From Crotophaga sulcirostris (lineage: Eukaryota; Chordata; Aves; Cuculiformes; Crotophagidae), in NCBI GenBank assembly GCA_013397455.1, contig VYZB01000040.1:980253-1044252 (forward strand): a stretch of DNA of 64,000 bases. Direction: 5' to 3'. Positions within the stretch are counted from its first letter, which is position 1. The number at the start of each line of letters is the position of its first letter. Of the stretch, positions 1 to 64,000 are shown one piece after another. Both the position numbers and the translations under genes were made by a program. The notes beneath the pieces were generated by a model, which worked only from the letters and a program-made list of their open reading frames with translations, did not search any database and was not told the DNA's origin.

Positions 1-1242
1 AAAGATATTAATTCTTCACAGTCAGTGTGCCCACAGCAACCATGCACAAATGTCAAGCAATGGTACAAACTCCTTGTGACAGGCCTTTCCTAGGAGGGAC
101 TGGAAGTTCAGGCTTCCCACATTCCTGAAGCCAGTGTGATGGTACACGTTTTACAAACCGTACAGCATCAGCAGCACTGGTGAGCCCTGTCACCATGAAT
201 TACCCGCAACACATTTCTCTTTCTACTGTTCAAAATTTTCATAGAATCATAGAATGATTTGGATTGGAAGCGACCTTAAAGATTATCCAGTTCCAACCCC
301 CCTGACATGGGCAGGGACACCTCCCACTGGATCAGGGTGCTCAAAGTCCCATCCAACCTGGCCTTGAACACCTCCAGGGAGGGGGCATCCACCACTTGCC
401 TGAGCAAGCTGTGCCAGTGCCTCACCACCCTCACAGGAAAAAAACTCTTCCCCATATCTCATCTAAAACTCCCCTCTTTCATCTTAAAACCATTCCCCCT
501 TGTAAGAGTCGGTCACATCCCTCATCCTATCCCTGCACTCCCTGATCAAGAGCCCCTCCCCAGCTTTCCTGTAGCCTCCTTTAAGTACCTAAAGGCTGCT
601 CTAAGGTCTCCTTGGAACCTTCTCTTCTCTAGGTTGAACAACGCCAACTCTCTCAGCCTGTCCTCATATGGGAGGTGCTCCAGCCCTCTGATCATCTTCA
701 TGGCCTCCTCTGGACCTGCTCTAACAGATCCATGTCCTTCCTGTGCTGAGGACCTCAGAACTGAACACAGGACTCCAGGTGAAGTCTCACGAGAGCAGAG
801 TAGAGGGGCTGAATCACGTCCCTTGACTGGCTGGCCACACTTCTTTGATTCCCTTTCAGTTGCTCAAAAAAACCCACAGTCTAAATGCCAGAATTTTTCT
901 CAGTTCTACATCTAGTTTTCCAATATTTTAGCATTCTACCTGCTGATGGACTTTTACGTTAGACTTAAAGGTAACTTTTGAGGGCATTTTAAATTAAAAA
1001 CTGTACTTATGTTGCATCATAGGGATTAAACTGGATTTCCATGGTGGGCTTGAATTGGTGTTGTGTTCAGTCAAGGCTCAGTTCTGTTCTCATTTTTCAC
1101 ATTGGCACTAGTCAGGCTTCTGCCAAAATCTGTCTCTGTTCCTATTGGGAGCATCCCCAAGCTGAGAAACCACGGTCACAGAGACACACAGGTGCCCTGA
1201 TGGAGGAGATGCAGCCACCTCTGGGTTTGGACCCAACCATAC
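1..1242 (-). other. SMYD1 intron 6 (partial)
   Basis: Intron sequence after SMYD1 exon 6. Bases 241-850 are a CR1 fragment. No exon was recognised in the rest, so SMYD1 exon 7 is outside the window. Confidence 0.75.
241..850 (-). mobile_element. CR1 LINE fragment
   Basis: Begins with the ATAGAATCATAGAATG tail typical of a CR1 3' end read in reverse, followed by the antisense of the CR1 ORF2 C-terminus. Right boundary is approximate. Lies in SMYD1 intron 6. Confidence 0.85.
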
Positions 1243-1435
1243 CTTGCCTTCCCCTTCCTTCACTGCCAGCATCAGATCATCCTTGATCTGTTTCTTGCAG
1301 TGCTCGCAGGTGCAGTCAAAGTAGTACTGCTTCTTCAGCTGCTTCCGCCGCTCCTCGCTCACGTTGAGGAAATCCACGTAGGAAACAGTCAGCTCATCTC
1401 CCGGAGAGATCTTGCTCAGTGCCCGCAGCTCGATC
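1243..1435 (-). CDS. SMYD1: SMYD1 exon 6 (SET end and post-SET)
   Basis: 193 nt. Acceptor CACTCAG comes before 1435 and donor GTATGG starts at 1242. It encodes [19 protein letters not shown], the catalytic-pocket Tyr252, and the zinc-binding post-SET CTCEHC, ending KEGEGK in phase 0. It is the last SMYD1 exon in this window. The remaining TPR-like exons must lie to the left of base 1. Confidence 0.96.
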
Positions 1436-4400
1436 CTGAGTGCAAAGGAGACGAGATGTGGGCTTGGAGAAGTAGCAGAGGGAAAGGTGCAACCATAGAG
1501 CCATTAGGGACAAATCCTGCGCCCTGCCCCTGCCCTGTAGAGGTGAGCCCTTGCCCTACAGTCCTGTTTTAGCTCTTCAGGGAGGCAGTGCAGAGATGGG
1601 CAGCAGTCAGGTTAACTGAATACAGAGCATAAAGCCAGTGACACCAGTTTGTCCTGCCCCTTTGCAAGTCCCTGGCAGGGATACGTAAGGATGCAAGCTA
1701 TAAACAGATTATGGCTCCGTTACTTTATCTGGATGGGGACTGAACATAAACTTTTATTATGTTGCAGGAGATTGCGCCGGAAGAAAACCCCAAGACCAGA
1801 AATACAAGGTGAGCCTTGCAAAGAACTGAGTTTGGACTTTGAGTCTTTTTTTAAATACTGCTTGGCATGCTACCTGCACATCCTTGGCTAGAGTCCCAGA
1901 TCCTGAGCTGTGCTGCTTTCAGTATTGTTTTCACTCCAAAAAGTTAAGGCACATTTCCTCTGGGTGCTGGGTATGAGATGCTCTCACCCTATTCATGCAT
2001 CTTAGAAAGAATTCGCTGGAAATAGTCTATTTTTTATAGAGCCCATTTGATCTGATGTTGCTAATATTACACACAAGGAAATGACAAGTCTCTGTCACTA
2101 GACCTAAATCCACAGCAAATCCTTAATGACAGGCTTCTGGAAAGCCAGATCTTTGCACCTACATTTCTGTCATGTCTTTCCCTGCAAAAGGTCTGAAATA
2201 ATGTGGACACTCAATACTATTCCCTTGCCATTTCACTCTACAAGCTAAATCTCCCAGTTACTCTGGGCCATCTCTCAGTCATGGAGACTGGACCACCACA
2301 ACTGGCTCAAGAATTTGGCCAGAGTGGGAAAAACTTCCATCAAATGCCAATTGCAAGATGCTGCTTCTGTGGCTGTATCCACATTTAGAAAGAATTTGCT
2401 TGAGACCAGTGACCCTGGGCTCTCTGCTCAGATCATTTGGTTGGTTAAACATATTTTTGCAGCTAGGCACACCTACAGGTTATCGAAATGAAGCCAGTCT
2501 TGTGGTCTGAGCTCCCACCCTACCATGGCACTAGGGTGGTACATCAGTCCTGGGACCCTCACCGTGAGCAGCGTATGCCTTGATCATTCTCCTGCTGAGC
2601 TTAAGAACGTGATTGATGTACTTTGCTGCAAGATGGACCTGGCCTAACCTGCTGGCTCCCATCTGAACATGAGGGGCTTCAGATGGGACCTAACGAAGGT
2701 CTCACCAAAGGCATAGGTGGCATAGAACCCAAAGATCTCACCAGGTGCATTAAAAGTAAGTCTTCTGGGGAGGACACAACTTCTTCTGACATGATTTTTT
2801 TCTGTGTGATCATATTTCTGCAAGGGGATTATAATTCCCTTGTAATTCCCTCGTAATTCCTGTTACAAGCAATTAGCACCAAGAGTGTAGCCTGAGCCTT
2901 TCAGTTGTGCTGAAGCTGCTGTGAAAACTACTCCCTGAGGCTGGTCTTGACCTCCTCTGGAAGTTAGATCATATCAACAGCATATTTCATACGAAATTTA
3001 TCATTAAACATGCCATCATCATGAAGGGCAGCTATCGTTTATGTCACAACCATGGGAAAGGTGCAACCCACTAGCCCAGGAGAAAGTGCATGAAAAAGAG
3101 CAATTCCCATCAGAAAGGTTTACACATATAAACATTCCTGTTCAGACTTAATGGGATCCTCGTTAAAGTGAGTCATGCAACCAGAGAAGCAAAATCAAGC
3201 CTCTGACTTTTATGATGCCCCTGATAGCCTAAGCACCACAGGTATATTTTAAGCAGCCATCCCTTGTGTGGAGGGGATGACAGTGTTTGGGATAAGCCTG
3301 GAAACACATGGCATATCTGAAATGCTATAATTAAAGAGACACTGCCAGCTGAGAGCGACCCACTGAGCTTGTCCTGTGCTCTTTCCCCAGTGTCTGCCCC
3401 AAGCACCAAGGACCTTGAAAGACTGCACAGGCGCAGCGAGTGCCCAGTAACCCAAAACTCAAATTGCCCCAAAACAGCAACTATAATCACAAGTGAAACT
3501 TATTTTATGGTCCTATCTATAATGCATAAAGTAAGCACCAGTAGTGAAAAAGAGCACTTCAAAAATATTTCATATCCTACTTGAGGAAACTGCATGTTTG
3601 CTTGAAATTGGCGTTTAAAGACAAGTTTTCCTTTAACAGGATTTACTTTAATATACCAAATGCAGTGAGTTAGGCAGAGAACTCATTTTTTTTCACATAT
3701 TTTCATATATTTTTCTTCAGTTTGGATCAGGTAACAGCGGCATCATTAACAGGTAAAACATTAATCAGGTATTATGATAAAAAAAGGATGAAACCTACAT
3801 CTCACAGTATTGCTACAGTAGGCAACGCATTCAACGGGCACCGGTTGTTGCAGAAGAAACGTGGACTATTTAGTATGTCAGTAACACAATCATTTCTCAT
3901 CTCCCAATATGCAAGGTTTTATTTTGGGCTGTGCAAGTTTAGCAAGACCTTGTTCTGACTTTCATGCTCTTGACGTAGTCAGGGGAGGAGAAATGAGAAG
4001 TGGAGAGGGGAAATACTGACAGGGAGGAAGCCAAGGGAAACAGTGGGAAGGCAGAGAGGGAATTTGCAGTGGGGGAGACAGTCACGGTATTACCATTATT
4101 GTTTTAATTTACTACAAAATGCAGAGTTAAATGAGGTTTGGGTTTAGTGGGGCTTTACACAGGGAAGGAGTAGAAGATCAGAAAATGGGGAAGGTGAAAT
4201 TTGCTGCAAACGGAGGGAGCCCCTTGGGCTGCCTGCAGGTTTTCCATGAAAGACGGGACATGAGGGATACAGGGCAAGGGGGGAGGATGATGCTTTCAAG
4301 ACTGACCCACCTCATCTGTGTGTGGAACATTGATCTTACAGCCTCATGACTGAAAGACAAAACAAACATCTCCAGTTTGCACAGGTACAAGTACAACAAA

Positions 4401-7400
4401 AGCAAATGGGTATACATGGCAGGGCACTGGGACATTGTCCTGATAGAAGACAAGGGGCTTCCCTGTGCCTGGTTAGTGTTTCACTGCATGAGAGCTTCCC
4501 TTTTGCTGTGCAGCTGCCACAACTGAATTGCCCATCACTGGGCCATGGAGGATTTGGTGGAGCACTGTCCTGGCATTGTGATTTTTGGAGCAGTCTTGGC
4601 CAGGGCTTGTGCAAAACCTGCTTCTGATATTTGGCAGCACAAGGGATTTAGTTCTCCTGCATGGAATTGTTTCCACTGACATCAGTAGTCGTGCTCGCTA
4701 AAACACATTGAAAAAAGCAAATCAGACTGGGATATTGGCAACAAGGATTGTGCTCTGTGTGGTGAATTTAGAGAGCCCTCAAGTCCAGTATTGTGCCTTG
4801 ATGCTGATAGAGCTCCAGTCCCACAATAGGGAGTATCATCAAGTTTCCACAGAAAGACAAGAAACCTCCATAATTTACCTGACCAATAATCAGATGGTCA
4901 AGTTTAAAGTCAGGATACATATGGAGCATCAACAAGCTGCCAGGCCAACAAAATGCCACTCCTTTACTTACTGCCCAGAACCTCAGACTTCAGGACTGCT
5001 GTCATTGCTAGTTACCTCCCCCACATCCCAGGCAGGTTGGAGAGGCTTTCCATCATCCCACTATGGATCTGATCCAGGGCAATTGGATATCAGAGCACAG
5101 ACTCCAATCTGACTCTGGATCAGACCCCATTTCCCACCAAGGTAATCATCCTAATGCAGTTTTTTTACTCTTTGCTCATTTACCAGCTGCTTGATAAATG
5201 CTGGTATAGTATTATCAGACAAAACTGCCAGAGAGAACTAGAGTGCATGAGCAATGTGTTAGTTAAAGGGGAGGCTGGGGGGTTAACATAGCACTAAAGT
5301 TTGGTGAGCATGGAAATTTATAAAAACTTGGATGAAATACTGTGGCTGTGCAGTTTTTGGCAAGCAGTTTCCCACAGTTAATGTCTTGCACACAATGTAA
5401 CTTGCTGGTTAAGCAGCAGTTTTACCTGTTTTTGCCTGGGATGAAACTGGGAAAGGCAGAGCATCCCTCCTATGGACTGCCCTGAGCACTGAGAGCAGCA
5501 GCTTTCACTCCCAGCTCTGCTGAAGTATCCCTGGATTTCCCACCTAATCTCTTTCCATCTCACATGTCCCACAGCAGTTTCCTTATATGACTTGGGTGGG
5601 AATGGGGAATGCCCAGGAGCTTAGGGCACCTAAGCCTTGGTTTGCAGATAACAGATATTAAAGTCCTATTGTTTAAGAGTTAATCAGCGATTAATAGAGA
5701 TGGTACACTCTCACAAAGATGAGGGTTTGTGTTAGGGATGGTTATGAATTCATCAGCAGAGAGTGGCACACAGCTGATGCAACTCTTGATGATGAGAAAT
5801 TCTTGGACTGTGGATTAGGCATAATCTTTAAGAATTTATTAACCATAATTGTTCCTTAACTATTTATAAATAAAGTCTCAATATAAGGGGTGATATAGGC
5901 ACCTACTTAGTACTTTATCTGCCTATTTTGGTTTCAAAACTCACAGAAACCAGGGAAAAATTCTTTGCTGGTTCTTTGGATATGGAATCGAACCTTGCAT
6001 ATTTGTTTGGTGCATCAGACAATATTTTTAAAAATAACAATAGTGAGAGAGAAAACAGTTCCTATTGAGAAAGAAAATCCTGAGGTTGACTTTTTACTGA
6101 GCTAGAGAGGGAAACAAGAATGAACAGATTTTCTGGAGCAGGGATCTGACACTGTGGGGTTAGGAGAGTCTGCTGAGTTGCCCGCTAGGATACATCCCCT
6201 CTGCACCCAAGGAAAGAAATCCACTCACTTGCCGTTGTTGAAGATGACAGTACAGTTGGGCCAGCAGTCATGGTTGGCCTGGCAGAGGTTGGGGAAGACT
6301 CCCACACCAACAGCCTGCAGTCCTCTTTGGTCACTGAGGGTAAAGCCATTGCAGTTGATCTAAACCCAAAACATAGGCAGGAGGAAACATTAAGGGAGGA
6401 AAAGCTGTACTCAACAACATCCAGGATTTCTCAATTCCTGTTGATGCTTTAGAACAGGATCTCCAGCACCCCATCTCCAAACTTCAAGGAGAAAGGAGGA
6501 GTGCCTGTGAGATTATTGCAGAAAGTAAATTTAGATATAACATCTTTAGTTGGGATAAAACCTCAGCAGGGAAGCAATGCAGGACTCATGCGGATGGACC
6601 AACTCAGGACAGAGCTGAGCAAATGTTGCAGAATATTTACTGTTAACATCATTTGGGATGTCTAAGATAATTTGCTTTGACCAACAATTGGTTTCCTTAT
6701 ATTTGTTTCCTGCATATAATTCAGAAAAAGGTCACAGGAAAATGAATTTGAGGCAATTTAAGCAGAGTATCAGCAGAAAGCAAAGTTCACACGTATCAAA
6801 ACAGTTATCAGTTAGAAATTAACCTTAAGAGCTGCGTTCAACCTGGTTGCATTTGCTGAGTGGCCCACAGGATTTATAAAAAAACAGTTACTACATCCCA
6901 GACAATTTCAGAATGACTACTCTTAGATGACATATATGCCAAGAATAAATTACTATATTTTTCTATATGGTACACTATCATCACATGTAAATGGAACAGT
7001 TTTCAGCTGCAAACATAAATAAAGGAAGCATTTGCAAAGATAAAATGTGATAGGACATACCAAAGGAAATCATTAACTCAGCTGCTAATTGTTTTACTCT
7101 GTTAATAGTTTTATTTCATTTCTGTGTGTTATCTGTACTTCCTTACTTCTGCAGGGGCAAGTTGTGTCTCCCTGTGCCCAGAGGACTGGATTTCCTTTGC
7201 AGGGTGGGTACCAAAGGATGCTGTGTGCCCTCCCTGTGCTAGGGTTGGCAAAGCCAACTTCTCTGCCACACCAACCATTGGCAGAGGTGTGAGCACAGGG
7301 TGTTTCTCATCTCAGCTCAGTGCTGCTATAGCTGATGGGGTAGTGCAGCTCAGGATACTGGGTTTGTTAGCAGGGCTGGGAGCAGAGCAGCTCAGCCCAA

Positions 7401-10400
7401 AACTATCTTTTGGGAATTTCCCTCTCTGGTACACTGAGAACAAAAATTTACAGTTAACAAGTTAGGAACAGATATTATTAAATACATTCTGTATATTTTA
7501 TCTAATTTATAATATACGTATATATATAAATATATATTTATTATACATATGTAAAAATCTATAGATAATATATAGATTATATAGATAATATTATATACCT
7601 TAATAATAATAGACAATATTATATAATCTTGAGAAAGATGTCAAGACACTGGAATGTGTCCAGAGGAGAGCAATGAAGATGGTGAAGGGTTTGGAGCACA
7701 AGCCCTATGAGGAGCGACTGAGGGAGCTGGGGCTGTTTAGTTTGCAGAAGAGGAGGCTCAGGGGAGACCTTATTGCTCTCCACAACTACCTAAAAGGAGG
7801 TTGTAGTCAGGCAGGGGTTGGTCTCTTCTCCCAGGTGACCAGTGACAGAACAAGAGGACATGAACTCAAGCTTCGTCAGGGGAGGTTTAGGCTTGATATT
7901 AGGAAAAAGTTCTTCACTGAAAGGGTGATTGGCCATTGGAATGTGCTGCCCAGGGAGGTGGTGGAGTCGCCAACCCTGGAGGTGTTTAAGAGAAGATTGG
8001 ATGAGGCACTCAGTGCCATGGTTTAGATAATGGGTTGGTGTTAGTGTTGGGTTATAGGTTGGACTCGATGATCTCAGAGGTAATTTCCAACCTTGCAATA
8101 CTGTGATACTGTAATATAATAAAACACAATATATAATAGACATTAATGTATATACCAAAATGGATCTGCTATTTTCAAAGATATTATAAATATCTTTACT
8201 AAAAATATATTTAAATATATTTTCTCAGCTCTCCCAGGTGCAGAGGGATGCCCAGTGGGTCTTGTGATGACTATTCAGCACCTACAGTTGAGTGAGCCAC
8301 TTGCCTGCATGCTTAGACAGACAAAATGTTTCAGATCTTGCCCTTGCTGTGCCTCAGTTTCCCAATGTCAGTGCAGAAGCGATGCAGAGGGGGAATGGGC
8401 AGTGCTCAAACTACCAAAGGTCGGTCTTGGCTGTCCCAACCTCTCTGGCTTCTTAAAGGCAAGAGAAGGATGAACTCAGCCATCCTCAACTCAGGCCAGC
8501 TAGAGACTTTCTCTGGGAAGCTGGCATTGAAAGCAGCCCCCTGCTTGCTCCCCCACCCCTCTGACTTACCACTCCAAATATGTGGGAGATGTACTGCAGG
8601 CCAAACTGCTGGCTCTGGGATGGCCAAAACTCCAGGAAGCTTTCCACATCAGTGCGGAGCTCCTTCTTCTCCTCCTCGCCAAAGCTGTCCACGTGGTTCT
8701 GCAAGTCATCGATGGAGACCAGGCAGCCCTCTGCCAGCCCACTGCCTTCCCTCTCGATCTTCCACATGATGCGGGCAGCCAGCCTGTCCAGGAGAGATCC
8801 CCAGCTGTTAGCATCACCACCACCCGCTGCAAGGAGAGGGACTGAAGGACGTCAAAATTCATTTCATGGGTAGGAAATTGTGTGCAGACAAACCAAAACA
8901 AGCTCAGCATTAGTTGACTGAAGGCTGGTGACCATCCATGGGCTTTTGAAAGAAAGGGAGATGAAGGTTTTGCCCTGGTATCCATGTTCTGGCCAGGTTG
9001 GATGGGGTCTTGAACAGCCTGGTCTAGTGGGAGGTGTCTCTGCTGATGGCAGGGGGGGTGGAACTGGATGATCGTTAAAGTACCTTCCAACCCAAACCAT
9101 TCTGTGTTTCTCATCTGAAAAAAAGCTAGAGACCCTCCAGGTCCCCAGTTGTCTATGATGGCTCTCATTTCCATGGGGATTCCTCTCTCTTTCTTTTGAC
9201 AGAGCCAGGTTGTGAAGCCAAATCCATGTATCCTATAGACTAATGGGGGAAAGATCCCATCTGTCCTTCCACTTCTCTACCTACTCCCCACTTTCTCATA
9301 CCTCCTAAAGCACCCTGGGTGGATTTGCCTCACCATGTTCAGCTGCAGTAGAGTTTTTGGGGCCCAGCACAAAAAATAAAAAGCAGAAGCACAATGCCCT
9401 TTCACCCCAGATGCTCCTCCAGGTCCTCATCACTTCAGCTCAGGGGTGTTCCTGTCCTTTCCCAAACCATCTCCCATCTCCACTCTGGCCAAATCAGGCC
9501 ACCGAGCTGTTCCTTGCCGTGCTTCGGAGGGATGCCCTGCCCTCTCCCACTGTCCCCAGGCTGCTGGCTCAACCCCTGGGGCCCAGCTCTCACCTGATGT
9601 TTTCGGTGGGCGCCTTGCCATACTTCTTGATGGCAGAGCACTCATTTTTGTGGTTCAGCCAAGCTGCTCTCTGGCAGGTCCTGTCGCAGTAGTAGGCAAA
9701 CTTGCACTGCCCGCAGCGGTGCAGCCTCTCCTGCCGTTTGAAGCAGGTGTGGCAGACGACGTGTGTCAGGCTGGAAGGACAGAAGGACCCTTTGGTTCAT
9801 ACCTCAGCGAAGGACCAGTTCCACCCAGCAAGGGTCCTGCCACCTTTGTGTCCATGGGTTCCCCACACCCACTAAGGATGGACCTCTTGAGATTTTTGAG
9901 GAGGATGAGGAAACATCCCACCTGGTTTAATCCACACCCACTAAGGATGGACCTCTTGAGATTTTTGAGGAGGATGAGGAAACATCCCACCTGGCTTAAT
10001 CCTTGAACTTCTGCCCAATGCTGTTGCTTTTCTGTTTAGATACATCAGAGACAAATATTTTATTTAAAGGAGGACAGCAATAAAGCATTTCCCAGCTCTC
10101 AGCCCTCTTGTCTGCAGCTCGTCTGCTCCTCCTCAGCACAGACACTGTTAATAGCATTTTCAGTCTGTTTTTCTTTTTCTGTCTGGCCCGTACTGAAGCA
10201 CCAGCCACCCGTTTGCTGAGCAGAAAACAGGAGCCTAATGAGTCTGTAGCTCAGCCAAGCAAAGAGAGAGCCTGAGAGCTTCACCTGCCTGCAGAGCCTC
10301 TGAATTTGGTTGAAGTAAAACCCCTCTTGAGCACTAAGTCTTTCCATCTTTCCCGAGCCTCTCATGGGCCACCACCATGCCCAAGAGACTTAGGAAAACA

Positions 10401-13400
10401 TTTGGAAAGAGGCACCTAATGGAAGCATGGCTCTGAGCCATCCTAACTGCTCTCGTAAGCTTTCCTTAGGCATAGGCACACTGTGGGAATAAAAATACAC
10501 TTCAGCAATGCTGTGCTAGTGACCAGACCAGAGGTGTGTCGCAATGAAGAAGACTGATAGATCAAAGTGGTTGCATAAGGAAACCCTGTGTTTATACTGC
10601 ATGAAACACAGATACGCTTTCATGGACTAGAAAGCAGCTTTGCTTGCCACTTCCTTTTGCCACTCTACCAAGGGTGTAGCTGTACTGGACACATTGCACT
10701 TGGCAATTGTGTCATTCTGTTGGAAATAACATGAGGAAACCAAGAAAACTGCCTCCTTCAAGGTAGATCTTCTCATTACAGAGCGGTTTGTGTCTTCTCC
10801 TCCTTCCTTCAGTCATGGTGCTTGTCTCCTGGCTGTCCACCATCAGGGGACAGTAGCACAGAGCCCCACACAAGGTGGCTTTAGGGATCTCCTGGTCTAA
10901 GTGATTCCAGATAGACACTCACTGTGGATTAGTGAAGGTCTTAGGGGTCAGTGCAGGCTCCCAGCCATTCAGCAGGTCCCCAAGCACAACTGCTGAAGCA
11001 CAAATGGATTTTCAGCTGCCAGGGATGGACAAAGAACATCAAACAGCTAAAGACAGAGAAAGGATAATATCTCAAAAGCTTTCAGAAGCACTAGCTGGAC
11101 CAGGACATGGGGTGGACTGGCTGTTTAGGGAGCAGCACTTGCATTTATGATCACTATAAAATTTTATTAGCAAACCTAGGGGATCTTTCATTTTCACAAG
11201 GTTGGAAGTGTTAAACATCACAGGTAATGAACCCAGTGCTGGATGTGAGGATATAAAGTTCTTGTTTAGTCAGGCAGCAGCTTTAGTGATGTGCTCTTCA
11301 GGCCACTTAAAGTTTTCCTGCAGATGGGCTAGCAATACAGATTTCTCCTCCAAATTCAAAAGCCTGATGTGTCTTTCTGTGGTGCAAGCAGTGGTAAGTG
11401 CTGCTTGCCAGCTGTTCTTGTCCTGGCTCTGTGGTTTAACTAGTTGAGAGGTTACTGTGAGTTAGATGGTCGTGAGATAACTGGGAAACACCTTTCAAAA
11501 GGAGCAGGTTGCTTCTTCACAGGGGTTTAAAACAGGATTTCCAAGAAGCATCCAACAATTGTATGCGTGTCACCATAATCAAGGCTGAGGAGGGGTGTGT
11601 CAGAGGATGCTGATGAAGTCTAAACTCATGTCCTCCCTCCAAGAGTGTCCAGGGTCCCAGACCAAGAGGAAATGTCCCCCATGTGCCCCTTTCACATGCC
11701 CAACTGCTTGCTCCTAAGACATAATTCATTGGATAGGAGGGAGAAACATTTTGGTCTACTGCCTAAACAACTTTGCTGATAGAGAAGGCTTTTTACTGCC
11801 TGATTTGGTGCCCTCGGCTGTCAGTTTCTCTGACAACTGCTCACTTTATCTCTGCCTTCAGCCAGACTCGATAGCAAGGCAGAATTTAAATTCCCATCAC
11901 TTAGACACTGCTGGTCCCATGAGGGATGTTCTCCTCATTGCAAAAAGCTCACTGACCACAGAGGCTTCATTACTAGGGGAATATTATCATCACAGCTCAC
12001 AGTGGAGAAACTGAGGCACAAAGAAATTTATTTAGGATCACATGAGGAGGCTGTGTCACAGGCAGGAATCGGAGTCCCAGCCCAGAGTCCCTAGCCCTGA
12101 GACCACCCTGCCTCTCTACTCTAAGGATATATATATAAACATATGTATGGATATTTATATCTGTCATAGTACACTGAAAATGCTCTTGCATTCCTCTGGC
12201 ACTATTGCATGAGCTGCTGGCACAAGCCACCCTGTGCTTTGGCTCTTGCAGGATGAAGTGGGTCATTGATTTAAAGCAGAAGGCCATTGATTCAAAGCAG
12301 GGCAACCTGCAGCAGACAAAACCACGTGCAAAAATGAGATTTGGAAAATGACAGTGAGCAGTGCCAGCACACAGGAAGGAGCCTGATACAAGAAAAAAAA
12401 AAAACAAGAATGGGGCAGGGGGGAGCACATGTCCGGGAAGGAGGATGCAGCCAGCTCGATTAAATCAAACAAAAGAGCTGGGACCTGGTGAGCAATGCGA
12501 GGCTGTGCTCTGTCAGCTGTCAAGTCAGAAGGGCAGAGAGGTGCAAGAGAAATTGCACTCCTTGTAAGGCAACGGAGAGCCAGAGAGCTGATAAAACCTG
12601 CGTGGTTGCATCGAGCCGGGAAGCATCTCGCGTAGGGAAGGGGGCTCCCCACTGCCTGCCTGTGTGCTTTAAGGGCAGTCAGAAAGATAAAACATGGTTA
12701 AATAAGATTCCAGGTAAAGAGGAATGAGAGGTCAGAGAGGAATATGGTGCAGCAAAACCCAATTCCTCAAACAGGGTCTTGTGTCCCCGCAGCTCTCTCT
12801 CTCAGAGCAGCAAAATAACAAATTGCTGGCTTTGCATCTTGCTGATTAGCACATAGGGTGTCCAGAGCTTCCAAAGCAAAGCCAGCTGGTGGAACTTACC
12901 ACCAGGCATGGAAAGCCCTCATTTCTGAGGAGCTGGAGAAAAGCACCAAAAAAAAAAAGGTTACATGAGGCTTCCCGAGGAAAGAACAGTTAGATTGGAT
13001 ATTAGGAAGAGGTTCTTCACCCAGCAGGTGTTGGAGCACTGGAACAGCTCCCCGAGGAAGCAGTCACGGCACCCAGTCTGCCAGTGTTCAAAAAGCATTT
13101 GGACAATGCCCTCAGTCACACGGTGTGAATGTTGGGAGTGTTCTGTGTAGGGATGGGAGTTGGACTTGATGATCCTTTTGGGTCCCTTCCAACTCAGGTA
13201 ATTCTATTATTCTGTGTCTATGTGATATTGAAACTACAGACACAATCATTCATCAGTAAACTGACTGGCGGGTGCAAGATATAACACTTCTCTCATAAAA
13301 CCCTTGCGGGATCCTCCTTGCTCAGAAATAGTTCAAAAGAAAATTAGATTTATTGATAACATGCATTACCAGGACTCCAGAGGCTTGGACTCAACGTTTG

Positions 13401-16400
13401 GCACCGTAAAAAAATTAGGAGACACAGGTATTTTAGATACGTTTCCTAAATCTTCAACAAACATTGCTCGAGCACTGCCTGGCCCTGCAAGCACCAAAAT
13501 CCCCCAGGTGCTTTTAGGCAGTCGTGCACACTCCTGCCATCCCAGAGGTTCTCAGAGTAGGATGCCCAAATGGAGTTGGCAAAGTGAGTCTCAAGGTTGT
13601 ACTTCATGACAGGCTCTGAGACCATCTGTCCTGGAGTTAGGCAACACCAAGGACACCAAAAGCTTGCAGTGGTCCACAGTCTCCCCTGTCATCCCCTCCA
13701 CAATAATTAAAGTCCCTCAGAGATGGGATGCAGGGGGAGAGCCTGAGATTACCAAGTCTCTCAGCCTGTGGAAATCACTGATCCATAAAGCCTTCTCTGT
13801 CTGGCCTAGAAAGCATTTATTACAACTTGAAATCACTCCAGGTGGCCCAAAGGAGCTTCCTCTCCCTGTAGAGAGAACAGTCCATGCCCATGTGGTCTGG
13901 ATGTCGCATGGCCTGGCAGCACCAAGGGTTTCTGGAGAGATAAGTGGTACCTACACTGGAGTCCTGGAGGGCTGAACCATTAGAGACTGGGTGATCAGCT
14001 TCACTTGTTCTAACACAGGGACAATACAACCATTTTCTGCTGTGCCTATGTGCGCCATCGCCTCTGGGGTGATATCTGGCCATTCATTCACTGCCATCTT
14101 CCACACATAGTGAGAACTTCTTTTTTTCACCCTGCCCAAAAGCAGGATCTTCATTAGCACAGTGATTTCTCCAGCCTGTCCAAGTCCTGGATTTAGGACT
14201 GACTTGGAGGGCAGGTGCCACTGACTGACTCACTAAGTCACTTTCTGGAAGCCTCAGGTTTCCTTGGCCTCTCATCCAAGCGTCAACTGAGCTGAACTCT
14301 CATGGGCTCATGAGTTCTGATGTTACATAAGAAGCACAACTACTACTGATCCTAGATGTAGCTAGAGTCACAAAAGCAATGATTCAATGTACCAGCCAAC
14401 AAATGCAAAGGGTGACAGATCACTGTCATCTAAACTGTGGCTCCCGCACGCACGGTTCTTGGAGGAAGCAGAAGAAACAAATAGCTGTTGTGACTGCTTG
14501 GATTGCATTCGGATGAATTAAGACCTGTTGGACCTGCCAGAAGAGAGGGTTGAGCACCACCACAGGAAATATATTAGCCTCAACTCTGAGACATGCACTA
14601 CCCTAACATCTGCCAATCATTTCCCATCCAGTCCTCACCGCATCTCATTCATCGATCTGGAAGAGCAAGGTGAGACAGCTGTAGTGCAAAGGAATAAAGG
14701 GAGGATTTCATTGAACAGCTAAAGGACATGGTGAGAAGCTCAGAAAGTATTTAGCATGAGTTTATTCTATTTTGTACATCACATATGACACACATAGACA
14801 ACCTAACTTATACCTAAGTCCACCTGCTTCATATTTATTATTGACTAGGCATCTCTCTCCTTAACATGTTACATAGGACAGCATAAGATGTAGACAAAGT
14901 CCCCTTGGCTTTCAAAGAGAGGCTGTAGCACTTAAACACAACAACCTAAGAAAATGCACCTGCTATTTCAGCAGTGAAAGAAGGAAAAGCAAGGTATTCA
15001 ATAGCTGGCATCTACTGAGGATACCTATAATGGTGAATTATTAGCACAAAAACAGTTTTGCTTCTTTAAAAAAAGGAGGTTGTAATTTAGTACTTTTATC
15101 TTTAAAATGTCAGGGATGACACGTTCCTAGTTTGTCTCAATTGAGTGGAGGATTTATTTAAGACTAATTTTAGACTATTTTACTTTTAGTCCTTCACTGC
15201 AAATTCACTCAGCCTCTTTCTAAAGGGGCCGTTTTTTTTTTTTAAAAAATAGGTTTTCTCTCAGGTTTTGTTTAAGTTTTTGAAAAAAATGAGATAATAA
15301 TAAAAAAATCAAAGCCCAAAATAATTTAAACAGTGTGAACATGACCACATTAGCTCTCAGTTTTTATTGGTATCAACTCAAAGAATTTGCTTCCATAAGC
15401 TTTTCAGGGTCATACTGTTGTGGAAAAATTTGCATTTCTTATATCCTAGGGACTGCTTCATAGAGCAAAAAGGAGTGGAAAACTTGCGTGATCTCAGCTT
15501 TTTAGCAATTTGCAAAGTAAGCAGATCTTCAAGTTGTCTTGGCTTTCTACCACATGACTCTGTTTACCTTGACTACTGCTTCCCAAACCCTGCTGGTTAA
15601 AGAGCAAACCTCTCGATGAAGGTTGACAGAGATATATCAGGCACCCCCATGCCTGTAGGAAGTGTAAACTCTTACAGGTTCGAGAGCCAAAGGACACGCC
15701 AGAGGAGAAGGTCACATACTGTACATTGAGCCCAGGCAATGAGGTGGCAGTGAGGAAAAGAGATTTGCCATCTTAAAAGAGAAAGTGAAAAGGGAGGAGG
15801 GAACGATTAAACCCCAACATGGAAGCAGAGCACTAGAAAAAGCTTCAGTGGGAGATAATGGGAAATGCACAGAGGCTTTGCAAATCCAACAAATGACCCC
15901 AACAAAGGGAAAAATTCCTTGAGAAGATCTATTTCCAGCCTTCTGTGTCTATTTTAGGGCAAAGCAGGCTTGACAGTGGTGTTTTCTGAGTGCTATTTCA
16001 GCTCGTAGCAGCAAGCCTGATTCAAACACGGATCAGAGAGTGTGTCTGCACTTTATCCAAGCAGCAAAATACTGGAGATCACATTGAGTTCTGCACTCTC
16101 TTTCGATGAGTATTTACTGTCTCTCTAAACAACCTGCTCTAGTTCAGGCAAAAGTAACAGGCGTGATGCAGGAGTCAATGCCAGGTAACCACTCTGTTAA
16201 GAAAAAGCTTACAGAATCATAGAATTATAGAATGGTCCAGGTTGGAAGTGACCTTTAAAGGTCAGCTAGTCCAACCTCCCTGCAATGAGCAGGGTTAGGC
16301 TTGTGACTCATACCCTGGTCTTAAAATCTAAGAAATATGAGCTGGCTGACATCTATAGGAACCGTCTTCAGCTTCACTTTTAGTTTTATGTACTTCTAGA

Positions 16401-19400
16401 CTAAAAGTCCGTGGCACTGGGGAAGAAACTGCTGCTCAAATGACCATCATCAGGTTAAAGAGTACAAGCCCTCACCAGCCTTAATTACTTCAGGGACCCT
16501 TCAGGTCTCTGTGATTTTCAGGGGTTTCTAGCATGAGATGGACTCTGGAGACTTAGATGTGCTCACCTAGGTGTGTTCATCTGTATCCTCAGTGTCTAAC
16601 TTAAGAACCCATCAAAACACTCAGTGGGGTCTGGAAAGTCACTCAGCTCAAAGTGTTTGTGTTGGGTGCACCTTATAGTGCTCTATGGATTATAATGGGC
16701 ACCTAGAGCTGGTTTCACTTGCCTGGACATAGAAGCTTGCTGTTATTTTAGGCTCTGCACGAACACTCATCTGGCCCGAGAGGAGGCCTGATTCTCATAA
16801 ATCCTGTTTTGTACCTGTCAGCCCCAACGGGATGCCTCAGACACCCTGGGGCATCTCAAATGACACTAAACACCTATGGCAATCCTGCCCTTAGGTCCTT
16901 ACAGACACTTAAAATAGACCTTAGTTTTTAGCGTCTTAATTTGCAAGCTGAGAACCAAATCATATCACTGGACAGGCCACCACATCACCCTGTAGGTTGG
17001 TCCAGGTAAACTGATGGGTCTGTCTTGCTCAGAGAATGATGGCTGGTTACAGAGCTTTGTCAAAAAAAACCCATTTCTCCTTTTCCTGGCAAAACAAAAT
17101 TCTCAGCACCTCCTCAAACTCAGCCTCTTACTGAAAGACAGGCATCCATACAGTGCAGCCGGGTGGCATCCTCAGGTCCAAATTACTTAGGCAGTTCCTC
17201 ACATCAAAACATAGTTTCACAGTTTCACAGTATAACCAGGTTGGAAGAGACCTCCAAGATCATCAAGTCCAACCTATAAGCCAACNNNNNNNNNNNNNNN
17301 NNNNNNNNNNNNNNNNNNNNNNNNNNNNNNNNNNNNNNNNNNNNNNNNNNNNNNNNNNNNACCACCACCCTGGGCAGCGCATTCCAGTGGCCAATCACCC
17401 TTTCAGTGTAGAACTTCTTCCTAACATCAAGTCTAAACCTCCCCTGACGAAGTTTAAGTCCGTGCCCTCTAGTTCTGTCACTGGTCACCTGGGAGAAGAG
17501 ACCAACGCCCGCTTGACTACAACCTCCTTTTAGTTAAGGGTCTTTGCATCACTTAAGCTCAAGAGTAGAGTATCCACACTTTCCGCTGTGAGCACCTACC
17601 ACTGGGTGCCAAGATGAGTTGCTCAGGCTCCCTAGATCCCTGTACAGTTGGAGCAAAGAGGTTTGTTCTTCCAGTAGTTTCTGAGAGTATGAAAGGTAGG
17701 TTTCAGCTGCGGAACAGCCCTATGGAGGGGTTTCTCACTTGCACACTTAAAGTTAAAGAGCTATAGCAGATAATGCAAATTTTTCATTTCATAATTATGT
17801 TCTTCGTCAGGTCAAATGATGAACAGCTTCTATGGAGCTCCCTCATTTCTGAACAATAACACCTCTCACCTCTCAACAGCTTTGTGCTCAGGCACAAACA
17901 CAAGCTGCTTTCCATACACCAAGAAAATACTGTTGCAGCCATGAAGAGCTGCTGTAACTAATCTGAAGAAAAGAGACTTTCACTTTGAGTGCTGTGTTGC
18001 CACATCACATGCACTCATGCAGAAGATCACTGTAGCATGATTGCCATCCATATACATCACATTTAGAACTGCGTTTCAACAGCAAAATCAAGGCTGGACT
18101 TCAGAGGCTTAGCATCCACACTGGGACAAGATTTCCCAAAAGACTGATCTCTTCAAAAGGCTGCAAAATACAGACCAATTCTGTGCTCTAGTGCTGCTAT
18201 GGTGACTTTTATGCACAAAGTGCTCTGTGAAAAATCCAGTCACCTATATGGCAGAACCTGAGCTGAAAAATTAAACCTACTAATCGCTCATATTTGAATT
18301 CTCTTTTCATAGTACACATATACACTGCTTTTAGCAAGAGACAAAGATGCTAAATGGAATTAGGATGAGGGAGTCTGGACTTTGGGTATCTCAATGCAGG
18401 GTGAGACCCTTTTGAAGGGGCATAGACTCAACACCAGGTTTAGGACCTATAAATGCTTGTTTGTGGGCATGAAAAAACACATACTTCTTCATTGGACTCT
18501 TTGTCCATGCAGAGGCAACAGCAGTTCTTTCAGGGCAAAGCCAGGCACCATGGTCTAGTGTGGATTAATTTTTACAGGCTCTGCAAGGATCCAGGCTACC
18601 CTTCTACAGCAATCGGTTCCCTGGGGGTTTATGCAATAGAATACTCTGGAACAGCAGTAGAAGGTACCTTCAAAATCAAAGCCCTGTATGCAAGTGGAAA
18701 ACATGGGAGCAGTTTTCACTGGAAAAATGCATATTTCCTTTATATCTCAAGTGTTGGATTTTCCCTGCTAAGCACTAACTTAGAAGCATGCTGTTGGCAC
18801 CTCCTGCTTCAGAGATTTTGGGAAGGGAGGATAAGAGTTCATTATTACTGCACAGCAGCACAAAGAAGCAGAGAGATAAGAATGGCTGAAGCCATCCCTA
18901 CCCTCTCCAGTCACAGAGAAGGGGTGCAATTACCTTGTCTCCTTGCAGCTTAGTCTGGGAGTTAAACAAACCCAGCTTGGGGAGGGAGGGAAGCGAATCT
19001 CTCCCTGTCCAAGGTTTTCTGTTGGAAACACAAGCCTAAGACACAGCCTGCACCCTTAAGGGCCAACGTGGTGATATTTTCCCCAGTTATCTCACTTTAC
19101 ACAATATTTGAAAACACAGTGAAGTTGTAGCTCTACAACACGTGCAGCTCTACTCTGTGCACGGTGCTCACAACATTTCACATAAAAGAAAAAAAATTCT
19201 CAACCAGCCATCAAAAAGCAAAATGTTTTCAATGGCTTAAAGGATAATTAAGATTTTTAATACAGCGTATGGAAGAAATCACTGTCCATAAGAACTTCCA
19301 AAGCAAACATAGTATGCAGCAAGATTCCAGCTAGTGACCCAAGTGAAACTAAGGTACAGGAGTTTAAAGGACACATCAAGGAGAGGGGGTTTCGTCACGA

Positions 19401-20986
19401 ACTACTGTAACTTAACAGGGTTAAGAATTCAAGAACTTGACATTCTAAAATAAGAAGTAACATTTTTAATGTGAGCTCTTACAATGACATTAAAATACAA
19501 AATACAAAGTGTCACTGCTGCTATAATAAAGGTTCGTAACAGAGGTTCGCTTACTGAAAGTGTAAGGGCAAGGAAAAAGTGAATGAAGGACACAAAAACC
19601 TTAATTTCCTTCCCTGTCCATTTAATCTCAATTCTCTGCTATTGCCAGATCACACAGTAGCATGAATAAGCTTCAGTTACAAGATGACTGAGATTAAAAC
19701 AACAATATGAGCTCTTCTGGCATTTCCAACTTCATTAGCAGAGCTCCTGGTTCAATCAAGGAAAGTTCAGTTAGGCAGAACCACTCACCATCCTGTTCAG
19801 CATGCTGAACATTCACTAAAGCCACTGGTAGTTTAGGGCAAAAAAATCAGTCTCAGGACTCACCATGACACCCTTGAGGAATGCTCACAAATTTCCTAAG
19901 CCCAGAATGAAAACTTTAGCTGCCATCTAGCTCCTCAGTTTAAAAATTTGGGCCAAATTCTGTTCTCAGTGCATTAGAAGGCTGAACAAATTCCATTCAC
20001 ACCTGAGGCTTTATTCTAGATCTAGCCCTTGGGAGATTAACCTAGAAATTGGTTCTTTGTGTCTTTTAGCTTTCAGGGTATTTAAGTGAATCTTCCCTTG
20101 ATTTGAAGGGCAGAAGTGGGCACCTCCCAGCCATACAGACAGCGTGGATTGATTGAATTTTGTTTATCCTTGAAATAAGCAGCAGAAAAGACAAATGCAT
20201 TTGCACCAGAATTCAGTTTGGGGCTGCATCAGTGTGAACAAAAATTTGAAAGGAGTCTCATGCAAGAGTGCAAGCAGAAATCTGCCCTCAGTTAACTCAG
20301 GTGGCTGCAGATATAAAATCACTTTAACAGAATCTTTATCACTCACAGATCCCCACAAGCTTTTAGTTTGAAGGCAGCAGGCAATGAAGCTGCCTGTACA
20401 GCTGGGAGGTGGTACATGTGAGCAGAGCACAACGTAACTCACTTTTTAGCACGTTATACATCAGAGGCTACAGCAAAGCCAGTCTGAGATTGCAGTACCT
20501 AACTCCTGGCAGTTCACCAGAGGGTAACGTGGGTCCAGTTTTGCGAGGCACGGAACACACACAACTTTCACCCCATTTAGTAAAAGCTGATGGCATTGAG
20601 CACCTTGCAAGGTCACATCCTGAAAACAGATTGTGTCATATTAAAAGTAAAAAAAAAAATCTGATCTGAGCCCTGGGAAGCACATTCACTGTAAGCTGTG
20701 AATGTGTCTTTACAGTACTGCTTCTGACTTCCCTTTGCACCCTTCTCTGATGATGTCCAGACGCTTTCAAACTTTCACCTCACCCAGTCAGATGAAATTT
20801 TGCATCAAGATTATTTTCAGTCCGTGTTTTACAAGTGCTTTTCTCTTACCTATCAAAAACCACAGCTGCATAGGCTGGCTCCGCAAAGATGACATCCCCG
20901 GGCAAGAATTCCTTCTGGGCTTTCAAGCCCCTGCCTTTGCCTTCAGACGTGAAGACTTCGACCGACTCCATTCCCCCTTTGGTCAT
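1243..20986 (-). CDS. SMYD1: SMYD1, muscle SET/MYND lysine methyltransferase, exons 1-6 (C-terminus off the left edge)
   Basis: SMYD1 (BOP) is a striated-muscle histone/protein lysine methyltransferase needed for heart development and sarcomere assembly, acting in nucleus and cytoplasm. Joined coding exons are 20850-20986, 9594-9770, 8570-8783, 6229-6359, 4311-4349 and 1243-1435. All have GT-AG borders and matching phases and give residues 1-297 of a protein of about 490. The start at 20986 ([12 protein letters not shown]) aligns with the mammalian N-terminus. Visible domains are the S-sequence (about 1-50), the MYND zinc finger with eight ligands (C52, C55, C65, C68, C74, C78, H86, C90), the SET core with NHDCWPNC at 205-212, Tyr252 in SYVDF, and the post-SET CTCEHC at 274-279. 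The C-terminal TPR-like half is missing because the window ends. CD8B lies divergently to the right, as in mammals. Identification is near certain from family knowledge. Confidence 0.96.
1436..6228 (-). other. SMYD1 introns 5 and 4
   Basis: Intron 5 (1436-4310) and intron 4 (4350-6228), on either side of the micro-exon. I see no repeat family or other coding exon. Frames that stay open on the opposite strand (for example 4708-5112) show no family features. Confidence 0.75.
4311..4349 (-). CDS. SMYD1: SMYD1 exon 5 (39-nt micro-exon)
   Basis: A 39-nt exon encoding [13 protein letters not shown] plus AG of a split Arg. Acceptor TTTCAG comes before 4349 and donor GTGGGT starts at 4310. Length is a multiple of three, so skipping it removes 13 residues without a frameshift. 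Mammalian and fish SMYD1 isoforms differ by such a 13-residue segment, so this is probably the alternatively used exon. Confidence 0.93.
6229..6359 (-). CDS. SMYD1: SMYD1 exon 4 (SET core)
   Basis: 131 nt. Acceptor TTTAG comes before 6359 and donor GTGAGTGG starts at 6228. It encodes [15 protein letters not shown], then the SET core NHDCWPNC that binds S-adenosylmethionine and closes the pseudoknot. It ends in NNG plus AA of a split Asn codon. The four residues before NHDC read CQA after NL, whereas human has GLV; the core motif itself is unchanged. Confidence 0.96.
7480..7640. repeat. AT-rich low-complexity tract
   Basis: About 160 bases of almost pure A/T with TATATA and TAATAA runs, directly before the CR1 at 7655. 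SMYD1 intron 3. Confidence 0.8.
7655..8113 (+). mobile_element. CR1 LINE 3' fragment
   Basis: The sense frame at 7673-8026 encodes the conserved CR1 ORF2 C-terminus ([18 protein letters not shown], later [15 protein letters not shown]), followed by the 3' UTR GGTTGGACTCGATGATCT and tail repeats. It is a 5'-truncated retroposon in SMYD1 intron 3, not a host gene. Confidence 0.93.
8570..8783 (-). CDS. SMYD1: SMYD1 exon 3 (SET-I region)
   Basis: 214 nt. Acceptor GGACAG comes before 8783 and donor GTAAGT starts at 8569. It completes the split Arg codon and runs 71 codons in phase 0 to HIFGV. It encodes [16 protein letters not shown] and the acidic [16 protein letters not shown] helix region of the SET insertion, conserved with mammalian SMYD1. 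Confidence 0.96.
8985..9110 (+). mobile_element. CR1 3' end
   Basis: The segment from GGCCAGGTTGGATGGGG through GGAACTGGATGATCGTTAAAG to ACCATTCTGTG is a CR1 3' UTR, in SMYD1 intron 2. Confidence 0.85.
9594..9770 (-). CDS. SMYD1: SMYD1 exon 2 (MYND zinc finger)
   Basis: 177 nt, phase 2 in and phase 2 out. Acceptor is TTCCAG ending at 9771, donor is GTGAGAG from 9593. It encodes the complete MYND finger (CHTC, CGQC, CDRTC and the final H...C ligands), used by SMYD proteins for protein-protein contacts with proline-rich partners. It ends in TENI plus AG of a split Arg codon. Confidence 0.96.
9863..10000. repeat. 69-bp tandem duplication
   Basis: Two adjacent copies, 9863-9931 and 9932-10000, nearly identical (about one mismatch in each unit), in SMYD1 intron 1 about 90 bases from exon 2. 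The unit contains GACCTCTTGAGATTTTTGAG. Confidence 0.95.
12970..13225 (+). mobile_element. CR1 3' fragment
   Basis: Sense CR1 ORF2 C-terminus remnant ([17 protein letters not shown]), then GGACTTGATGATCCTTTTGGG and a TTCTATTATTCTGTG tail. Confidence 0.9.
16214..16312 (-). mobile_element. CR1 3' end
   Basis: Starts AATCATAGAATTATAGAATGG and continues with GGTTGGAAGTGACCTTTAAAG, a reverse-oriented CR1 3' terminus. Confidence 0.9.
17211..17535 (-). mobile_element. CR1 fragment interrupted by an assembly gap
   Basis: Reverse CR1 with tail ACAGTTTCACAGTATAACC and ORF2 antisense on either side of N bases 17286-17360. The same subtype is at 36315-36470. The gap is probably missing CR1 sequence. 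Confidence 0.88.
20850..20986 (-). CDS. SMYD1: SMYD1 exon 1 (coding part)
   Basis: Contains 45 codons plus two bases, starting at ATG 20986-20984 and ending before the donor GTAAGAG at 20849. It encodes the N-terminal S-sequence including [15 protein letters not shown] and ends in VVFD plus AG of a split Ser codon. A second in-frame Met (residue 6) lies at 20971. The first is preferred because mammals also start five residues before the second Met. The frame stays open upstream without a better start. Confidence 0.95.
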
Positions 20987-21076
20987 CCCAGGGACCCCAA
21001 GGCTTGGGAGGTGGGTATCTCGGAGCAAGCCAAATCTCCTGTCACTCCTGCCAACTTCGACCTGCTGCAAGAACAC

Positions 21077-21401
21077 ACTTATAAAAGGGTTGCCCTCCCC
21101 CCACCCCCGGCCGCACTCTTTCCCATAGGAGGGCAAGGGGGTGGGAGCAGGAGAGGCAGGAGGCGAAGATCCTCTGCACAATATCGCCGACCTACGCAGG
21201 GAAGGCACAGGGCTAGGACTTCTGCTTCATTAGGAACCCCCCCTCCAAAAACTACATTTGGAATCGTTTCTCCCAGCCACAAGCAGTTGTATACGTTACG
21301 ACTTGGTTTAATTTATAGTCTCCCACTGGAGAGAGAATGTATTCTCTTTGCAGGGTAATTTTAGCAGCCACATGCTTCTGTCTCTCAGGAAGCAACAGCT
21401 G
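21077..21401 (-). promoter_or_regulatory. Possible SMYD1 promoter region
   Basis: On the SMYD1 strand an AT-rich TATA-like element (TTTTATAAG, 21079-21087) lies about 95 bases before the start codon, in a GC-rich stretch. A CAGCTG E-box of the MyoD type is at 21396-21401. SMYD1 is known to be driven by myogenic factors, so an E-box fits, but short motifs like these occur by chance. Confidence 0.3.
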
Positions 21402-22767
21402 AGACAGTGGGACAGGGAGGGCTGGTATGCCTATTTCTGACACCTTCCACTGTCAACTGGCTTTTTCCAGAAATTAAACAATGCTGCTTTATTTTTACCC
21501 TCTAGGAGATGGATGGCGTGTTTAGAGGCAGGGATAACAGCGAAACACACGCCTGGAAATTCTTGGCATCCTCCGTTGCCACTGGAGCCTGGAAAAGGGG
21601 AGTCACTTCCCAAATGCCAGAAGCAGCGGGTGCACGGAGCAGTGTGGAAAGAGCTGGAAGGACAGCAGTGGTTCAGCACAGGCTGCAGAAGCAAGCGTGA
21701 CATCTTAGATATTCACACAATTTTGGATGCACTAGAACTCTTTGACGCAGCAGCACATTTTCAGGGTTCTCCCTACCTGCAGTGCTCAACTGTGGAGGAG
21801 ATGGAGGAATTTGAACCACTCGAGTGGAAAAGGGGGGTGCTCCAGTAAGAGCAAACCCATGAGAAACCAGGCCCTGGCTTTGCTCTCTTTTCCCAGCAGC
21901 AAATACAAGTTCAGGGTGGCTCAAGGGAAGGCCCCCATGTACACCTTGCTGTGGAAATTGAACACAGACCAGATTGTCGTTCAGTATTTTTTTATCATTT
22001 AACAGCAGTTCAGTTCTTGGTAATCTCACTCTCCCATCCTTAGGAAACCTGATGCTATTTCCTTTGGGATCTCTAAGCACTACACAAGCATCAGTGTTTG
22101 CAAACCTCATCCAACATCTCCATGCTGCACAGAAAAAAGTGTCTGATTAAGAAGGAAAGCAAGGGTAATTCCTGTGCATCCCTAGGCTGTAAAAGAAATG
22201 CTTTACCTTGCCAAGGCAGGGGGAAATTTTCTCCTGCTCCTCAAGACAGTCATAACTGCTCTGCATCTTCTGCTAAAAACTTCTGGCAATTTTCCTTGCC
22301 TGTGAATGAAGGATGGTATCACACTTCAGCACAAATATCTTGTTATAGTTTGCCCGCATGTGCCAAGAACAAACAATATCAATCCACAACTTCATAAATT
22401 CAGGGTGATCCGCGTGTTCATGTGATTATGAGCAATATTCCCCAATCAACCAGACTCCTCCCCTCGTACTGACGAGAGCCAGAGCCATTGCAGAGCTGTC
22501 AGCACAGATCTTCCAATGCTTACACTGTGCAGCATAGTAGAGTCACTACAGGCAATTAGCCCCTACAAGCAATTACAATTTTAATTGCAACGCTCTACCT
22601 GTGTGATATGTGATGTCAGATTGCTCTGGTTTCACCTGTTACCCGTGTTTAAATCACTTGAGTCTAAACACCTTTTAGAGAGGCATATTTGGCAGCACCT
22701 CAAAATCAGGTGCTGGGGTTTTTTTCCCACAAAACCCCCACAATTTGAATTGTGGCTATATTGAATG

Positions 22768-22993
22768 AGGAGAAGAGAAGAGAAGAGAAGAGAAGAGAAG
22801 AGAAGAGAAGAGAAGAGAAGAGAAGAGAAGAGAAGAGAAGAGAAGAGAAGAGAAGAGAAGAGAAGNAGAAGAGAAGAGAAGAGAAGAGAAGAGAAGAGAA
22901 GAGAAGAGAAGAGAAGAGAAGAGAAGAGAAGAGAAGAGAAGAGAAGAGAAAAGAGAAGAGAAGAGAAGAGAAGAGAAGAGAAGAGAAGAGAAG
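22768..22993. repeat. (AGAAG)n pentanucleotide polypurine tract
   Basis: About 45 head-to-tail AGAAG units on the plus strand, with one N at 22866 and one short interruption near 22950. It lies 1.8 kb upstream of SMYD1. Frames open across it in several registers are only the repeat. Confidence 0.97.
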
Positions 22994-23809
22994 GACCACG
23001 CCAGACTAGAATAACAAAGAATATAATTATAGCAAAGAATGTATCTTTTTGAAGTCACCAACTAAAACCAATGGATCAAAGTCCTTCTAGAACACAGTTA
23101 GAAGAGATCGGGTCTCTGCAGGGACAGACATGTGGTGTATCCAGTACAATGCACAACTCACCCCTTCAGATCATAATAAAGTCTACATTTTGGTTGAGAT
23201 GGAACATAACAAAAGTCTCATTTCTCTTCTGCCAGCATGGTGAATAGTGATGTGTGCTCAGCCGGGTCGTAAGGGAGGAGATCTTTGGCTTTGGTACCAC
23301 AGGGCCACAGTTTCAGACCCAGATGCATACAAAAATACGATGGTAAAACTGTCAATCTGAAGAGAAAACACCCCAAAAGATGGAAAGGGCCATGAGAGGC
23401 TGAATAACAGGGATTGCCAGTTAAATATGTGTTTGGAGTGGTGACTCTACTTTCAGCTCCTTGGAAACACATTGAATTTCAAATCCAGCCGAAGAGCCAC
23501 GCTGATATCAGAGCACAGAGCAAGGCTGACCCTTCAACAGCCTTTGAGTCTGTAGGGACATGGGCATGGAGGGGTAGCAGCCCCATCCTCCTAACAGGAG
23601 AACAAACAGCACCCTCTACTGCCCTTTAAAATATTATCAAATATCATCAAATATGATCATGGTCCTGCAGGGTGAGGGTGGGCCCTGCATCTCCATTGGA
23701 CCCATTTTTGGGGTGACAGCCCAGAAAACTGGAGAGAAATCAGACTGTAAGTTCTCCTAGCACTTAGTATGCTGATACTGGTAGTTATTGGGTAGTTATG
23801 AGGCAGTTA

Positions 23810-24230
23810 CAAGGTTAATACTAAAAAGAGGTTGTGGTGAGGAGGGCATTGGTCTCTTCTTCCAGGTAACAAGAGCTAGGACAGGAGGAAATGGCCTCAA
23901 GTTGTGCCACAGGGAAATTAGATTGGATATTAGGAAATATTTCCTCACCAAAAGGGTTGTCAAGCGTTGGAACAGGCTGCCCAGGGAAGTGGTGGAGTCT
24001 CCATCCCTGGAGGTGTTCAAAAATGTGTAAATGTGGCCCTTTGGGACATTTAGTAAGCACAGTGGTGTTGGGATGATGGTTGGTCTTGACCATTCATAGA
24101 TCCATAAAGTGTCCTAGGTTGGAAAAGACCCACAAGGATCATCGAGTCCAACTCCTGTCCCTGCATAGGACAACCCCAACATTCACACCACGTGTCTGAG
24201 GTCTTTTCCAATCTTAATGATTATATGAAA
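23810..24230 (+). mobile_element. CR1 fragment with nested reverse CR1
   Basis: A plus-oriented CR1 runs from 23810 to about 24090 ([20 protein letters not shown] in sense). It breaks off in GGTTGGTCTTGA and resumes at about 24200 with GAGGTCTTTTCCAATCTTAATG. The interruption (about 24091-24200) is a reverse CR1 3' end (TAGGTTGGAAAAGACCC), a later insertion into the older element. Confidence 0.85.
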
Positions 24231-24297
24231 TAAAAGTCTGCTCTCACAGGGGCAGTATCAAGCAGTAATGAGCATGTGGTGTCAGAGATCAACGAGG

Positions 24298-24376
24298 AGC
24301 AGTAGGCACAGTGGTGTTGGGGGGGTGACTTGATGATCTTGGAGGTCTTTTCTGGCCTCAATGGTTATATGAAAAT
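24298..24376 (+). mobile_element. CR1 3' end
   Basis: A short sense CR1 terminus (GTAGGCACAGTGGTGTTGGG, then GATGATCTTGGAGGTCTTTT), of the same subtype as its neighbour at 23810. Confidence 0.8.
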
Positions 24377-26129
24377 ACTTGCATGTTAGAAGTATTTGGT
24401 CAGTGGTTTATTAGTGTTAACAATTCAGTTGCACAATGAAAATCAATTTTTTTTAGAAAACCCACACATCTAGCAGTGCATAAACATGGGCTTTTGTTAA
24501 GTATGTGAAACATCCATTAACAGCAGATTTCCCCATTGTCAGTTAAATTTAGTGGTACTCTCAAACAGAAATAACTCTGGTGGAATTAATCACTCTGTTT
24601 AAAAAAGCTGACAGGTATTTTAAGCAGTCAGCTTTCTGGATGGAAAAAACAACAATGTATACTCTTCAAAGGAGTATACTAGGGAAAACTGGGAATGTGG
24701 TCTTGCTATGTTTAGGTTTAAATTCCATTTTTCACACGTACTTCTGGAACTGAATTGTCATGTTCCTGAACTCCAAAACATGCTTTGGTGCACTGGCAAC
24801 AAAGCTTTTAACTTTAAAAGGACTTTCACCTCCTGGGAATTTCAAGGGATTTTAAGGGTCTGAAGGTTGTGTTTTGTAAGTTTTCAGTGTTCAGAGGTAC
24901 TTCACACCCTTATTTTTAGCACACAGCTGATACAGGTTTCGTCGTGATCCAGACATGGCAAGGACTTCTGGCTGTGCTTTTTAATTCTTACCTGTGGAAA
25001 ACACAGTTGTGGGACTGGATATTACAGGGAATTTCTGGTTTGGTAGCCTGTTGAGGAGAGAGAGTATCCTTTTCTCAAATACAAAATTAGCAATAACGTT
25101 TGGGTTTGGAAGTTTTCTGCAGCAATAGTTCTTGCTAATTTCTTCACACACACACACACCCCTTGGAGTTTTTTTTTTAATTAGCCTAAGAGGTTTCTTT
25201 TGGCTCGATTGCAATAGAATAAAAACCCTTGGTACCTATAAGAGTGTAGTTAACCTGTAGTTACAACCAGGCATCGTTTTTCAAGACTCAGTATGTAGTG
25301 CTCTCATGTCATAAATTACTACTATTCTCCTTTCCCTCTCTTTCTATTCTACACATCTTCACTTATTGGAGAGGGAAAAAAAAAAGAATCGGGTACCAAT
25401 TCACGTATTATATATTTCTCACCCAGTGTTCCACAAGTGTGTCTTAAATAGCACTGAGAGGAGGCTGAGAAATACCATGACTCAAACTACTGTCATTAAA
25501 ATCACATGGGAGCATTTATATATCAGAATAGAGCCAGGCAGAAGGCTAAGTAACTTGTCTTCAACTGCCTCAGAGTTTACAAAGTGGGGATTGGGAGGTG
25601 TATTTCTTGTGTGTTCTTAAAACCTAAGGAGGGTTGAATCACAACAGAGTGGAAAGGGAAAAGGGTCTGTTATCCTGAGAAAACAACGTTTGGCAAGGAA
25701 ACTAGCATTTTATACAGCAATGTTTAAGAAGCCTAGTGCCTTAGATTCTTCTTCAGCAGAAACCAACACAGGATAGACTTAATTAGTCTTTGATGCGCTC
25801 TATTCATGTCTCCACGGTGTGTTTCAAGGAGTACAGCTGGATCAAATTATGCTCACAGAAATTTAAAAAAATCAAAGACTTGTTTTATAAAATCCTGAGC
25901 AATTTATTGCAGTAAAAATTATTTGACACTTTAAAAAGGAATAGCACCTTTTTTTTTCTCTGGTAAAAGCAGTAAAGCTGATTCCAATCTGCTTCAGCTG
26001 TGACAAGCAGGCCCAGCTGTTCTGGGTGTGATAGGAACACTAAAAAGGCAAGCAAAGCATGTTGTTACTGCTCATCCTGGAATAAGGAGAGGCAGTGTTG
26101 TGTTTTACACCAATTGCAGGCTGCTTCTA

Positions 26130-26540
26130 TTGTGTGAAAGGTCTGGAGCAGGAGTCTTATGAGGAGCAGCTGAGGGAGCTGGAGTTGTTTAGCCTGGAGA
26201 AGAGGAAGTTGAGAGGAGACTTTATTGTCCTCTACAAGAACCTGAAAAGAGGGTGTAGTAAAGGTGGGTGTTGGTGTCTGTTTCCAAGTAACAAATGATA
26301 GGGTGAGAGGGAATGACCTCAAGTTGCACCAGGGGAGGTTTAGATTGGATATTAGAAAAACCTCTTTACTGAGAGAGTTGTCAAGTATTGGAACAGGCTG
26401 CCCAGGGAAGTGGTGGAGTCACCATACCTGGAGGTATTTAAAATATGTAGATGTGGTGCTTGGGGTCATGGTTCAGTGGTGGGCTTGGCATTGGGTTTAT
26501 GGTTGGACTGGATTATTTTAAAGGCCTTTTCTAGGGAAGA
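26130..26540 (+). mobile_element. CR1 3' fragment
   Basis: Sense CR1 with [19 protein letters not shown] and the usual 3' UTR, with small frame breaks. 5' truncated. Confidence 0.9.
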
Positions 26541-29500
26541 TGACAGATCCAGCAGACCATTTTAGCAATGATTTGGTTTAGTTCATTCATTTGAGAAAGT
26601 TCAGGCAACGCAAGGTTTAACCCCTGTTTAGAGTAGTTGTGTGCTTTGAAGGTCTTGTGCGTGTGTACAGGTTTAGTGTCTTAGTCAAATCTGTGATAGC
26701 ATGTAGTATTCAAAGATACATATAAGTGCTTGTAAGTTAACTTGTTACAGCATTTTGTGAGAAAAAAACTTATAGTTGTAGTGATGAAACTAGTTTATGG
26801 AAAGACGCAGTGCTGGCATTGACAGCATTGGTTTCCAAGCAGAAATCCAGTTTGGCATTTCATTTTTTTACAGTCTCATGAGCTCTGAAAACAAAACCAT
26901 TCAAAGCGATGTTCAGTGACTAAACTCACTGAGAAAATTAAACTTTAGGACTACTACAGTATTGTTCCCTTGGAGAAGTGTCCTTCATCGAACTGCAGCA
27001 ATGGAAATCTGTCTGTTTCAGCCACTCTTCCTCATATAGGAATAAGTGCTGTAATACTACAGTTCAGCATATTTGATAAAGGTTTTAAAGTCTGTTAACC
27101 TGGCCTGCCCTTTCTAAGTTGGATACCTGTATTGATTTCTAAGATTGCTTTCTGACTCCTGTTGTACAGTGACCGTGCTTGCCTGCTGTACCACAGCCAA
27201 AAGTGACTGGATTTTGGTGATGCTGTTTGCCTGCAGTTTCAGACAGCTGATACTCTAAGCACTCGAGTTTTTCATCTTTCATCCTGTTAAGGGGTAGAAA
27301 TGTGATTGCCTGATGACAAGCAACAAAGTTTGCATATCAAATCAAGTTACAGCCAGCCAACTGAGATGAGATAACTGACTGCGTGCAGGCTCCTGCCTTT
27401 CTTGCTTGCAGAGTAAAACAAATTAGTGCAATGCACGTGGTGTAAATCAACCTGTTTTACTTTGCAGCTGGGGCAGGTTTCAGCATGCACGCCCAGTTAC
27501 TGTGAGGCTGACTGGTGGTAGCCTGGTAAGATGCACTAACCCCATGGCTTGTGCAGATGTGCCTTGGAGACAGCCGTGTGAAAGGGCTTGAGAAAATATA
27601 TGTGGGTCAATATTTGCTCTTGAGGACTTGCAGTCGTTGAACTTGATTCATGTATATCCATCTATTTCTCATTAAAATGCTGTGTTTGATCTTGGCATTT
27701 GAGGGCAGAATTTGGCTATGTCATTTTTTGGGTTTACTACCTTGAACTTGAAACTTTATACCTTTGCCTTAAGGGATTTATCTAGCCTAGACTTTTTCTT
27801 TACTATGCTATTCTGCTTTCAGTCTTCTCTGCCCTTGAGAATTAGGAAAGAAAAATTAATAATAGACTAAAGCTGGAAGCATTTCTTTTTTAATTAAGTG
27901 GTACAAAATCCTGGGCTGAACAGGTTTTTTAAAATTACCTGGCCTCTGATATTTTGATTAATGTTTGTAATTTTCCTACCACATTTATACTGCCCTGAGG
28001 AAAGACTTTTTTCCCTGCCTTTCCTACATGCCACAAAGATTCCTCGTATAAGTAAGAAAAGAGATAACAAAGCTTTAAAGTTGCAAAGACATCCTCAAAC
28101 TTCTCTCAAGTAGTAAAATATACAAGTACAATAATGGTAAAATGTCCCTGGGTCGTCTTATATCAGTGTTTTAAGGCCTTAATTGTATTGCTGTTCCATT
28201 GAAGATTTTTTTGTTAAAAAATGCTGGCTGTGCTTCTAAGATCATAACTAGGAATGGAGAAATGCTAAGCAAATCGTTATCTTTCAGTTCAGACACCAAA
28301 AGTCTGATTTGTTCTTATTAGGCAACCTGTTTGGTTTCAGATTTCAAAAATCCACTGCTGCTATTTGGGATTTTTTTAAAAAAATATTTAAATTGCTTCA
28401 GTTTTCTTGTTAAGTGAGATGCTGGGCATCTGCAGTTCCCACTCTCTTCTCAATGCCCATATTTCAGTGTTCTCTACAGTATTCTTTACGTTAAAAATTA
28501 ATTGTATTATGCACATCTCTGGAGAAGTATTTTTATAAATGCTAAATGAATGAGCAAGAATGTAATTATTTTGGATATCAGCTAAATATTCAGGTGATAC
28601 CTGATGTTTTCTGTCTTCATCTGTGTTTTCCACTGTTATGTCAGACTGCTTTTAATTTCACTTCACATGAAATGTATAGCTCTGTGTCTTCTGAACACTC
28701 TTAGAGGGTGCTGGTCAGAAAGTTATACCAATAAAAGTATGCTGGATTTTGAGCATACATTACTGCATTACCTACTTCTGTTTTAATAGCAGGTTTTTCT
28801 ATTTACCCTGATATTTTTATAAGTCACATTGGAGACAAGAACGAGAAGTCATTGTGAGAGTGAAAGTGCAGATGTTTAGGAGACTTCCCTTACTCCAGTC
28901 TTTGTAAAGTCTGAGTGGTTTTCAGTGTTGAATAAATCTTAGGTGATTTGTGGCTTATCTTAATGATGGAGACCAACTCACTGAAGCATTAGATTGGAAT
29001 CAAATTACTAGGTTACATCTCGAGCTTCAAAGGTGGAATAATAATAATAAAAAAATATTCTGAAGCAGAACACCAAGTGTGACTTCAGAACATTGACTTA
29101 GAGGGAACAGTAACGCAGCAAATAACACACACAGTATTTCCTCGAAGAAGAGTAGAAGATGTGGTCATTTTGCCCTGTGGCTTGCTTTTCCAGTCTTTGC
29201 AAATATCTGAAAATGTACTTTTTTTTTCTCCAGTGGAACTTTGTTTTCTTTAACTACTGGCTATGAAATAAGACTACACAGTGCTTTAACCCTTCTGTAT
29301 TAGGTGTGTTTTTGCCATCAGGAATGCGAAGATCCTGGCTCCTCCAAGGCCAGGTTGACCTGTCTTTGTGTGCTCAGGGTTGGCCATACATACCTGTCAG
29401 CAGTGGTAGCTCACCAGGTTGCTCAAAGCTCCAGTGTTCTCTGGTGTCTGCAAAGTTGAGCTGGTGTTACCAACTTTGACCAGAACCCAGTGGGACTTGC

Positions 29501-30839
29501 AGTCTCATGAGGCCACAGCACCACTAGAAAAAGGAACCAATCCATCTCTTAGGTAAGCATGGAACAGTCACCAGAGTGAGAATTTATACCAGGTGTGCTT
29601 TATTGGCAGTAGCTTGCTGAGTGCTTTTCAAAAGGTAACTTGTCAACACCTTTAAACCTACGTTCTCAGATGCAGATGTTTGTATTTAGGCATTTAAGTT
29701 TGAAAACTCTGGTTTTCGTTTCTGTGCACCTGTGACTGCTGTAACTGTACCATGGGATAAATCTGTTACCTATCACAAAGGGATGAGCTGAAACTAATTC
29801 TTATGAACATAATTGTGTTGAGTTCCTCACATAGATGGGTCTATTCAATATTATGCTAAACAAGAGAATTGGCATAAACAGTCACTTGATATTACTGCTT
29901 TTAGTTTGAGTGTGAACAGTCTTGGTTTAAACTCCTTGGATTTTTTATAAAAAAAAGTGTTTCAAGCCAAGTGCTTTTGTAAGTGACTCCAGATGCCAAC
30001 CTGTTACTACTTAAGTATGAAATAAGTATAAGTCATTGGAGAAGGACACAATTTCTCCTTCCTACTTAAGCTGCGTTTTACAAGACTTTAGCCTGGACTG
30101 CTAAAAGCCCCAAACAAGAGAGATGTGCTCCCAAGGCAAAACTACCTATTAGTTTATATTCTCCTCTCCCTTTTCTCAGATTGGAAGATGGGCTAGATGA
30201 CAAAGATCATGCTACGCGTGGGAAGGGCAGCTCTGAAGGCCCATCTCTGAAGTGTGTCTTATGCTGTCTTAATTCACCAGCTTTATACATTCGTTTTGTT
30301 AAAATATAGACAGGCTTGCAGCAGTTTCCCTACACTCCTCTAATTCTGTTGACTACGTAAACATTTAAAATCATATCAGTTCTACATCAGTCTCTTGTGG
30401 TTATATTATTACTGCATCTAAACTTAAAAGATGTCTTATCAAAATGCTGAACATCTGAGCAATTTTCATATTTAGCACACTCGCACAGCAACCTCTAAAA
30501 AGTACATCTTAAATCACCACAACATCCCTTCTGCAATTAGTACAGCCAGCAAGCCTCACTGAGTGATTTATAAATTTTTGGAGTTTATTTTTGGATTTAT
30601 AAATTTGGATTTTGGATTTATAAATTAATGGAGTTCCAAAATCAAGAAGGAATACAGATTGACTTGTGTGTATGTCTGTGTTGTTGGTTTTTTTTCATTT
30701 TATAGGCATTTTGGTAGATAAAAATCTTTCTGGTACCTATTCTGTGTCCTAGACTTTAAACTCTTGAGTCATAATAAGAGCTGAAGTAATCACAAGAAAT
30801 ACCATAGTCATTACTGAAAATCAGTAGTCATAATAATAA

Positions 30840-31088
30840 AAACAGAAAAGAAGGAAAAATAGTAAGGGTGCAGATTTTGGAAAGGAAAATGAGAAGCAAA
30901 ACAGAATTAAATTTGAGATAGACTTGGTAAAGGAGAAGAAATCAAGACCTGAAAAAGGCAAGAGGCTTACGACAAAACTCACTGAGAAAGAGAACAAGAG
31001 GCACAAAAAAGATAAAAAGAAAGCACAGACAAATGGCAAAAGAGATGAGGAACTACTTTGGGATGAATCTGTCTTGGGATGTTTATAA
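30840..31088 (+). CDS. KRCC1: KRCC1-like C-terminal exon or remnant (lysine-rich coiled-coil protein 1)
   Basis: An open stretch of 82 codons ending in TAA at 31086-31088, bounded upstream by a stop at 30837. The product is extremely Lys/Glu rich (for example KRHKKDKKKAQTNGKRDEE) and ends LLWDESVLGCL, matching in position and wording the C-terminus of vertebrate KRCC1. In mammals KRCC1 is the divergent neighbour of SMYD1, as here, which strongly supports the call. No ATG or sequence for the KRCC1 N-terminal half (about two thirds of a 259-residue protein) could be found upstream. An AG acceptor is possible in AATAAAAACAG just before or at the start. Either earlier exons are unrecognised or this is a truncated gene remnant. 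Function in the family is poorly known. Confidence 0.68.
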   Translation, partial: KQKRRKNSKGADFGKENEKQNRIKFEIDLVKEKKSRPEKGKRLTTKLTEKENKRHKKDKKKAQTNGKRDEELLWDESVLGCL

Positions 31089-31597
31089 AGATTTTGCTCA
31101 GCTTTCAGAACCTGATTCCATCTGTAGACTCACTTCACTGTTATGTACTATACTAGGACTTTTTGTTTTTCCAAGCAATTTTTCTTTTCAGTCTGGAAGT
31201 GAGAAAAACCTGTCTTCTGAAATTTTAGGGCATCATTTTTTTATCATCTTACACATGGAGTAGCTGTTGCAGTAGTGTGAATTTGAAAGTCTGAAATCTC
31301 TTCTTGGACAGACCACAAGTAAGGATCAGTAGCCTACAGAATACTACTGGGATTTCACCAAGATGTATAGCTTCTTTCTAATATTAAATGTGCCTACTAT
31401 TTTTATTATTATTCTAGGAAAGCACATAAACTCATAAAATTTACAGAAGGAATGTTAGGATGAGGTTAGATTTATGATCCAAACAATACCCTGAAAAATT
31501 AATAATAGATCTGTATTGCCATTTTAAATGTTGTTTCACAAGACTTTCATTCACAATGTGGATTTATGTTACTGTGGTGTGATTGAGAAACTTAGAT

Positions 31598-31800
31598 CAT
31601 AGAATCATAGAATGGTTTGGGTTGGAAGGGACCTTAAAGATCATCCAGTTCTAACCCCCTGCCATGGGCCAGGACATCTTCCACTGGATCAGGTTGCTCA
31701 AAACCTCATGCAACCTGATATTGAACACCTCCAGGGATGGGGTATCTGTGACTTCTCTGGCAACATGTTCCAGTGCCTCACCACCCTCTTGTGGTGTTCC
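31598..31800 (-). mobile_element. CR1 fragment
   Basis: Starts ATCATAGAATCATAGAATGG and continues through the antisense CR1 3' UTR and ORF2 end. Confidence 0.92.
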
Positions 31801-32936
31801 TAGGAGTCTCAAATGAGACCTTTAGCGAGCAATGGGCACTGGAAACACAGCAGTCTCTACAGGGCCTGGGGCAGGCCAGCTGCACAAGAGGAAAAGGGGA
31901 ATTGCAATGTGTGCCTGCACTGTGCAGAGCTGGGTTTTTGTAGAGGATTTGGAGCCTGTGTGGTCTCTTACTGAAAGCTGGATTGAGTAAATACAGTTAA
32001 ATTCTGAAAAAAATATCATTTAAAAGCATTTTCTTAAGACATCATTTAGTGTCTCTCTTATCACTTTCAGGTTGCAAGAAAGCTTTTTCTAAGCCTTGAT
32101 GTGGGATCTGAAAGCCATCACGCTGTTGAGTTGCACCACTTAGACTGCGCTTTCCACTGAATTCATCTGTTTGTAGGGGCACCTGTGCTGAGATGCTGCT
32201 CTTAGTAAGCCTGCCCAACTGAAACTTTCTGTTGTGGGTTGTTGTGGTGTGGGATGGAGCAGAGACCATGGCCCCTCAAAGCCATGAATTCTGTCTTTGT
32301 CTTAGTTTTATTTTTGTGGGTATAAGAAGTAGGTTGAAGAACCTTGAAAATGATGTAGTCTGCTTTATTTTTTAAGGATTTGTGTTTTGTGGTTGATTGC
32401 AAACTTGGATTTAGTTTTTTCCTATTGTTGAAGTTATAAGTCTAAACAGTTTGGATTGATTAAAATCTAAGCTGTCAAGCAATTTAGTCTGTCCTCTAAC
32501 AGACAGGCTTAACTAGATACCTGTACAACTAAACAACGCTGAGCAGGAACATGTAGGTGCCAATAGCAATTTGTTGGTCAGGAGTCTCAGGAACCTGAAC
32601 TCAGAGGTCCATGGGAATTCATCTTAAAGTTTTAAGTGTACTTAGGGTCCTTGTTCTGGTTCAGACCTTTTCTTATTGCATTGACAGGCTCTAGTCATTC
32701 TTATTTCTCTACTTAAGACATGAACGTTTGAAAGAAAACCAGAATTTCAATGGGAGGAATGTGAAAGAAGTAGTATATTTTATTTTTTTTTCCTCTGAAA
32801 GCTGTGGGGAAAACTGAAAATCTCTGTGTGGGGCAGAGGGGAGATTTAAAAGAAACCTTTAAAATTATGTAGGATTTCTTAGAACAATGAAACTGTTCAT
32901 AGCAATGTTCTGAGCACAAACCTAACAAACAGTTGA

Positions 32937-32942
32937 AATAAA
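32937..32942 (+). promoter_or_regulatory. Possible KRCC1 polyadenylation signal
   Basis: AATAAA on the plus strand 1.85 kb after the KRCC1-like stop, followed by a T-rich stretch. A second AATAAA lies near 33050. This is consistent with a long 3' UTR covering 31089 to about 32960, but single hexamers are weak evidence. Confidence 0.3.
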
Positions 32943-33761
32943 GTTGTTTCCCCTAAAGCTAAGTGTTAGATGATTCTAAATCATCTACATTATAAATTCA
33001 AGCTCCACAGGCTGAACCATACTGATCTATAACACCATGCAGTATAAGAAATAAATTGACTGTGATAACTTTTGCTCATAGCTAAGCTTTCTCCCTCAAA
33101 AACTTCCTTCTGGAACTGTATTATATCATTCTCTATTGATGTTCTTTCTGAGCCATGGTGGCAAAACCTTCCATTTTGTAGTCAGCACAAATTATGATTT
33201 CTATTTCATTTCATTCCTCTGTCAGTAACAGACCAATGGTAGGTAATACACTGAAGTACGGAGGTTCACCTCAGAGTATTAATCAAAACTGAGGTCTGTA
33301 TCTTTATATTCACTTAGCTTCATATGCAAATGAAGTCTGTGGCTCAGGAGCAGGATGGGAGAAGCTAGGGGGGTTGTTGCATCAGCTTGATTCTTTCCTT
33401 CAGCCTTTCTCAAATCCACCTTTTATGCATTAAAAAAAAATAAATAAATCACTCTGCCTTGCTCAGCTTCACCCCAGTAAAGCTCCCTCTCTTGCTTTGC
33501 ACTTTCCATGTTGCTGAACACCAGACCAGTTGCATCTCTGTCTGGTCAAATGAGTCACCCGGGCAAGGTGGTGTGTGACCACTGAAATGTGAGGCTTCTC
33601 AGCAGCTTGTGAGATTTGTCTCTTTTGCTCACTTCTTAAAGGTCAATAGAAGTTTGGGTGCCATGGCTTCATGCAAGTCCAGATCAAGGGACCATGCAGG
33701 ATGCACTCAGCTCAGATGGGGTTCTCTAAAGCAGTATCTAGACTTTCCTCCAGCAGCAACA

Positions 33762-33832
33762 TAGAATCACAGAATGGTTTGGGTTGGAAGGTACCTTAAA
33801 GATCATCCAGTTCCAACACCCCTGCCATGAAG
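33762..33832 (-). mobile_element. CR1 3' end, short
   Basis: CATAGAATCACAGAATGGTT followed by GGTTGGAAGGTACCTTAAAG, a reverse CR1 terminus. Confidence 0.88.
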
Positions 33833-35970
33833 GGGTTCATCTGTGCATGCACTGAGGTTCCTGGGCCAACTTTCTCGTGTCTGTGGTGCTTGTGATGCAG
33901 AGACCTCAGGGTGCCTTGGGAAGGTGTCTCTTGCACTGTATTGCATGTAGCAGGCAAATTTGTACGTGCATCAGCAATTCCCTCACACGTCAGCTCCTTC
34001 CCTGCTCCATGCTGTCATGCTCAGGGTGGAAGAGGATGCCTGAGAAGCCAACGTGACATCAAGACCATGATAGTGGAGTTGCATCCTACAAACCGTCATC
34101 AGACATAAAGCCTGCAGGTTTATATAAAGTCTGGGGTTTGGGACCCTCTGTCAGTGGTCGGTAGTTAACATTGCTGGCATTTGTGTCTGTTTGAGCACTT
34201 ACAGGTCTGTGATATCGTCTGAAAACTCTCAGGATGAATAACTGCTAAGTTATTTCGTGTCACTGTATGAGGGTATCTGCACTCACACCCTAAAGCAAGC
34301 AGGTGCTATGTCTTGGTTTCCTTAGAACTGCTCTAAAAATGAGAGGATTGTGTGGAAGGGGCTTTGTTTAAAAAAAAGCCCCTCTCAAACCTGAGGGAGA
34401 GGGTGATGCCAGCTGCCTGCCTTCTGCTTTGTGTACACCTCTTTTTATTCTTGTTTTGTAGCTCGGTGAATGAAGAAGTCAGACCGCAGGCAGCAGCCAC
34501 CCTCGCTCGGTAGCGCTGGGGCGCCCACCCCGGCCCTGGGCCTGCGGTGAAGGCCTTGTGCCCTCCAAGCGGAGCGGAGCCTGCACGCTGCCTGCTCTGC
34601 AGCTGCACACAGAGGGGCTCGCAGGGCCTGGGGTACAGGCACCACTGCACAGCCTTTCATCTTCTCACTCCACGCTCGAAACAGCAAGAAGCACCAGGTG
34701 GTGAGGAAAAGGAGGTTGAGACAACACCTGCAAGCTGGTGTCCATCTCAACCCTCACTGTGTAGCCTTACTGGCTCTCCAACGCCCATATCCTGGCTATG
34801 TCACCTTTCATTATGATTTTACTGTTCCACTTTAGCCCTGGCAACTACCTGGGTTAAGATTTTCAGTCAGGTTTATCGACAAGCATGAAGGAAGTGAGGA
34901 CAGACACATTATCACTGTAGTGGCAGTACTTTCTTGTTCATTGGTGGATGTGCTGCTGAGGCAAATAAGTCTTTGGGTTGGTTATTTTTTTTTTTTTTAG
35001 CAATGCGGTATGAACTATTTTGGTGTTGTTTGTTTTTTATTAGGCAAACACAGACAAGCAGGCATCTTAGTAGCATTACTACAACATTTGCTAGCAGAGA
35101 GTAACAATGCAGGAGAGGTGGATTTGTTGTGTTTATGTTTCAGAATGTGCTCGTGTGGCAGTTTAGAAATACAAGAGTTTTCAGTAAAGTTCAGCAAATG
35201 GAAGCCTAGGCCATTGTTGACCAGGCAGTCTTGAAACTGTTAATAAACAAGCATCTCTGTTTCCCTGTAGGCACCTCAAAAAGGGGTTTAGTTTTGAGAA
35301 CAGCTGACTACCTGCTGCTCAGTAGCACTAAATATCAAAGACAGTCCATGACTTCTCTAAAAAGAGATTTGGGTGCCTTGTGTTAGGTCTCCAGGTTTGA
35401 AATTTCTGATCTTTAGTCAGTTTAAGGGTGGCTGTGGCGATGCTGCAGTGATTAAACTGATGGCACTCAGTCTTTACTTCCTCAGGAAATCTGTAAAGGT
35501 CAGTGTCTGCCCTCTCTCGCTTGGGAACGCTTGCTGCATAAGCCACGGGGGTTTGTTACTCTCCCCACTGAACATGACTTGGCTCTGATGGTGAGGTGAG
35601 TAGGTCTTTACGGATTTCCTCTGTAATGTAATGCCTGATCACATCTGAGTTTCTTAAGACAGCTGTGTCAGGCCTGTATCCACTGCCAAAACATGTTTGT
35701 CTTACAGTAAAAGCTCTAAGTGCAGAGGATATTGCCATGCAAGACTGCCTGTGTACTGTGAATGTGTTTGGAAGGATGATACTAGAATAATTTGCTTGAA
35801 AAAAAAACAAACAAAGGGTTATTATTGAAGCACTGACTGCATATCGCTGATGATAGGGAAATTTTTACTCCTGTTTTTCTTTCTTTCTGTGCTGGTATCA
35901 ATCAAGACTTTCATTATGGCACTGGACATGCCTTTATCTGTTTGGAGGGTGGAAAGGGGAATATACGTAC

Positions 35971-36291
35971 AATGTAGGTGTCTCCAGCCATGACTTTTAT
36001 CCCTGTGCTGTTGGTGACCATGCAGGAACCAGCGCAGCATCTGTGGGCATACAGGTAATAGAGCCCATCTGGGCAGATGAGGTGGGAGGGCCAGGCCTGT
36101 AGATCTGTGTCCAGCTTCACAAACAAGTTCTCAGGAGATGAAATAGCACGTGGGTTTGCTGGCCAAATGTGTGCTCTTGTCCCAGGACAGGTATGAGTTA
36201 TGTGCCTCAGTTTGATTGAGGAAGAAATCACTCCACGCATATCCTGCAGTCCAAACCTGGAGAGAGCAGTTTCCACAGAGCAGCTGACGTT
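35971..36291 (-). CDS. Orphan exon of an unidentified, probably secreted or membrane protein
   Basis: A 321-nt segment open in one frame (107 codons, phase 0 at both ends) between an acceptor (TTTACAG ending at 36292) and a strong donor (GTACGT from 35970). The peptide begins NVSCSVETALSRFGLQ and ends GIKVMAGDTYI. It has eight cysteines, one cluster being HRCCAGSC, and N-glycosylation sequons NVS and NST, as expected of an extracellular domain. I do not recognise the family. It is read toward KRCC1 and sits beside a CR1 at 36315. A further minus-strand frame at about 35600-35780 could be a following exon, but its phase does not fit a simple join. No function is assigned. Confidence 0.5.
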
Positions 36292-36314
36292 CTGTAAATT
36301 CACACCATCTCTCA

Positions 36315-36470
36315 CAGTTTCACAGTTTCACAGTATAACCAGGTTGGAAGAGACCTCCAAGATCATCAAGTCCAACCTATAAGCCAACACTAACACCACC
36401 TTATCACCTAAACCATGGCACTCAGTGCCTCATCCAATCTTCCCTTAAACACTTCAAGGGTCGGCGACCT
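36315..36470 (-). mobile_element. CR1 fragment
   Basis: Starts with ACAGTTTCACAGTTTCACAG and the CR1 3' UTR (GGTTGGAAGAGACCTCCAAG), then an antisense ORF2 remnant. Same subtype as 17211-17535. Confidence 0.92.
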
Positions 36471-39112
36471 CTTAGAGTTGTGCCCTGCAGCTGCTTCCTG
36501 CTCTCAAACCATGGCAAAAGGCATATCCACCATCACTCACAGTTATCACCCACTTCCCATGCCTCTCAATGGGCTAAAGCCTTGTTACTGCTAGGGATGC
36601 TGAGAAGAAAGGGCAATGTAGTTCAAAGTTTAAAAGGAGGATTTTTTTTTGGCCTGTACTTTTCCAAGTAGTTTTGCATATTTCTGTTCTCCTTCCAGCT
36701 ACCTGTGACTCTTGTCCATGGGTGAAACTGCTGAGAGCAGCTGGAGGAACAAGGGCATTTTGATTGCCCCATGCTGTCGAAGGCCTAATTCTTAATTACA
36801 CTGTCTCGTGTTAGTTTTGCCAAACTCAACAGTCCTGTCAGTGATGGATCTCTCTCAAAACTGTTTTATTTTTCAAGAAAGTGATCGAACACATAAGAAT
36901 TCCCTGCATTTGCCTCTGTGGGATATAACTTCAGTCATTTCACCACTCCTAAGAGTAAACTAACTGCCTACTGAGTTATTCATGACCACTTCTCAGCCAG
37001 ACTGATATATGTCTAATCGCTTTCTGAGGCTGCTGTGAGGAATAAATCAAGTGTTTCCCTTCATGCTGAGTGCTGGCACATTACAGAATTTCTCTGAGAC
37101 TCTACAAAGCAGAAAAAAATCAACACAAGCCAGAATCTGTCCCACATCCCAGACGAACTACCCAGATTTTTAGCTCTCAAACCAACTCTCCTCATTATGC
37201 CTCTGAGCCCTGGTGTTCTTCTTTAGTCTGCCTCCTAAAAGTAATTTTTTCCATCCAGCCCATACATAATAAGTCATGATCAGCCAAGATCACACTGTGC
37301 TACATCACTGTCTGATTGTATCACTCTGTCCCTGGAGCTTTCTCACTCTTCCCTTCTTACTGCTCTGCTGAACTGGGTCATGTAAATGTAGAGGTTATAA
37401 ATAGTTGGTTTATAAATAGTCTAATAGAGGTTATAAATAGTATCCAGCTTCTCTGTGCATCATCTGGGGTGCTTTGGGGAGAAGAAAAATGCTTGGGAGC
37501 AAAAGGGACTGGAGGACAGCTTGCCTAACCACTAAGTGGGGCTGATAGGGGTAAAAAAATTCTCAGCTGTAAAGGTATCTTACGGAGCGGTCACAACTGG
37601 AGCTCTGCAGCAGACAGCCCAGTGCTGCATTGAGATTAAATCCACCAGGTTAATCCACCTGTTGATACTTTTGCTTCTATAGGGTTGCTTTGATCCACAG
37701 TGGCAGAAAAAATGCATGAGGTTTGAAGTCCATCAGCACAGAGAAAATCTAAGCCAGATAAATCCCCTCTCTGTGAACGTGCAGGCACCTTCTAGGAGCT
37801 GGGTGAAGGAAGAGAGCTTTGTAAGGTACTGCTCAAAGCAGGGAGTCATAGAATTATAGAACGGTTTGCATTAGAAAGGTGAGAAAGAGGGGAGAGAGAG
37901 AAGGAAAGAGTAGACAAAGGACAACCATGGCCTAGCCTTAAGGCTGAAAGACAGTGTTCAGGTAGGAGAGTAACATTTGTCAAAATGCTGCTGATGTGTT
38001 TGGGAAGGCAGCTTTGATAGAGAGCTCTGATGGACAAACAGAATCTACCAGTTTCTGCTTGGCCTTGCCTGAGGAGGTGTGAAGTGAACCCTGATAGTCT
38101 TCAGGGCTTCAGNNNNNNNNNNNNNNNNNNNNNNNNNNNNNNNNNNNNNNNNNNNNNNNNNNNNNNNNNNNNNNNNNNNNNNNNNNNNNNNNNNNNNNNN
38201 NNNNNNNNNNNNNNNNNNNNNNNNNNNNNNNNNNNNNNNNNNNNNNNNNNNNCAATGGTGTCAACCTGTTTGGGGCAGGTGGGAGGGTGGGGGGCAGAGT
38301 TCAAGTTCAATCTCCTGTCCCAAGGAGGAAGGGGTGTTTTTGTGGCGCTTGGAGGGGAAAAAAGATATTCTGTGATTTTAGACAGTGATTTACTTATTCA
38401 TGTTTTCATGAGCTTAGTTATAATGTCTGCTTCTTAAGGAGAATTGTCTTAATCAAACCCATATATTAAAGTTTCACTTTTTAAGAAGTTTGCTGTGGCA
38501 ATATGATATTTCTTTGCATTTCCCAGTCTGGTGTTTCTGAAAAGTGTGTGTGTGGGGAGGGTTATCTTATTTCCCAAGCTAGCCCAGTGGTGACCTGCTG
38601 GGTTAAAGACTAGTTCTTTAATGTTTTTATTTCATCCTGGATTGCCAAGGGCCTTTTGTCTGCATAACTCTCCCGGATCTGTTCTCAGAGGGAGATGAGA
38701 TCAGACACATGGGCTGGAAAAGAGGTTGTTGTTTTCTTTTTTTTTGAAAATCCTAATGTTTTTTAAATGTTTGAGCTCTTTTATGTATTATTTTAAGGCT
38801 CCATTTGTGTTCAGAGGCAGGGAGTGATGCAGAATGGGAGAGACAGAATGAAACAGGGGTGCGAGTTTGTGCAGCCGCTAAAAGCCCCACTCTTCAGCCC
38901 AAGGCAGAAATCTTTGTGTTTCAGTAAATATTCTGCAGCTAAAAAAAAAGCAGGTGGGGGATTTTGGCTTCTAAAAGGAAAAAAAAAAAAAAACCTCCAT
39001 CTTTTCTTTTTACCAGAATTTCTGTTTACAAGTGTACCCAAAGTTACAAGCCTGGGTAGAGAGCAGCTGAGCAGGCAGCAATTGAATAGACAGCTCATCT
39101 TCTAATAGATAC
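36471..39112. other. Non-coding spacer with assembly gap
   Basis: Holds a very short CR1 tail at 37848-37885, an N gap at 38113-38252 and unique sequence otherwise. No supported exon. Confidence 0.6.
38113..38252. other. Assembly gap (140 N)
   Basis: Unknown bases in non-coding spacer left of the provirus. Confidence 1.
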
Positions 39113-39114
39113 AT

Positions 39115-39120
39115 TTTATT
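39115..39120 (-). promoter_or_regulatory. Possible polyadenylation signal for the proviral transcript
   Basis: AATAAA on the minus strand about 50 bases beyond recognisable 3' LTR homology. It could terminate transcripts of the provirus at or just outside the LTR. Confidence 0.4.
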
Positions 39121-39172
39121 GATTACATACACAACTAAGCAAAGCAAAGCAGTGATGTCCAGGCTCTGGAAA

Positions 39173-39452
39173 GAAGATCTCACCAGTCCATTGGCCAGAT
39201 GTTCTGGGAGTCTCAGGAGCCCAGAAATGATTGCTGCTAAAGTCCATGTGGATTCAGTTCCTTTAAGTCCAAGGTGATTACAGGGTCCTTCGTTTTGCTA
39301 ATCTTTCTTCCTCCTTCCAAAGTCTCTCAGGATGGTAACACTTCTGCGATATTCAGTGGGTGCTTTTCCACACTCGGGTGTTACAGTCCATTCTCTTTTC
39401 TTCCAAAGACACTGTCTTTGGCTTTGTCCACTTCTCAAGGAGTCTTAAATCA
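39173..39452 (-). repeat. 3' LTR of the provirus (diverged)
   Basis: Aligns with 48238-48518 in the same orientation and order: TGATTTAAGACTCC at the outer start, then a shared GACACTGT...TTCCAAAGA block, then CTTTAAG and AGATCTCACCA (plus-strand wording) near the inner end. Unlike the 5' copy it has no good TATA box. Confidence 0.72.
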
Positions 39453-39499
39453 CACAAAAGCAGCTTTTTCGCACAGCATTTGGGGATGGGAGGTTCAAA

Positions 39500-39722
39500 G
39501 ACAAGTTACTTATGCTAACTCTTGCTTTTTTATTGTGAGGGTGATCAAACATTGGAACATGTTTGCCCAGAGAGGTTGTGGAGTCTCCATCTGTGGAGAT
39601 ATTCAAAAACCCAACTGAACACTGTCCTGGGCAATCTGCTCTAGGTGATCCTGCTTGAGCAGGAGGGATTGGACTAGATCGTCTCAAGAGGACTCTTCCA
39701 ACCTCAACCATTCTGTAATTCA
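39500..39722 (+). mobile_element. CR1 3' fragment inserted between env and the 3' LTR
   Basis: Sense CR1 (GGGTGATCAAACATTGGAAC, later GGGATTGGACTAGATCGTC and ATTCTGTAATTC) inside the provirus, in opposite orientation to it. It postdates the retroviral integration and misses all three genes. Confidence 0.85.
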
Positions 39723-39915
39723 TGCCAGCCACAGGTTGCTTGGCCTGTCCTCCCCTCCTGGATGGCCCTCTTATAACAGAGGAGGCCATCCCTCACATCA
39801 AGGTCTGGTATGGCATGTGTCCCCACCGCTCAACGCCTACTGGGTTGCAGCCAACAGCGGAGCTAAAAGTTCTTCTTGGTGGCAAACACAGAGGCCAACC
39901 CAGTCTTGCCCTTGA

Positions 39916-42540
39916 CTATGGTAGGAGGCGCTTGGCCAGCCCCAGTCCTTTCATCTGGTTGTCAATGCAGCATTTCACCTGTCTCATCCTGTAACAAGTC
40001 GCTACCATGGCAAAGCACAAGCAGATTTGCATTACCAGAACAACTACAACAGGGTGCAGAAGCGCATTGAAAATCCCAGTGGCCATGGGGGACCAACCGA
40101 AGAAAATTTCCCACCAGTGATGTTCTCCCGCTCTCTTAATTCGTTCCATTACCTGTTTTATAACTTTTCCATCATGATGTACAGTTATTAGGATCTTTTT
40201 AGCTTCTGCCTTAGCATTTTCTAACAGCTGCAGTAAATTCGCATGCACTAACATTTCTTTTACAAGTGACAAATCCATACCAATGGGGGTCGGGGTTATA
40301 CTACGATACAAGGTATAGTTTCTGATTAGCAACTGGCTAGTTAACATGGGTGGTTTATAGACAAAATCACAGCCTCTAATAATAGCTACATTGCAAGCAC
40401 ACATATTTGAGTCGTTAAACACAGTCTGATTATAAACTTCATTAATTTGCACGTATTTGCACGTTGTTCTAAAACACACGCACCCTTTCCCTACATACAC
40501 TAACACAGTTTTATTACTGCTCTGGGGATTGATCTCAAAATGGCACAACCCTTCTTTGGTGTCAAAGCAAACATCACTCGCCTTAAGGGCATCATCTTCG
40601 CATATAAATCCCAGCCCCCTTTCCAAAATGCAGGCTTCCAAATCTACTGATTGCCATTTCCCATCAGACACCCTCGCCCACATACGATGGTCCAGGGGGT
40701 AGAGCACAGACCCATTTGTGTTTACCCCCAGGGCCACGATGGGGTAGACCTTTTCAATGCGAGCCTCAGCCACGGTCAGGACATGAGCGATGACTACATT
40801 GAGCACCTGGTCGTGGGTGAAGTTGACGAGCCTCCACCAGGCTTGGAGCTGCCGCTCCTTCTCCGTGGCCGCATCCCACACAATCTTTCGGATCTCGATG
40901 GGGAGGACGCCGTTGTCACCATCTCTCAGGATACCTGCAATGACACTCTGCACCCACATCTGAGCCTGGATGCAACTGAGAGCAAGAGAGATGTTATTTT
41001 GTTCAACGCCCAGTGCTCGCAACAGCAGTTGGTGGTCCTTCTCGCTTATTTGTTCCCAGGTGGGCAACACCTCTGACACAAGCCACTGCCCCATCCCAAG
41101 GCTGGCCAGGGATGAATTCAAGGGGTTGAGGAGGCCCTGCACACCTGAGGTGACAGCCTCCAACTTGTTGGACAAAACCTCAACATCCATGCTATTGAGA
41201 ACTCCCAGCCCAGCACCTCCTCCTCCCAGTGCTGTGGCCAGCAAGTCTCTTCTGGCCCGAGTCCCCTGGATGGAGCGGCTGTGGAGCCATGCAAGCCAGC
41301 CAGTGTGGAGGGTAGACAGAAAGGGGGTACAGTGTGGTCTGACAGATGAAATATTAACGGTGGACAGGGACAATACAACCTTCTTCAGTGATCGTATGGG
41401 CCCAGTCAGCAGCTCTTGGACATGATTTCGCTTGACTACATAAGGGCCTATTTTGGAAACAAAAGGGCGCAAGACAGCAATGATGGTAAACTCTTTTTTA
41501 AATCCTTTGGGGCCTTCTATCCACCACTTCCCTCCAAGCTCAGGGGACATTTCTATACTCAGGTTTCCTCGACACCACACCTGAAGGTTTATGATCAGAT
41601 GTGGGCAGCGTCCGTAATCCTGATTATACCATGAAGCCTCTGTGCCTAATTCAGAGCTATTAAGCATTTTGCCCTCACGGAGGCAGTTTACTGGCACAAC
41701 CCACTTGTGGCTGTTCGGGGCAGTGATAGTCACAGTCACGCCATTGATTTGCATCGGGTCAGTTATACTTTCTTGGGAGTATTTAATTTCCAGTTTTACT
41801 TGCTTGCCAACTTCAGCGTATTGCTCTGCATGCCAGGCCAAAAAATGGCACTTTGAGATCATAACAGCAGCAAAGGAGTGTGTCATGGTGTTAATCTTGA
41901 ATTTAAAGGACAACCCCACACTGTTTTGGGCCCAGAGGCAGACCACAAAGACCGGCTGGACCAAAGTAAAATTGTACCAACAGTCCATTTTTTCTACAGC
42001 ACAGTTTTTTTTCTGGTTCTTTTTAGTTTTTAATTCAGTTACGGAGATTTGAGTTACCCGCTGGTGAGTGGATCCATTAATTACCCTGCACCCTACCTTT
42101 ATTTCTTGTCCCACCTTCCCTGGCAGCTGTGGGAGTCTGTTTATGCTGTCCCAGCTCCACTCATTTTCCAAGTACACCTCCATCCCATGCATAACCACCG
42201 TTGACAAATTTAAGCCTTTGTTAGAATTTAAACCCATGCTTCCTGTATATTTTATATAAGCTTGAGACCAGGGCCAATCGGTCCCAATTTTTGTGTACCT
42301 CCTAACCCTGTGCTGAGCTGTGGCCCATGTGTCAGGGTGCCTTTCTAAGTGGGAACAACTAACTTCTTGTCTGAGATGCTGATGGGTTGGTTGGATGTAT
42401 TGGGTGTTCAGCACTAGGCACATACCAGAAAGCAAAGCAAATCCTGCAACCATAAATTTCAAAGCATTTTCCTTGCAGCACAAACAGGGCTGGTGATACC
42501 ACGAAGTTCGCCCTTCCTGCTGGTCACAATCACCTTCCAT
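39916..42540 (-). CDS. Endogenous retroviral env (intact surface/transmembrane glycoprotein)
   Basis: An 874-codon open frame, ATG at 42540, stop TAG at 39918-39916, starting 46 bases after pol ends. An N-terminal hydrophobic segment (about residues 28-45) sits behind a short cytosolic-looking stretch. Many N-glycosylation sequons follow. A furin-type site RARR is at 428-431, followed by a Gly-rich hydrophobic fusion-peptide-like stretch (about 434-448), helical regions, and a membrane anchor at about 826-850 with a short basic tail. The CX6CC motif of gamma-type envelopes was not seen. A likely splice acceptor (TTTGCAG ending at 42551) lies just before the ATG, fitting a spliced env mRNA. 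The domain order is that of a cleavable fusion glycoprotein; activity is unknown. Confidence 0.88.
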   Translation of the reverse strand: MEGDCDQQEGRTSWYHQPCLCCKENALKFMVAGFALLSGMCLVLNTQYIQPTHQHLRQEVSCSHLERHPDTWATAQHRVRRYTKIGTDWPWSQAYIKYTGSMGLNSNKGLNLSTVVMHGMEVYLENEWSWDSINRLPQLPGKVGQEIKVGCRVINGSTHQRVTQISVTELKTKKNQKKNCAVEKMDCWYNFTLVQPVFVVCLWAQNSVGLSFKFKINTMTHSFAAVMISKCHFLAWHAEQYAEVGKQVKLEIKYSQESITDPMQINGVTVTITAPNSHKWVVPVNCLREGKMLNSSELGTEASWYNQDYGRCPHLIINLQVWCRGNLSIEMSPELGGKWWIEGPKGFKKEFTIIAVLRPFVSKIGPYVVKRNHVQELLTGPIRSLKKVVLSLSTVNISSVRPHCTPFLSTLHTGWLAWLHSRSIQGTRARRDLLATALGGGGAGLGVLNSMDVEVLSNKLEAVTSGVQGLLNPLNSSLASLGMGQWLVSEVLPTWEQISEKDHQLLLRALGVEQNNISLALSCIQAQMWVQSVIAGILRDGDNGVLPIEIRKIVWDAATEKERQLQAWWRLVNFTHDQVLNVVIAHVLTVAEARIEKVYPIVALGVNTNGSVLYPLDHRMWARVSDGKWQSVDLEACILERGLGFICEDDALKASDVCFDTKEGLCHFEINPQSSNKTVLVYVGKGCVCFRTTCKYVQINEVYNQTVFNDSNMCACNVAIIRGCDFVYKPPMLTSQLLIRNYTLYRSITPTPIGMDLSLVKEMLVHANLLQLLENAKAEAKKILITVHHDGKVIKQVMERIKRAGEHHWWEIFFGWSPMATGIFNALLHPVVVVLVMQICLCFAMVATCYRMRQVKCCIDNQMKGLGLAKRLLP

Positions 42541-42550
42541 TTTTCTTTAT

Positions 42551-42552
42551 CT
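42551..42552 (-). promoter_or_regulatory. Candidate env splice acceptor
   Basis: Minus-strand TTATGTTTTGCAG ends at 42551, eleven bases before the env ATG. With the donor-like GAG/GTGAGA at 48353/48352 in the 5' LTR it could produce a subgenomic env RNA. The pyrimidine tract is weak. Confidence 0.4.
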
Positions 42553-42586
42553 GCAAAACATAAGCAAGACGGGCTCTCCAGCCCCG

Positions 42587-45500
42587 TTAATTTCCCTTCC
42601 ATGCTTTTAATTGAGAAGAATGGAGCCATTTTTCCTGCCTTTTTGCCCTCTTTCTGATTTCTACCTGGTACACAGAGGAGCTAGCCTTGTTCACGACCCT
42701 AACAGGCCCCAACCATTGGGGTTCCAGCACCTCGTTCTTCTCTCTAACCCCCCGATATATTACCAGGTCCCCTATGTTCCACTCCGCAGGGCGCACCAGT
42801 GCTCCCAGCTGCTTATCTATCTTGGGTATGTTCTGCACTGAGGCAAGCTGGTGGTATGTAGCCAGCACGGTCCTCAGCATGTCCTGGACCCACCTGTCTG
42901 TCAGGATGCGGGGCTGAAATTCATCTGGTGGGTCCCCTCTTTGCCACCAGTGTCCCAGCATCTTCAGGTCTCTTGCAGGAGGCAGCTTTTGGGAAGAAGG
43001 CACTTGAGATGCCACAGCTGCCCGTAAAGCCAGCAGGACTAATGGGAGCTTCTGATCCCAGTCTTTCCTTTGCTGGTTCACAAGCTTCCTCAGTGCCGTC
43101 TTTAGTGGCTCATTGGGCCCCTCTACTTGGTTAGGGTTCTGGAGATGCCCCGTGATCTGAAGCTTTTGCTTGATACCCAGGGCTTGGCATACCCCTTTCA
43201 TGACTTCTCTGATGAAGCGTTGGCCTTGGTCTGAGTAGATCTCTTTTGGGATGCCCCACTGTGAGAAGACGTGCTCTACCAGGATCTTTGCAGTTGTGCT
43301 GGCCATGTCATTTCGAGCTGGAAATGCTTCCACCCACTTGGTGAAGGTGTCACTGATCAGCAGGCAATACCTGTTCCCTTGGGCTGTTTGGGGCAAGGGG
43401 CCAATAAACTCCATCTGAAGCTTGCTCCATGGCCCAGAAATCCTCTGGTGGCCTAGGAGGGCTTTGGTTGTTTTGGCATCAGTGTTGTCAGCCACGCACG
43501 TCAGGCAGTTGCTGACATACCTCTCCACATCCTCTTTCATTTCAGGCCACCACCCGGCACCCTGCAGCCTCACCATGGTCTTGTCTATTCCCAGATGCCC
43601 CTGCTCGTGAGCTAGGGCCACCAGCTCTGTCCGGATGAGTTCAGGCACCACCCAGACCGGGAAGTCTGCCCCCTCCCTCTGTGCCAGGACCAACCCCGAG
43701 ACGTGCTTCCACACCTTGCACCCTTTGTACTCCCTGCCCTGCACTAACTTCTGGATGCTGGGGTCTTGCGCCTGCAAGCCTGCCAGGTCTACAGTCTCCC
43801 AGTGTTTGGGAGCCACTGGCAAGGGGCCATTCTCCGAGGGCTTGCTGGCTTTCCACATCAACCCTTCCTTCGCAGCTTGCTTGGCTTTGAGGCCTGCCTC
43901 CTTGTTCCATTTGGCTTCCTCCATTCCCTTCTTATGGGCCTTGACCTTAATGATCTGGGCCGGGCGTACCCTCTGCTCGGCCAGCCTCGCAAGGTACAGC
44001 AGTTTCTTGGCGTAGGTGATGGGCTTGCCGTCGGCAGACTGCATGTCCCTCTCCCTCCAGAGTGGCAACCACTCCAGAGCAACCCGCACCACCCAGCCTG
44101 AGTCAGAAAATATGGCCAGTGGCTTGTCTGCCGGCGTGTGTTCCAGGGCAACCGTGATGGCCATCAGGTCAGCAGCCTGGACGGAGTGAGGCAGGCACTT
44201 CCCCTTCACCACCTCGCCAGTGCTCCAGTTGATGGCAGCATAGCCCGTATAGGTCACCCCTGCCTCGTGGTAGTTGGACCCGTCTACAAACCACACAACA
44301 TAGCCTTTCTCCTTGGCCTCCTCCAGGCTGAGGCCACTCTCAAACAGGGGCACCTGTCGTGGCTTGGGCTCTGCTAGAGAACCCTCCGGATCCTCCTCAT
44401 CCCCCTCTCCACTGATTGCCACGCGATAGGTGCTGGATGACAGCTCCCCTGTCTCCCCAGGGACCTCCTTGTTGGTCAACACTAACGCCCAGTTGGCCAT
44501 CCTGGGGCAGCACAGGGGACCATTGTCCCCTTTAGCCAACAAGAGGTACCTCACTGGGGTACAGGAGGTCCTCAGCAGCACTGGGGATGACCCTAGCAGG
44601 TACTCCCAGCGCTGCAGGGCCCAGGTCAAGGCTAAAACCTCCCTCTCATAGTCAGTGAACTGCTGCTCAGTCGGTGTCAGGAGGCGCGAGGCATGGGCAA
44701 TGGGGAGGTGGTGGGCACCATGCTGCTGGCCTAGAGTGGCCCGCAGCCCCTTGCCCACACTGGACAGCTGCAAGATGTAGGGTCTGTCCCCCTGGGGACA
44801 TGTCAGCACAGGAGCTTTCACTATGCTCTCCTTTAAGGTCTTCACGGCCTCATCCTGCTCCTGCCCCCATTCCCAAGGTATGTCCCTCTTCAGGAGGCGG
44901 CAGAGGGGGGCAGCTTTCTCTGCATAGCCCTCAACAAACTCCTGGGAGAACCTCAGGAGAGTCAGGAAAGACCTCAGGGTGGTGGTATCGGCTGGTGCTG
45001 ACACTTTCTGTATTAGCTCAACCCTCTGCTTCTCCAGAGAGCGCCTACCCTCCCCCAGGGTCATCCCTAGATAGGAGACCTCCTTCCAGCACAGTTGGGC
45101 CTTTGTGGGACTGATCTTGAAGCCCGTCTTCTGGACGGCCTCTAGCACCTCAGCTAGCACCTCCAGGTTCTCCTCCTTTGTTCGAGTGTGGATGAGGATA
45201 TCACCAGCGCAGGACAGTACGTTGTCCCGGTGGTTGAGCTTCTCCCACATCCTCACTACATGTGCATGGCAGATGGCAGGGGCATTGTGGAAGCCCAGAG
45301 GGACTCTGGCAAAGACAAATTGCCGTCCTCGAAGGGTGAAGGCAAACTTGTGCCGGGAGTTGGGATGCAAGGAGATGGCAAAATATGGGCTGGTCAAGCT
45401 GAGCACTGAGAACCACTTGGATCCCCTAGAGATGGCCTGCATGATGTCTGGGTACTTGACCACTGCAGAGGTACGCTGTGGGGTGACACGGTTCAGGGTG

Positions 45501-46252
45501 CTGAAGTCAACCGTCAGCCTCCACGTTTTCCCATCGGCTTTCCTCAGGGGCCACGCTGGAGCATTGCTGGTGCTCTGCTGCTCTATCAGCACTCCCTGCT
45601 CCAGCAAGGTTTTGATTGTGTCCCACAAGCTGTTGTCAGCCTCAGCTGGGTACCAGGGCTGTGGCTGAGGAGGGGGATCTGGCCCTTTGACTGTCACAAC
45701 AGCATCAATCTGCCCGCAGTCCAGCTTGTTCCTTGCCCAGACCTGGGGGAACTGTTCTGTGACCTGTATCACTCGGGGGTTCCACTTGGGGTGAACCAGG
45801 AGCTCAGGGGCTTTCAGTGACATCACCCTGTGACTCGCAGGGATGATGGACACATCACTTTGGGGGCAGTTTAACAGTGCTCGGTTTGCCAAGTCCACCA
45901 CCACCCCCATGTTTGTCAGCACAGAGATGGCTAAAATTCCTGGCTTTCCTTTCATTTCCATTTTCCCAAATTTTTCAGACCCTTTGACAGTCCCAATTTC
46001 AAAGGATAAGAGCCCTGTGAAAGGCACTGAGGATTTTTGGCCATTGGGCCCTCTCAATTCAATAATTTCACAGGTTTGGAAGACCCCAGCTTCGCATGGG
46101 GCCATATTCAGAATAGAATAAGAGGCACCAGTATCAATTAACATCACTTGTCCAAGCACCCCTCCTCCAATAGTTATATCAACTATCAGCCGCCCCCACG
46201 AATCGGTCTTAATTGGTGCCACAAAAAGGGGCGTTGCGGGTGCCTGGCAGCC
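42587..46252 (-). CDS. Endogenous retroviral pol (PR-RT-RNase H-IN) with degraded catalytic sites
   Basis: About 1221 codons open from the base after the gag UAG. It has no ATG at its head (position 46222 is GTG), so it would be made as Gag-Pol by stop-codon readthrough. Numbering below starts at that GTG. The protease keeps LIDTGA (Asp30). In the reverse transcriptase the motif A aspartate is replaced (FSVLSLTSPYF, Ser275), the YxDD box reads CAGD (338-341), and the usual LPQG-type loop reads VPLG (307-310). RNase H retains FVDGS (Asp647) and FSDSG (Asp707), but the second acidic site is Asp685 and the last position looks like Gly777. Integrase keeps the H-H-C-C finger (about 872-909), Asp998 and Glu1034 with a spacing of 35, but the first catalytic Asp is Glu938. 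The product is probably enzymatically dead, yet the frame is intact. Confidence 0.9.
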   Translation of the reverse strand, partial: GCQAPATPLFVAPIKTDSWGRLIVDITIGGGVLGQVMLIDTGASYSILNMAPCEAGVFQTCEIIELRGPNGQKSSVPFTGLLSFEIGTVKGSEKFGKMEMKGKPGILAISVLTNMGVVVDLANRALLNCPQSDVSIIPASHRVMSLKAPELLVHPKWNPRVIQVTEQFPQVWARNKLDCGQIDAVVTVKGPDPPPQPQPWYPAEADNSLWDTIKTLLEQGVLIEQQSTSNAPAWPLRKADGKTWRLTVDFSTLNRVTPQRTSAVVKYPDIMQAISRGSKWFSVLSLTSPYFAISLHPNSRHKFAFTLRGRQFVFARVPLGFHNAPAICHAHVVRMWEKLNHRDNVLSCAGDILIHTRTKEENLEVLAEVLEAVQKTGFKISPTKAQLCWKEVSYLGMTLGEGRRSLEKQRVELIQKVSAPADTTTLRSFLTLLRFSQEFVEGYAEKAAPLCRLLKRDIPWEWGQEQDEAVKTLKESIVKAPVLTCPQGDRPYILQLSSVGKGLRATLGQQHGAHHLPIAHASRLLTPTEQQFTDYEREVLALTWALQRWEYLLGSSPVLLRTSCTPVRYLLLAKGDNGPLCCPRMANWALVLTNKEVPGETGELSSSTYRVAISGEGDEEDPEGSLAEPKPRQVPLFESGLSLEEAKEKGYVVWFVDGSNYHEAGVTYTGYAAINWSTGEVVKGKCLPHSVQAADLMAITVALEHTPADKPLAIFSDSGWVVRVALEWLPLWRERDMQSADGKPITYAKKLLYLARLAEQRVRPAQIIKVKAHKKGMEEAKWNKEAGLKAKQAAKEGLMWKASKPSENGPLPVAPKHWETVDLAGLQAQDPSIQKLVQGREYKGCKVWKHVSGLVLAQREGADFPVWVVPELIRTELVALAHEQGHLGIDKTMVRLQGAGWWPEMKEDVERYVSNCLTCVADNTDAKTTKALLGHQRISGPWSKLQMEFIGPLPQTAQGNRYCLLISDTFTKWVEAFPARNDMASTTAKILVEHVFSQWGIPKEIYSDQGQRFIREVMKGVCQALGIKQKLQITGHLQNPNQVEGPNEPLKTALRKLVNQQRKDWDQKLPLVLLALRAAVASQVPSSQKLPPARDLKMLGHWWQRGDPPDEFQPRILTDRWVQDMLRTVLATYHQLASVQNIPKIDKQLGALVRPAEWNIGDLVIYRGVREKNEVLEPQWLGPVRVVNKASSSVYQVEIRKRAKRQEKWLHSSQLKAWKGN

Positions 46253-46255
46253 CTA
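46253..46255 (-). promoter_or_regulatory. In-frame UAG between gag and pol (readthrough-type junction)
   Basis: The gag frame (47950) and pol frame (46222) differ by 1728 bases, a multiple of three, and no other stop intervenes. CAGCAATAGGGCTGC places a G after the UAG. Gammaretroviruses express Pol by suppressing such an amber stop. Whether a downstream pseudoknot exists is not determined. Confidence 0.75.
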
Positions 46256-47950
46256 TTGCTGAACTTTAGAACCCGGGTCAATCGGGTTGGAGCTGCTGTG
46301 CTTTTTGGCCTCATGTAAGACCAGTTTTTCAAAGAGCTCCGAGTCCGGCAAACTATCAATATCCTCCTGCTTTTCGTATTTTATCAAGCGCTTCCTGACC
46401 TCAGCCCGCCAAGGGTTGGACTTCTGGAACCTCATCCCTTGCTGGTTCTCCTTCCCCAAACCACCCTTGCCATCGGGATCTTTTCTGTGGTCTCCTTGCA
46501 TTTTTCTCATCCCTGGATTTTGGAAGGACATGGCTGAGTTTTTTCCTTTCTTCCCCCCCAGCATGTACCCCGGGAATGCCTGTTTTTGCAGCTCAAAATT
46601 CTGGGTCAGGATCTGCTCCAGCTCTAACAGAGGCTTTCTGGCCGCATCCCCACCAGCAATCACCCTCAGCGGTGGGGTCAGCCCCACCACCAGTGGCTCC
46701 TTGAATTCAGGTCTGTCAAAATCAAGAGGGGAGTCCTTTGAGCCAGGCAACCCAGCCATCTGGTAGAGCATCTTCTTACGGTTAACATAGGCATCTGGCC
46801 TCTCCTCTGGATTTTGTTTCTCCTGGTGGAATAGCACTAACGGGTTGACCTCTGGGAAGAATACCTTTAGCACAGCCGACAGGACGTCCCCAATGTCCTG
46901 GACATTACCCATTTGCACGTCCCCCGGCAGCGCCGCAAAATCATCTGGTTTCATGCACTTTCTCACCACGTCTATCAGGTCACTCACGGAGTTGCCATTC
47001 TGGCAGCTGGGCAGTCGCTGGGCCCTGGACAGCCAGTTGACTGCTGTCTCCTTTGTCAACGGCCCCAGCATCTTTCCTACCGTCTTAAGCTGCTCAGGGG
47101 TAAGCCAGAGCATAGCCCTGTTGGTGTCTATGGCCTGGAGTGGTCCGTGGCTAGCTGGCTCTTCAGGGGGGCTCTTTTTAACTTTGGAAGCCTCCACCTC
47201 CCCTCCTTGCATCTGGCAAATCTCCTCCCGTAGAGGAGCATAGGGGGATGGCCTGGTGGGGCCATTGGCACCCCACACATCATCCTCATAGTCATAGTGG
47301 GGTGGGTGCGGGTCCAGGGAGTCCTCCCCTTCACCATTCCCAAACCGGCTCCTTTTGCCTTGGATGGCAGCCACAATGCCCCTGGACACCCCCAGCTCTG
47401 CCTGCAGCTCCTGGATCTTGGCATGGCACACCTTATGATCAGGGCCAGTACCCCGGTCCCTCTGGACGTCCTGCAGGACAGCCCGCACTGCACTCTGTGC
47501 ATCATGGGTCTCCCCGATCCACTTGCCAACCTCCTTCTCCAGCTCCTCAGTTTTCAGCTTCTCATAGCCCAGCTTGCTCTCCAGCCGGGTGATCTCCACT
47601 GCGCTCCGCAGAGAGTCCCCACACAAACCCTGCACCTCTGCACGCAGGTTGTCCACCTGCATTTTAAGCTCACTCTTGGCCTGCTCCAGTGTCTGCACAT
47701 TGTCAAGAGCCTCCTTAAGCAATTTGGACAACTCCCTGCCCACCATCAACAAACCCTGCAAAGCCGCTCGCTTCTTACACTTGTTTGTGGGTTTGGGCTT
47801 TTTAGACTCCTCCGACCAGCTCTCCCACTGCTGGCAGAGCTGCTGGTACGCCTCTGGGCCTTGGAAGGACCCGGGGGACCAGATTGGGGGGAGACACTTC
47901 TGGAGCACATACTGCTCCATCTTCCAGTTGCTAACGATATCGGTCATCAT
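46253..47950 (-). CDS. Endogenous retroviral gag (coiled-coil Gag, no zinc knuckle)
   Basis: A 565-codon open frame with ATG at 47950 in a good ACCATGA context and a TAG stop at 46255-46253. Visible features are a long heptad-rich coiled coil at about residues 75-195, a PPHY (PPxY-type late-budding) motif at 216-219, a proline-rich linker, a capsid-like helical region about 270-450 with a QxxxE-type homology-region echo near 376-395, and a basic Gly/Lys-rich C-terminal part. The Cys-His zinc knuckle usual in orthoretroviral nucleocapsid is absent. Gag normally assembles particles at the membrane; whether this one does is unknown. There are no stops or frameshifts despite the age of the LTRs. 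The next codons read straight into pol. Confidence 0.9.
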   Translation of the reverse strand: MMTDIVSNWKMEQYVLQKCLPPIWSPGSFQGPEAYQQLCQQWESWSEESKKPKPTNKCKKRAALQGLLMVGRELSKLLKEALDNVQTLEQAKSELKMQVDNLRAEVQGLCGDSLRSAVEITRLESKLGYEKLKTEELEKEVGKWIGETHDAQSAVRAVLQDVQRDRGTGPDHKVCHAKIQELQAELGVSRGIVAAIQGKRSRFGNGEGEDSLDPHPPHYDYEDDVWGANGPTRPSPYAPLREEICQMQGGEVEASKVKKSPPEEPASHGPLQAIDTNRAMLWLTPEQLKTVGKMLGPLTKETAVNWLSRAQRLPSCQNGNSVSDLIDVVRKCMKPDDFAALPGDVQMGNVQDIGDVLSAVLKVFFPEVNPLVLFHQEKQNPEERPDAYVNRKKMLYQMAGLPGSKDSPLDFDRPEFKEPLVVGLTPPLRVIAGGDAARKPLLELEQILTQNFELQKQAFPGYMLGGKKGKNSAMSFQNPGMRKMQGDHRKDPDGKGGLGKENQQGMRFQKSNPWRAEVRKRLIKYEKQEDIDSLPDSELFEKLVLHEAKKHSSSNPIDPGSKVQQ

Positions 47951-48229
47951 GGTGAGGGGAACGAGATCAAAGACAGCACTGTCTCAGGGCAAAGCTACCA
48001 TAACACCAATGCTACCAACCCACCCGCAGAGGAAGGCTGCGACCCCGCAACCTGCCCCTTCAAAAAGCCCTCCCCAAAAGGGTGCCAAACCTGGTAGCAA
48101 GGGAAGGAAGAGGTTGGCGCGGGTGGCTGCGGCCAAGCAGGCGGCCGCCGCGACCCACCAGCTCCCCAGGGAGGGAAGAGGGAAGGGATGCGGGAAGGGG
48201 TGAAGCGAGGAAGTGGTATAGTAGAACCC

Positions 48230-48518
48230 AAATAATAAGATCTCACCAATCCTTGGCAGAATGTCCTGGCAGTCCTGGGGGCCTGGAGACGATCGCTGCA
48301 GAGCTCCAGCGAATTCAGCACCTTTAAGGTCAAGGCGCTGATGGGGTCTCACCTCGGTGACTTTTTATAGCCATGGCAGGTCCTTGTTTGGGATTGATAA
48401 CACCTCTGTTTACTTTCTCGGTGTTTTTCCTTCTGCAGGTGCTGCATCCCTCCTTTGGTCTTCCGAAGGACACTGTGCTTGTTTTTTCTTATCTTCCTGA
48501 TTAGGGAGGCTGTAATCA
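48230..48518 (-). repeat. 5' LTR of the provirus (diverged)
   Basis: On the minus strand it appears to begin TGATTACAGCCTCC at 48518. A TATA box (CTATAAAAAG) lies at about 48362-48371, and a splice-donor-like GAG/GTGAGA at 48353/48352. The inner end is uncertain because homology to the 3' LTR fades after GGTGAGATCTT (about 48238). No convincing tRNA primer-binding site follows. A TATA that survives while the LTR pair has diverged suggests a still usable promoter. Confidence 0.75.
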
Positions 48519-51500
48519 CGTGAACAACAAATTCTTATCTGGTTTTGGGGGGGCCAGGATTAGCTGGCACTCATTCGTGTTCATCTCTGCTTACACCAAA
48601 TGCCCTGAAGAGGGAGAGCTGGAGCCTTTTCCCTCAGCTTCCATCATCCCAAAGACCCCCAGCTGCTTCCTCACTTGCTGCATGCATTGTTAGCACCTGG
48701 GTTTTCAGGGGAACATCACACATGGGGCTCACACCTGATGCCTGTAAAACACATAGTACCCCAAACTCACTCTCCAAGTACAAATTGCTTGATGGGGGGG
48801 AGAAGAGATGGCAGGAAAAAATCATACAGTTTGTAGTTGTGATCCAGTTTGGCTTCTGGACTTCAAAAGCAGCATTTTTCCGTGCCACAAACCACCCTGC
48901 CACATCCTGGTGTATCCCTTGGTGGTACCCCAAGGTGTGTCAGGATCCCCATCTGTGATATTGCATCAGCTGAAGTATGGCTGTAAATCTGCACCTATAA
49001 AGCCAGATGGGCCTCTCAACCTCATCCTACAAATCACATCTTATCTTGGAGCAGTTTACAAAAGAAAACTTGACCCATCTGGGGTTTTTTTTTCCTACCA
49101 TTACACTAAGAAAAAGCTAGAACTCATCTTACTGCATAAAAATGCTATCATTTTCATCACTACTTTTCCCCATAGTGAAATACTCCAGAAGCTATGCCTT
49201 TCCCTGGAATAAAATAATTTTTAAAAATGTAAAAAGCAAAAAAAATGTTCACCCGTGGCTGCTTGAGCCCTGGGGAGTTTCCATCCAGCACACTGTTGTC
49301 CCCAGTGGGCCCTTATTTCCAGGTCTTGTGATACTGGCTGTGTTTGACCAGGCTTGAGGTTGAGCATCCCTCCCAGATCCCAAAAGTCAGCCCTTGTATC
49401 CCACAAAGAAGAGAGGGAATGGATTTTTCCTTATTTTTATGGCAACTGTTCCTCCAGCCTGGCGTTTACAGCCCAGCTGCAGTTACCTTTACTGGGCCAA
49501 GTGCTGGGTTCTCCACTTTGGTCACAATAACCCCACACAACACTCCAGGCTCAGGGAAGAGTAGCTGGAAAGCTGCTTGGCAGAATAAGACCCGGGGGTG
49601 CTGGCTGACAGCTGGATGAATATGAGCCAGCACTGTGCTGAGGTGGCCAAAAAGGCCAACATCATCCTGTCTTGGATCAGAAATGGTGTGGCCAGCAGGA
49701 CCAGGGAAGGGATCTTCCCCCTGTACTCAGCATTGGTGACACCTTGCCTCAAATCCTATGTTCAGTTTTGGGCCCCTCACTACAAAAAAGATTTTGAGCT
49801 GTTGGAGCATGTCCAAATGAGAGCAACGGAGCTGGGGAAGGGTCTGGAGCACAGGGGTTATGAGGAGCAGCTGAGGGAACTGAGGTTGTTTAGCCTGGAG
49901 AAGAGGAGGCTGAGGGGAGACCTTATTGCCCTTTACAGCTACCTGAAAGGAGGCTGCAGTGAGGTGGGTGCTGGTCTCTTCTCCCAAGTAACAAGTGATA
50001 GGATGAGAAGGAATGGCCTTAAATTGCAACAGGGGAGGTTTAGATTGGATATCGGGAAAAATTTCTTTACTGAAACCCAGGCTGCCTAGGGAAGTGGTGG
50101 AGTCACCATCGCTGGAGTTTTTCAAAAAGAGTGTAGACATGGCACTTCGGGATGTGGTTTAGTAGGCACGGTGGTGTTGGACTGGATGACCTCAGAGGTT
50201 TTTTACAAACTTAATGATTCTATGATTCTGTGGGAGTTTAGCAGAGATGAAACCCCAGACAGGTCCTGCTTCTTGTCTGCAGACACCTTTTTTTTCTACC
50301 CCAATGCTTTGCTCCAGCCCCCCAAAAGCAGATAGTTGGCTGTAAGAAACCCATCATAGGGAGAAAATAAGACATTGAAAATGTAATGAAGTTGATGGAA
50401 TTCGTGTCAGTGTGGTGAGGTGCACAGGATGTGGGCTGAGAAAAAGAGGGATGTTTCCCCCTGGAATGGGCAAGGAGGGGCACTGAGGTGGAGCAGGGGA
50501 ATACCCAGGCTGGGGACGGGGATGGTTGTCTTTCATTTCAGAAAAAGAATAAATTCCCTTTAGTAACTGAGCATCTGAAAAACACAAGTACATCAAAATT
50601 CAGTGATTCCCCCCATCTTTCCCCAGGCTGTGAGCCAAGCACTCATGATGAGGAGCAGCTGTACACCAGCAAGGTCACCAACATATCTTGCTTGTGTTAA
50701 CAGATCAGTTCAACTCGCACCCCTTTTTCCTCCCCTATTTTCTTCCCAGGACAGCAAGCCCAAACAATGTAGGGATGTTATAAACAGCAGGTGTTCTCCT
50801 GCACGTCCCCACAATGTTTTTATTTTTCTTGGCGATAGGCTGCCAGACAGAGGCATCCCAGCCCCAAAATGTTATCTCGTAGGAGCAACACCCAGTCCTG
50901 AGAACATGTTGGCCACCAGCAGATAGCTCAATGATGTATAAACAGCAGCTCACAAAAAAATTCAAAATTAATCCCTTTTCCAGCACACACAATGCTTTTA
51001 CATTGCAAATATTCCTTTTTCTTTCCATAGGAGATATCCTATAGGTAAAAGTGCTGCAGTGAAGCATCTCTAAGCTGCTATAATAGCCTAGAAAATCCTC
51101 CCAAGCCAAAATATCTGCTTAGAAAACTCAATATATATGCTTAGACAACCCAGTATCATGGGCCTTGCAGAAGTGCCCTATGTCCGAGGTTGTAACGATG
51201 ACAAAAGGCACCCTGGAAGTACTTTGGTCTTGGCCAGGAGGCCAGAAGATGCTGTAGGTGACAGCAGCAGTGAGAAAAGGGGGGTGCAGCCATCGCAGCA
51301 ACCAGGGACACTGGGCTCAGTTCACCAGCATCACCATGGGGATAAAGGGAAAATTCACTTGCAGTGGCATTTCTCATACTAAGTAATCCCCCCCCCGCCC
51401 CCCAAAAAAAAAAATAGTGGTGCCTACATCCAGTTCTGGAGAGGTCCCAATTTATGAGTGAGAAGAAAAGCAAGCAGGAGTTGAGGAGGGAAGAAATAAA

Positions 51501-52898
51501 GGCTGCTGCACCCTGTGTCAGGAGCTGGGCTCAGAAAAACAAGCCCTTAAAAGCACTGAAATGCATTTGAAAGCACTTAATTGGCTTTCTCCTGCCAAGA
51601 AAGAGTTAAGGAGTGATTCAGTCCACCCTAAATTTTAGCAGCTGAGCCCTTCCTAGCAAGGCTTTTGGTGGTTTGCAGCCCACTTCGAGCAGGAAATTAT
51701 TTTAACCAGAGATGGGGAGGGGATGAGTTACAGCAGCATGGAAAAATTTGGTGCAAAATGGACCACAAAATTGCACTGCACAAGATATGAAGTTGATTTC
51801 CTTATTCATGTGCCAAATCAGGCCCTGGGTGAGGTTTCTTTGTGCCCCTGTGTGAGACCCCTCCAGGAAATCCCCCCTCACCAGGGAACCAACCCCTGGG
51901 GAGGTACTGGGGCTCTGTAAGGACCACAAGTACCTGCAGGTTGAGCATAAAAGAAAACTGAACCCTGGTTGGCAGCCAAAGGGTCAATGAATGAGTAGAA
52001 TTAATAAATAATGTGTTTTTTTCCCCAATGTGGAAATATTGAAGGCTACTGACACCAGTTCACCCCTGTAATTTCACACCATGTATTTCACTATTTGAAT
52101 CCTAAACCCCAAATACTTGAAATCTCTCCCTCCTGAAGACATTTCAAAGCCTCTCTGATGTTTTATCTATCATTTAAATATTTCTGTATATGAGCTGTGC
52201 AGTGTCACAGCTATTGAAGCAGCGAGGTGGGGAGCCCCAGCAGAATTTCCTTAGTTTTGTGGTTTTTCAGCCACTTAATTTGTTTGAGGTTTCTTGTTCT
52301 TGTCTTCAAAGTTTTCTGTGATGCCTCGTGCCTCTGCTTGATGGCGAGGTATTTCGGTGTTCAGCATTTTCCAGGCCCAGAGAAAAACACCTCCTGCTAT
52401 AGATTCTGCTGAAGAAAACAACCTCACAGCTTAGATTGCCTCTTCTCCTTCTTTTGAATGCTTTTTCATTTCAACAGAGGAGAAACCACCCAAAATTAAT
52501 CCTTTCCTTCTTTTATTTTTAAAGCCAAACTCCTACAATTGTCATTTTTTTAATTGTGGGGAGCTAGATTAGAAGAAGGAGGAAAAACTAGGTGATGAAA
52601 TATGAAGAAGTCATAATTCCAAATCAATGAGTTTTCATTTTTTTTCTTCCTAAAGGGGATTTGGGGGGATCTCATGCAGAGCTGGAGAAGCGTGTGGGGC
52701 TGCTGCCCTGATGCGCAGCTGGTTTGAAGGCTCAGCAGAGAAGACGCCGCAGCAGATGCTCTTTGGCAGCTGTTGGCAAGACATCTGCACTGAGATGGAG
52801 AAGAACCTCCTGGGGTGAAGCCAGTCCTGCTACCAAGAGTGACTGCACGTGAAAGAGAGAAACTGGCACAAAACCTTTTCATCATTGACTCCACCGCC
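48519..52898. other. Spacer between provirus and CD8B
   Basis: Contains the CR1 at 49440-50232 and unique sequence with no supported exon. The last few hundred bases before 52899 should hold the CD8B promoter and 5' UTR, but no core element stands out. Confidence 0.6.
49440..50232 (+). mobile_element. CR1 LINE, about 0.8 kb 3' part
   Basis: The longest CR1 copy here. Sense ORF2 remnants include [24 protein letters not shown] sequence, [14 protein letters not shown] and [19 protein letters not shown], then the 3' UTR and an AATGATTCTATGATTCTGTG tail. Left edge approximate. Confidence 0.93.
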
Positions 52899-52944
52899 AT
52901 GGCCCGGCTGTGGCTCCATCTCTTTATCTGCCTCCAGAACCTAG
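52899..52944 (+). CDS. CD8B: CD8B exon 1 (signal peptide)
   Basis: 46 nt encoding MARLWLHLFICLQNL plus the first base of a Gly codon. Donor GTAAGA starts at 52945. The ATG has a good GCCATGG context. Confidence 0.93.
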
Positions 52945-55900
52945 GTAAGAGGGACACATCTCCTATGGGTTGAGGGCACCTAAAAACATGCTGGAGCCTC
53001 TCCTCTAAACTGCTCCAGCACATGTGATGTGTTGCACAGCACTGGGATGATGGAAGTTTAAATATACAGGCATAGTATAGATGTACAGGATTTTATTACC
53101 TTTCGCTGCAGAACTTTGGGCAATGCCATTAATAACATACTTCAGCTTTTGATCAGGCCTGAAGTGGTCAGACAGTTGGACTAGGTGATCACTGTAGGTC
53201 CATTCCAACTGAAATATTCTATTTATAATATTCTATTCCTATTCTATTCTATTTCTATTCTATTATATTTCTTCTCTTTTCTATTCTATTTCTTTTCTAT
53301 TCTATTTCTTTTCTATTCTATTCATAGTGCAATATATAATGGTATAGAAACCTCAGAATTTGTTTCTACTGCACCCTTTCAGTGCAGACAGAGTTGGAGA
53401 AGCTGCTGGTGGAAAAGTTAAAGCAGCACCTAACTCCGCTGCCTGCGTAACACAAAGATGATAAACTTCCCATCAAATTTTCTTCAAAATCTATCTGAGG
53501 ACTGAATGTTTCCCAAGGGCTACGACTGGAACTGGTGTGTTATAAAACCATGCTGCCTTCTGCTTATTGCAGGCATGCTGCAGGAGGTCTGGATCAAATA
53601 TACACATTTCATGTCACAGCAAAGTGGCAGAATTACACTTTACAAATTGTGCCACCAGTTCTTAGGTGGAAAGTATTGGGAGCATGAAACACCTACTAAA
53701 TGTATACATTTTGGTGGCAGCTGGAGTTGGCCTCCCAAAATGTTGCCCAACCCGGGTCCGCAGCCAGCCAGCATCCTCACCAGAAGCTGTCAGGGCTGCA
53801 AGGTGTTTTGTTCATGGCGAGTGATGGTGATCCAGCCATGGCATAACATAGGTGATCAGGCAGAAAAAAGCCCTCGGTGCTTTACTGATGCTTATTTACA
53901 GGTAAAAATATCCTATGGATCTATATGGTGGCGTGCTTGCTGAGAACACCCCAACAAATTAGAGTTCATTCTGCACAGGCAATGGGAAAAGGGATGGTTT
54001 TCCAGCTGCTGCAGGCTGTTCCTGCCAAGCACATGGAAAAAATACCATCCTAGCCTGATTCCCCACAACCTCTAATACACCAGGAAAGGGAACAGGCAGC
54101 CCTGAGGGAATGCAGGTGTGGTAAAGGATGAGCTTTTCTGCCCTCACTCCACCCCAGCTCATCCCACTGGAGCTTGACCACTGACTCAGAGCTGTCATGG
54201 TCTTCAAGGTATTTTCCAACCTAAATCATTCTGTGATTATCTGAGCTGAGCATTTTCCAGGGTTTCTTCTCATCCCTTTTGATTCACTCAATATGTTTCT
54301 AACAGCTCAAGGAAAACATTTTCATGTAGGTTTAAGTGTCTTATGTCCAGCAGAGCTGGACCTCAGGGCAGCCGAGGAGATCCTGAAGCCACCATGCCCC
54401 ATGGCCACACACATTTCACTCACTGCAAACACACATAGGCATTTGCCAGAGCATAGTTTGGGAGGGTTACACTCCAAAACCTGAAAATTAGGTATTTTAG
54501 TAACAAGAATACCTTTCTGTTGTCACAGTGCCAGAGGATGCCATGAAATGCTGCAGCTGCTGTGAAATGCCTGAATTCCAGCATCGCAATATTGGGGTTG
54601 AAACCTGTTCATCTCTGCAGCATCCCAACAACAATGGGGTCATCGGGGTGGGGATGGAGTAGGGCTCTGGACCTGGGTCAGTCAGCAGAGCCCTCTCCTC
54701 TGCTTGTGCCCACTGGGACAGGGGGGACAGGGGGGACAGGGAGGACAGGGGGGACATTGGGGATGGCTTCAGGGGTTCTTGTCTTGTGGTCGGGCAAACC
54801 CTTCCCACACTGCTGGGTTTGCAGGGCTGCATGAAGATATTTGCAGCAATTCCTGTAAGCAGCTTTGGGGTATTGAAGAGGGAACAGGGACATTTTGAGG
54901 TCTAAAAAAAGCCAAAACCCATGTTTTGTTGAGCTGCCAAGCTGGCCTGGGAAACAGACGGGGGAAGCGAGAGCAGCCTTATCTTCAGAGAGCTGTTTTT
55001 CTCTTGGTGTTGGGGTATCAGCAGCTTTGTGGGACTGTTTACTGAAGAGAAAGGATCACAAGACACCTGTTGTCCTTTTCACAAGGACACATCCTCGCTC
55101 ACATGCAGACACCGCTCACGTCTGCCTGCATCAAACACGACTCTGATAATTTCCACAAAAGATACCAAGTCCAAACAGGACAATGCAATGCCAGAACAAA
55201 GCTTTCAACTCCAGCGCTATCACTCACTCCCTGTTCTTCTTCAGGTCCCAAAATTCAGACAAAACTAATGTCATCTGAAAAATAGTATCAAATTGTCTCA
55301 TTTTGATGTGTTTTACATGGTTCTTTGGTCTTTTTCTGCATCTGAGATGCAATCTGAAGTTTGTTTGTGTTGCTTCTGTTAGAAGAAAAAGATCTGTAAA
55401 ATAAGTTAGGAGGCTCAAAACCAATCTGTTGAGAGAAAGATGAAGCCTCTCTGAAAAATGTGTGAGAAAAGGAAGGAAGGAGAGGGGTGTCCACAGGATC
55501 AGGCAGCAATGCCATTCCCTGCACATACAGACCCGAGGACACCCTCAAAGTCACCCATTTGTCCCTCTCCCTGCCACCGAGCCTGTTCTCTGGAGGAGTG
55601 TTTGCAGGGACAACTCTGCCCACATAACTGGGCTAGACCAACACGTAGCTGGGCAACCCAAAAAGGCCTCTGATGGAATATGGGATCATTCTGATAAAGA
55701 TGCTCCTGTTTCTTACTTGTACAATCCCCCGGTCTGTGATTACTTAATCTTATTAAGCCTACAAAGAGAATCTGTACTTAGGATTGAAGAGAAATAATGA
55801 AAAATAAATAATGACTATATATTCCCGTTTCTTTTTTTTAAGGTTTCAGTACAAATCTATTTCTAACCCAGACTCCAGGGAATATTTTAGCCCAAACGAA

Positions 55901-58900
55901 CAATGCAACAGAAATCTTCTGTGAGCTGAAGACAGAGCACACTGGGGTGTACTGGTACCGCTGGAGCCAGAAGAGGCAAAATTTTGAGTTCTTGGTATTT
56001 TCCAACCCGTTGGGCAAAGCAACGTATGGCGTAAACATCAACCAGGACAAGTTTAGTGTCCACGGGTCAAAATCCCACACCTCCTACAGCCTGCACATCA
56101 GCCACCTCCATGCCTCAGACAATGGGACCTATTACTGCTCCATCTCCCAGTCCTCCCAGCTCCTCCTGGGCACTGGGACACGGCTCGGTGTGGGTAAGCA
56201 TCACCTTCACAGCTCCAAAATGTGCCACCAGCAGGCTGTGACAAGGTGGCATAGGTAAGGGGTCAGGCTTGTTGGTAGACTCTTCCTAATGTTGAGACAC
56301 AAGGCTGGAGCTTTGGAGTTTTCCTGAAGGGTCCTGTGAGAAAAATGTCTCACATTTCCATGTAAAATAACAATGGTTTCCATAGGAATTTTAATCTTGA
56401 GTAGAAGGAGAAAAAATAGTTATGAGTCATGCAAAGTTTTGAATAAGCAGAATCTGAGTGGTCAGATATACAGCTCTTTAATGACATTATTGGGATATTT
56501 TCATGACCAACTTTACAGAGAGAGGGACATACTCCATGGTAATTCAGAAAAAATATGTATTCAGATACATTCATAAAATATATTCAGAAAAAAGGCATGT
56601 TGGTAGACCCTTCCTAATTTTGACATGCAAGGTTAGGGTTCTGGAGTTTTCCCAAAGAGTCCTGTGAGACTGGTTAAGTCAGAAAATACAGAAAATAGAT
56701 GTACTTTAGGTCAGCTGCATGTGACAGTCCTTTTGCCTCCAGCAGTTGCTCTGCTGTGGTCATTCCTTGAGCACCACATTGGTCCTGGCATCTTAGGATT
56801 TCCATGAGAATACACTCAGTCCCCAGGATTGCCATGCCCTGTGTTTTTCTTGTCCCCTGTGGTGCTTGTGGATATGTGCCCTGCTCAGCTCCCCAGGTCG
56901 TCCTCACTCTTTCTCAAAGTGTCAGGCCAGAGGACATCACCCCTTGCATTGCAGGGGTGGGTTTGACTCCAGATTTTAAGCCTGTCCTTCACATAAAGGA
57001 CTGAAGTGGGATTTATTCCTCAAAGCTCACAACCCACCGTCACTGGGGAATTCCATTGAAAAGCCAGAGCTGTCTGCAGGTCCTTTACAGACCCTGGGTC
57101 TTATAGCAGCTCTTTTTAGTCCATTTTCCTCTTGAACACAGAGAAGGAGGTGACCTGTAAAAACTAAAGTGGTTGAAGTAGGATTCAACCCTTTCTTTGC
57201 AGGCTTTCAGGGAGACAAATAACTAATTAAACCAAGACCCAGCTAAGGATGTTGGCTCTAAATCATCCCCAGTGTCCCAGCATTTCTGTTTTTTTTTTAA
57301 AATATGCCTTGCACCTTGGGCTGGCTGAGAAACTGGATTCTTGCTGGCTCAAAGAAAAGGTGCTTTCAGATAAGGGAAAACTGTTCTTCATCAAGTGAGC
57401 ACATATCTATGTGCAAAGCAAAGCATGAAAAACAGGGCTGAAATTCAGCACGATCAAGGACATTCCAGTTTAAAACTAAGCACCAGCAGGTGTCTGGGAG
57501 GGCTGAGGCTTTGCTGGATATTTTCTTTTTTTCCTTTAGTATACATGATAAAATAAATTGCCTTTAAGCTCTTTTGCTTTTCGCTGATTATAGTGTAAGG
57601 GAGAAGTTGCCCAGATAAATCCCGAGCAACAAATGTCTCACCTTTCCGTGTAAAATAACGATGGTTTCCATAGGAATTTCAATCTTGAGTAGACACAGAA
57701 AAAATAGTTTAGAATCATGCAAAATTTTGAATAACCAGAATCTGAGTGGTCAGATGTACAGCTCTTTAATGACATTGCTGGGGTATTTTCATGGTCAGCT
57801 TTACAGAGAGATGGATGTACTCCATTGTAATTCTGAAAAAATATAATAAATATTGCTCTCATTTTACCAGCAAAATAATAGTAATAATAATGCAATTTTA
57901 AGGAAAGATTAGAGCAATCTGAATATGGAAAATATCCAGGGATGCCTTAAAACCTCCCAATGTTACTGATATCTCCCACTAGCTGTGGGAGACAATGTCT
58001 GACAGTAAAGGCAGCTCAAGAAAGTTTCCTTTTTCTCTTACCTTCTGCCCTTGTTTGCCTGCTACATTTTTTTATCAATGCTTTTACAACCCTTTTGTAA
58101 CTTCTGTGGTCACCAAGAGGTTCAGGTCAAGCCCCCAGACCCTCCAGATAACCCAGCCCTTTGCAGGGCTCCCTCAATAGGATGAGTTTTAAAAGCCAAA
58201 ATTTCCAGCCCTTCTTGCCTGCTAGATGAGATCTCTGCTGCGCTCAGTGCCATACTGACCATCCTCTTCTCCTTCTCACACATCAGTTGATGTCTTGCCT
58301 CTGCCTCCGAAGACCACTCAGGAACCATTCTCCAAAAAGCCCATGCGGCGCACGACCAAAAGAAAAGCTGCTGGTGAGAAAGGTACAGCACCAGGTTTGC
58401 TCAGGCTGCTTTGCCAAAGGGGTTTGCTGAGCTCCTGGGGATCTCCAAGGGTCAGCTTGAGTTTGTTCTGGGATGGGGGTAACCACAACTTGACCTTGCA
58501 GAGGTCCACCTAGACCCACCAATCTGGATGGAGCTGACCTCTGCCTTTAGGAGAGGTCTCTTGGCATACACAAGGGTTTAGGGGCCAGGCTGTATTGTCA
58601 CCTAGCTCTGCCTAAGCTCTAGACATTAGGAAAAATTTCTGCACTGAAGGGGTGGTCAAGCACTGGAACAGCTGCCCAGGGAGGTGGCTGAGTCCCCATC
58701 CCTGGAGGTGTTTAAAAGACAGGTAGATGAGTTCTCAGGGATCTGGTTTAGTAAGTGGAGAGGTACAGTTGGACTCGATGATCTCAGAGGTCTTTTCCAA
58801 CCAGATGATTCTATATTTCTATGATTCTGATGACCTTGGGGGTGCAGTGTCACGCTTACAGGCACGGTGAACTCCTGTGCCAGAGAGGACACCATGAAAA

Positions 58901-59375
58901 AGATCAGCATGACTCCTAGCTAAGTTCCCTGCAATGCCTTCAGGGTGTAATGAATCCCCCAAGGGATACCCCAGGGTGATGGTCATGTCCTCCACCCCTC
59001 CTGGATGCCTGCCTTGTTTTTCTCCCCTCCTCACCACATCCTTCACCTCCCAAAGCTGCCAGAGCAGGATGATGCTGGATGCTGAGCTGGGGAGTCACTC
59101 CAGAACATGTTTCCTCCTTCTTTCCAGGTGCTTGCAGCCCCCTGGTCTGGGTCCCCCTGGCCACCAGCATCCTGGTGCTCTTACTGAGCCTGGTCCCCAC
59201 TGCCTATCGCCTCCACCGTAAGCATTCTGTCAGCCCTGAGGGACAACGAGGGCTGTCAGCCCCTGTGACAGCCTGGGAGCTGGATGTGGAGCTTGGAGGA
59301 GGTCCAGGGGCTGACAGACACCATCTCTCCCCAGGTCTACGACGGAGGCTGTGGCTTCGCATCCACAGGCAGTAA
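52899..59375 (+). CDS. CD8B: CD8B, T-cell surface glycoprotein CD8 beta chain, complete in five coding exons
   Basis: CD8B pairs with CD8A as the MHC class I co-receptor on cytotoxic T cells. Coding exons are 52899-52944, 55843-56193, 58287-58373, 59128-59217 and 59335-59375. All introns are GT-AG and phase 1, giving 204 residues plus TAA. Exon 1 (GCCATGG context) encodes the signal peptide. Exon 2 is one IgV domain with Cys42, Trp53 in VYWYRW, DNGTYYC (Cys114) and a J-like GTGTRL at 125-130. Exon 3 is a short stalk (VDVLPLPPKTT, then basic residues), exon 4 the membrane segment (about 166-187), and exon 5 a short basic tail RLRRRLWLRIHRQ without a Cys-x-Cys-Pro Lck site, as expected for beta rather than alpha. 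Length is close to the mammalian 210. SMYD1 is divergent to the left. Confidence 0.96.
53170..53225 (+). mobile_element. CR1 3' tail
   Basis: GTTGGACTAGGTGATCACTG and CCATTCCAACTGAAATATTC are the last bases of a CR1 element. The TTCTA-like microsatellite that follows probably grew from the CR1 tail repeat. Confidence 0.8.
53217..53327. repeat. (TTCTA)n-type microsatellite
   Basis: Imperfect TTCTA/TTTCT repeats over about 110 bases at the end of a CR1. Confidence 0.9.
54190..54240 (+). mobile_element. CR1 3' tail
   Basis: GGTCTTCAAGGTATTTTCCA followed by AATCATTCTGTGATTAT, a short sense CR1 terminus. Confidence 0.7.
54715..54757 (+). repeat. G-rich 9-bp minisatellite
   Basis: Four to five units of GGGGGGACA or close variants. 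Six-G runs could form a G-quadruplex. The duplicated contig at 63186 begins only 36 bases after the matching point, so this tract may have broken the assembly. Confidence 0.9.
54793..55607. repeat. Segmental duplication, copy 1 (CD8B intron 1)
   Basis: 815 bases that recur at 63186-64000 with a constant offset of 8393 and no indels. I see only about four substitutions. Confidence 0.97.
55843..56193 (+). CDS. CD8B: CD8B exon 2 (IgV domain)
   Basis: 351 nt, phase 1 to phase 1. Acceptor is CTTTTTTTTAAG (ends 55842), donor GTAAGC starts at 56194. It encodes residues 17-132, a V-set domain with the disulphide Cys pair 42/114 and DNGTYYC. There is one NAT and one NGT sequon. Confidence 0.96.
56268..56556. 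repeat. Intron 2 duplication, copy 1
   Basis: A 73-base block (56268-56340) directly followed by a 214-base block (56343-56556). Both recur further along intron 2. Confidence 0.9.
56596..57844. repeat. Intron 2 duplication, copy 2, split by about 960 bases
   Basis: The 73-base block recurs at 56596-56668 and the 214-base block at 57631-57844. The 56669-57630 insert between them has no counterpart in copy 1 and no repeat family I recognise. Confidence 0.88.
58287..58373 (+). CDS. CD8B: CD8B exon 3 (stalk)
   Basis: 87 nt, phase 1 to phase 1, acceptor CACATCAG and donor GTGAGA. It encodes VDVLPLPPKTTQEPF and a Lys/Arg-rich stretch, Thr/Ser rich as in the O-glycosylated CD8 stalk. There is no cysteine in this exon. 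Confidence 0.94.
58618..58830 (+). mobile_element. CR1 3' fragment in CD8B intron 3
   Basis: Sense CR1 (GACATTAGGAAAAATTTCTG, later GGACTCGATGATCTCAGAGG and a TTTCTATGATTCTGAT tail). Confidence 0.93.
59128..59217 (+). CDS. CD8B: CD8B exon 4 (transmembrane)
   Basis: 90 nt, phase 1 to phase 1, acceptor TTTCCAG and donor GTAAGC. It encodes GACSPLVWVPLATSILVLLL and the end of the membrane helix. Cys164 just before the helix is the likely inter-chain disulphide candidate. Confidence 0.94.
59335..59375 (+). CDS. CD8B: CD8B exon 5 (cytoplasmic tail)
   Basis: 41 nt ending in TAA at 59373-59375. Acceptor is CTCCCCAG. It encodes the 13-residue basic end of the tail. Splice variants with other tails exist in mammals; none was identified here. 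Confidence 0.9.
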
Positions 59376-62300
59376 ATCCCACTGGCTCCCTCCACCTTGG
59401 GCAGGCAGGAAGAAGCCCTGGACCCTCCCCTGTACGGTGCTGAGCCCTGCCTGGATGTGACCTGAAAAGGATGCTACTGGGGGCAGACATGGACTTGCAC
59501 TGCAAGACAGACCTTGCTTCCCTGCAACAGACCACGATTTGAACACCTTTCCTTGACACAACAGCTGGCAGCTGGGCTGGGACAGACCCTCCAGCACGCC
59601 GAGCAGTTCTCAAAGGACACTGAGCAGGGGGGACACTGTGGCTGGGGCTGTATCAGGGGCACCAGGGCTGCTGCACCAAGAGGATCCAGATGGGCTGAGA
59701 AGATGCTCTGAGAGCTTCTTCACTTTCCTCCCTGTTTGTCCATGGGATGTTATAAAGGTGCTTTTTGTTTCCTCCTGCTGATGGTGGTGGGACTTTGCTA
59801 ACAAACACTCTGAGAGCACACACCAAGCAGCAGGAGCAGGTCACTGTGCAGCCTGTAAAGGCCCTGTACAGGCACATTCATTAGAAACAGTGAATACATC
59901 ACTCAACTGTTTTGCCCTGCAGGTTGATGTCTTGTGTCTGTGCTCAGTGTAGGACACTGTGGTGAGCATGGAGCCATGGCCTCTGTCTCAGCAAGAGCAA
60001 AAGCAGAAGAACGGCTTCCGTGGGAACAAGTCTGGGAGGGCATCTTCTCCCCCTGGAGAATGCAAACAGCCAAGAGGGGGAGAGGAAGGCCAGGGAAAGC
60101 AATGCACCCAAGGCCAAACACCTGGCACAGCCTGAAGGCAAACATCACCCCTGAGAGCAAACAGAGGAGACCAGGGGCTGGCCCTGAGCCCAGCAGCACT
60201 GCATGGCTGGCAAGAACTGCCCAAAGCAATCCCAAAATGTGCTGAGCCCCAGGCATGCTGAGCCCCAAGCAGTGTCTGTGTGCTGAGCCCGAAGTCATAT
60301 GTGTGCTGAACCCCAAGCAGTGTCTGTGTGTGCTGAGCCCCAAGCAGTGTCTGTGTGTGCTGAGCTCTGACACTCACAAGTGCTGAGCCCCAAGCAGGGT
60401 CTGTGTGTGCTGAGCTCTGACACAAGTGCTGAGCCCCAAGCAATGTTTGTGTGTGCTGAGCTCTGACACTCACGTGTGCTGAGTCCCAAGCAGTGTCTGT
60501 GTGTGCTAAGCCCTAAGTGATACTCACGTGTGCTGAGCCCCAAGCAATATCTGTGTGTGCTGAGCTCTGACACTCACAAGTGCTGAGCCCCAAGCAATGT
60601 CTGTGTGTGCTGAATTCTGACACAAGTGCTGAGCCCCAAGCAATGTTTGTGTGTGCTGAGCTCTGACACTCACAAGTGCTGAGCCCCAAGCAGTGTCTGT
60701 GTGTGCTGAGCTCTGACACTCACGTGTGCTGAGCCCCAAGCAGGGTCTGTGTGTGCTGAGCCCTAAGGAGTGCTTGCGTGTGCTGAGCCCCAGGTGGTGC
60801 AAGGAGTAGGGTAAGTCTCACCAGGGATGTGAACAAGGCTCAGCCCCTGCCCAGAGGCTGGAAATTCCATGTCTTGGTGAGCACACGCAGTGGGTGATGG
60901 CTCACAGACATCCCCCGCCCCGCGTCTCTGCTGAGGCTGTGTCAGCTCCAGTCAGGGCAAGGGGAAGGTGGTCCAGACACCTCCTGTCCCCAGCATGGCT
61001 GGGAAGGCCAGCAGCTCTTTCCAGTGCTGGGGAAGTAGCAGGGATGTCCTGTCCTGCACATCATGGGTGTCCTTACAACTGCTCACAAGGCAAGGGCTGA
61101 TGTGGCTCCAGGGCCCGCAGCGCTGGGGTGAACGCAGGCATGTGAGGAGCAGGGCAGTGGCACAACACCATCCCTCTGGCCTCACCCTCCCTCCCCTTAC
61201 AGCTGCAGGGAGCTGTCACTCCCTACTTTAACATAAATTTTTCCAGAGGACTCAGTCTCAGACGTGGCCGCGGTTGGTCCTTGGGATGGGTATTTATTTC
61301 CCCTAAATGATGCAGGGAGGTGTCTCACCCAGGTCTCTCAGTCCACCCAGCTGGTGGCCACAGGGGACTCCAACTGCAGAGCTCATCCCAGCAGGAATGC
61401 TGCAGGGAGGAGACCTCAAACATCTCTGCTTCCTACACATCATACCAGCAGCACATTTTAGTCTCTGTGAAAGCTCACATGAACAACACCCATCAGTTTT
61501 CTACCCCGCAAGCACTCGGTGCACAGAGCTTCACCCCAGGAGCAGATGGGCATCATAACACTTATTTTTTACAGCACAGCTATAAGGAAACCTCTTTGAA
61601 ACTCCCCATGGGCAAAGGCTTATTCTTTCAAAAATAGAATTTTTCCCTCTGCCTCTGGAAGGTAAGAGGTCTCAGGGATAACCCTGCCCATTCTGCTCCT
61701 CCTTCCTCCATCCCCACGCTCAGGTGACCCCAACAGTCTCTGAATCTTCCCGGCACTGCATCATCTTGCCTTGACAGACTTCAGCCATCACATTAACCCA
61801 GCTCCAATAGTTCCCACCTAAATGATGGGAACTTACTCCTTGGTTCTCTGCCCAACAGGGAATAACTGCAACAGGCAGTAAAGAATTTGCTCAGATCCTG
61901 AATTCCCCAAGTTGCCTTCATTGTTCCTTTGTAAACTGGAAAGAAAACTCCCCCTAAAATCCCAACCTCAACATCATCTGCACGCAATGAAAGCAGGAGA
62001 GGAACAAATAAGGATGCTGCTTGTCCTGTTGAAACACAGGTTTGGGCAGTTTCACAATGGAAATGATGAAAAAAGTGGTAGCAGTAATTCCTATAGCCAT
62101 CAACAGGGGCATTTAAGATATTAAACCTCAGAGAGATTTTAACAGAAGGTTTCACAGCTGTGAGAGCCAGTGGAAAATTACCTCTCGATTCCTAGACCTT
62201 TTTCCAGGGCATGGGTAAGAGAGAAACAGAAGCACTAATAAAAAGAGACTTTTATGTCTGAGAAAATCAGTCCAGTTCCCCAATATCCACAGCTCCTTTG

Positions 62301-62885
62301 GTTTTCTTCCCTACCTCATCACTGTGCTGAGAGCACGATGACAATAGCAGTCAAGGGTCGAGGATGCCTTGTCATGGCACGGTGGGGAAGGGGGATGGTT
62401 CCATCGTGGAAACTGATGGGAAGATATTTCTGTGCATCTCTGCAAATGGCATCCATGGAGGGAGAGATATGGGTAACAACATCTCCCATCACAATGTCAC
62501 TCCTGCTGTGATGTCCAGGCCAATGAGAGTCCTTCAATTTATCCCTCGTTTCCTTCCAAGGATGGACCAGCCTTCTCCTCTCTCCCACTGCCACCCTCCT
62601 CCCCACAATGAGGAACAACCAGAATTAGAAGGGACAATAATGGGATTTTATATACAACCCCAAAACCTCATGTGAACACCTAGTAAATGATGTTACCTTA
62701 ACGAACAAAAGTTGCTGCTGCAAAAAAACTGAACAAAGACAAAAGGCCTTTGAATAGGACAAGGAGGGGTTTGCTGATCTATGGGTTTAAATACAAAATG
62801 TTACCTATGCTGTGCTCTAACCACGTGAATCATCAGGAAAGGAATTGTAAAGGAGGTCAAAAATTACATGTTGTAACAATATGTT
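59376..62885. other. CD8B downstream region
   Basis: Probably starts with the CD8B 3' UTR; no consensus AATAAA was located near 59376-59900. It also holds the minisatellite at 60239-60800 and unique sequence up to the N gap. No further exon is supported. Confidence 0.6.
60239..60800. repeat. GCTGAGCCCCAAGCA minisatellite
   Basis: About 560 bases of direct repeats built from GTGCTGAGCCCCAAGCAGTG plus TCTGTGTGTGCTGAGCTCTG-like parts in units of roughly 30-60 bases with many variants. Open frames on the reverse strand are products of the repeat. Confidence 0.95.
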
Positions 62886-63185
62886 NNNNNNNNNNNNNNN
62901 NNNNNNNNNNNNNNNNNNNNNNNNNNNNNNNNNNNNNNNNNNNNNNNNNNNNNNNNNNNNNNNNNNNNNNNNNNNNNNNNNNNNNNNNNNNNNNNNNNNN
63001 NNNNNNNNNNNNNNNNNNNNNNNNNNNNNNNNNNNNNNNNNNNNNNNNNNNNNNNNNNNNNNNNNNNNNNNNNNNNNNNNNNNNNNNNNNNNNNNNNNNN
63101 NNNNNNNNNNNNNNNNNNNNNNNNNNNNNNNNNNNNNNNNNNNNNNNNNNNNNNNNNNNNNNNNNNNNNNNNNNNNNNNNNNNNN
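62886..63185. other. Assembly gap (300 N)
   Basis: Unknown bases separating the CD8B downstream sequence from the duplicated intron 1 segment. Its round length suggests an estimated or arbitrary size. Confidence 1.
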
Positions 63186-64000
63186 GGCAAACCCTTCCCA
63201 CACTGCTGGGTTTGCAGGGCTGCATGAAGATATTTGCAGCAATTCCTGTAAGCAGCTTTGGGGTATTGAAGAGGGAACAGGGACATTTTGAGGTCTAAAA
63301 AAAGCCAAAACCCATGTTTTGTTGAGCTGCCAAGCTGGCCTGGGAAACAGACGGGGGAAGCGAGAGCAGCCTTATCTTCAGAGAGCTGTTTTTCTCTTGG
63401 TGTTGGGGTATCAGCAGCTTTGTGGGACTGTTTACTGAAGAGAAAGGATCACAAGACACCTGTTGTCCTTTTCACAAGGACACATCCTCGCTCACATGCA
63501 GACACCGCTCACGTCTGCCTGCATCAAACACGACTCTGATAATTTCCACAAAAGATACCAAGTCCAAACAGGACAATGCAATGCCAGAACAAAGCTTTCA
63601 ACTCCAGCGCTATCACTCACTCCCTGTTCTTCTTCAGGTCCCAAAATTCAGACAAAACTAATGTCATCTGAAAAACAGTATCAAATTGTCTCATTTTGAT
63701 GTGTTTTACATGGTTCTTTGGTCTTTTTCTGCATCTGAGATGCAATCTGAAGTTTGTTTGTGTTCCTTCTGTTAGAAGAAAAAGATCTGTAAAATAAGTT
63801 AGGAGGCTCAAAACCAATCTGTTGAGAGAAAGATGAAGCCTCTCTGAAAAATGTATGAGAAAAGGAAGGAAGGAGAGGGGTGTCCACAGGATCAGGCAGC
63901 AATGCCATTCCCTGCACATACAGACCCGAGGACACCCTCAAAGTCACCCATTTGTGCCTCTCCCTGCCACCGAGCCTGTTCTCTGGAGGAGTGTTTGCAG
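63186..64000. repeat. Segmental duplication, copy 2
   Basis: Copy of 54793-55607, starting exactly at the end of the N gap and still continuing at the window edge. If the match continues, CD8B exon 2 would recur at about 64236-64586, outside the window. Confidence 0.97.

Follow-up and report, generated by a model that had tools for sequence, protein, structure and literature searches.

The window, the whole stretch of 64,000 nucleotides analysed here, contains the avian Ovex1 locus, an ancient retrovirus-derived element published in 2009, in a form orthologous to chicken Ovex1. Catalytic residues of its reverse transcriptase (RT) and integrase are gone, yet each of its three frames (gag, pol and env-like) remains open. 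The locus is single-copy in its genome, and constraint at the amino-acid level supports selection on the pol protein. The explanation that we favour, with moderate confidence, is that the damaged Pol of this ortholog is kept by selection within a non-replicating host protein, predicted to be made as Gag-Pro-Pol through read-through of the gag TAG codon. The Ovex1 locus is already known, and the present analysis contributes a few additions.

The locus is identified as Ovex1 by its gag-TAG-pol/ORF3 layout, its motifs, its diverged R-like repeats, its splice sites and its position between SMYD1 and CD8 (Table 1). Chicken and zebra finch Ovex1 occupy this position (PMC2717909), and both flanks are identified around the element, with SMYD1 exons at one side and a CD8-beta-like V-set exon at the other, although the CD8B assignment is not exclusive because several antibody chains and one T-cell-receptor V-domain chain outscore CD8 beta. 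Together with anatomy and motifs that fit the 2009 description, these flanks bear out both the orthology and the syntenic interval guessed at in the preliminary description. The gag and pol frames are contiguous and in one frame, with a single amber codon between them, whereas ORF3 lies in another frame, as in the chicken and zebra finch elements, where it encodes 873/874 aa (Carre-Eusebe et al. 2009, PMC2717909). Further features that the window shares with the published Ovex1 are the R-like repeats, the splice sites, the loss of two RT aspartates and the motifs of Gag, protease and RNase H, of which MHR, NLS, MLIDTGASYSIL, WFVDGSN and FSDS are identical in the window. The integrase takes the chicken form E(X)59D(X)35E, with 59 and 35 residues counted, whereas zebra finch has E at the second integrase residue, which is D in the window. 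The window differs from chicken Ovex1 in reading WLGPVRV instead of WMGPVRV and in its ORF3 of 874 aa, and, unlike published Ovex1, it also carries changes at positions 2 and 4 of RNase H.

Table 1 Features of the Ovex1 locus and its flanks, in positions of the window.
Feature	Position	Strand	Evidence or content
SMYD1 exons (SET NHDCWPNC and MYND)	6255..9754	-	Match to SMYD1, E 1.3e-32; further match, E 2.3e-23
AATAAA polyadenylation signal	39115..39120	-	Location as in chicken
3' R-like repeat (LTR remnant)	39171..39287	-	Alignment to 5' repeat
17-nt purine run, candidate polypurine tract	39302..39318	-	Sequence
env-like ORF3, 874 aa	39916..42540	-	83% identical over 100% to Gallus LOC422926 (P0137)
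Predicted splice acceptor junction, env mRNA	42550..42551	-	Spacing to ORF3 ATG same as chicken
pol ORF, 1221 aa, in frame with gag past TAG	42587..46252	-	Protease, RT, connection, RNase H, integrase zinc finger and core
gag ORF, 565 aa, TAG-terminated	46253..47950	-	MHR EKQNPEERPDAYVNRKKMLY and NLS KKPKPTNKCKKR, identical to published chicken motifs
5' R-like repeat (LTR remnant), contains splice donor	48234..48348	-	Local alignment to 39171-39287
Predicted splice donor junction GGATTG/GTGAGAT	48246..48247	-	Chicken donor mapped by 5'RACE
TATA box, upstream of 5' repeat	48364..48369	-	Placed relative to repeat as in chicken Ovex1
V-set Ig exon, consistent with CD8B	55914..56138	+	CD8 beta chain match, E 3.4e-12

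The two R-like repeats, each about 115 bp long, share 77.9% identity over 113 sites, and their alignment score of 65 compares with a maximum of 30 in 200 shuffles. The divergence remarked on earlier is thus real, but "LTRs" was too strong a term, since only these R-like repeats were found. Degenerate R-like repeats with a TATA box and a poly(A) signal around them, a mark of Ovex1, are present here. In the whole 1.06-Gb genome gag has one match, and pol and env have one 100% match each, with no other scored match exceeding 38% identity for pol or 56% for env. Stops are carried by 33 of the 42 other scored pol-related stretches of the same genome, including all six that align over at least 400 codons, and by all of the longer env relatives scored. 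The genome also holds many env-related stretches, and Ovex1-related env proteins are known from several other birds (P0158-P0182).

The pol frame is open over its full length, as described before, and runs through 1221 codons plus stop. Residues are numbered here from the upstream stop, which adds 10 to the earlier numbering from the GTG at 46222. All RT and integrase substitutions read previously are found in the window: the motif A aspartate is replaced by Ser285 in LSLTSPYF (Ser275 before), motif B (VPLG) appears as RVPLGF, CAGD occupies the YxDD box at 348-351, and the first integrase aspartate is replaced by Glu948 in LQMEFIG (Glu938 before). In RNase H, the Gly taken to replace an aspartate is located at 787, the fourth acidic position, but it is private to the window and lies outside the shared pattern; the second acidic position, absent from the earlier list, is altered from E to D at 695. 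MLV and Ty3 chains served as alignment references for locating motif A, motif B and the positions of RNase H and integrase, while the YxDD box, one residue off in the MLV alignment, was placed via the gap-free turtle relative P0021 (SYVDDILI under SCAGDILI). A point against this reading is that a 2016 chicken LTR study describes chicken gag and pol as seemingly truncated and the RT domain as apparently intact, a description at odds with the residue losses reported in 2009 and found again in the present analysis.

The window Pol was compared with its 16 closest proteins, including six from named birds (ostrich among them), which were taken from the best 120 of 135 Pol matches and treated as orthologs on the basis of 76-84% identity, not synteny. 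Patagioenas P0020, a gene model assembled from fragments, was excluded from this set, and P0021, P0022 and P0024 served as outgroups solely in the alignment that fixed the YxDD box and RT residues. The motif A Asp and the first YxDD Asp are absent, and the first integrase Asp is replaced by Glu, in all 17 proteins, a recurrence in other species that the earlier description had named, together with low dN/dS, as support for co-option; the source protein database is biased toward open frames, so that broken orthologs would escape detection. The integrase zinc finger is intact in all 17 as well. All four acidic residues of RNase H are present in 15 of the 17, the exceptions being the window (two of four) and P0007 (D717V), and the protease DTG is retained in 13 of 14. 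The motif B change, correctly read in the window, is not a shared pattern, as ostrich retains the Gln, and motif B decayed later than the shared RT and integrase losses.

Over 60% of Pol, the turtle relative P0021 (Pelusios RT) shows 41% identity, and its RT catalytic residues are intact; both it and P0022 retain the motif A Asp and YVDD, and the RT loss is therefore derived. Because the RT and integrase losses are common to the 17 proteins including ostrich, they probably predate the split between ostrich and the other birds and are thus older than living birds. In the Pol tree, for which the root on ostrich was chosen and in which several inner branches are weakly supported (23-62), ostrich with P0010 and P0014 separates from the rest with a support of 100. 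Among viral relatives, the 2009 paper names SpeV of tuatara as near to Ovex1 (PMC2717909), and CrocERV37-39 are placed with Ovex1 in a 2014 crocodilian tree. A special constraint on the active-site residues that protease and RNase H retain is unsupported, since their mean rate (0.56) is not significantly below that of randomly drawn sites in these domains (0.83; P 0.18).

Scans of viral contigs with pol alone and with the pol and gag alignments returned no orthologous bird DNA. The evidence for selection obtained here comes from protein-level and window-codon tests, and is accompanied by published dN/dS values of 0.08 for gag, 0.18 for pol (chicken-zebra finch) and 0.16 for ORF3. A neutral provirus would indeed gather stops, as had been argued: the repeat divergence (K2P 0.275) predicts about 16.8 new pol stops, and none is present. 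Neutral simulations of pol gave a minimum of 6 stops in 1000 runs, and at the lower 95% bound, with 11.5 stops predicted, zero stops occurred in 1/1000 runs. Window-side replacements predict 6-8 pol stops overall. With a crane partner and ostrich as outgroup, 102 such replacements predict 6.4 stops against 0 observed (Poisson P 0.0016), and the strictest count, 52 private changes, predicts 3.3 (P 0.038). Private replacements, counted outside columns with fewer than five other residues or less than 80% agreement, are more conservative than neutral in pol (P 0.0025) and gag (P 0.033); the same test is not significant for env (P 0.055). Moreover, rates vary strongly among sites (alpha 0.58 with a lnL gain of 363 in pol, 0.43 in gag and 0.59 in env). 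Gag is the most conserved of the three proteins, with a mean pair identity of 0.88 (8 sequences) against 0.84 for pol (17) and 0.82 for env (12), in species sets that differ. The env figure uses 11 of 53 env matches and includes P0155, which was excluded from the env tree, and masking removed the env-derived tail of gene model P0017 from the tree and the change counts. The missing stops, the conservative pol replacements, the rate variation and the published dN/dS agree with the preliminary reading of selection for the protein. Both pol and env change faster in the window lineage than in crane, and the terminal pol branch of the window (0.142) is the longest in the Pol tree. Relaxation of pol alone in this lineage is unsupported, the window:crane changes being 102:42 in pol and 53:20 in env (Fisher P 0.87; P 0.12 with P0010 and Gallus as outgroups).

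Since RT and integrase residues are lost in 17 of 17 proteins while long frames stay open, Ovex1 likely performs a job for the bird, and probably does so in the ovary. Chicken Ovex1 has a tissue-specific gonad transcript, granulosa-lineage expression and two mRNAs. In the window, pol would be translated as a Gag-Pro-Pol extension through read-through of the gag TAG, because the first ATG in the pol frame is residue 37, within the protease, and the 26 residues preceding it are near-identical in the two other proteins reaching them. In somatic cells of the ovary the product may work as an assembly or scaffold based on Gag, in which Pol would form a mostly non-enzymatic arm, possibly still with protease activity. 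The particle or scaffold step is the least certain part of this reading and, taken by itself, slightly doubtful. A Pfam search with Gag gave no match above the cut-off and modelling of its fold did not succeed (mean pLDDT 45.6), so that it is the MHR that points to capsid assembly. LOC422926 (C7ACT2) appears in a TMT proteome of hen follicles, with a ratio of 0.476 ("Down"); this entry carries ORF3's gene name and does not establish translation of Pol. PMC7367319 names PXD011470 as a deposited hen-follicle proteome. A more far-reaching version, speculative and somewhat unlikely, is that the whole provirus had become a set of host genes by the time of the last ancestor common to all living birds, with reverse transcription and integration switched off first, and with Gag, aspartic protease and RNase H kept as a working processing machine that supporting cells of the ovary make through regulated read-through of the stop.

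A recent or reinfecting provirus, too young to have decayed, would also have its three genes open. Such an origin is hardly credible, being refuted by the orthologous SMYD1-CD8 position shared with chicken and zebra finch, and the diverged repeats, the single copy, the lost catalytic residues and the tree that parts ostrich, P0010 and P0014 from the others are likewise against it. It is very improbable that an RNA or its frame is kept instead of a protein: the gonad-specific chicken transcript would suit a regulatory role, but a 1221-codon frame is superfluous for an RNA, and the conservative replacements in pol and gag place the constraint at the amino-acid level, which makes the RNA option of the preliminary description the weaker one. 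Could pol be open by chance, as part of the same unspliced transcript and env mRNA intron, with Gag and the env-like protein as the only useful products? The conservation of Gag and its lowest published dN/dS fit this idea, as does the continuing loss of pol catalytic residues lineage by lineage in the window RNase H and P0007. It is nevertheless quite improbable in view of the stops expected from both repeat divergence and window-side replacements, the strong rate variation in pol, the intact integrase zinc finger, the published pol dN/dS and a pol change ratio that matches env, which indicates that pol is not specially relaxed.

An antiviral decoy in the ovary, in which Gag and Pol co-assemble with incoming related retroviruses and Env blocks the receptor, has been put forward for Env in the 2016 chicken study and is discussed in the 2009 paper (PMC2717909). 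A dead Pol carried in a Gag-Pol that still assembles would naturally act as a dominant negative, and the related env proteins of other birds, with the many related genome stretches, suggest that a target family probably existed. On the other hand, the relatives in the same genome are mostly broken, and rapid evolution would be expected of a decoy, yet gag sites are strongly constrained; we consider this role unlikely.

Most known retroviral co-options retain one gene. Syncytins and Fv1/Fv4-type restriction genes, host-kept retroviral genes like Ovex1 (as named in PMC2717909 and PMC5006616), each consist of one env or gag gene whose role is known, whereas Ovex1 has its whole gag-pol-env set open and a predicted function. 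The RTOM1-3 genes of monotremes (Virus Evol. 2022, PMC9514029) resemble Ovex1 in that their RT region is under purifying selection with three catalytic aspartates gone. They differ in consisting of the RT-derived region only, in being clustered as three genes in a GRIP2 intron and in their testis expression, while Ovex1 keeps gag, a full pol and an env-like gene, plus one of the three RT aspartates. A full gag-pol-env set whose polymerase and integrase sites are dead, and which has probably stayed open for as long as living birds have been around, is rare. Our analysis adds which active sites died early, which died late and which still stand, and directs attention to the protease and Gag first and to RT and integrase chemistry last. 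Ovex1 makes a use of Pol beyond copying testable through gene removal in chickens.

The element in the window is an Ovex1 ortholog from a further bird species, a relationship that the preliminary description had offered only as an inference. Its gag frame (565 aa) ends in TAG and is directly followed by pol in the same frame, and an env-like frame of 874 aa (ORF3) lies 3' of pol in a different frame. The MHR and nuclear-localisation motifs of Gag, and the protease and RNase H motifs of pol, are exactly those printed for chicken Ovex1. The unit is bracketed by repeats of ~115 bp with 77.9% identity, and the predicted TATA, splice donor, splice acceptor and AATAAA sites around it have the published layout. 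SMYD1 exons and a CD8-beta-like exon form the flanks, as likewise reported for chicken and zebra finch (PMC2717909), and ORF3 shares 83% identity over its whole length with Gallus LOC422926. Together, layout, motifs, repeats, signals, flanks and this match therefore establish the orthology. The window copy differs from the chicken and zebra finch loci in the length of ORF3, in its WLGPVRV motif and at the second integrase residue.

Coordinates of Ovex1 features in the window and of two retroviral stretches elsewhere in the same genome
Feature	Sequence	Position	Strand
pol frame	window	42587-46252	-
ORF3 (env-like)	window	39916-42540	-
Degenerate pol-like stretch	L025 (G000:C647)	1354-4368	
Open frame of another provirus	L023	1-2196	

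The pol frame is stop-free over 1221 codons and contains Pfam domains for RT, two RNase H-like regions, RNase H, integrase zinc finger and integrase core. Motifs A and B, together with the RNase H tetrad and first integrase residue, were placed by alignment to MLV and Ty3 chains; this alignment was one residue off at the YxDD box, which was placed instead on the turtle relative P0021. The catalytic changes named in the preliminary description are all present in the translation, with residue numbers offset by 10 because the earlier count began from the GTG at 46222.

We compared the window Pol with the 16 closest proteins among the matches listed (76-84% identity), including those of Grus, Heliangelus, Melanerpes, Willisornis, Ciconia and Struthio. 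Three of the described losses are common to all 17: the motif A Asp (Ser in 16, Cys in one), the first YxDD Asp (Gly in 16, Ser in ostrich) and the first integrase Asp, replaced by Glu. The RNase H Gly, however, is found in the window only (position 4, with Asp at position 2); the tetrad is complete in 15/17, P0007 carrying Val at position 3. Motif B has Pro in 13 proteins, Leu in three (window, P0007, P0008) and Gln solely in ostrich. The second YxDD Asp, the second integrase Asp and the integrase Glu are each kept in 16/17, the zinc-finger HHCC in 17/17, and the protease catalytic Asp in 14/14 proteins covering this domain (DTG in 13).

Ostrich, P0010 and P0014, the latter two probably Galloanserae, split from the remaining Pol proteins with support 100, many inner branches being weak. 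The RT aspartates are retained in the related sequences P0021 and P0022, thus the loss in Ovex1 is derived. We infer that the RT and integrase D1 changes preceded the ostrich split, that motif B changed after it, and that RNase H was altered in single lineages only. Ostrich Pol and a kiwi ORF3 (83% identity) supply, at the protein level and synteny aside, the palaeognath data asked for in 2009 (PMC2717909). A second Pol-like bird protein, P0024 (Grus americana LOC129204052, 1270 aa; 35% identity to Ovex1 Pol), shows a nearly opposite pattern: its RT site, of FVDD type, and its motif A Asp are retained, and in RNase H and integrase several acidic residues are altered. In the window's genome P0024 matches Ovex1 at 36%; the next best matches reach 30-31% and contain a TAG.

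The preliminary description held that pol has stayed open under selection, either for the protein as a non-enzymatic product or for the RNA frame; the protein reading is supported. The repeats differ by K2P 0.275 (95% 0.171-0.421). In 1000 neutral runs over half this distance, mean stop numbers were 16.8 in pol (minimum 6 per run), 12.1 in env and 7.3 in gag. The lower bound of the distance gives means of 11.5 in pol, 8.1 in env and 5.0 in gag, with zero-stop runs in 1/1000 for pol and 8/1000 for gag. The repeats may understate neutral change, since the 5' repeat carries the promoter and splice donor. When crane serves as partner and ostrich as outgroup, 102 replacements in Pol are assigned to the window side. 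The neutral ratio of 0.063 stops per replacement (transition weight 4) predicts 6.4 stops for these, and none is observed; a stricter count, limited to 52 private changes, lowers the expectation to 3.3 (P 0.038). Private one-step replacements are more conservative than expected under neutrality in pol (P 0.0025) and in gag (P 0.033), and not significantly so in env (P 0.055). Sites vary in rate (gamma model, alpha 0.58 in pol with a likelihood gain of 363 units; alpha 0.43 in gag and 0.59 in env). Mean pair identity in pol is lowest in the spacer before RNase H (0.67) and highest in the integrase zinc finger (0.91), with RT core 0.83, protease 0.85, RNase H 0.88 and integrase core 0.885. Published dN/dS values are 0.08 for gag, 0.18 for pol and 0.16 for ORF3 (PMC2717909).

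The same genome (1.06 Gb) provides a control, in which gag has one match. Among scored candidates (38/187 for pol, 52/121 for env; single-frame matches undercount frameshifts), 43 pol and 63 env stretches include Ovex1, and stops occur in 33/42 and 48/62 of the others, including 6/6 aligned over at least 400 pol codons and 19/19 over at least 200 env residues. Open-frame lengths for 54 integrase-core stretches place Ovex1 first (1221, then 1041 and 638), as an unclean measure that reads 6224 for a pol stretch with TAG. This stretch, in L025, has one TAG and a reported 6224-aa open frame; past it, several long frames are open simultaneously on both strands, perhaps a repetitive region. Judged by its motifs, the L023 frame (731 aa in the stretch examined) joins gag-like and integrase parts, seemingly without an RT region.

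The seven other Gag proteins all share the same end residues and 0/16 Pol proteins include Gag, so the gag TAG appears conserved. The first ATG of pol is residue 37, within protease, and the stretch preceding it is almost unchanged in P0004 and P0014 (database Pol matches); read-through translation, presumed by the 2009 authors (PMC2717909), is therefore favoured. Chicken Ovex1 is expressed in the granulosa lineage (PMC2717909). A 2016 RNA-seq study reports wider expression, highest in ovary, but its description of truncated chicken gag and pol with intact RT is not borne out by our residue table. LOC422926, which is ORF3 according to the 2009 paper (PMC2717909) and the database match P0137, is among the left-biased genes of embryonic gonads in both sexes. 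A hen-follicle TMT proteome lists its product C7ACT2 (ratio 0.476, 'Down', P 0.0007), taken from other rows to mean F6 lower than small yellow follicles. The listing is thus likely evidence that ORF3 is translated in hen follicles, which the 2009 paper left open (PMC2717909).

The status of ORF3 as Env was also uncertain in 2009 (PMC2717909). ORF3 shares 35-54% identity with env-like proteins of other bird loci (P0158-P0182), of which P0158 (Apteryx) is named Envelope glycoprotein. By eye, related stretches lie in both halves of P0158, which supports ORF3 as Env; Ovex1 exceeds P0158 in the length of a stretch near residues 216-364.

For chicken and zebra finch, the 2009 paper already described the main catalytic losses, the open frames, the synteny and the low dN/dS (PMC2717909). 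Within a limited literature search, our analysis adds one further bird species, the ostrich and kiwi proteins, the proposed order of losses, a control within one genome and a connection to the follicle proteome. The closest published parallel that we found is RTOM1-3 of monotremes, RT-derived genes that lack catalytic aspartates (PMC9514029). The main rival for the role of Ovex1 is an antiviral decoy. We propose that the Ovex1 product would be a non-replicating Gag and Gag-Pro-Pol, probably assembling through Gag, whose RT and integrase parts would be retained folded but inert.
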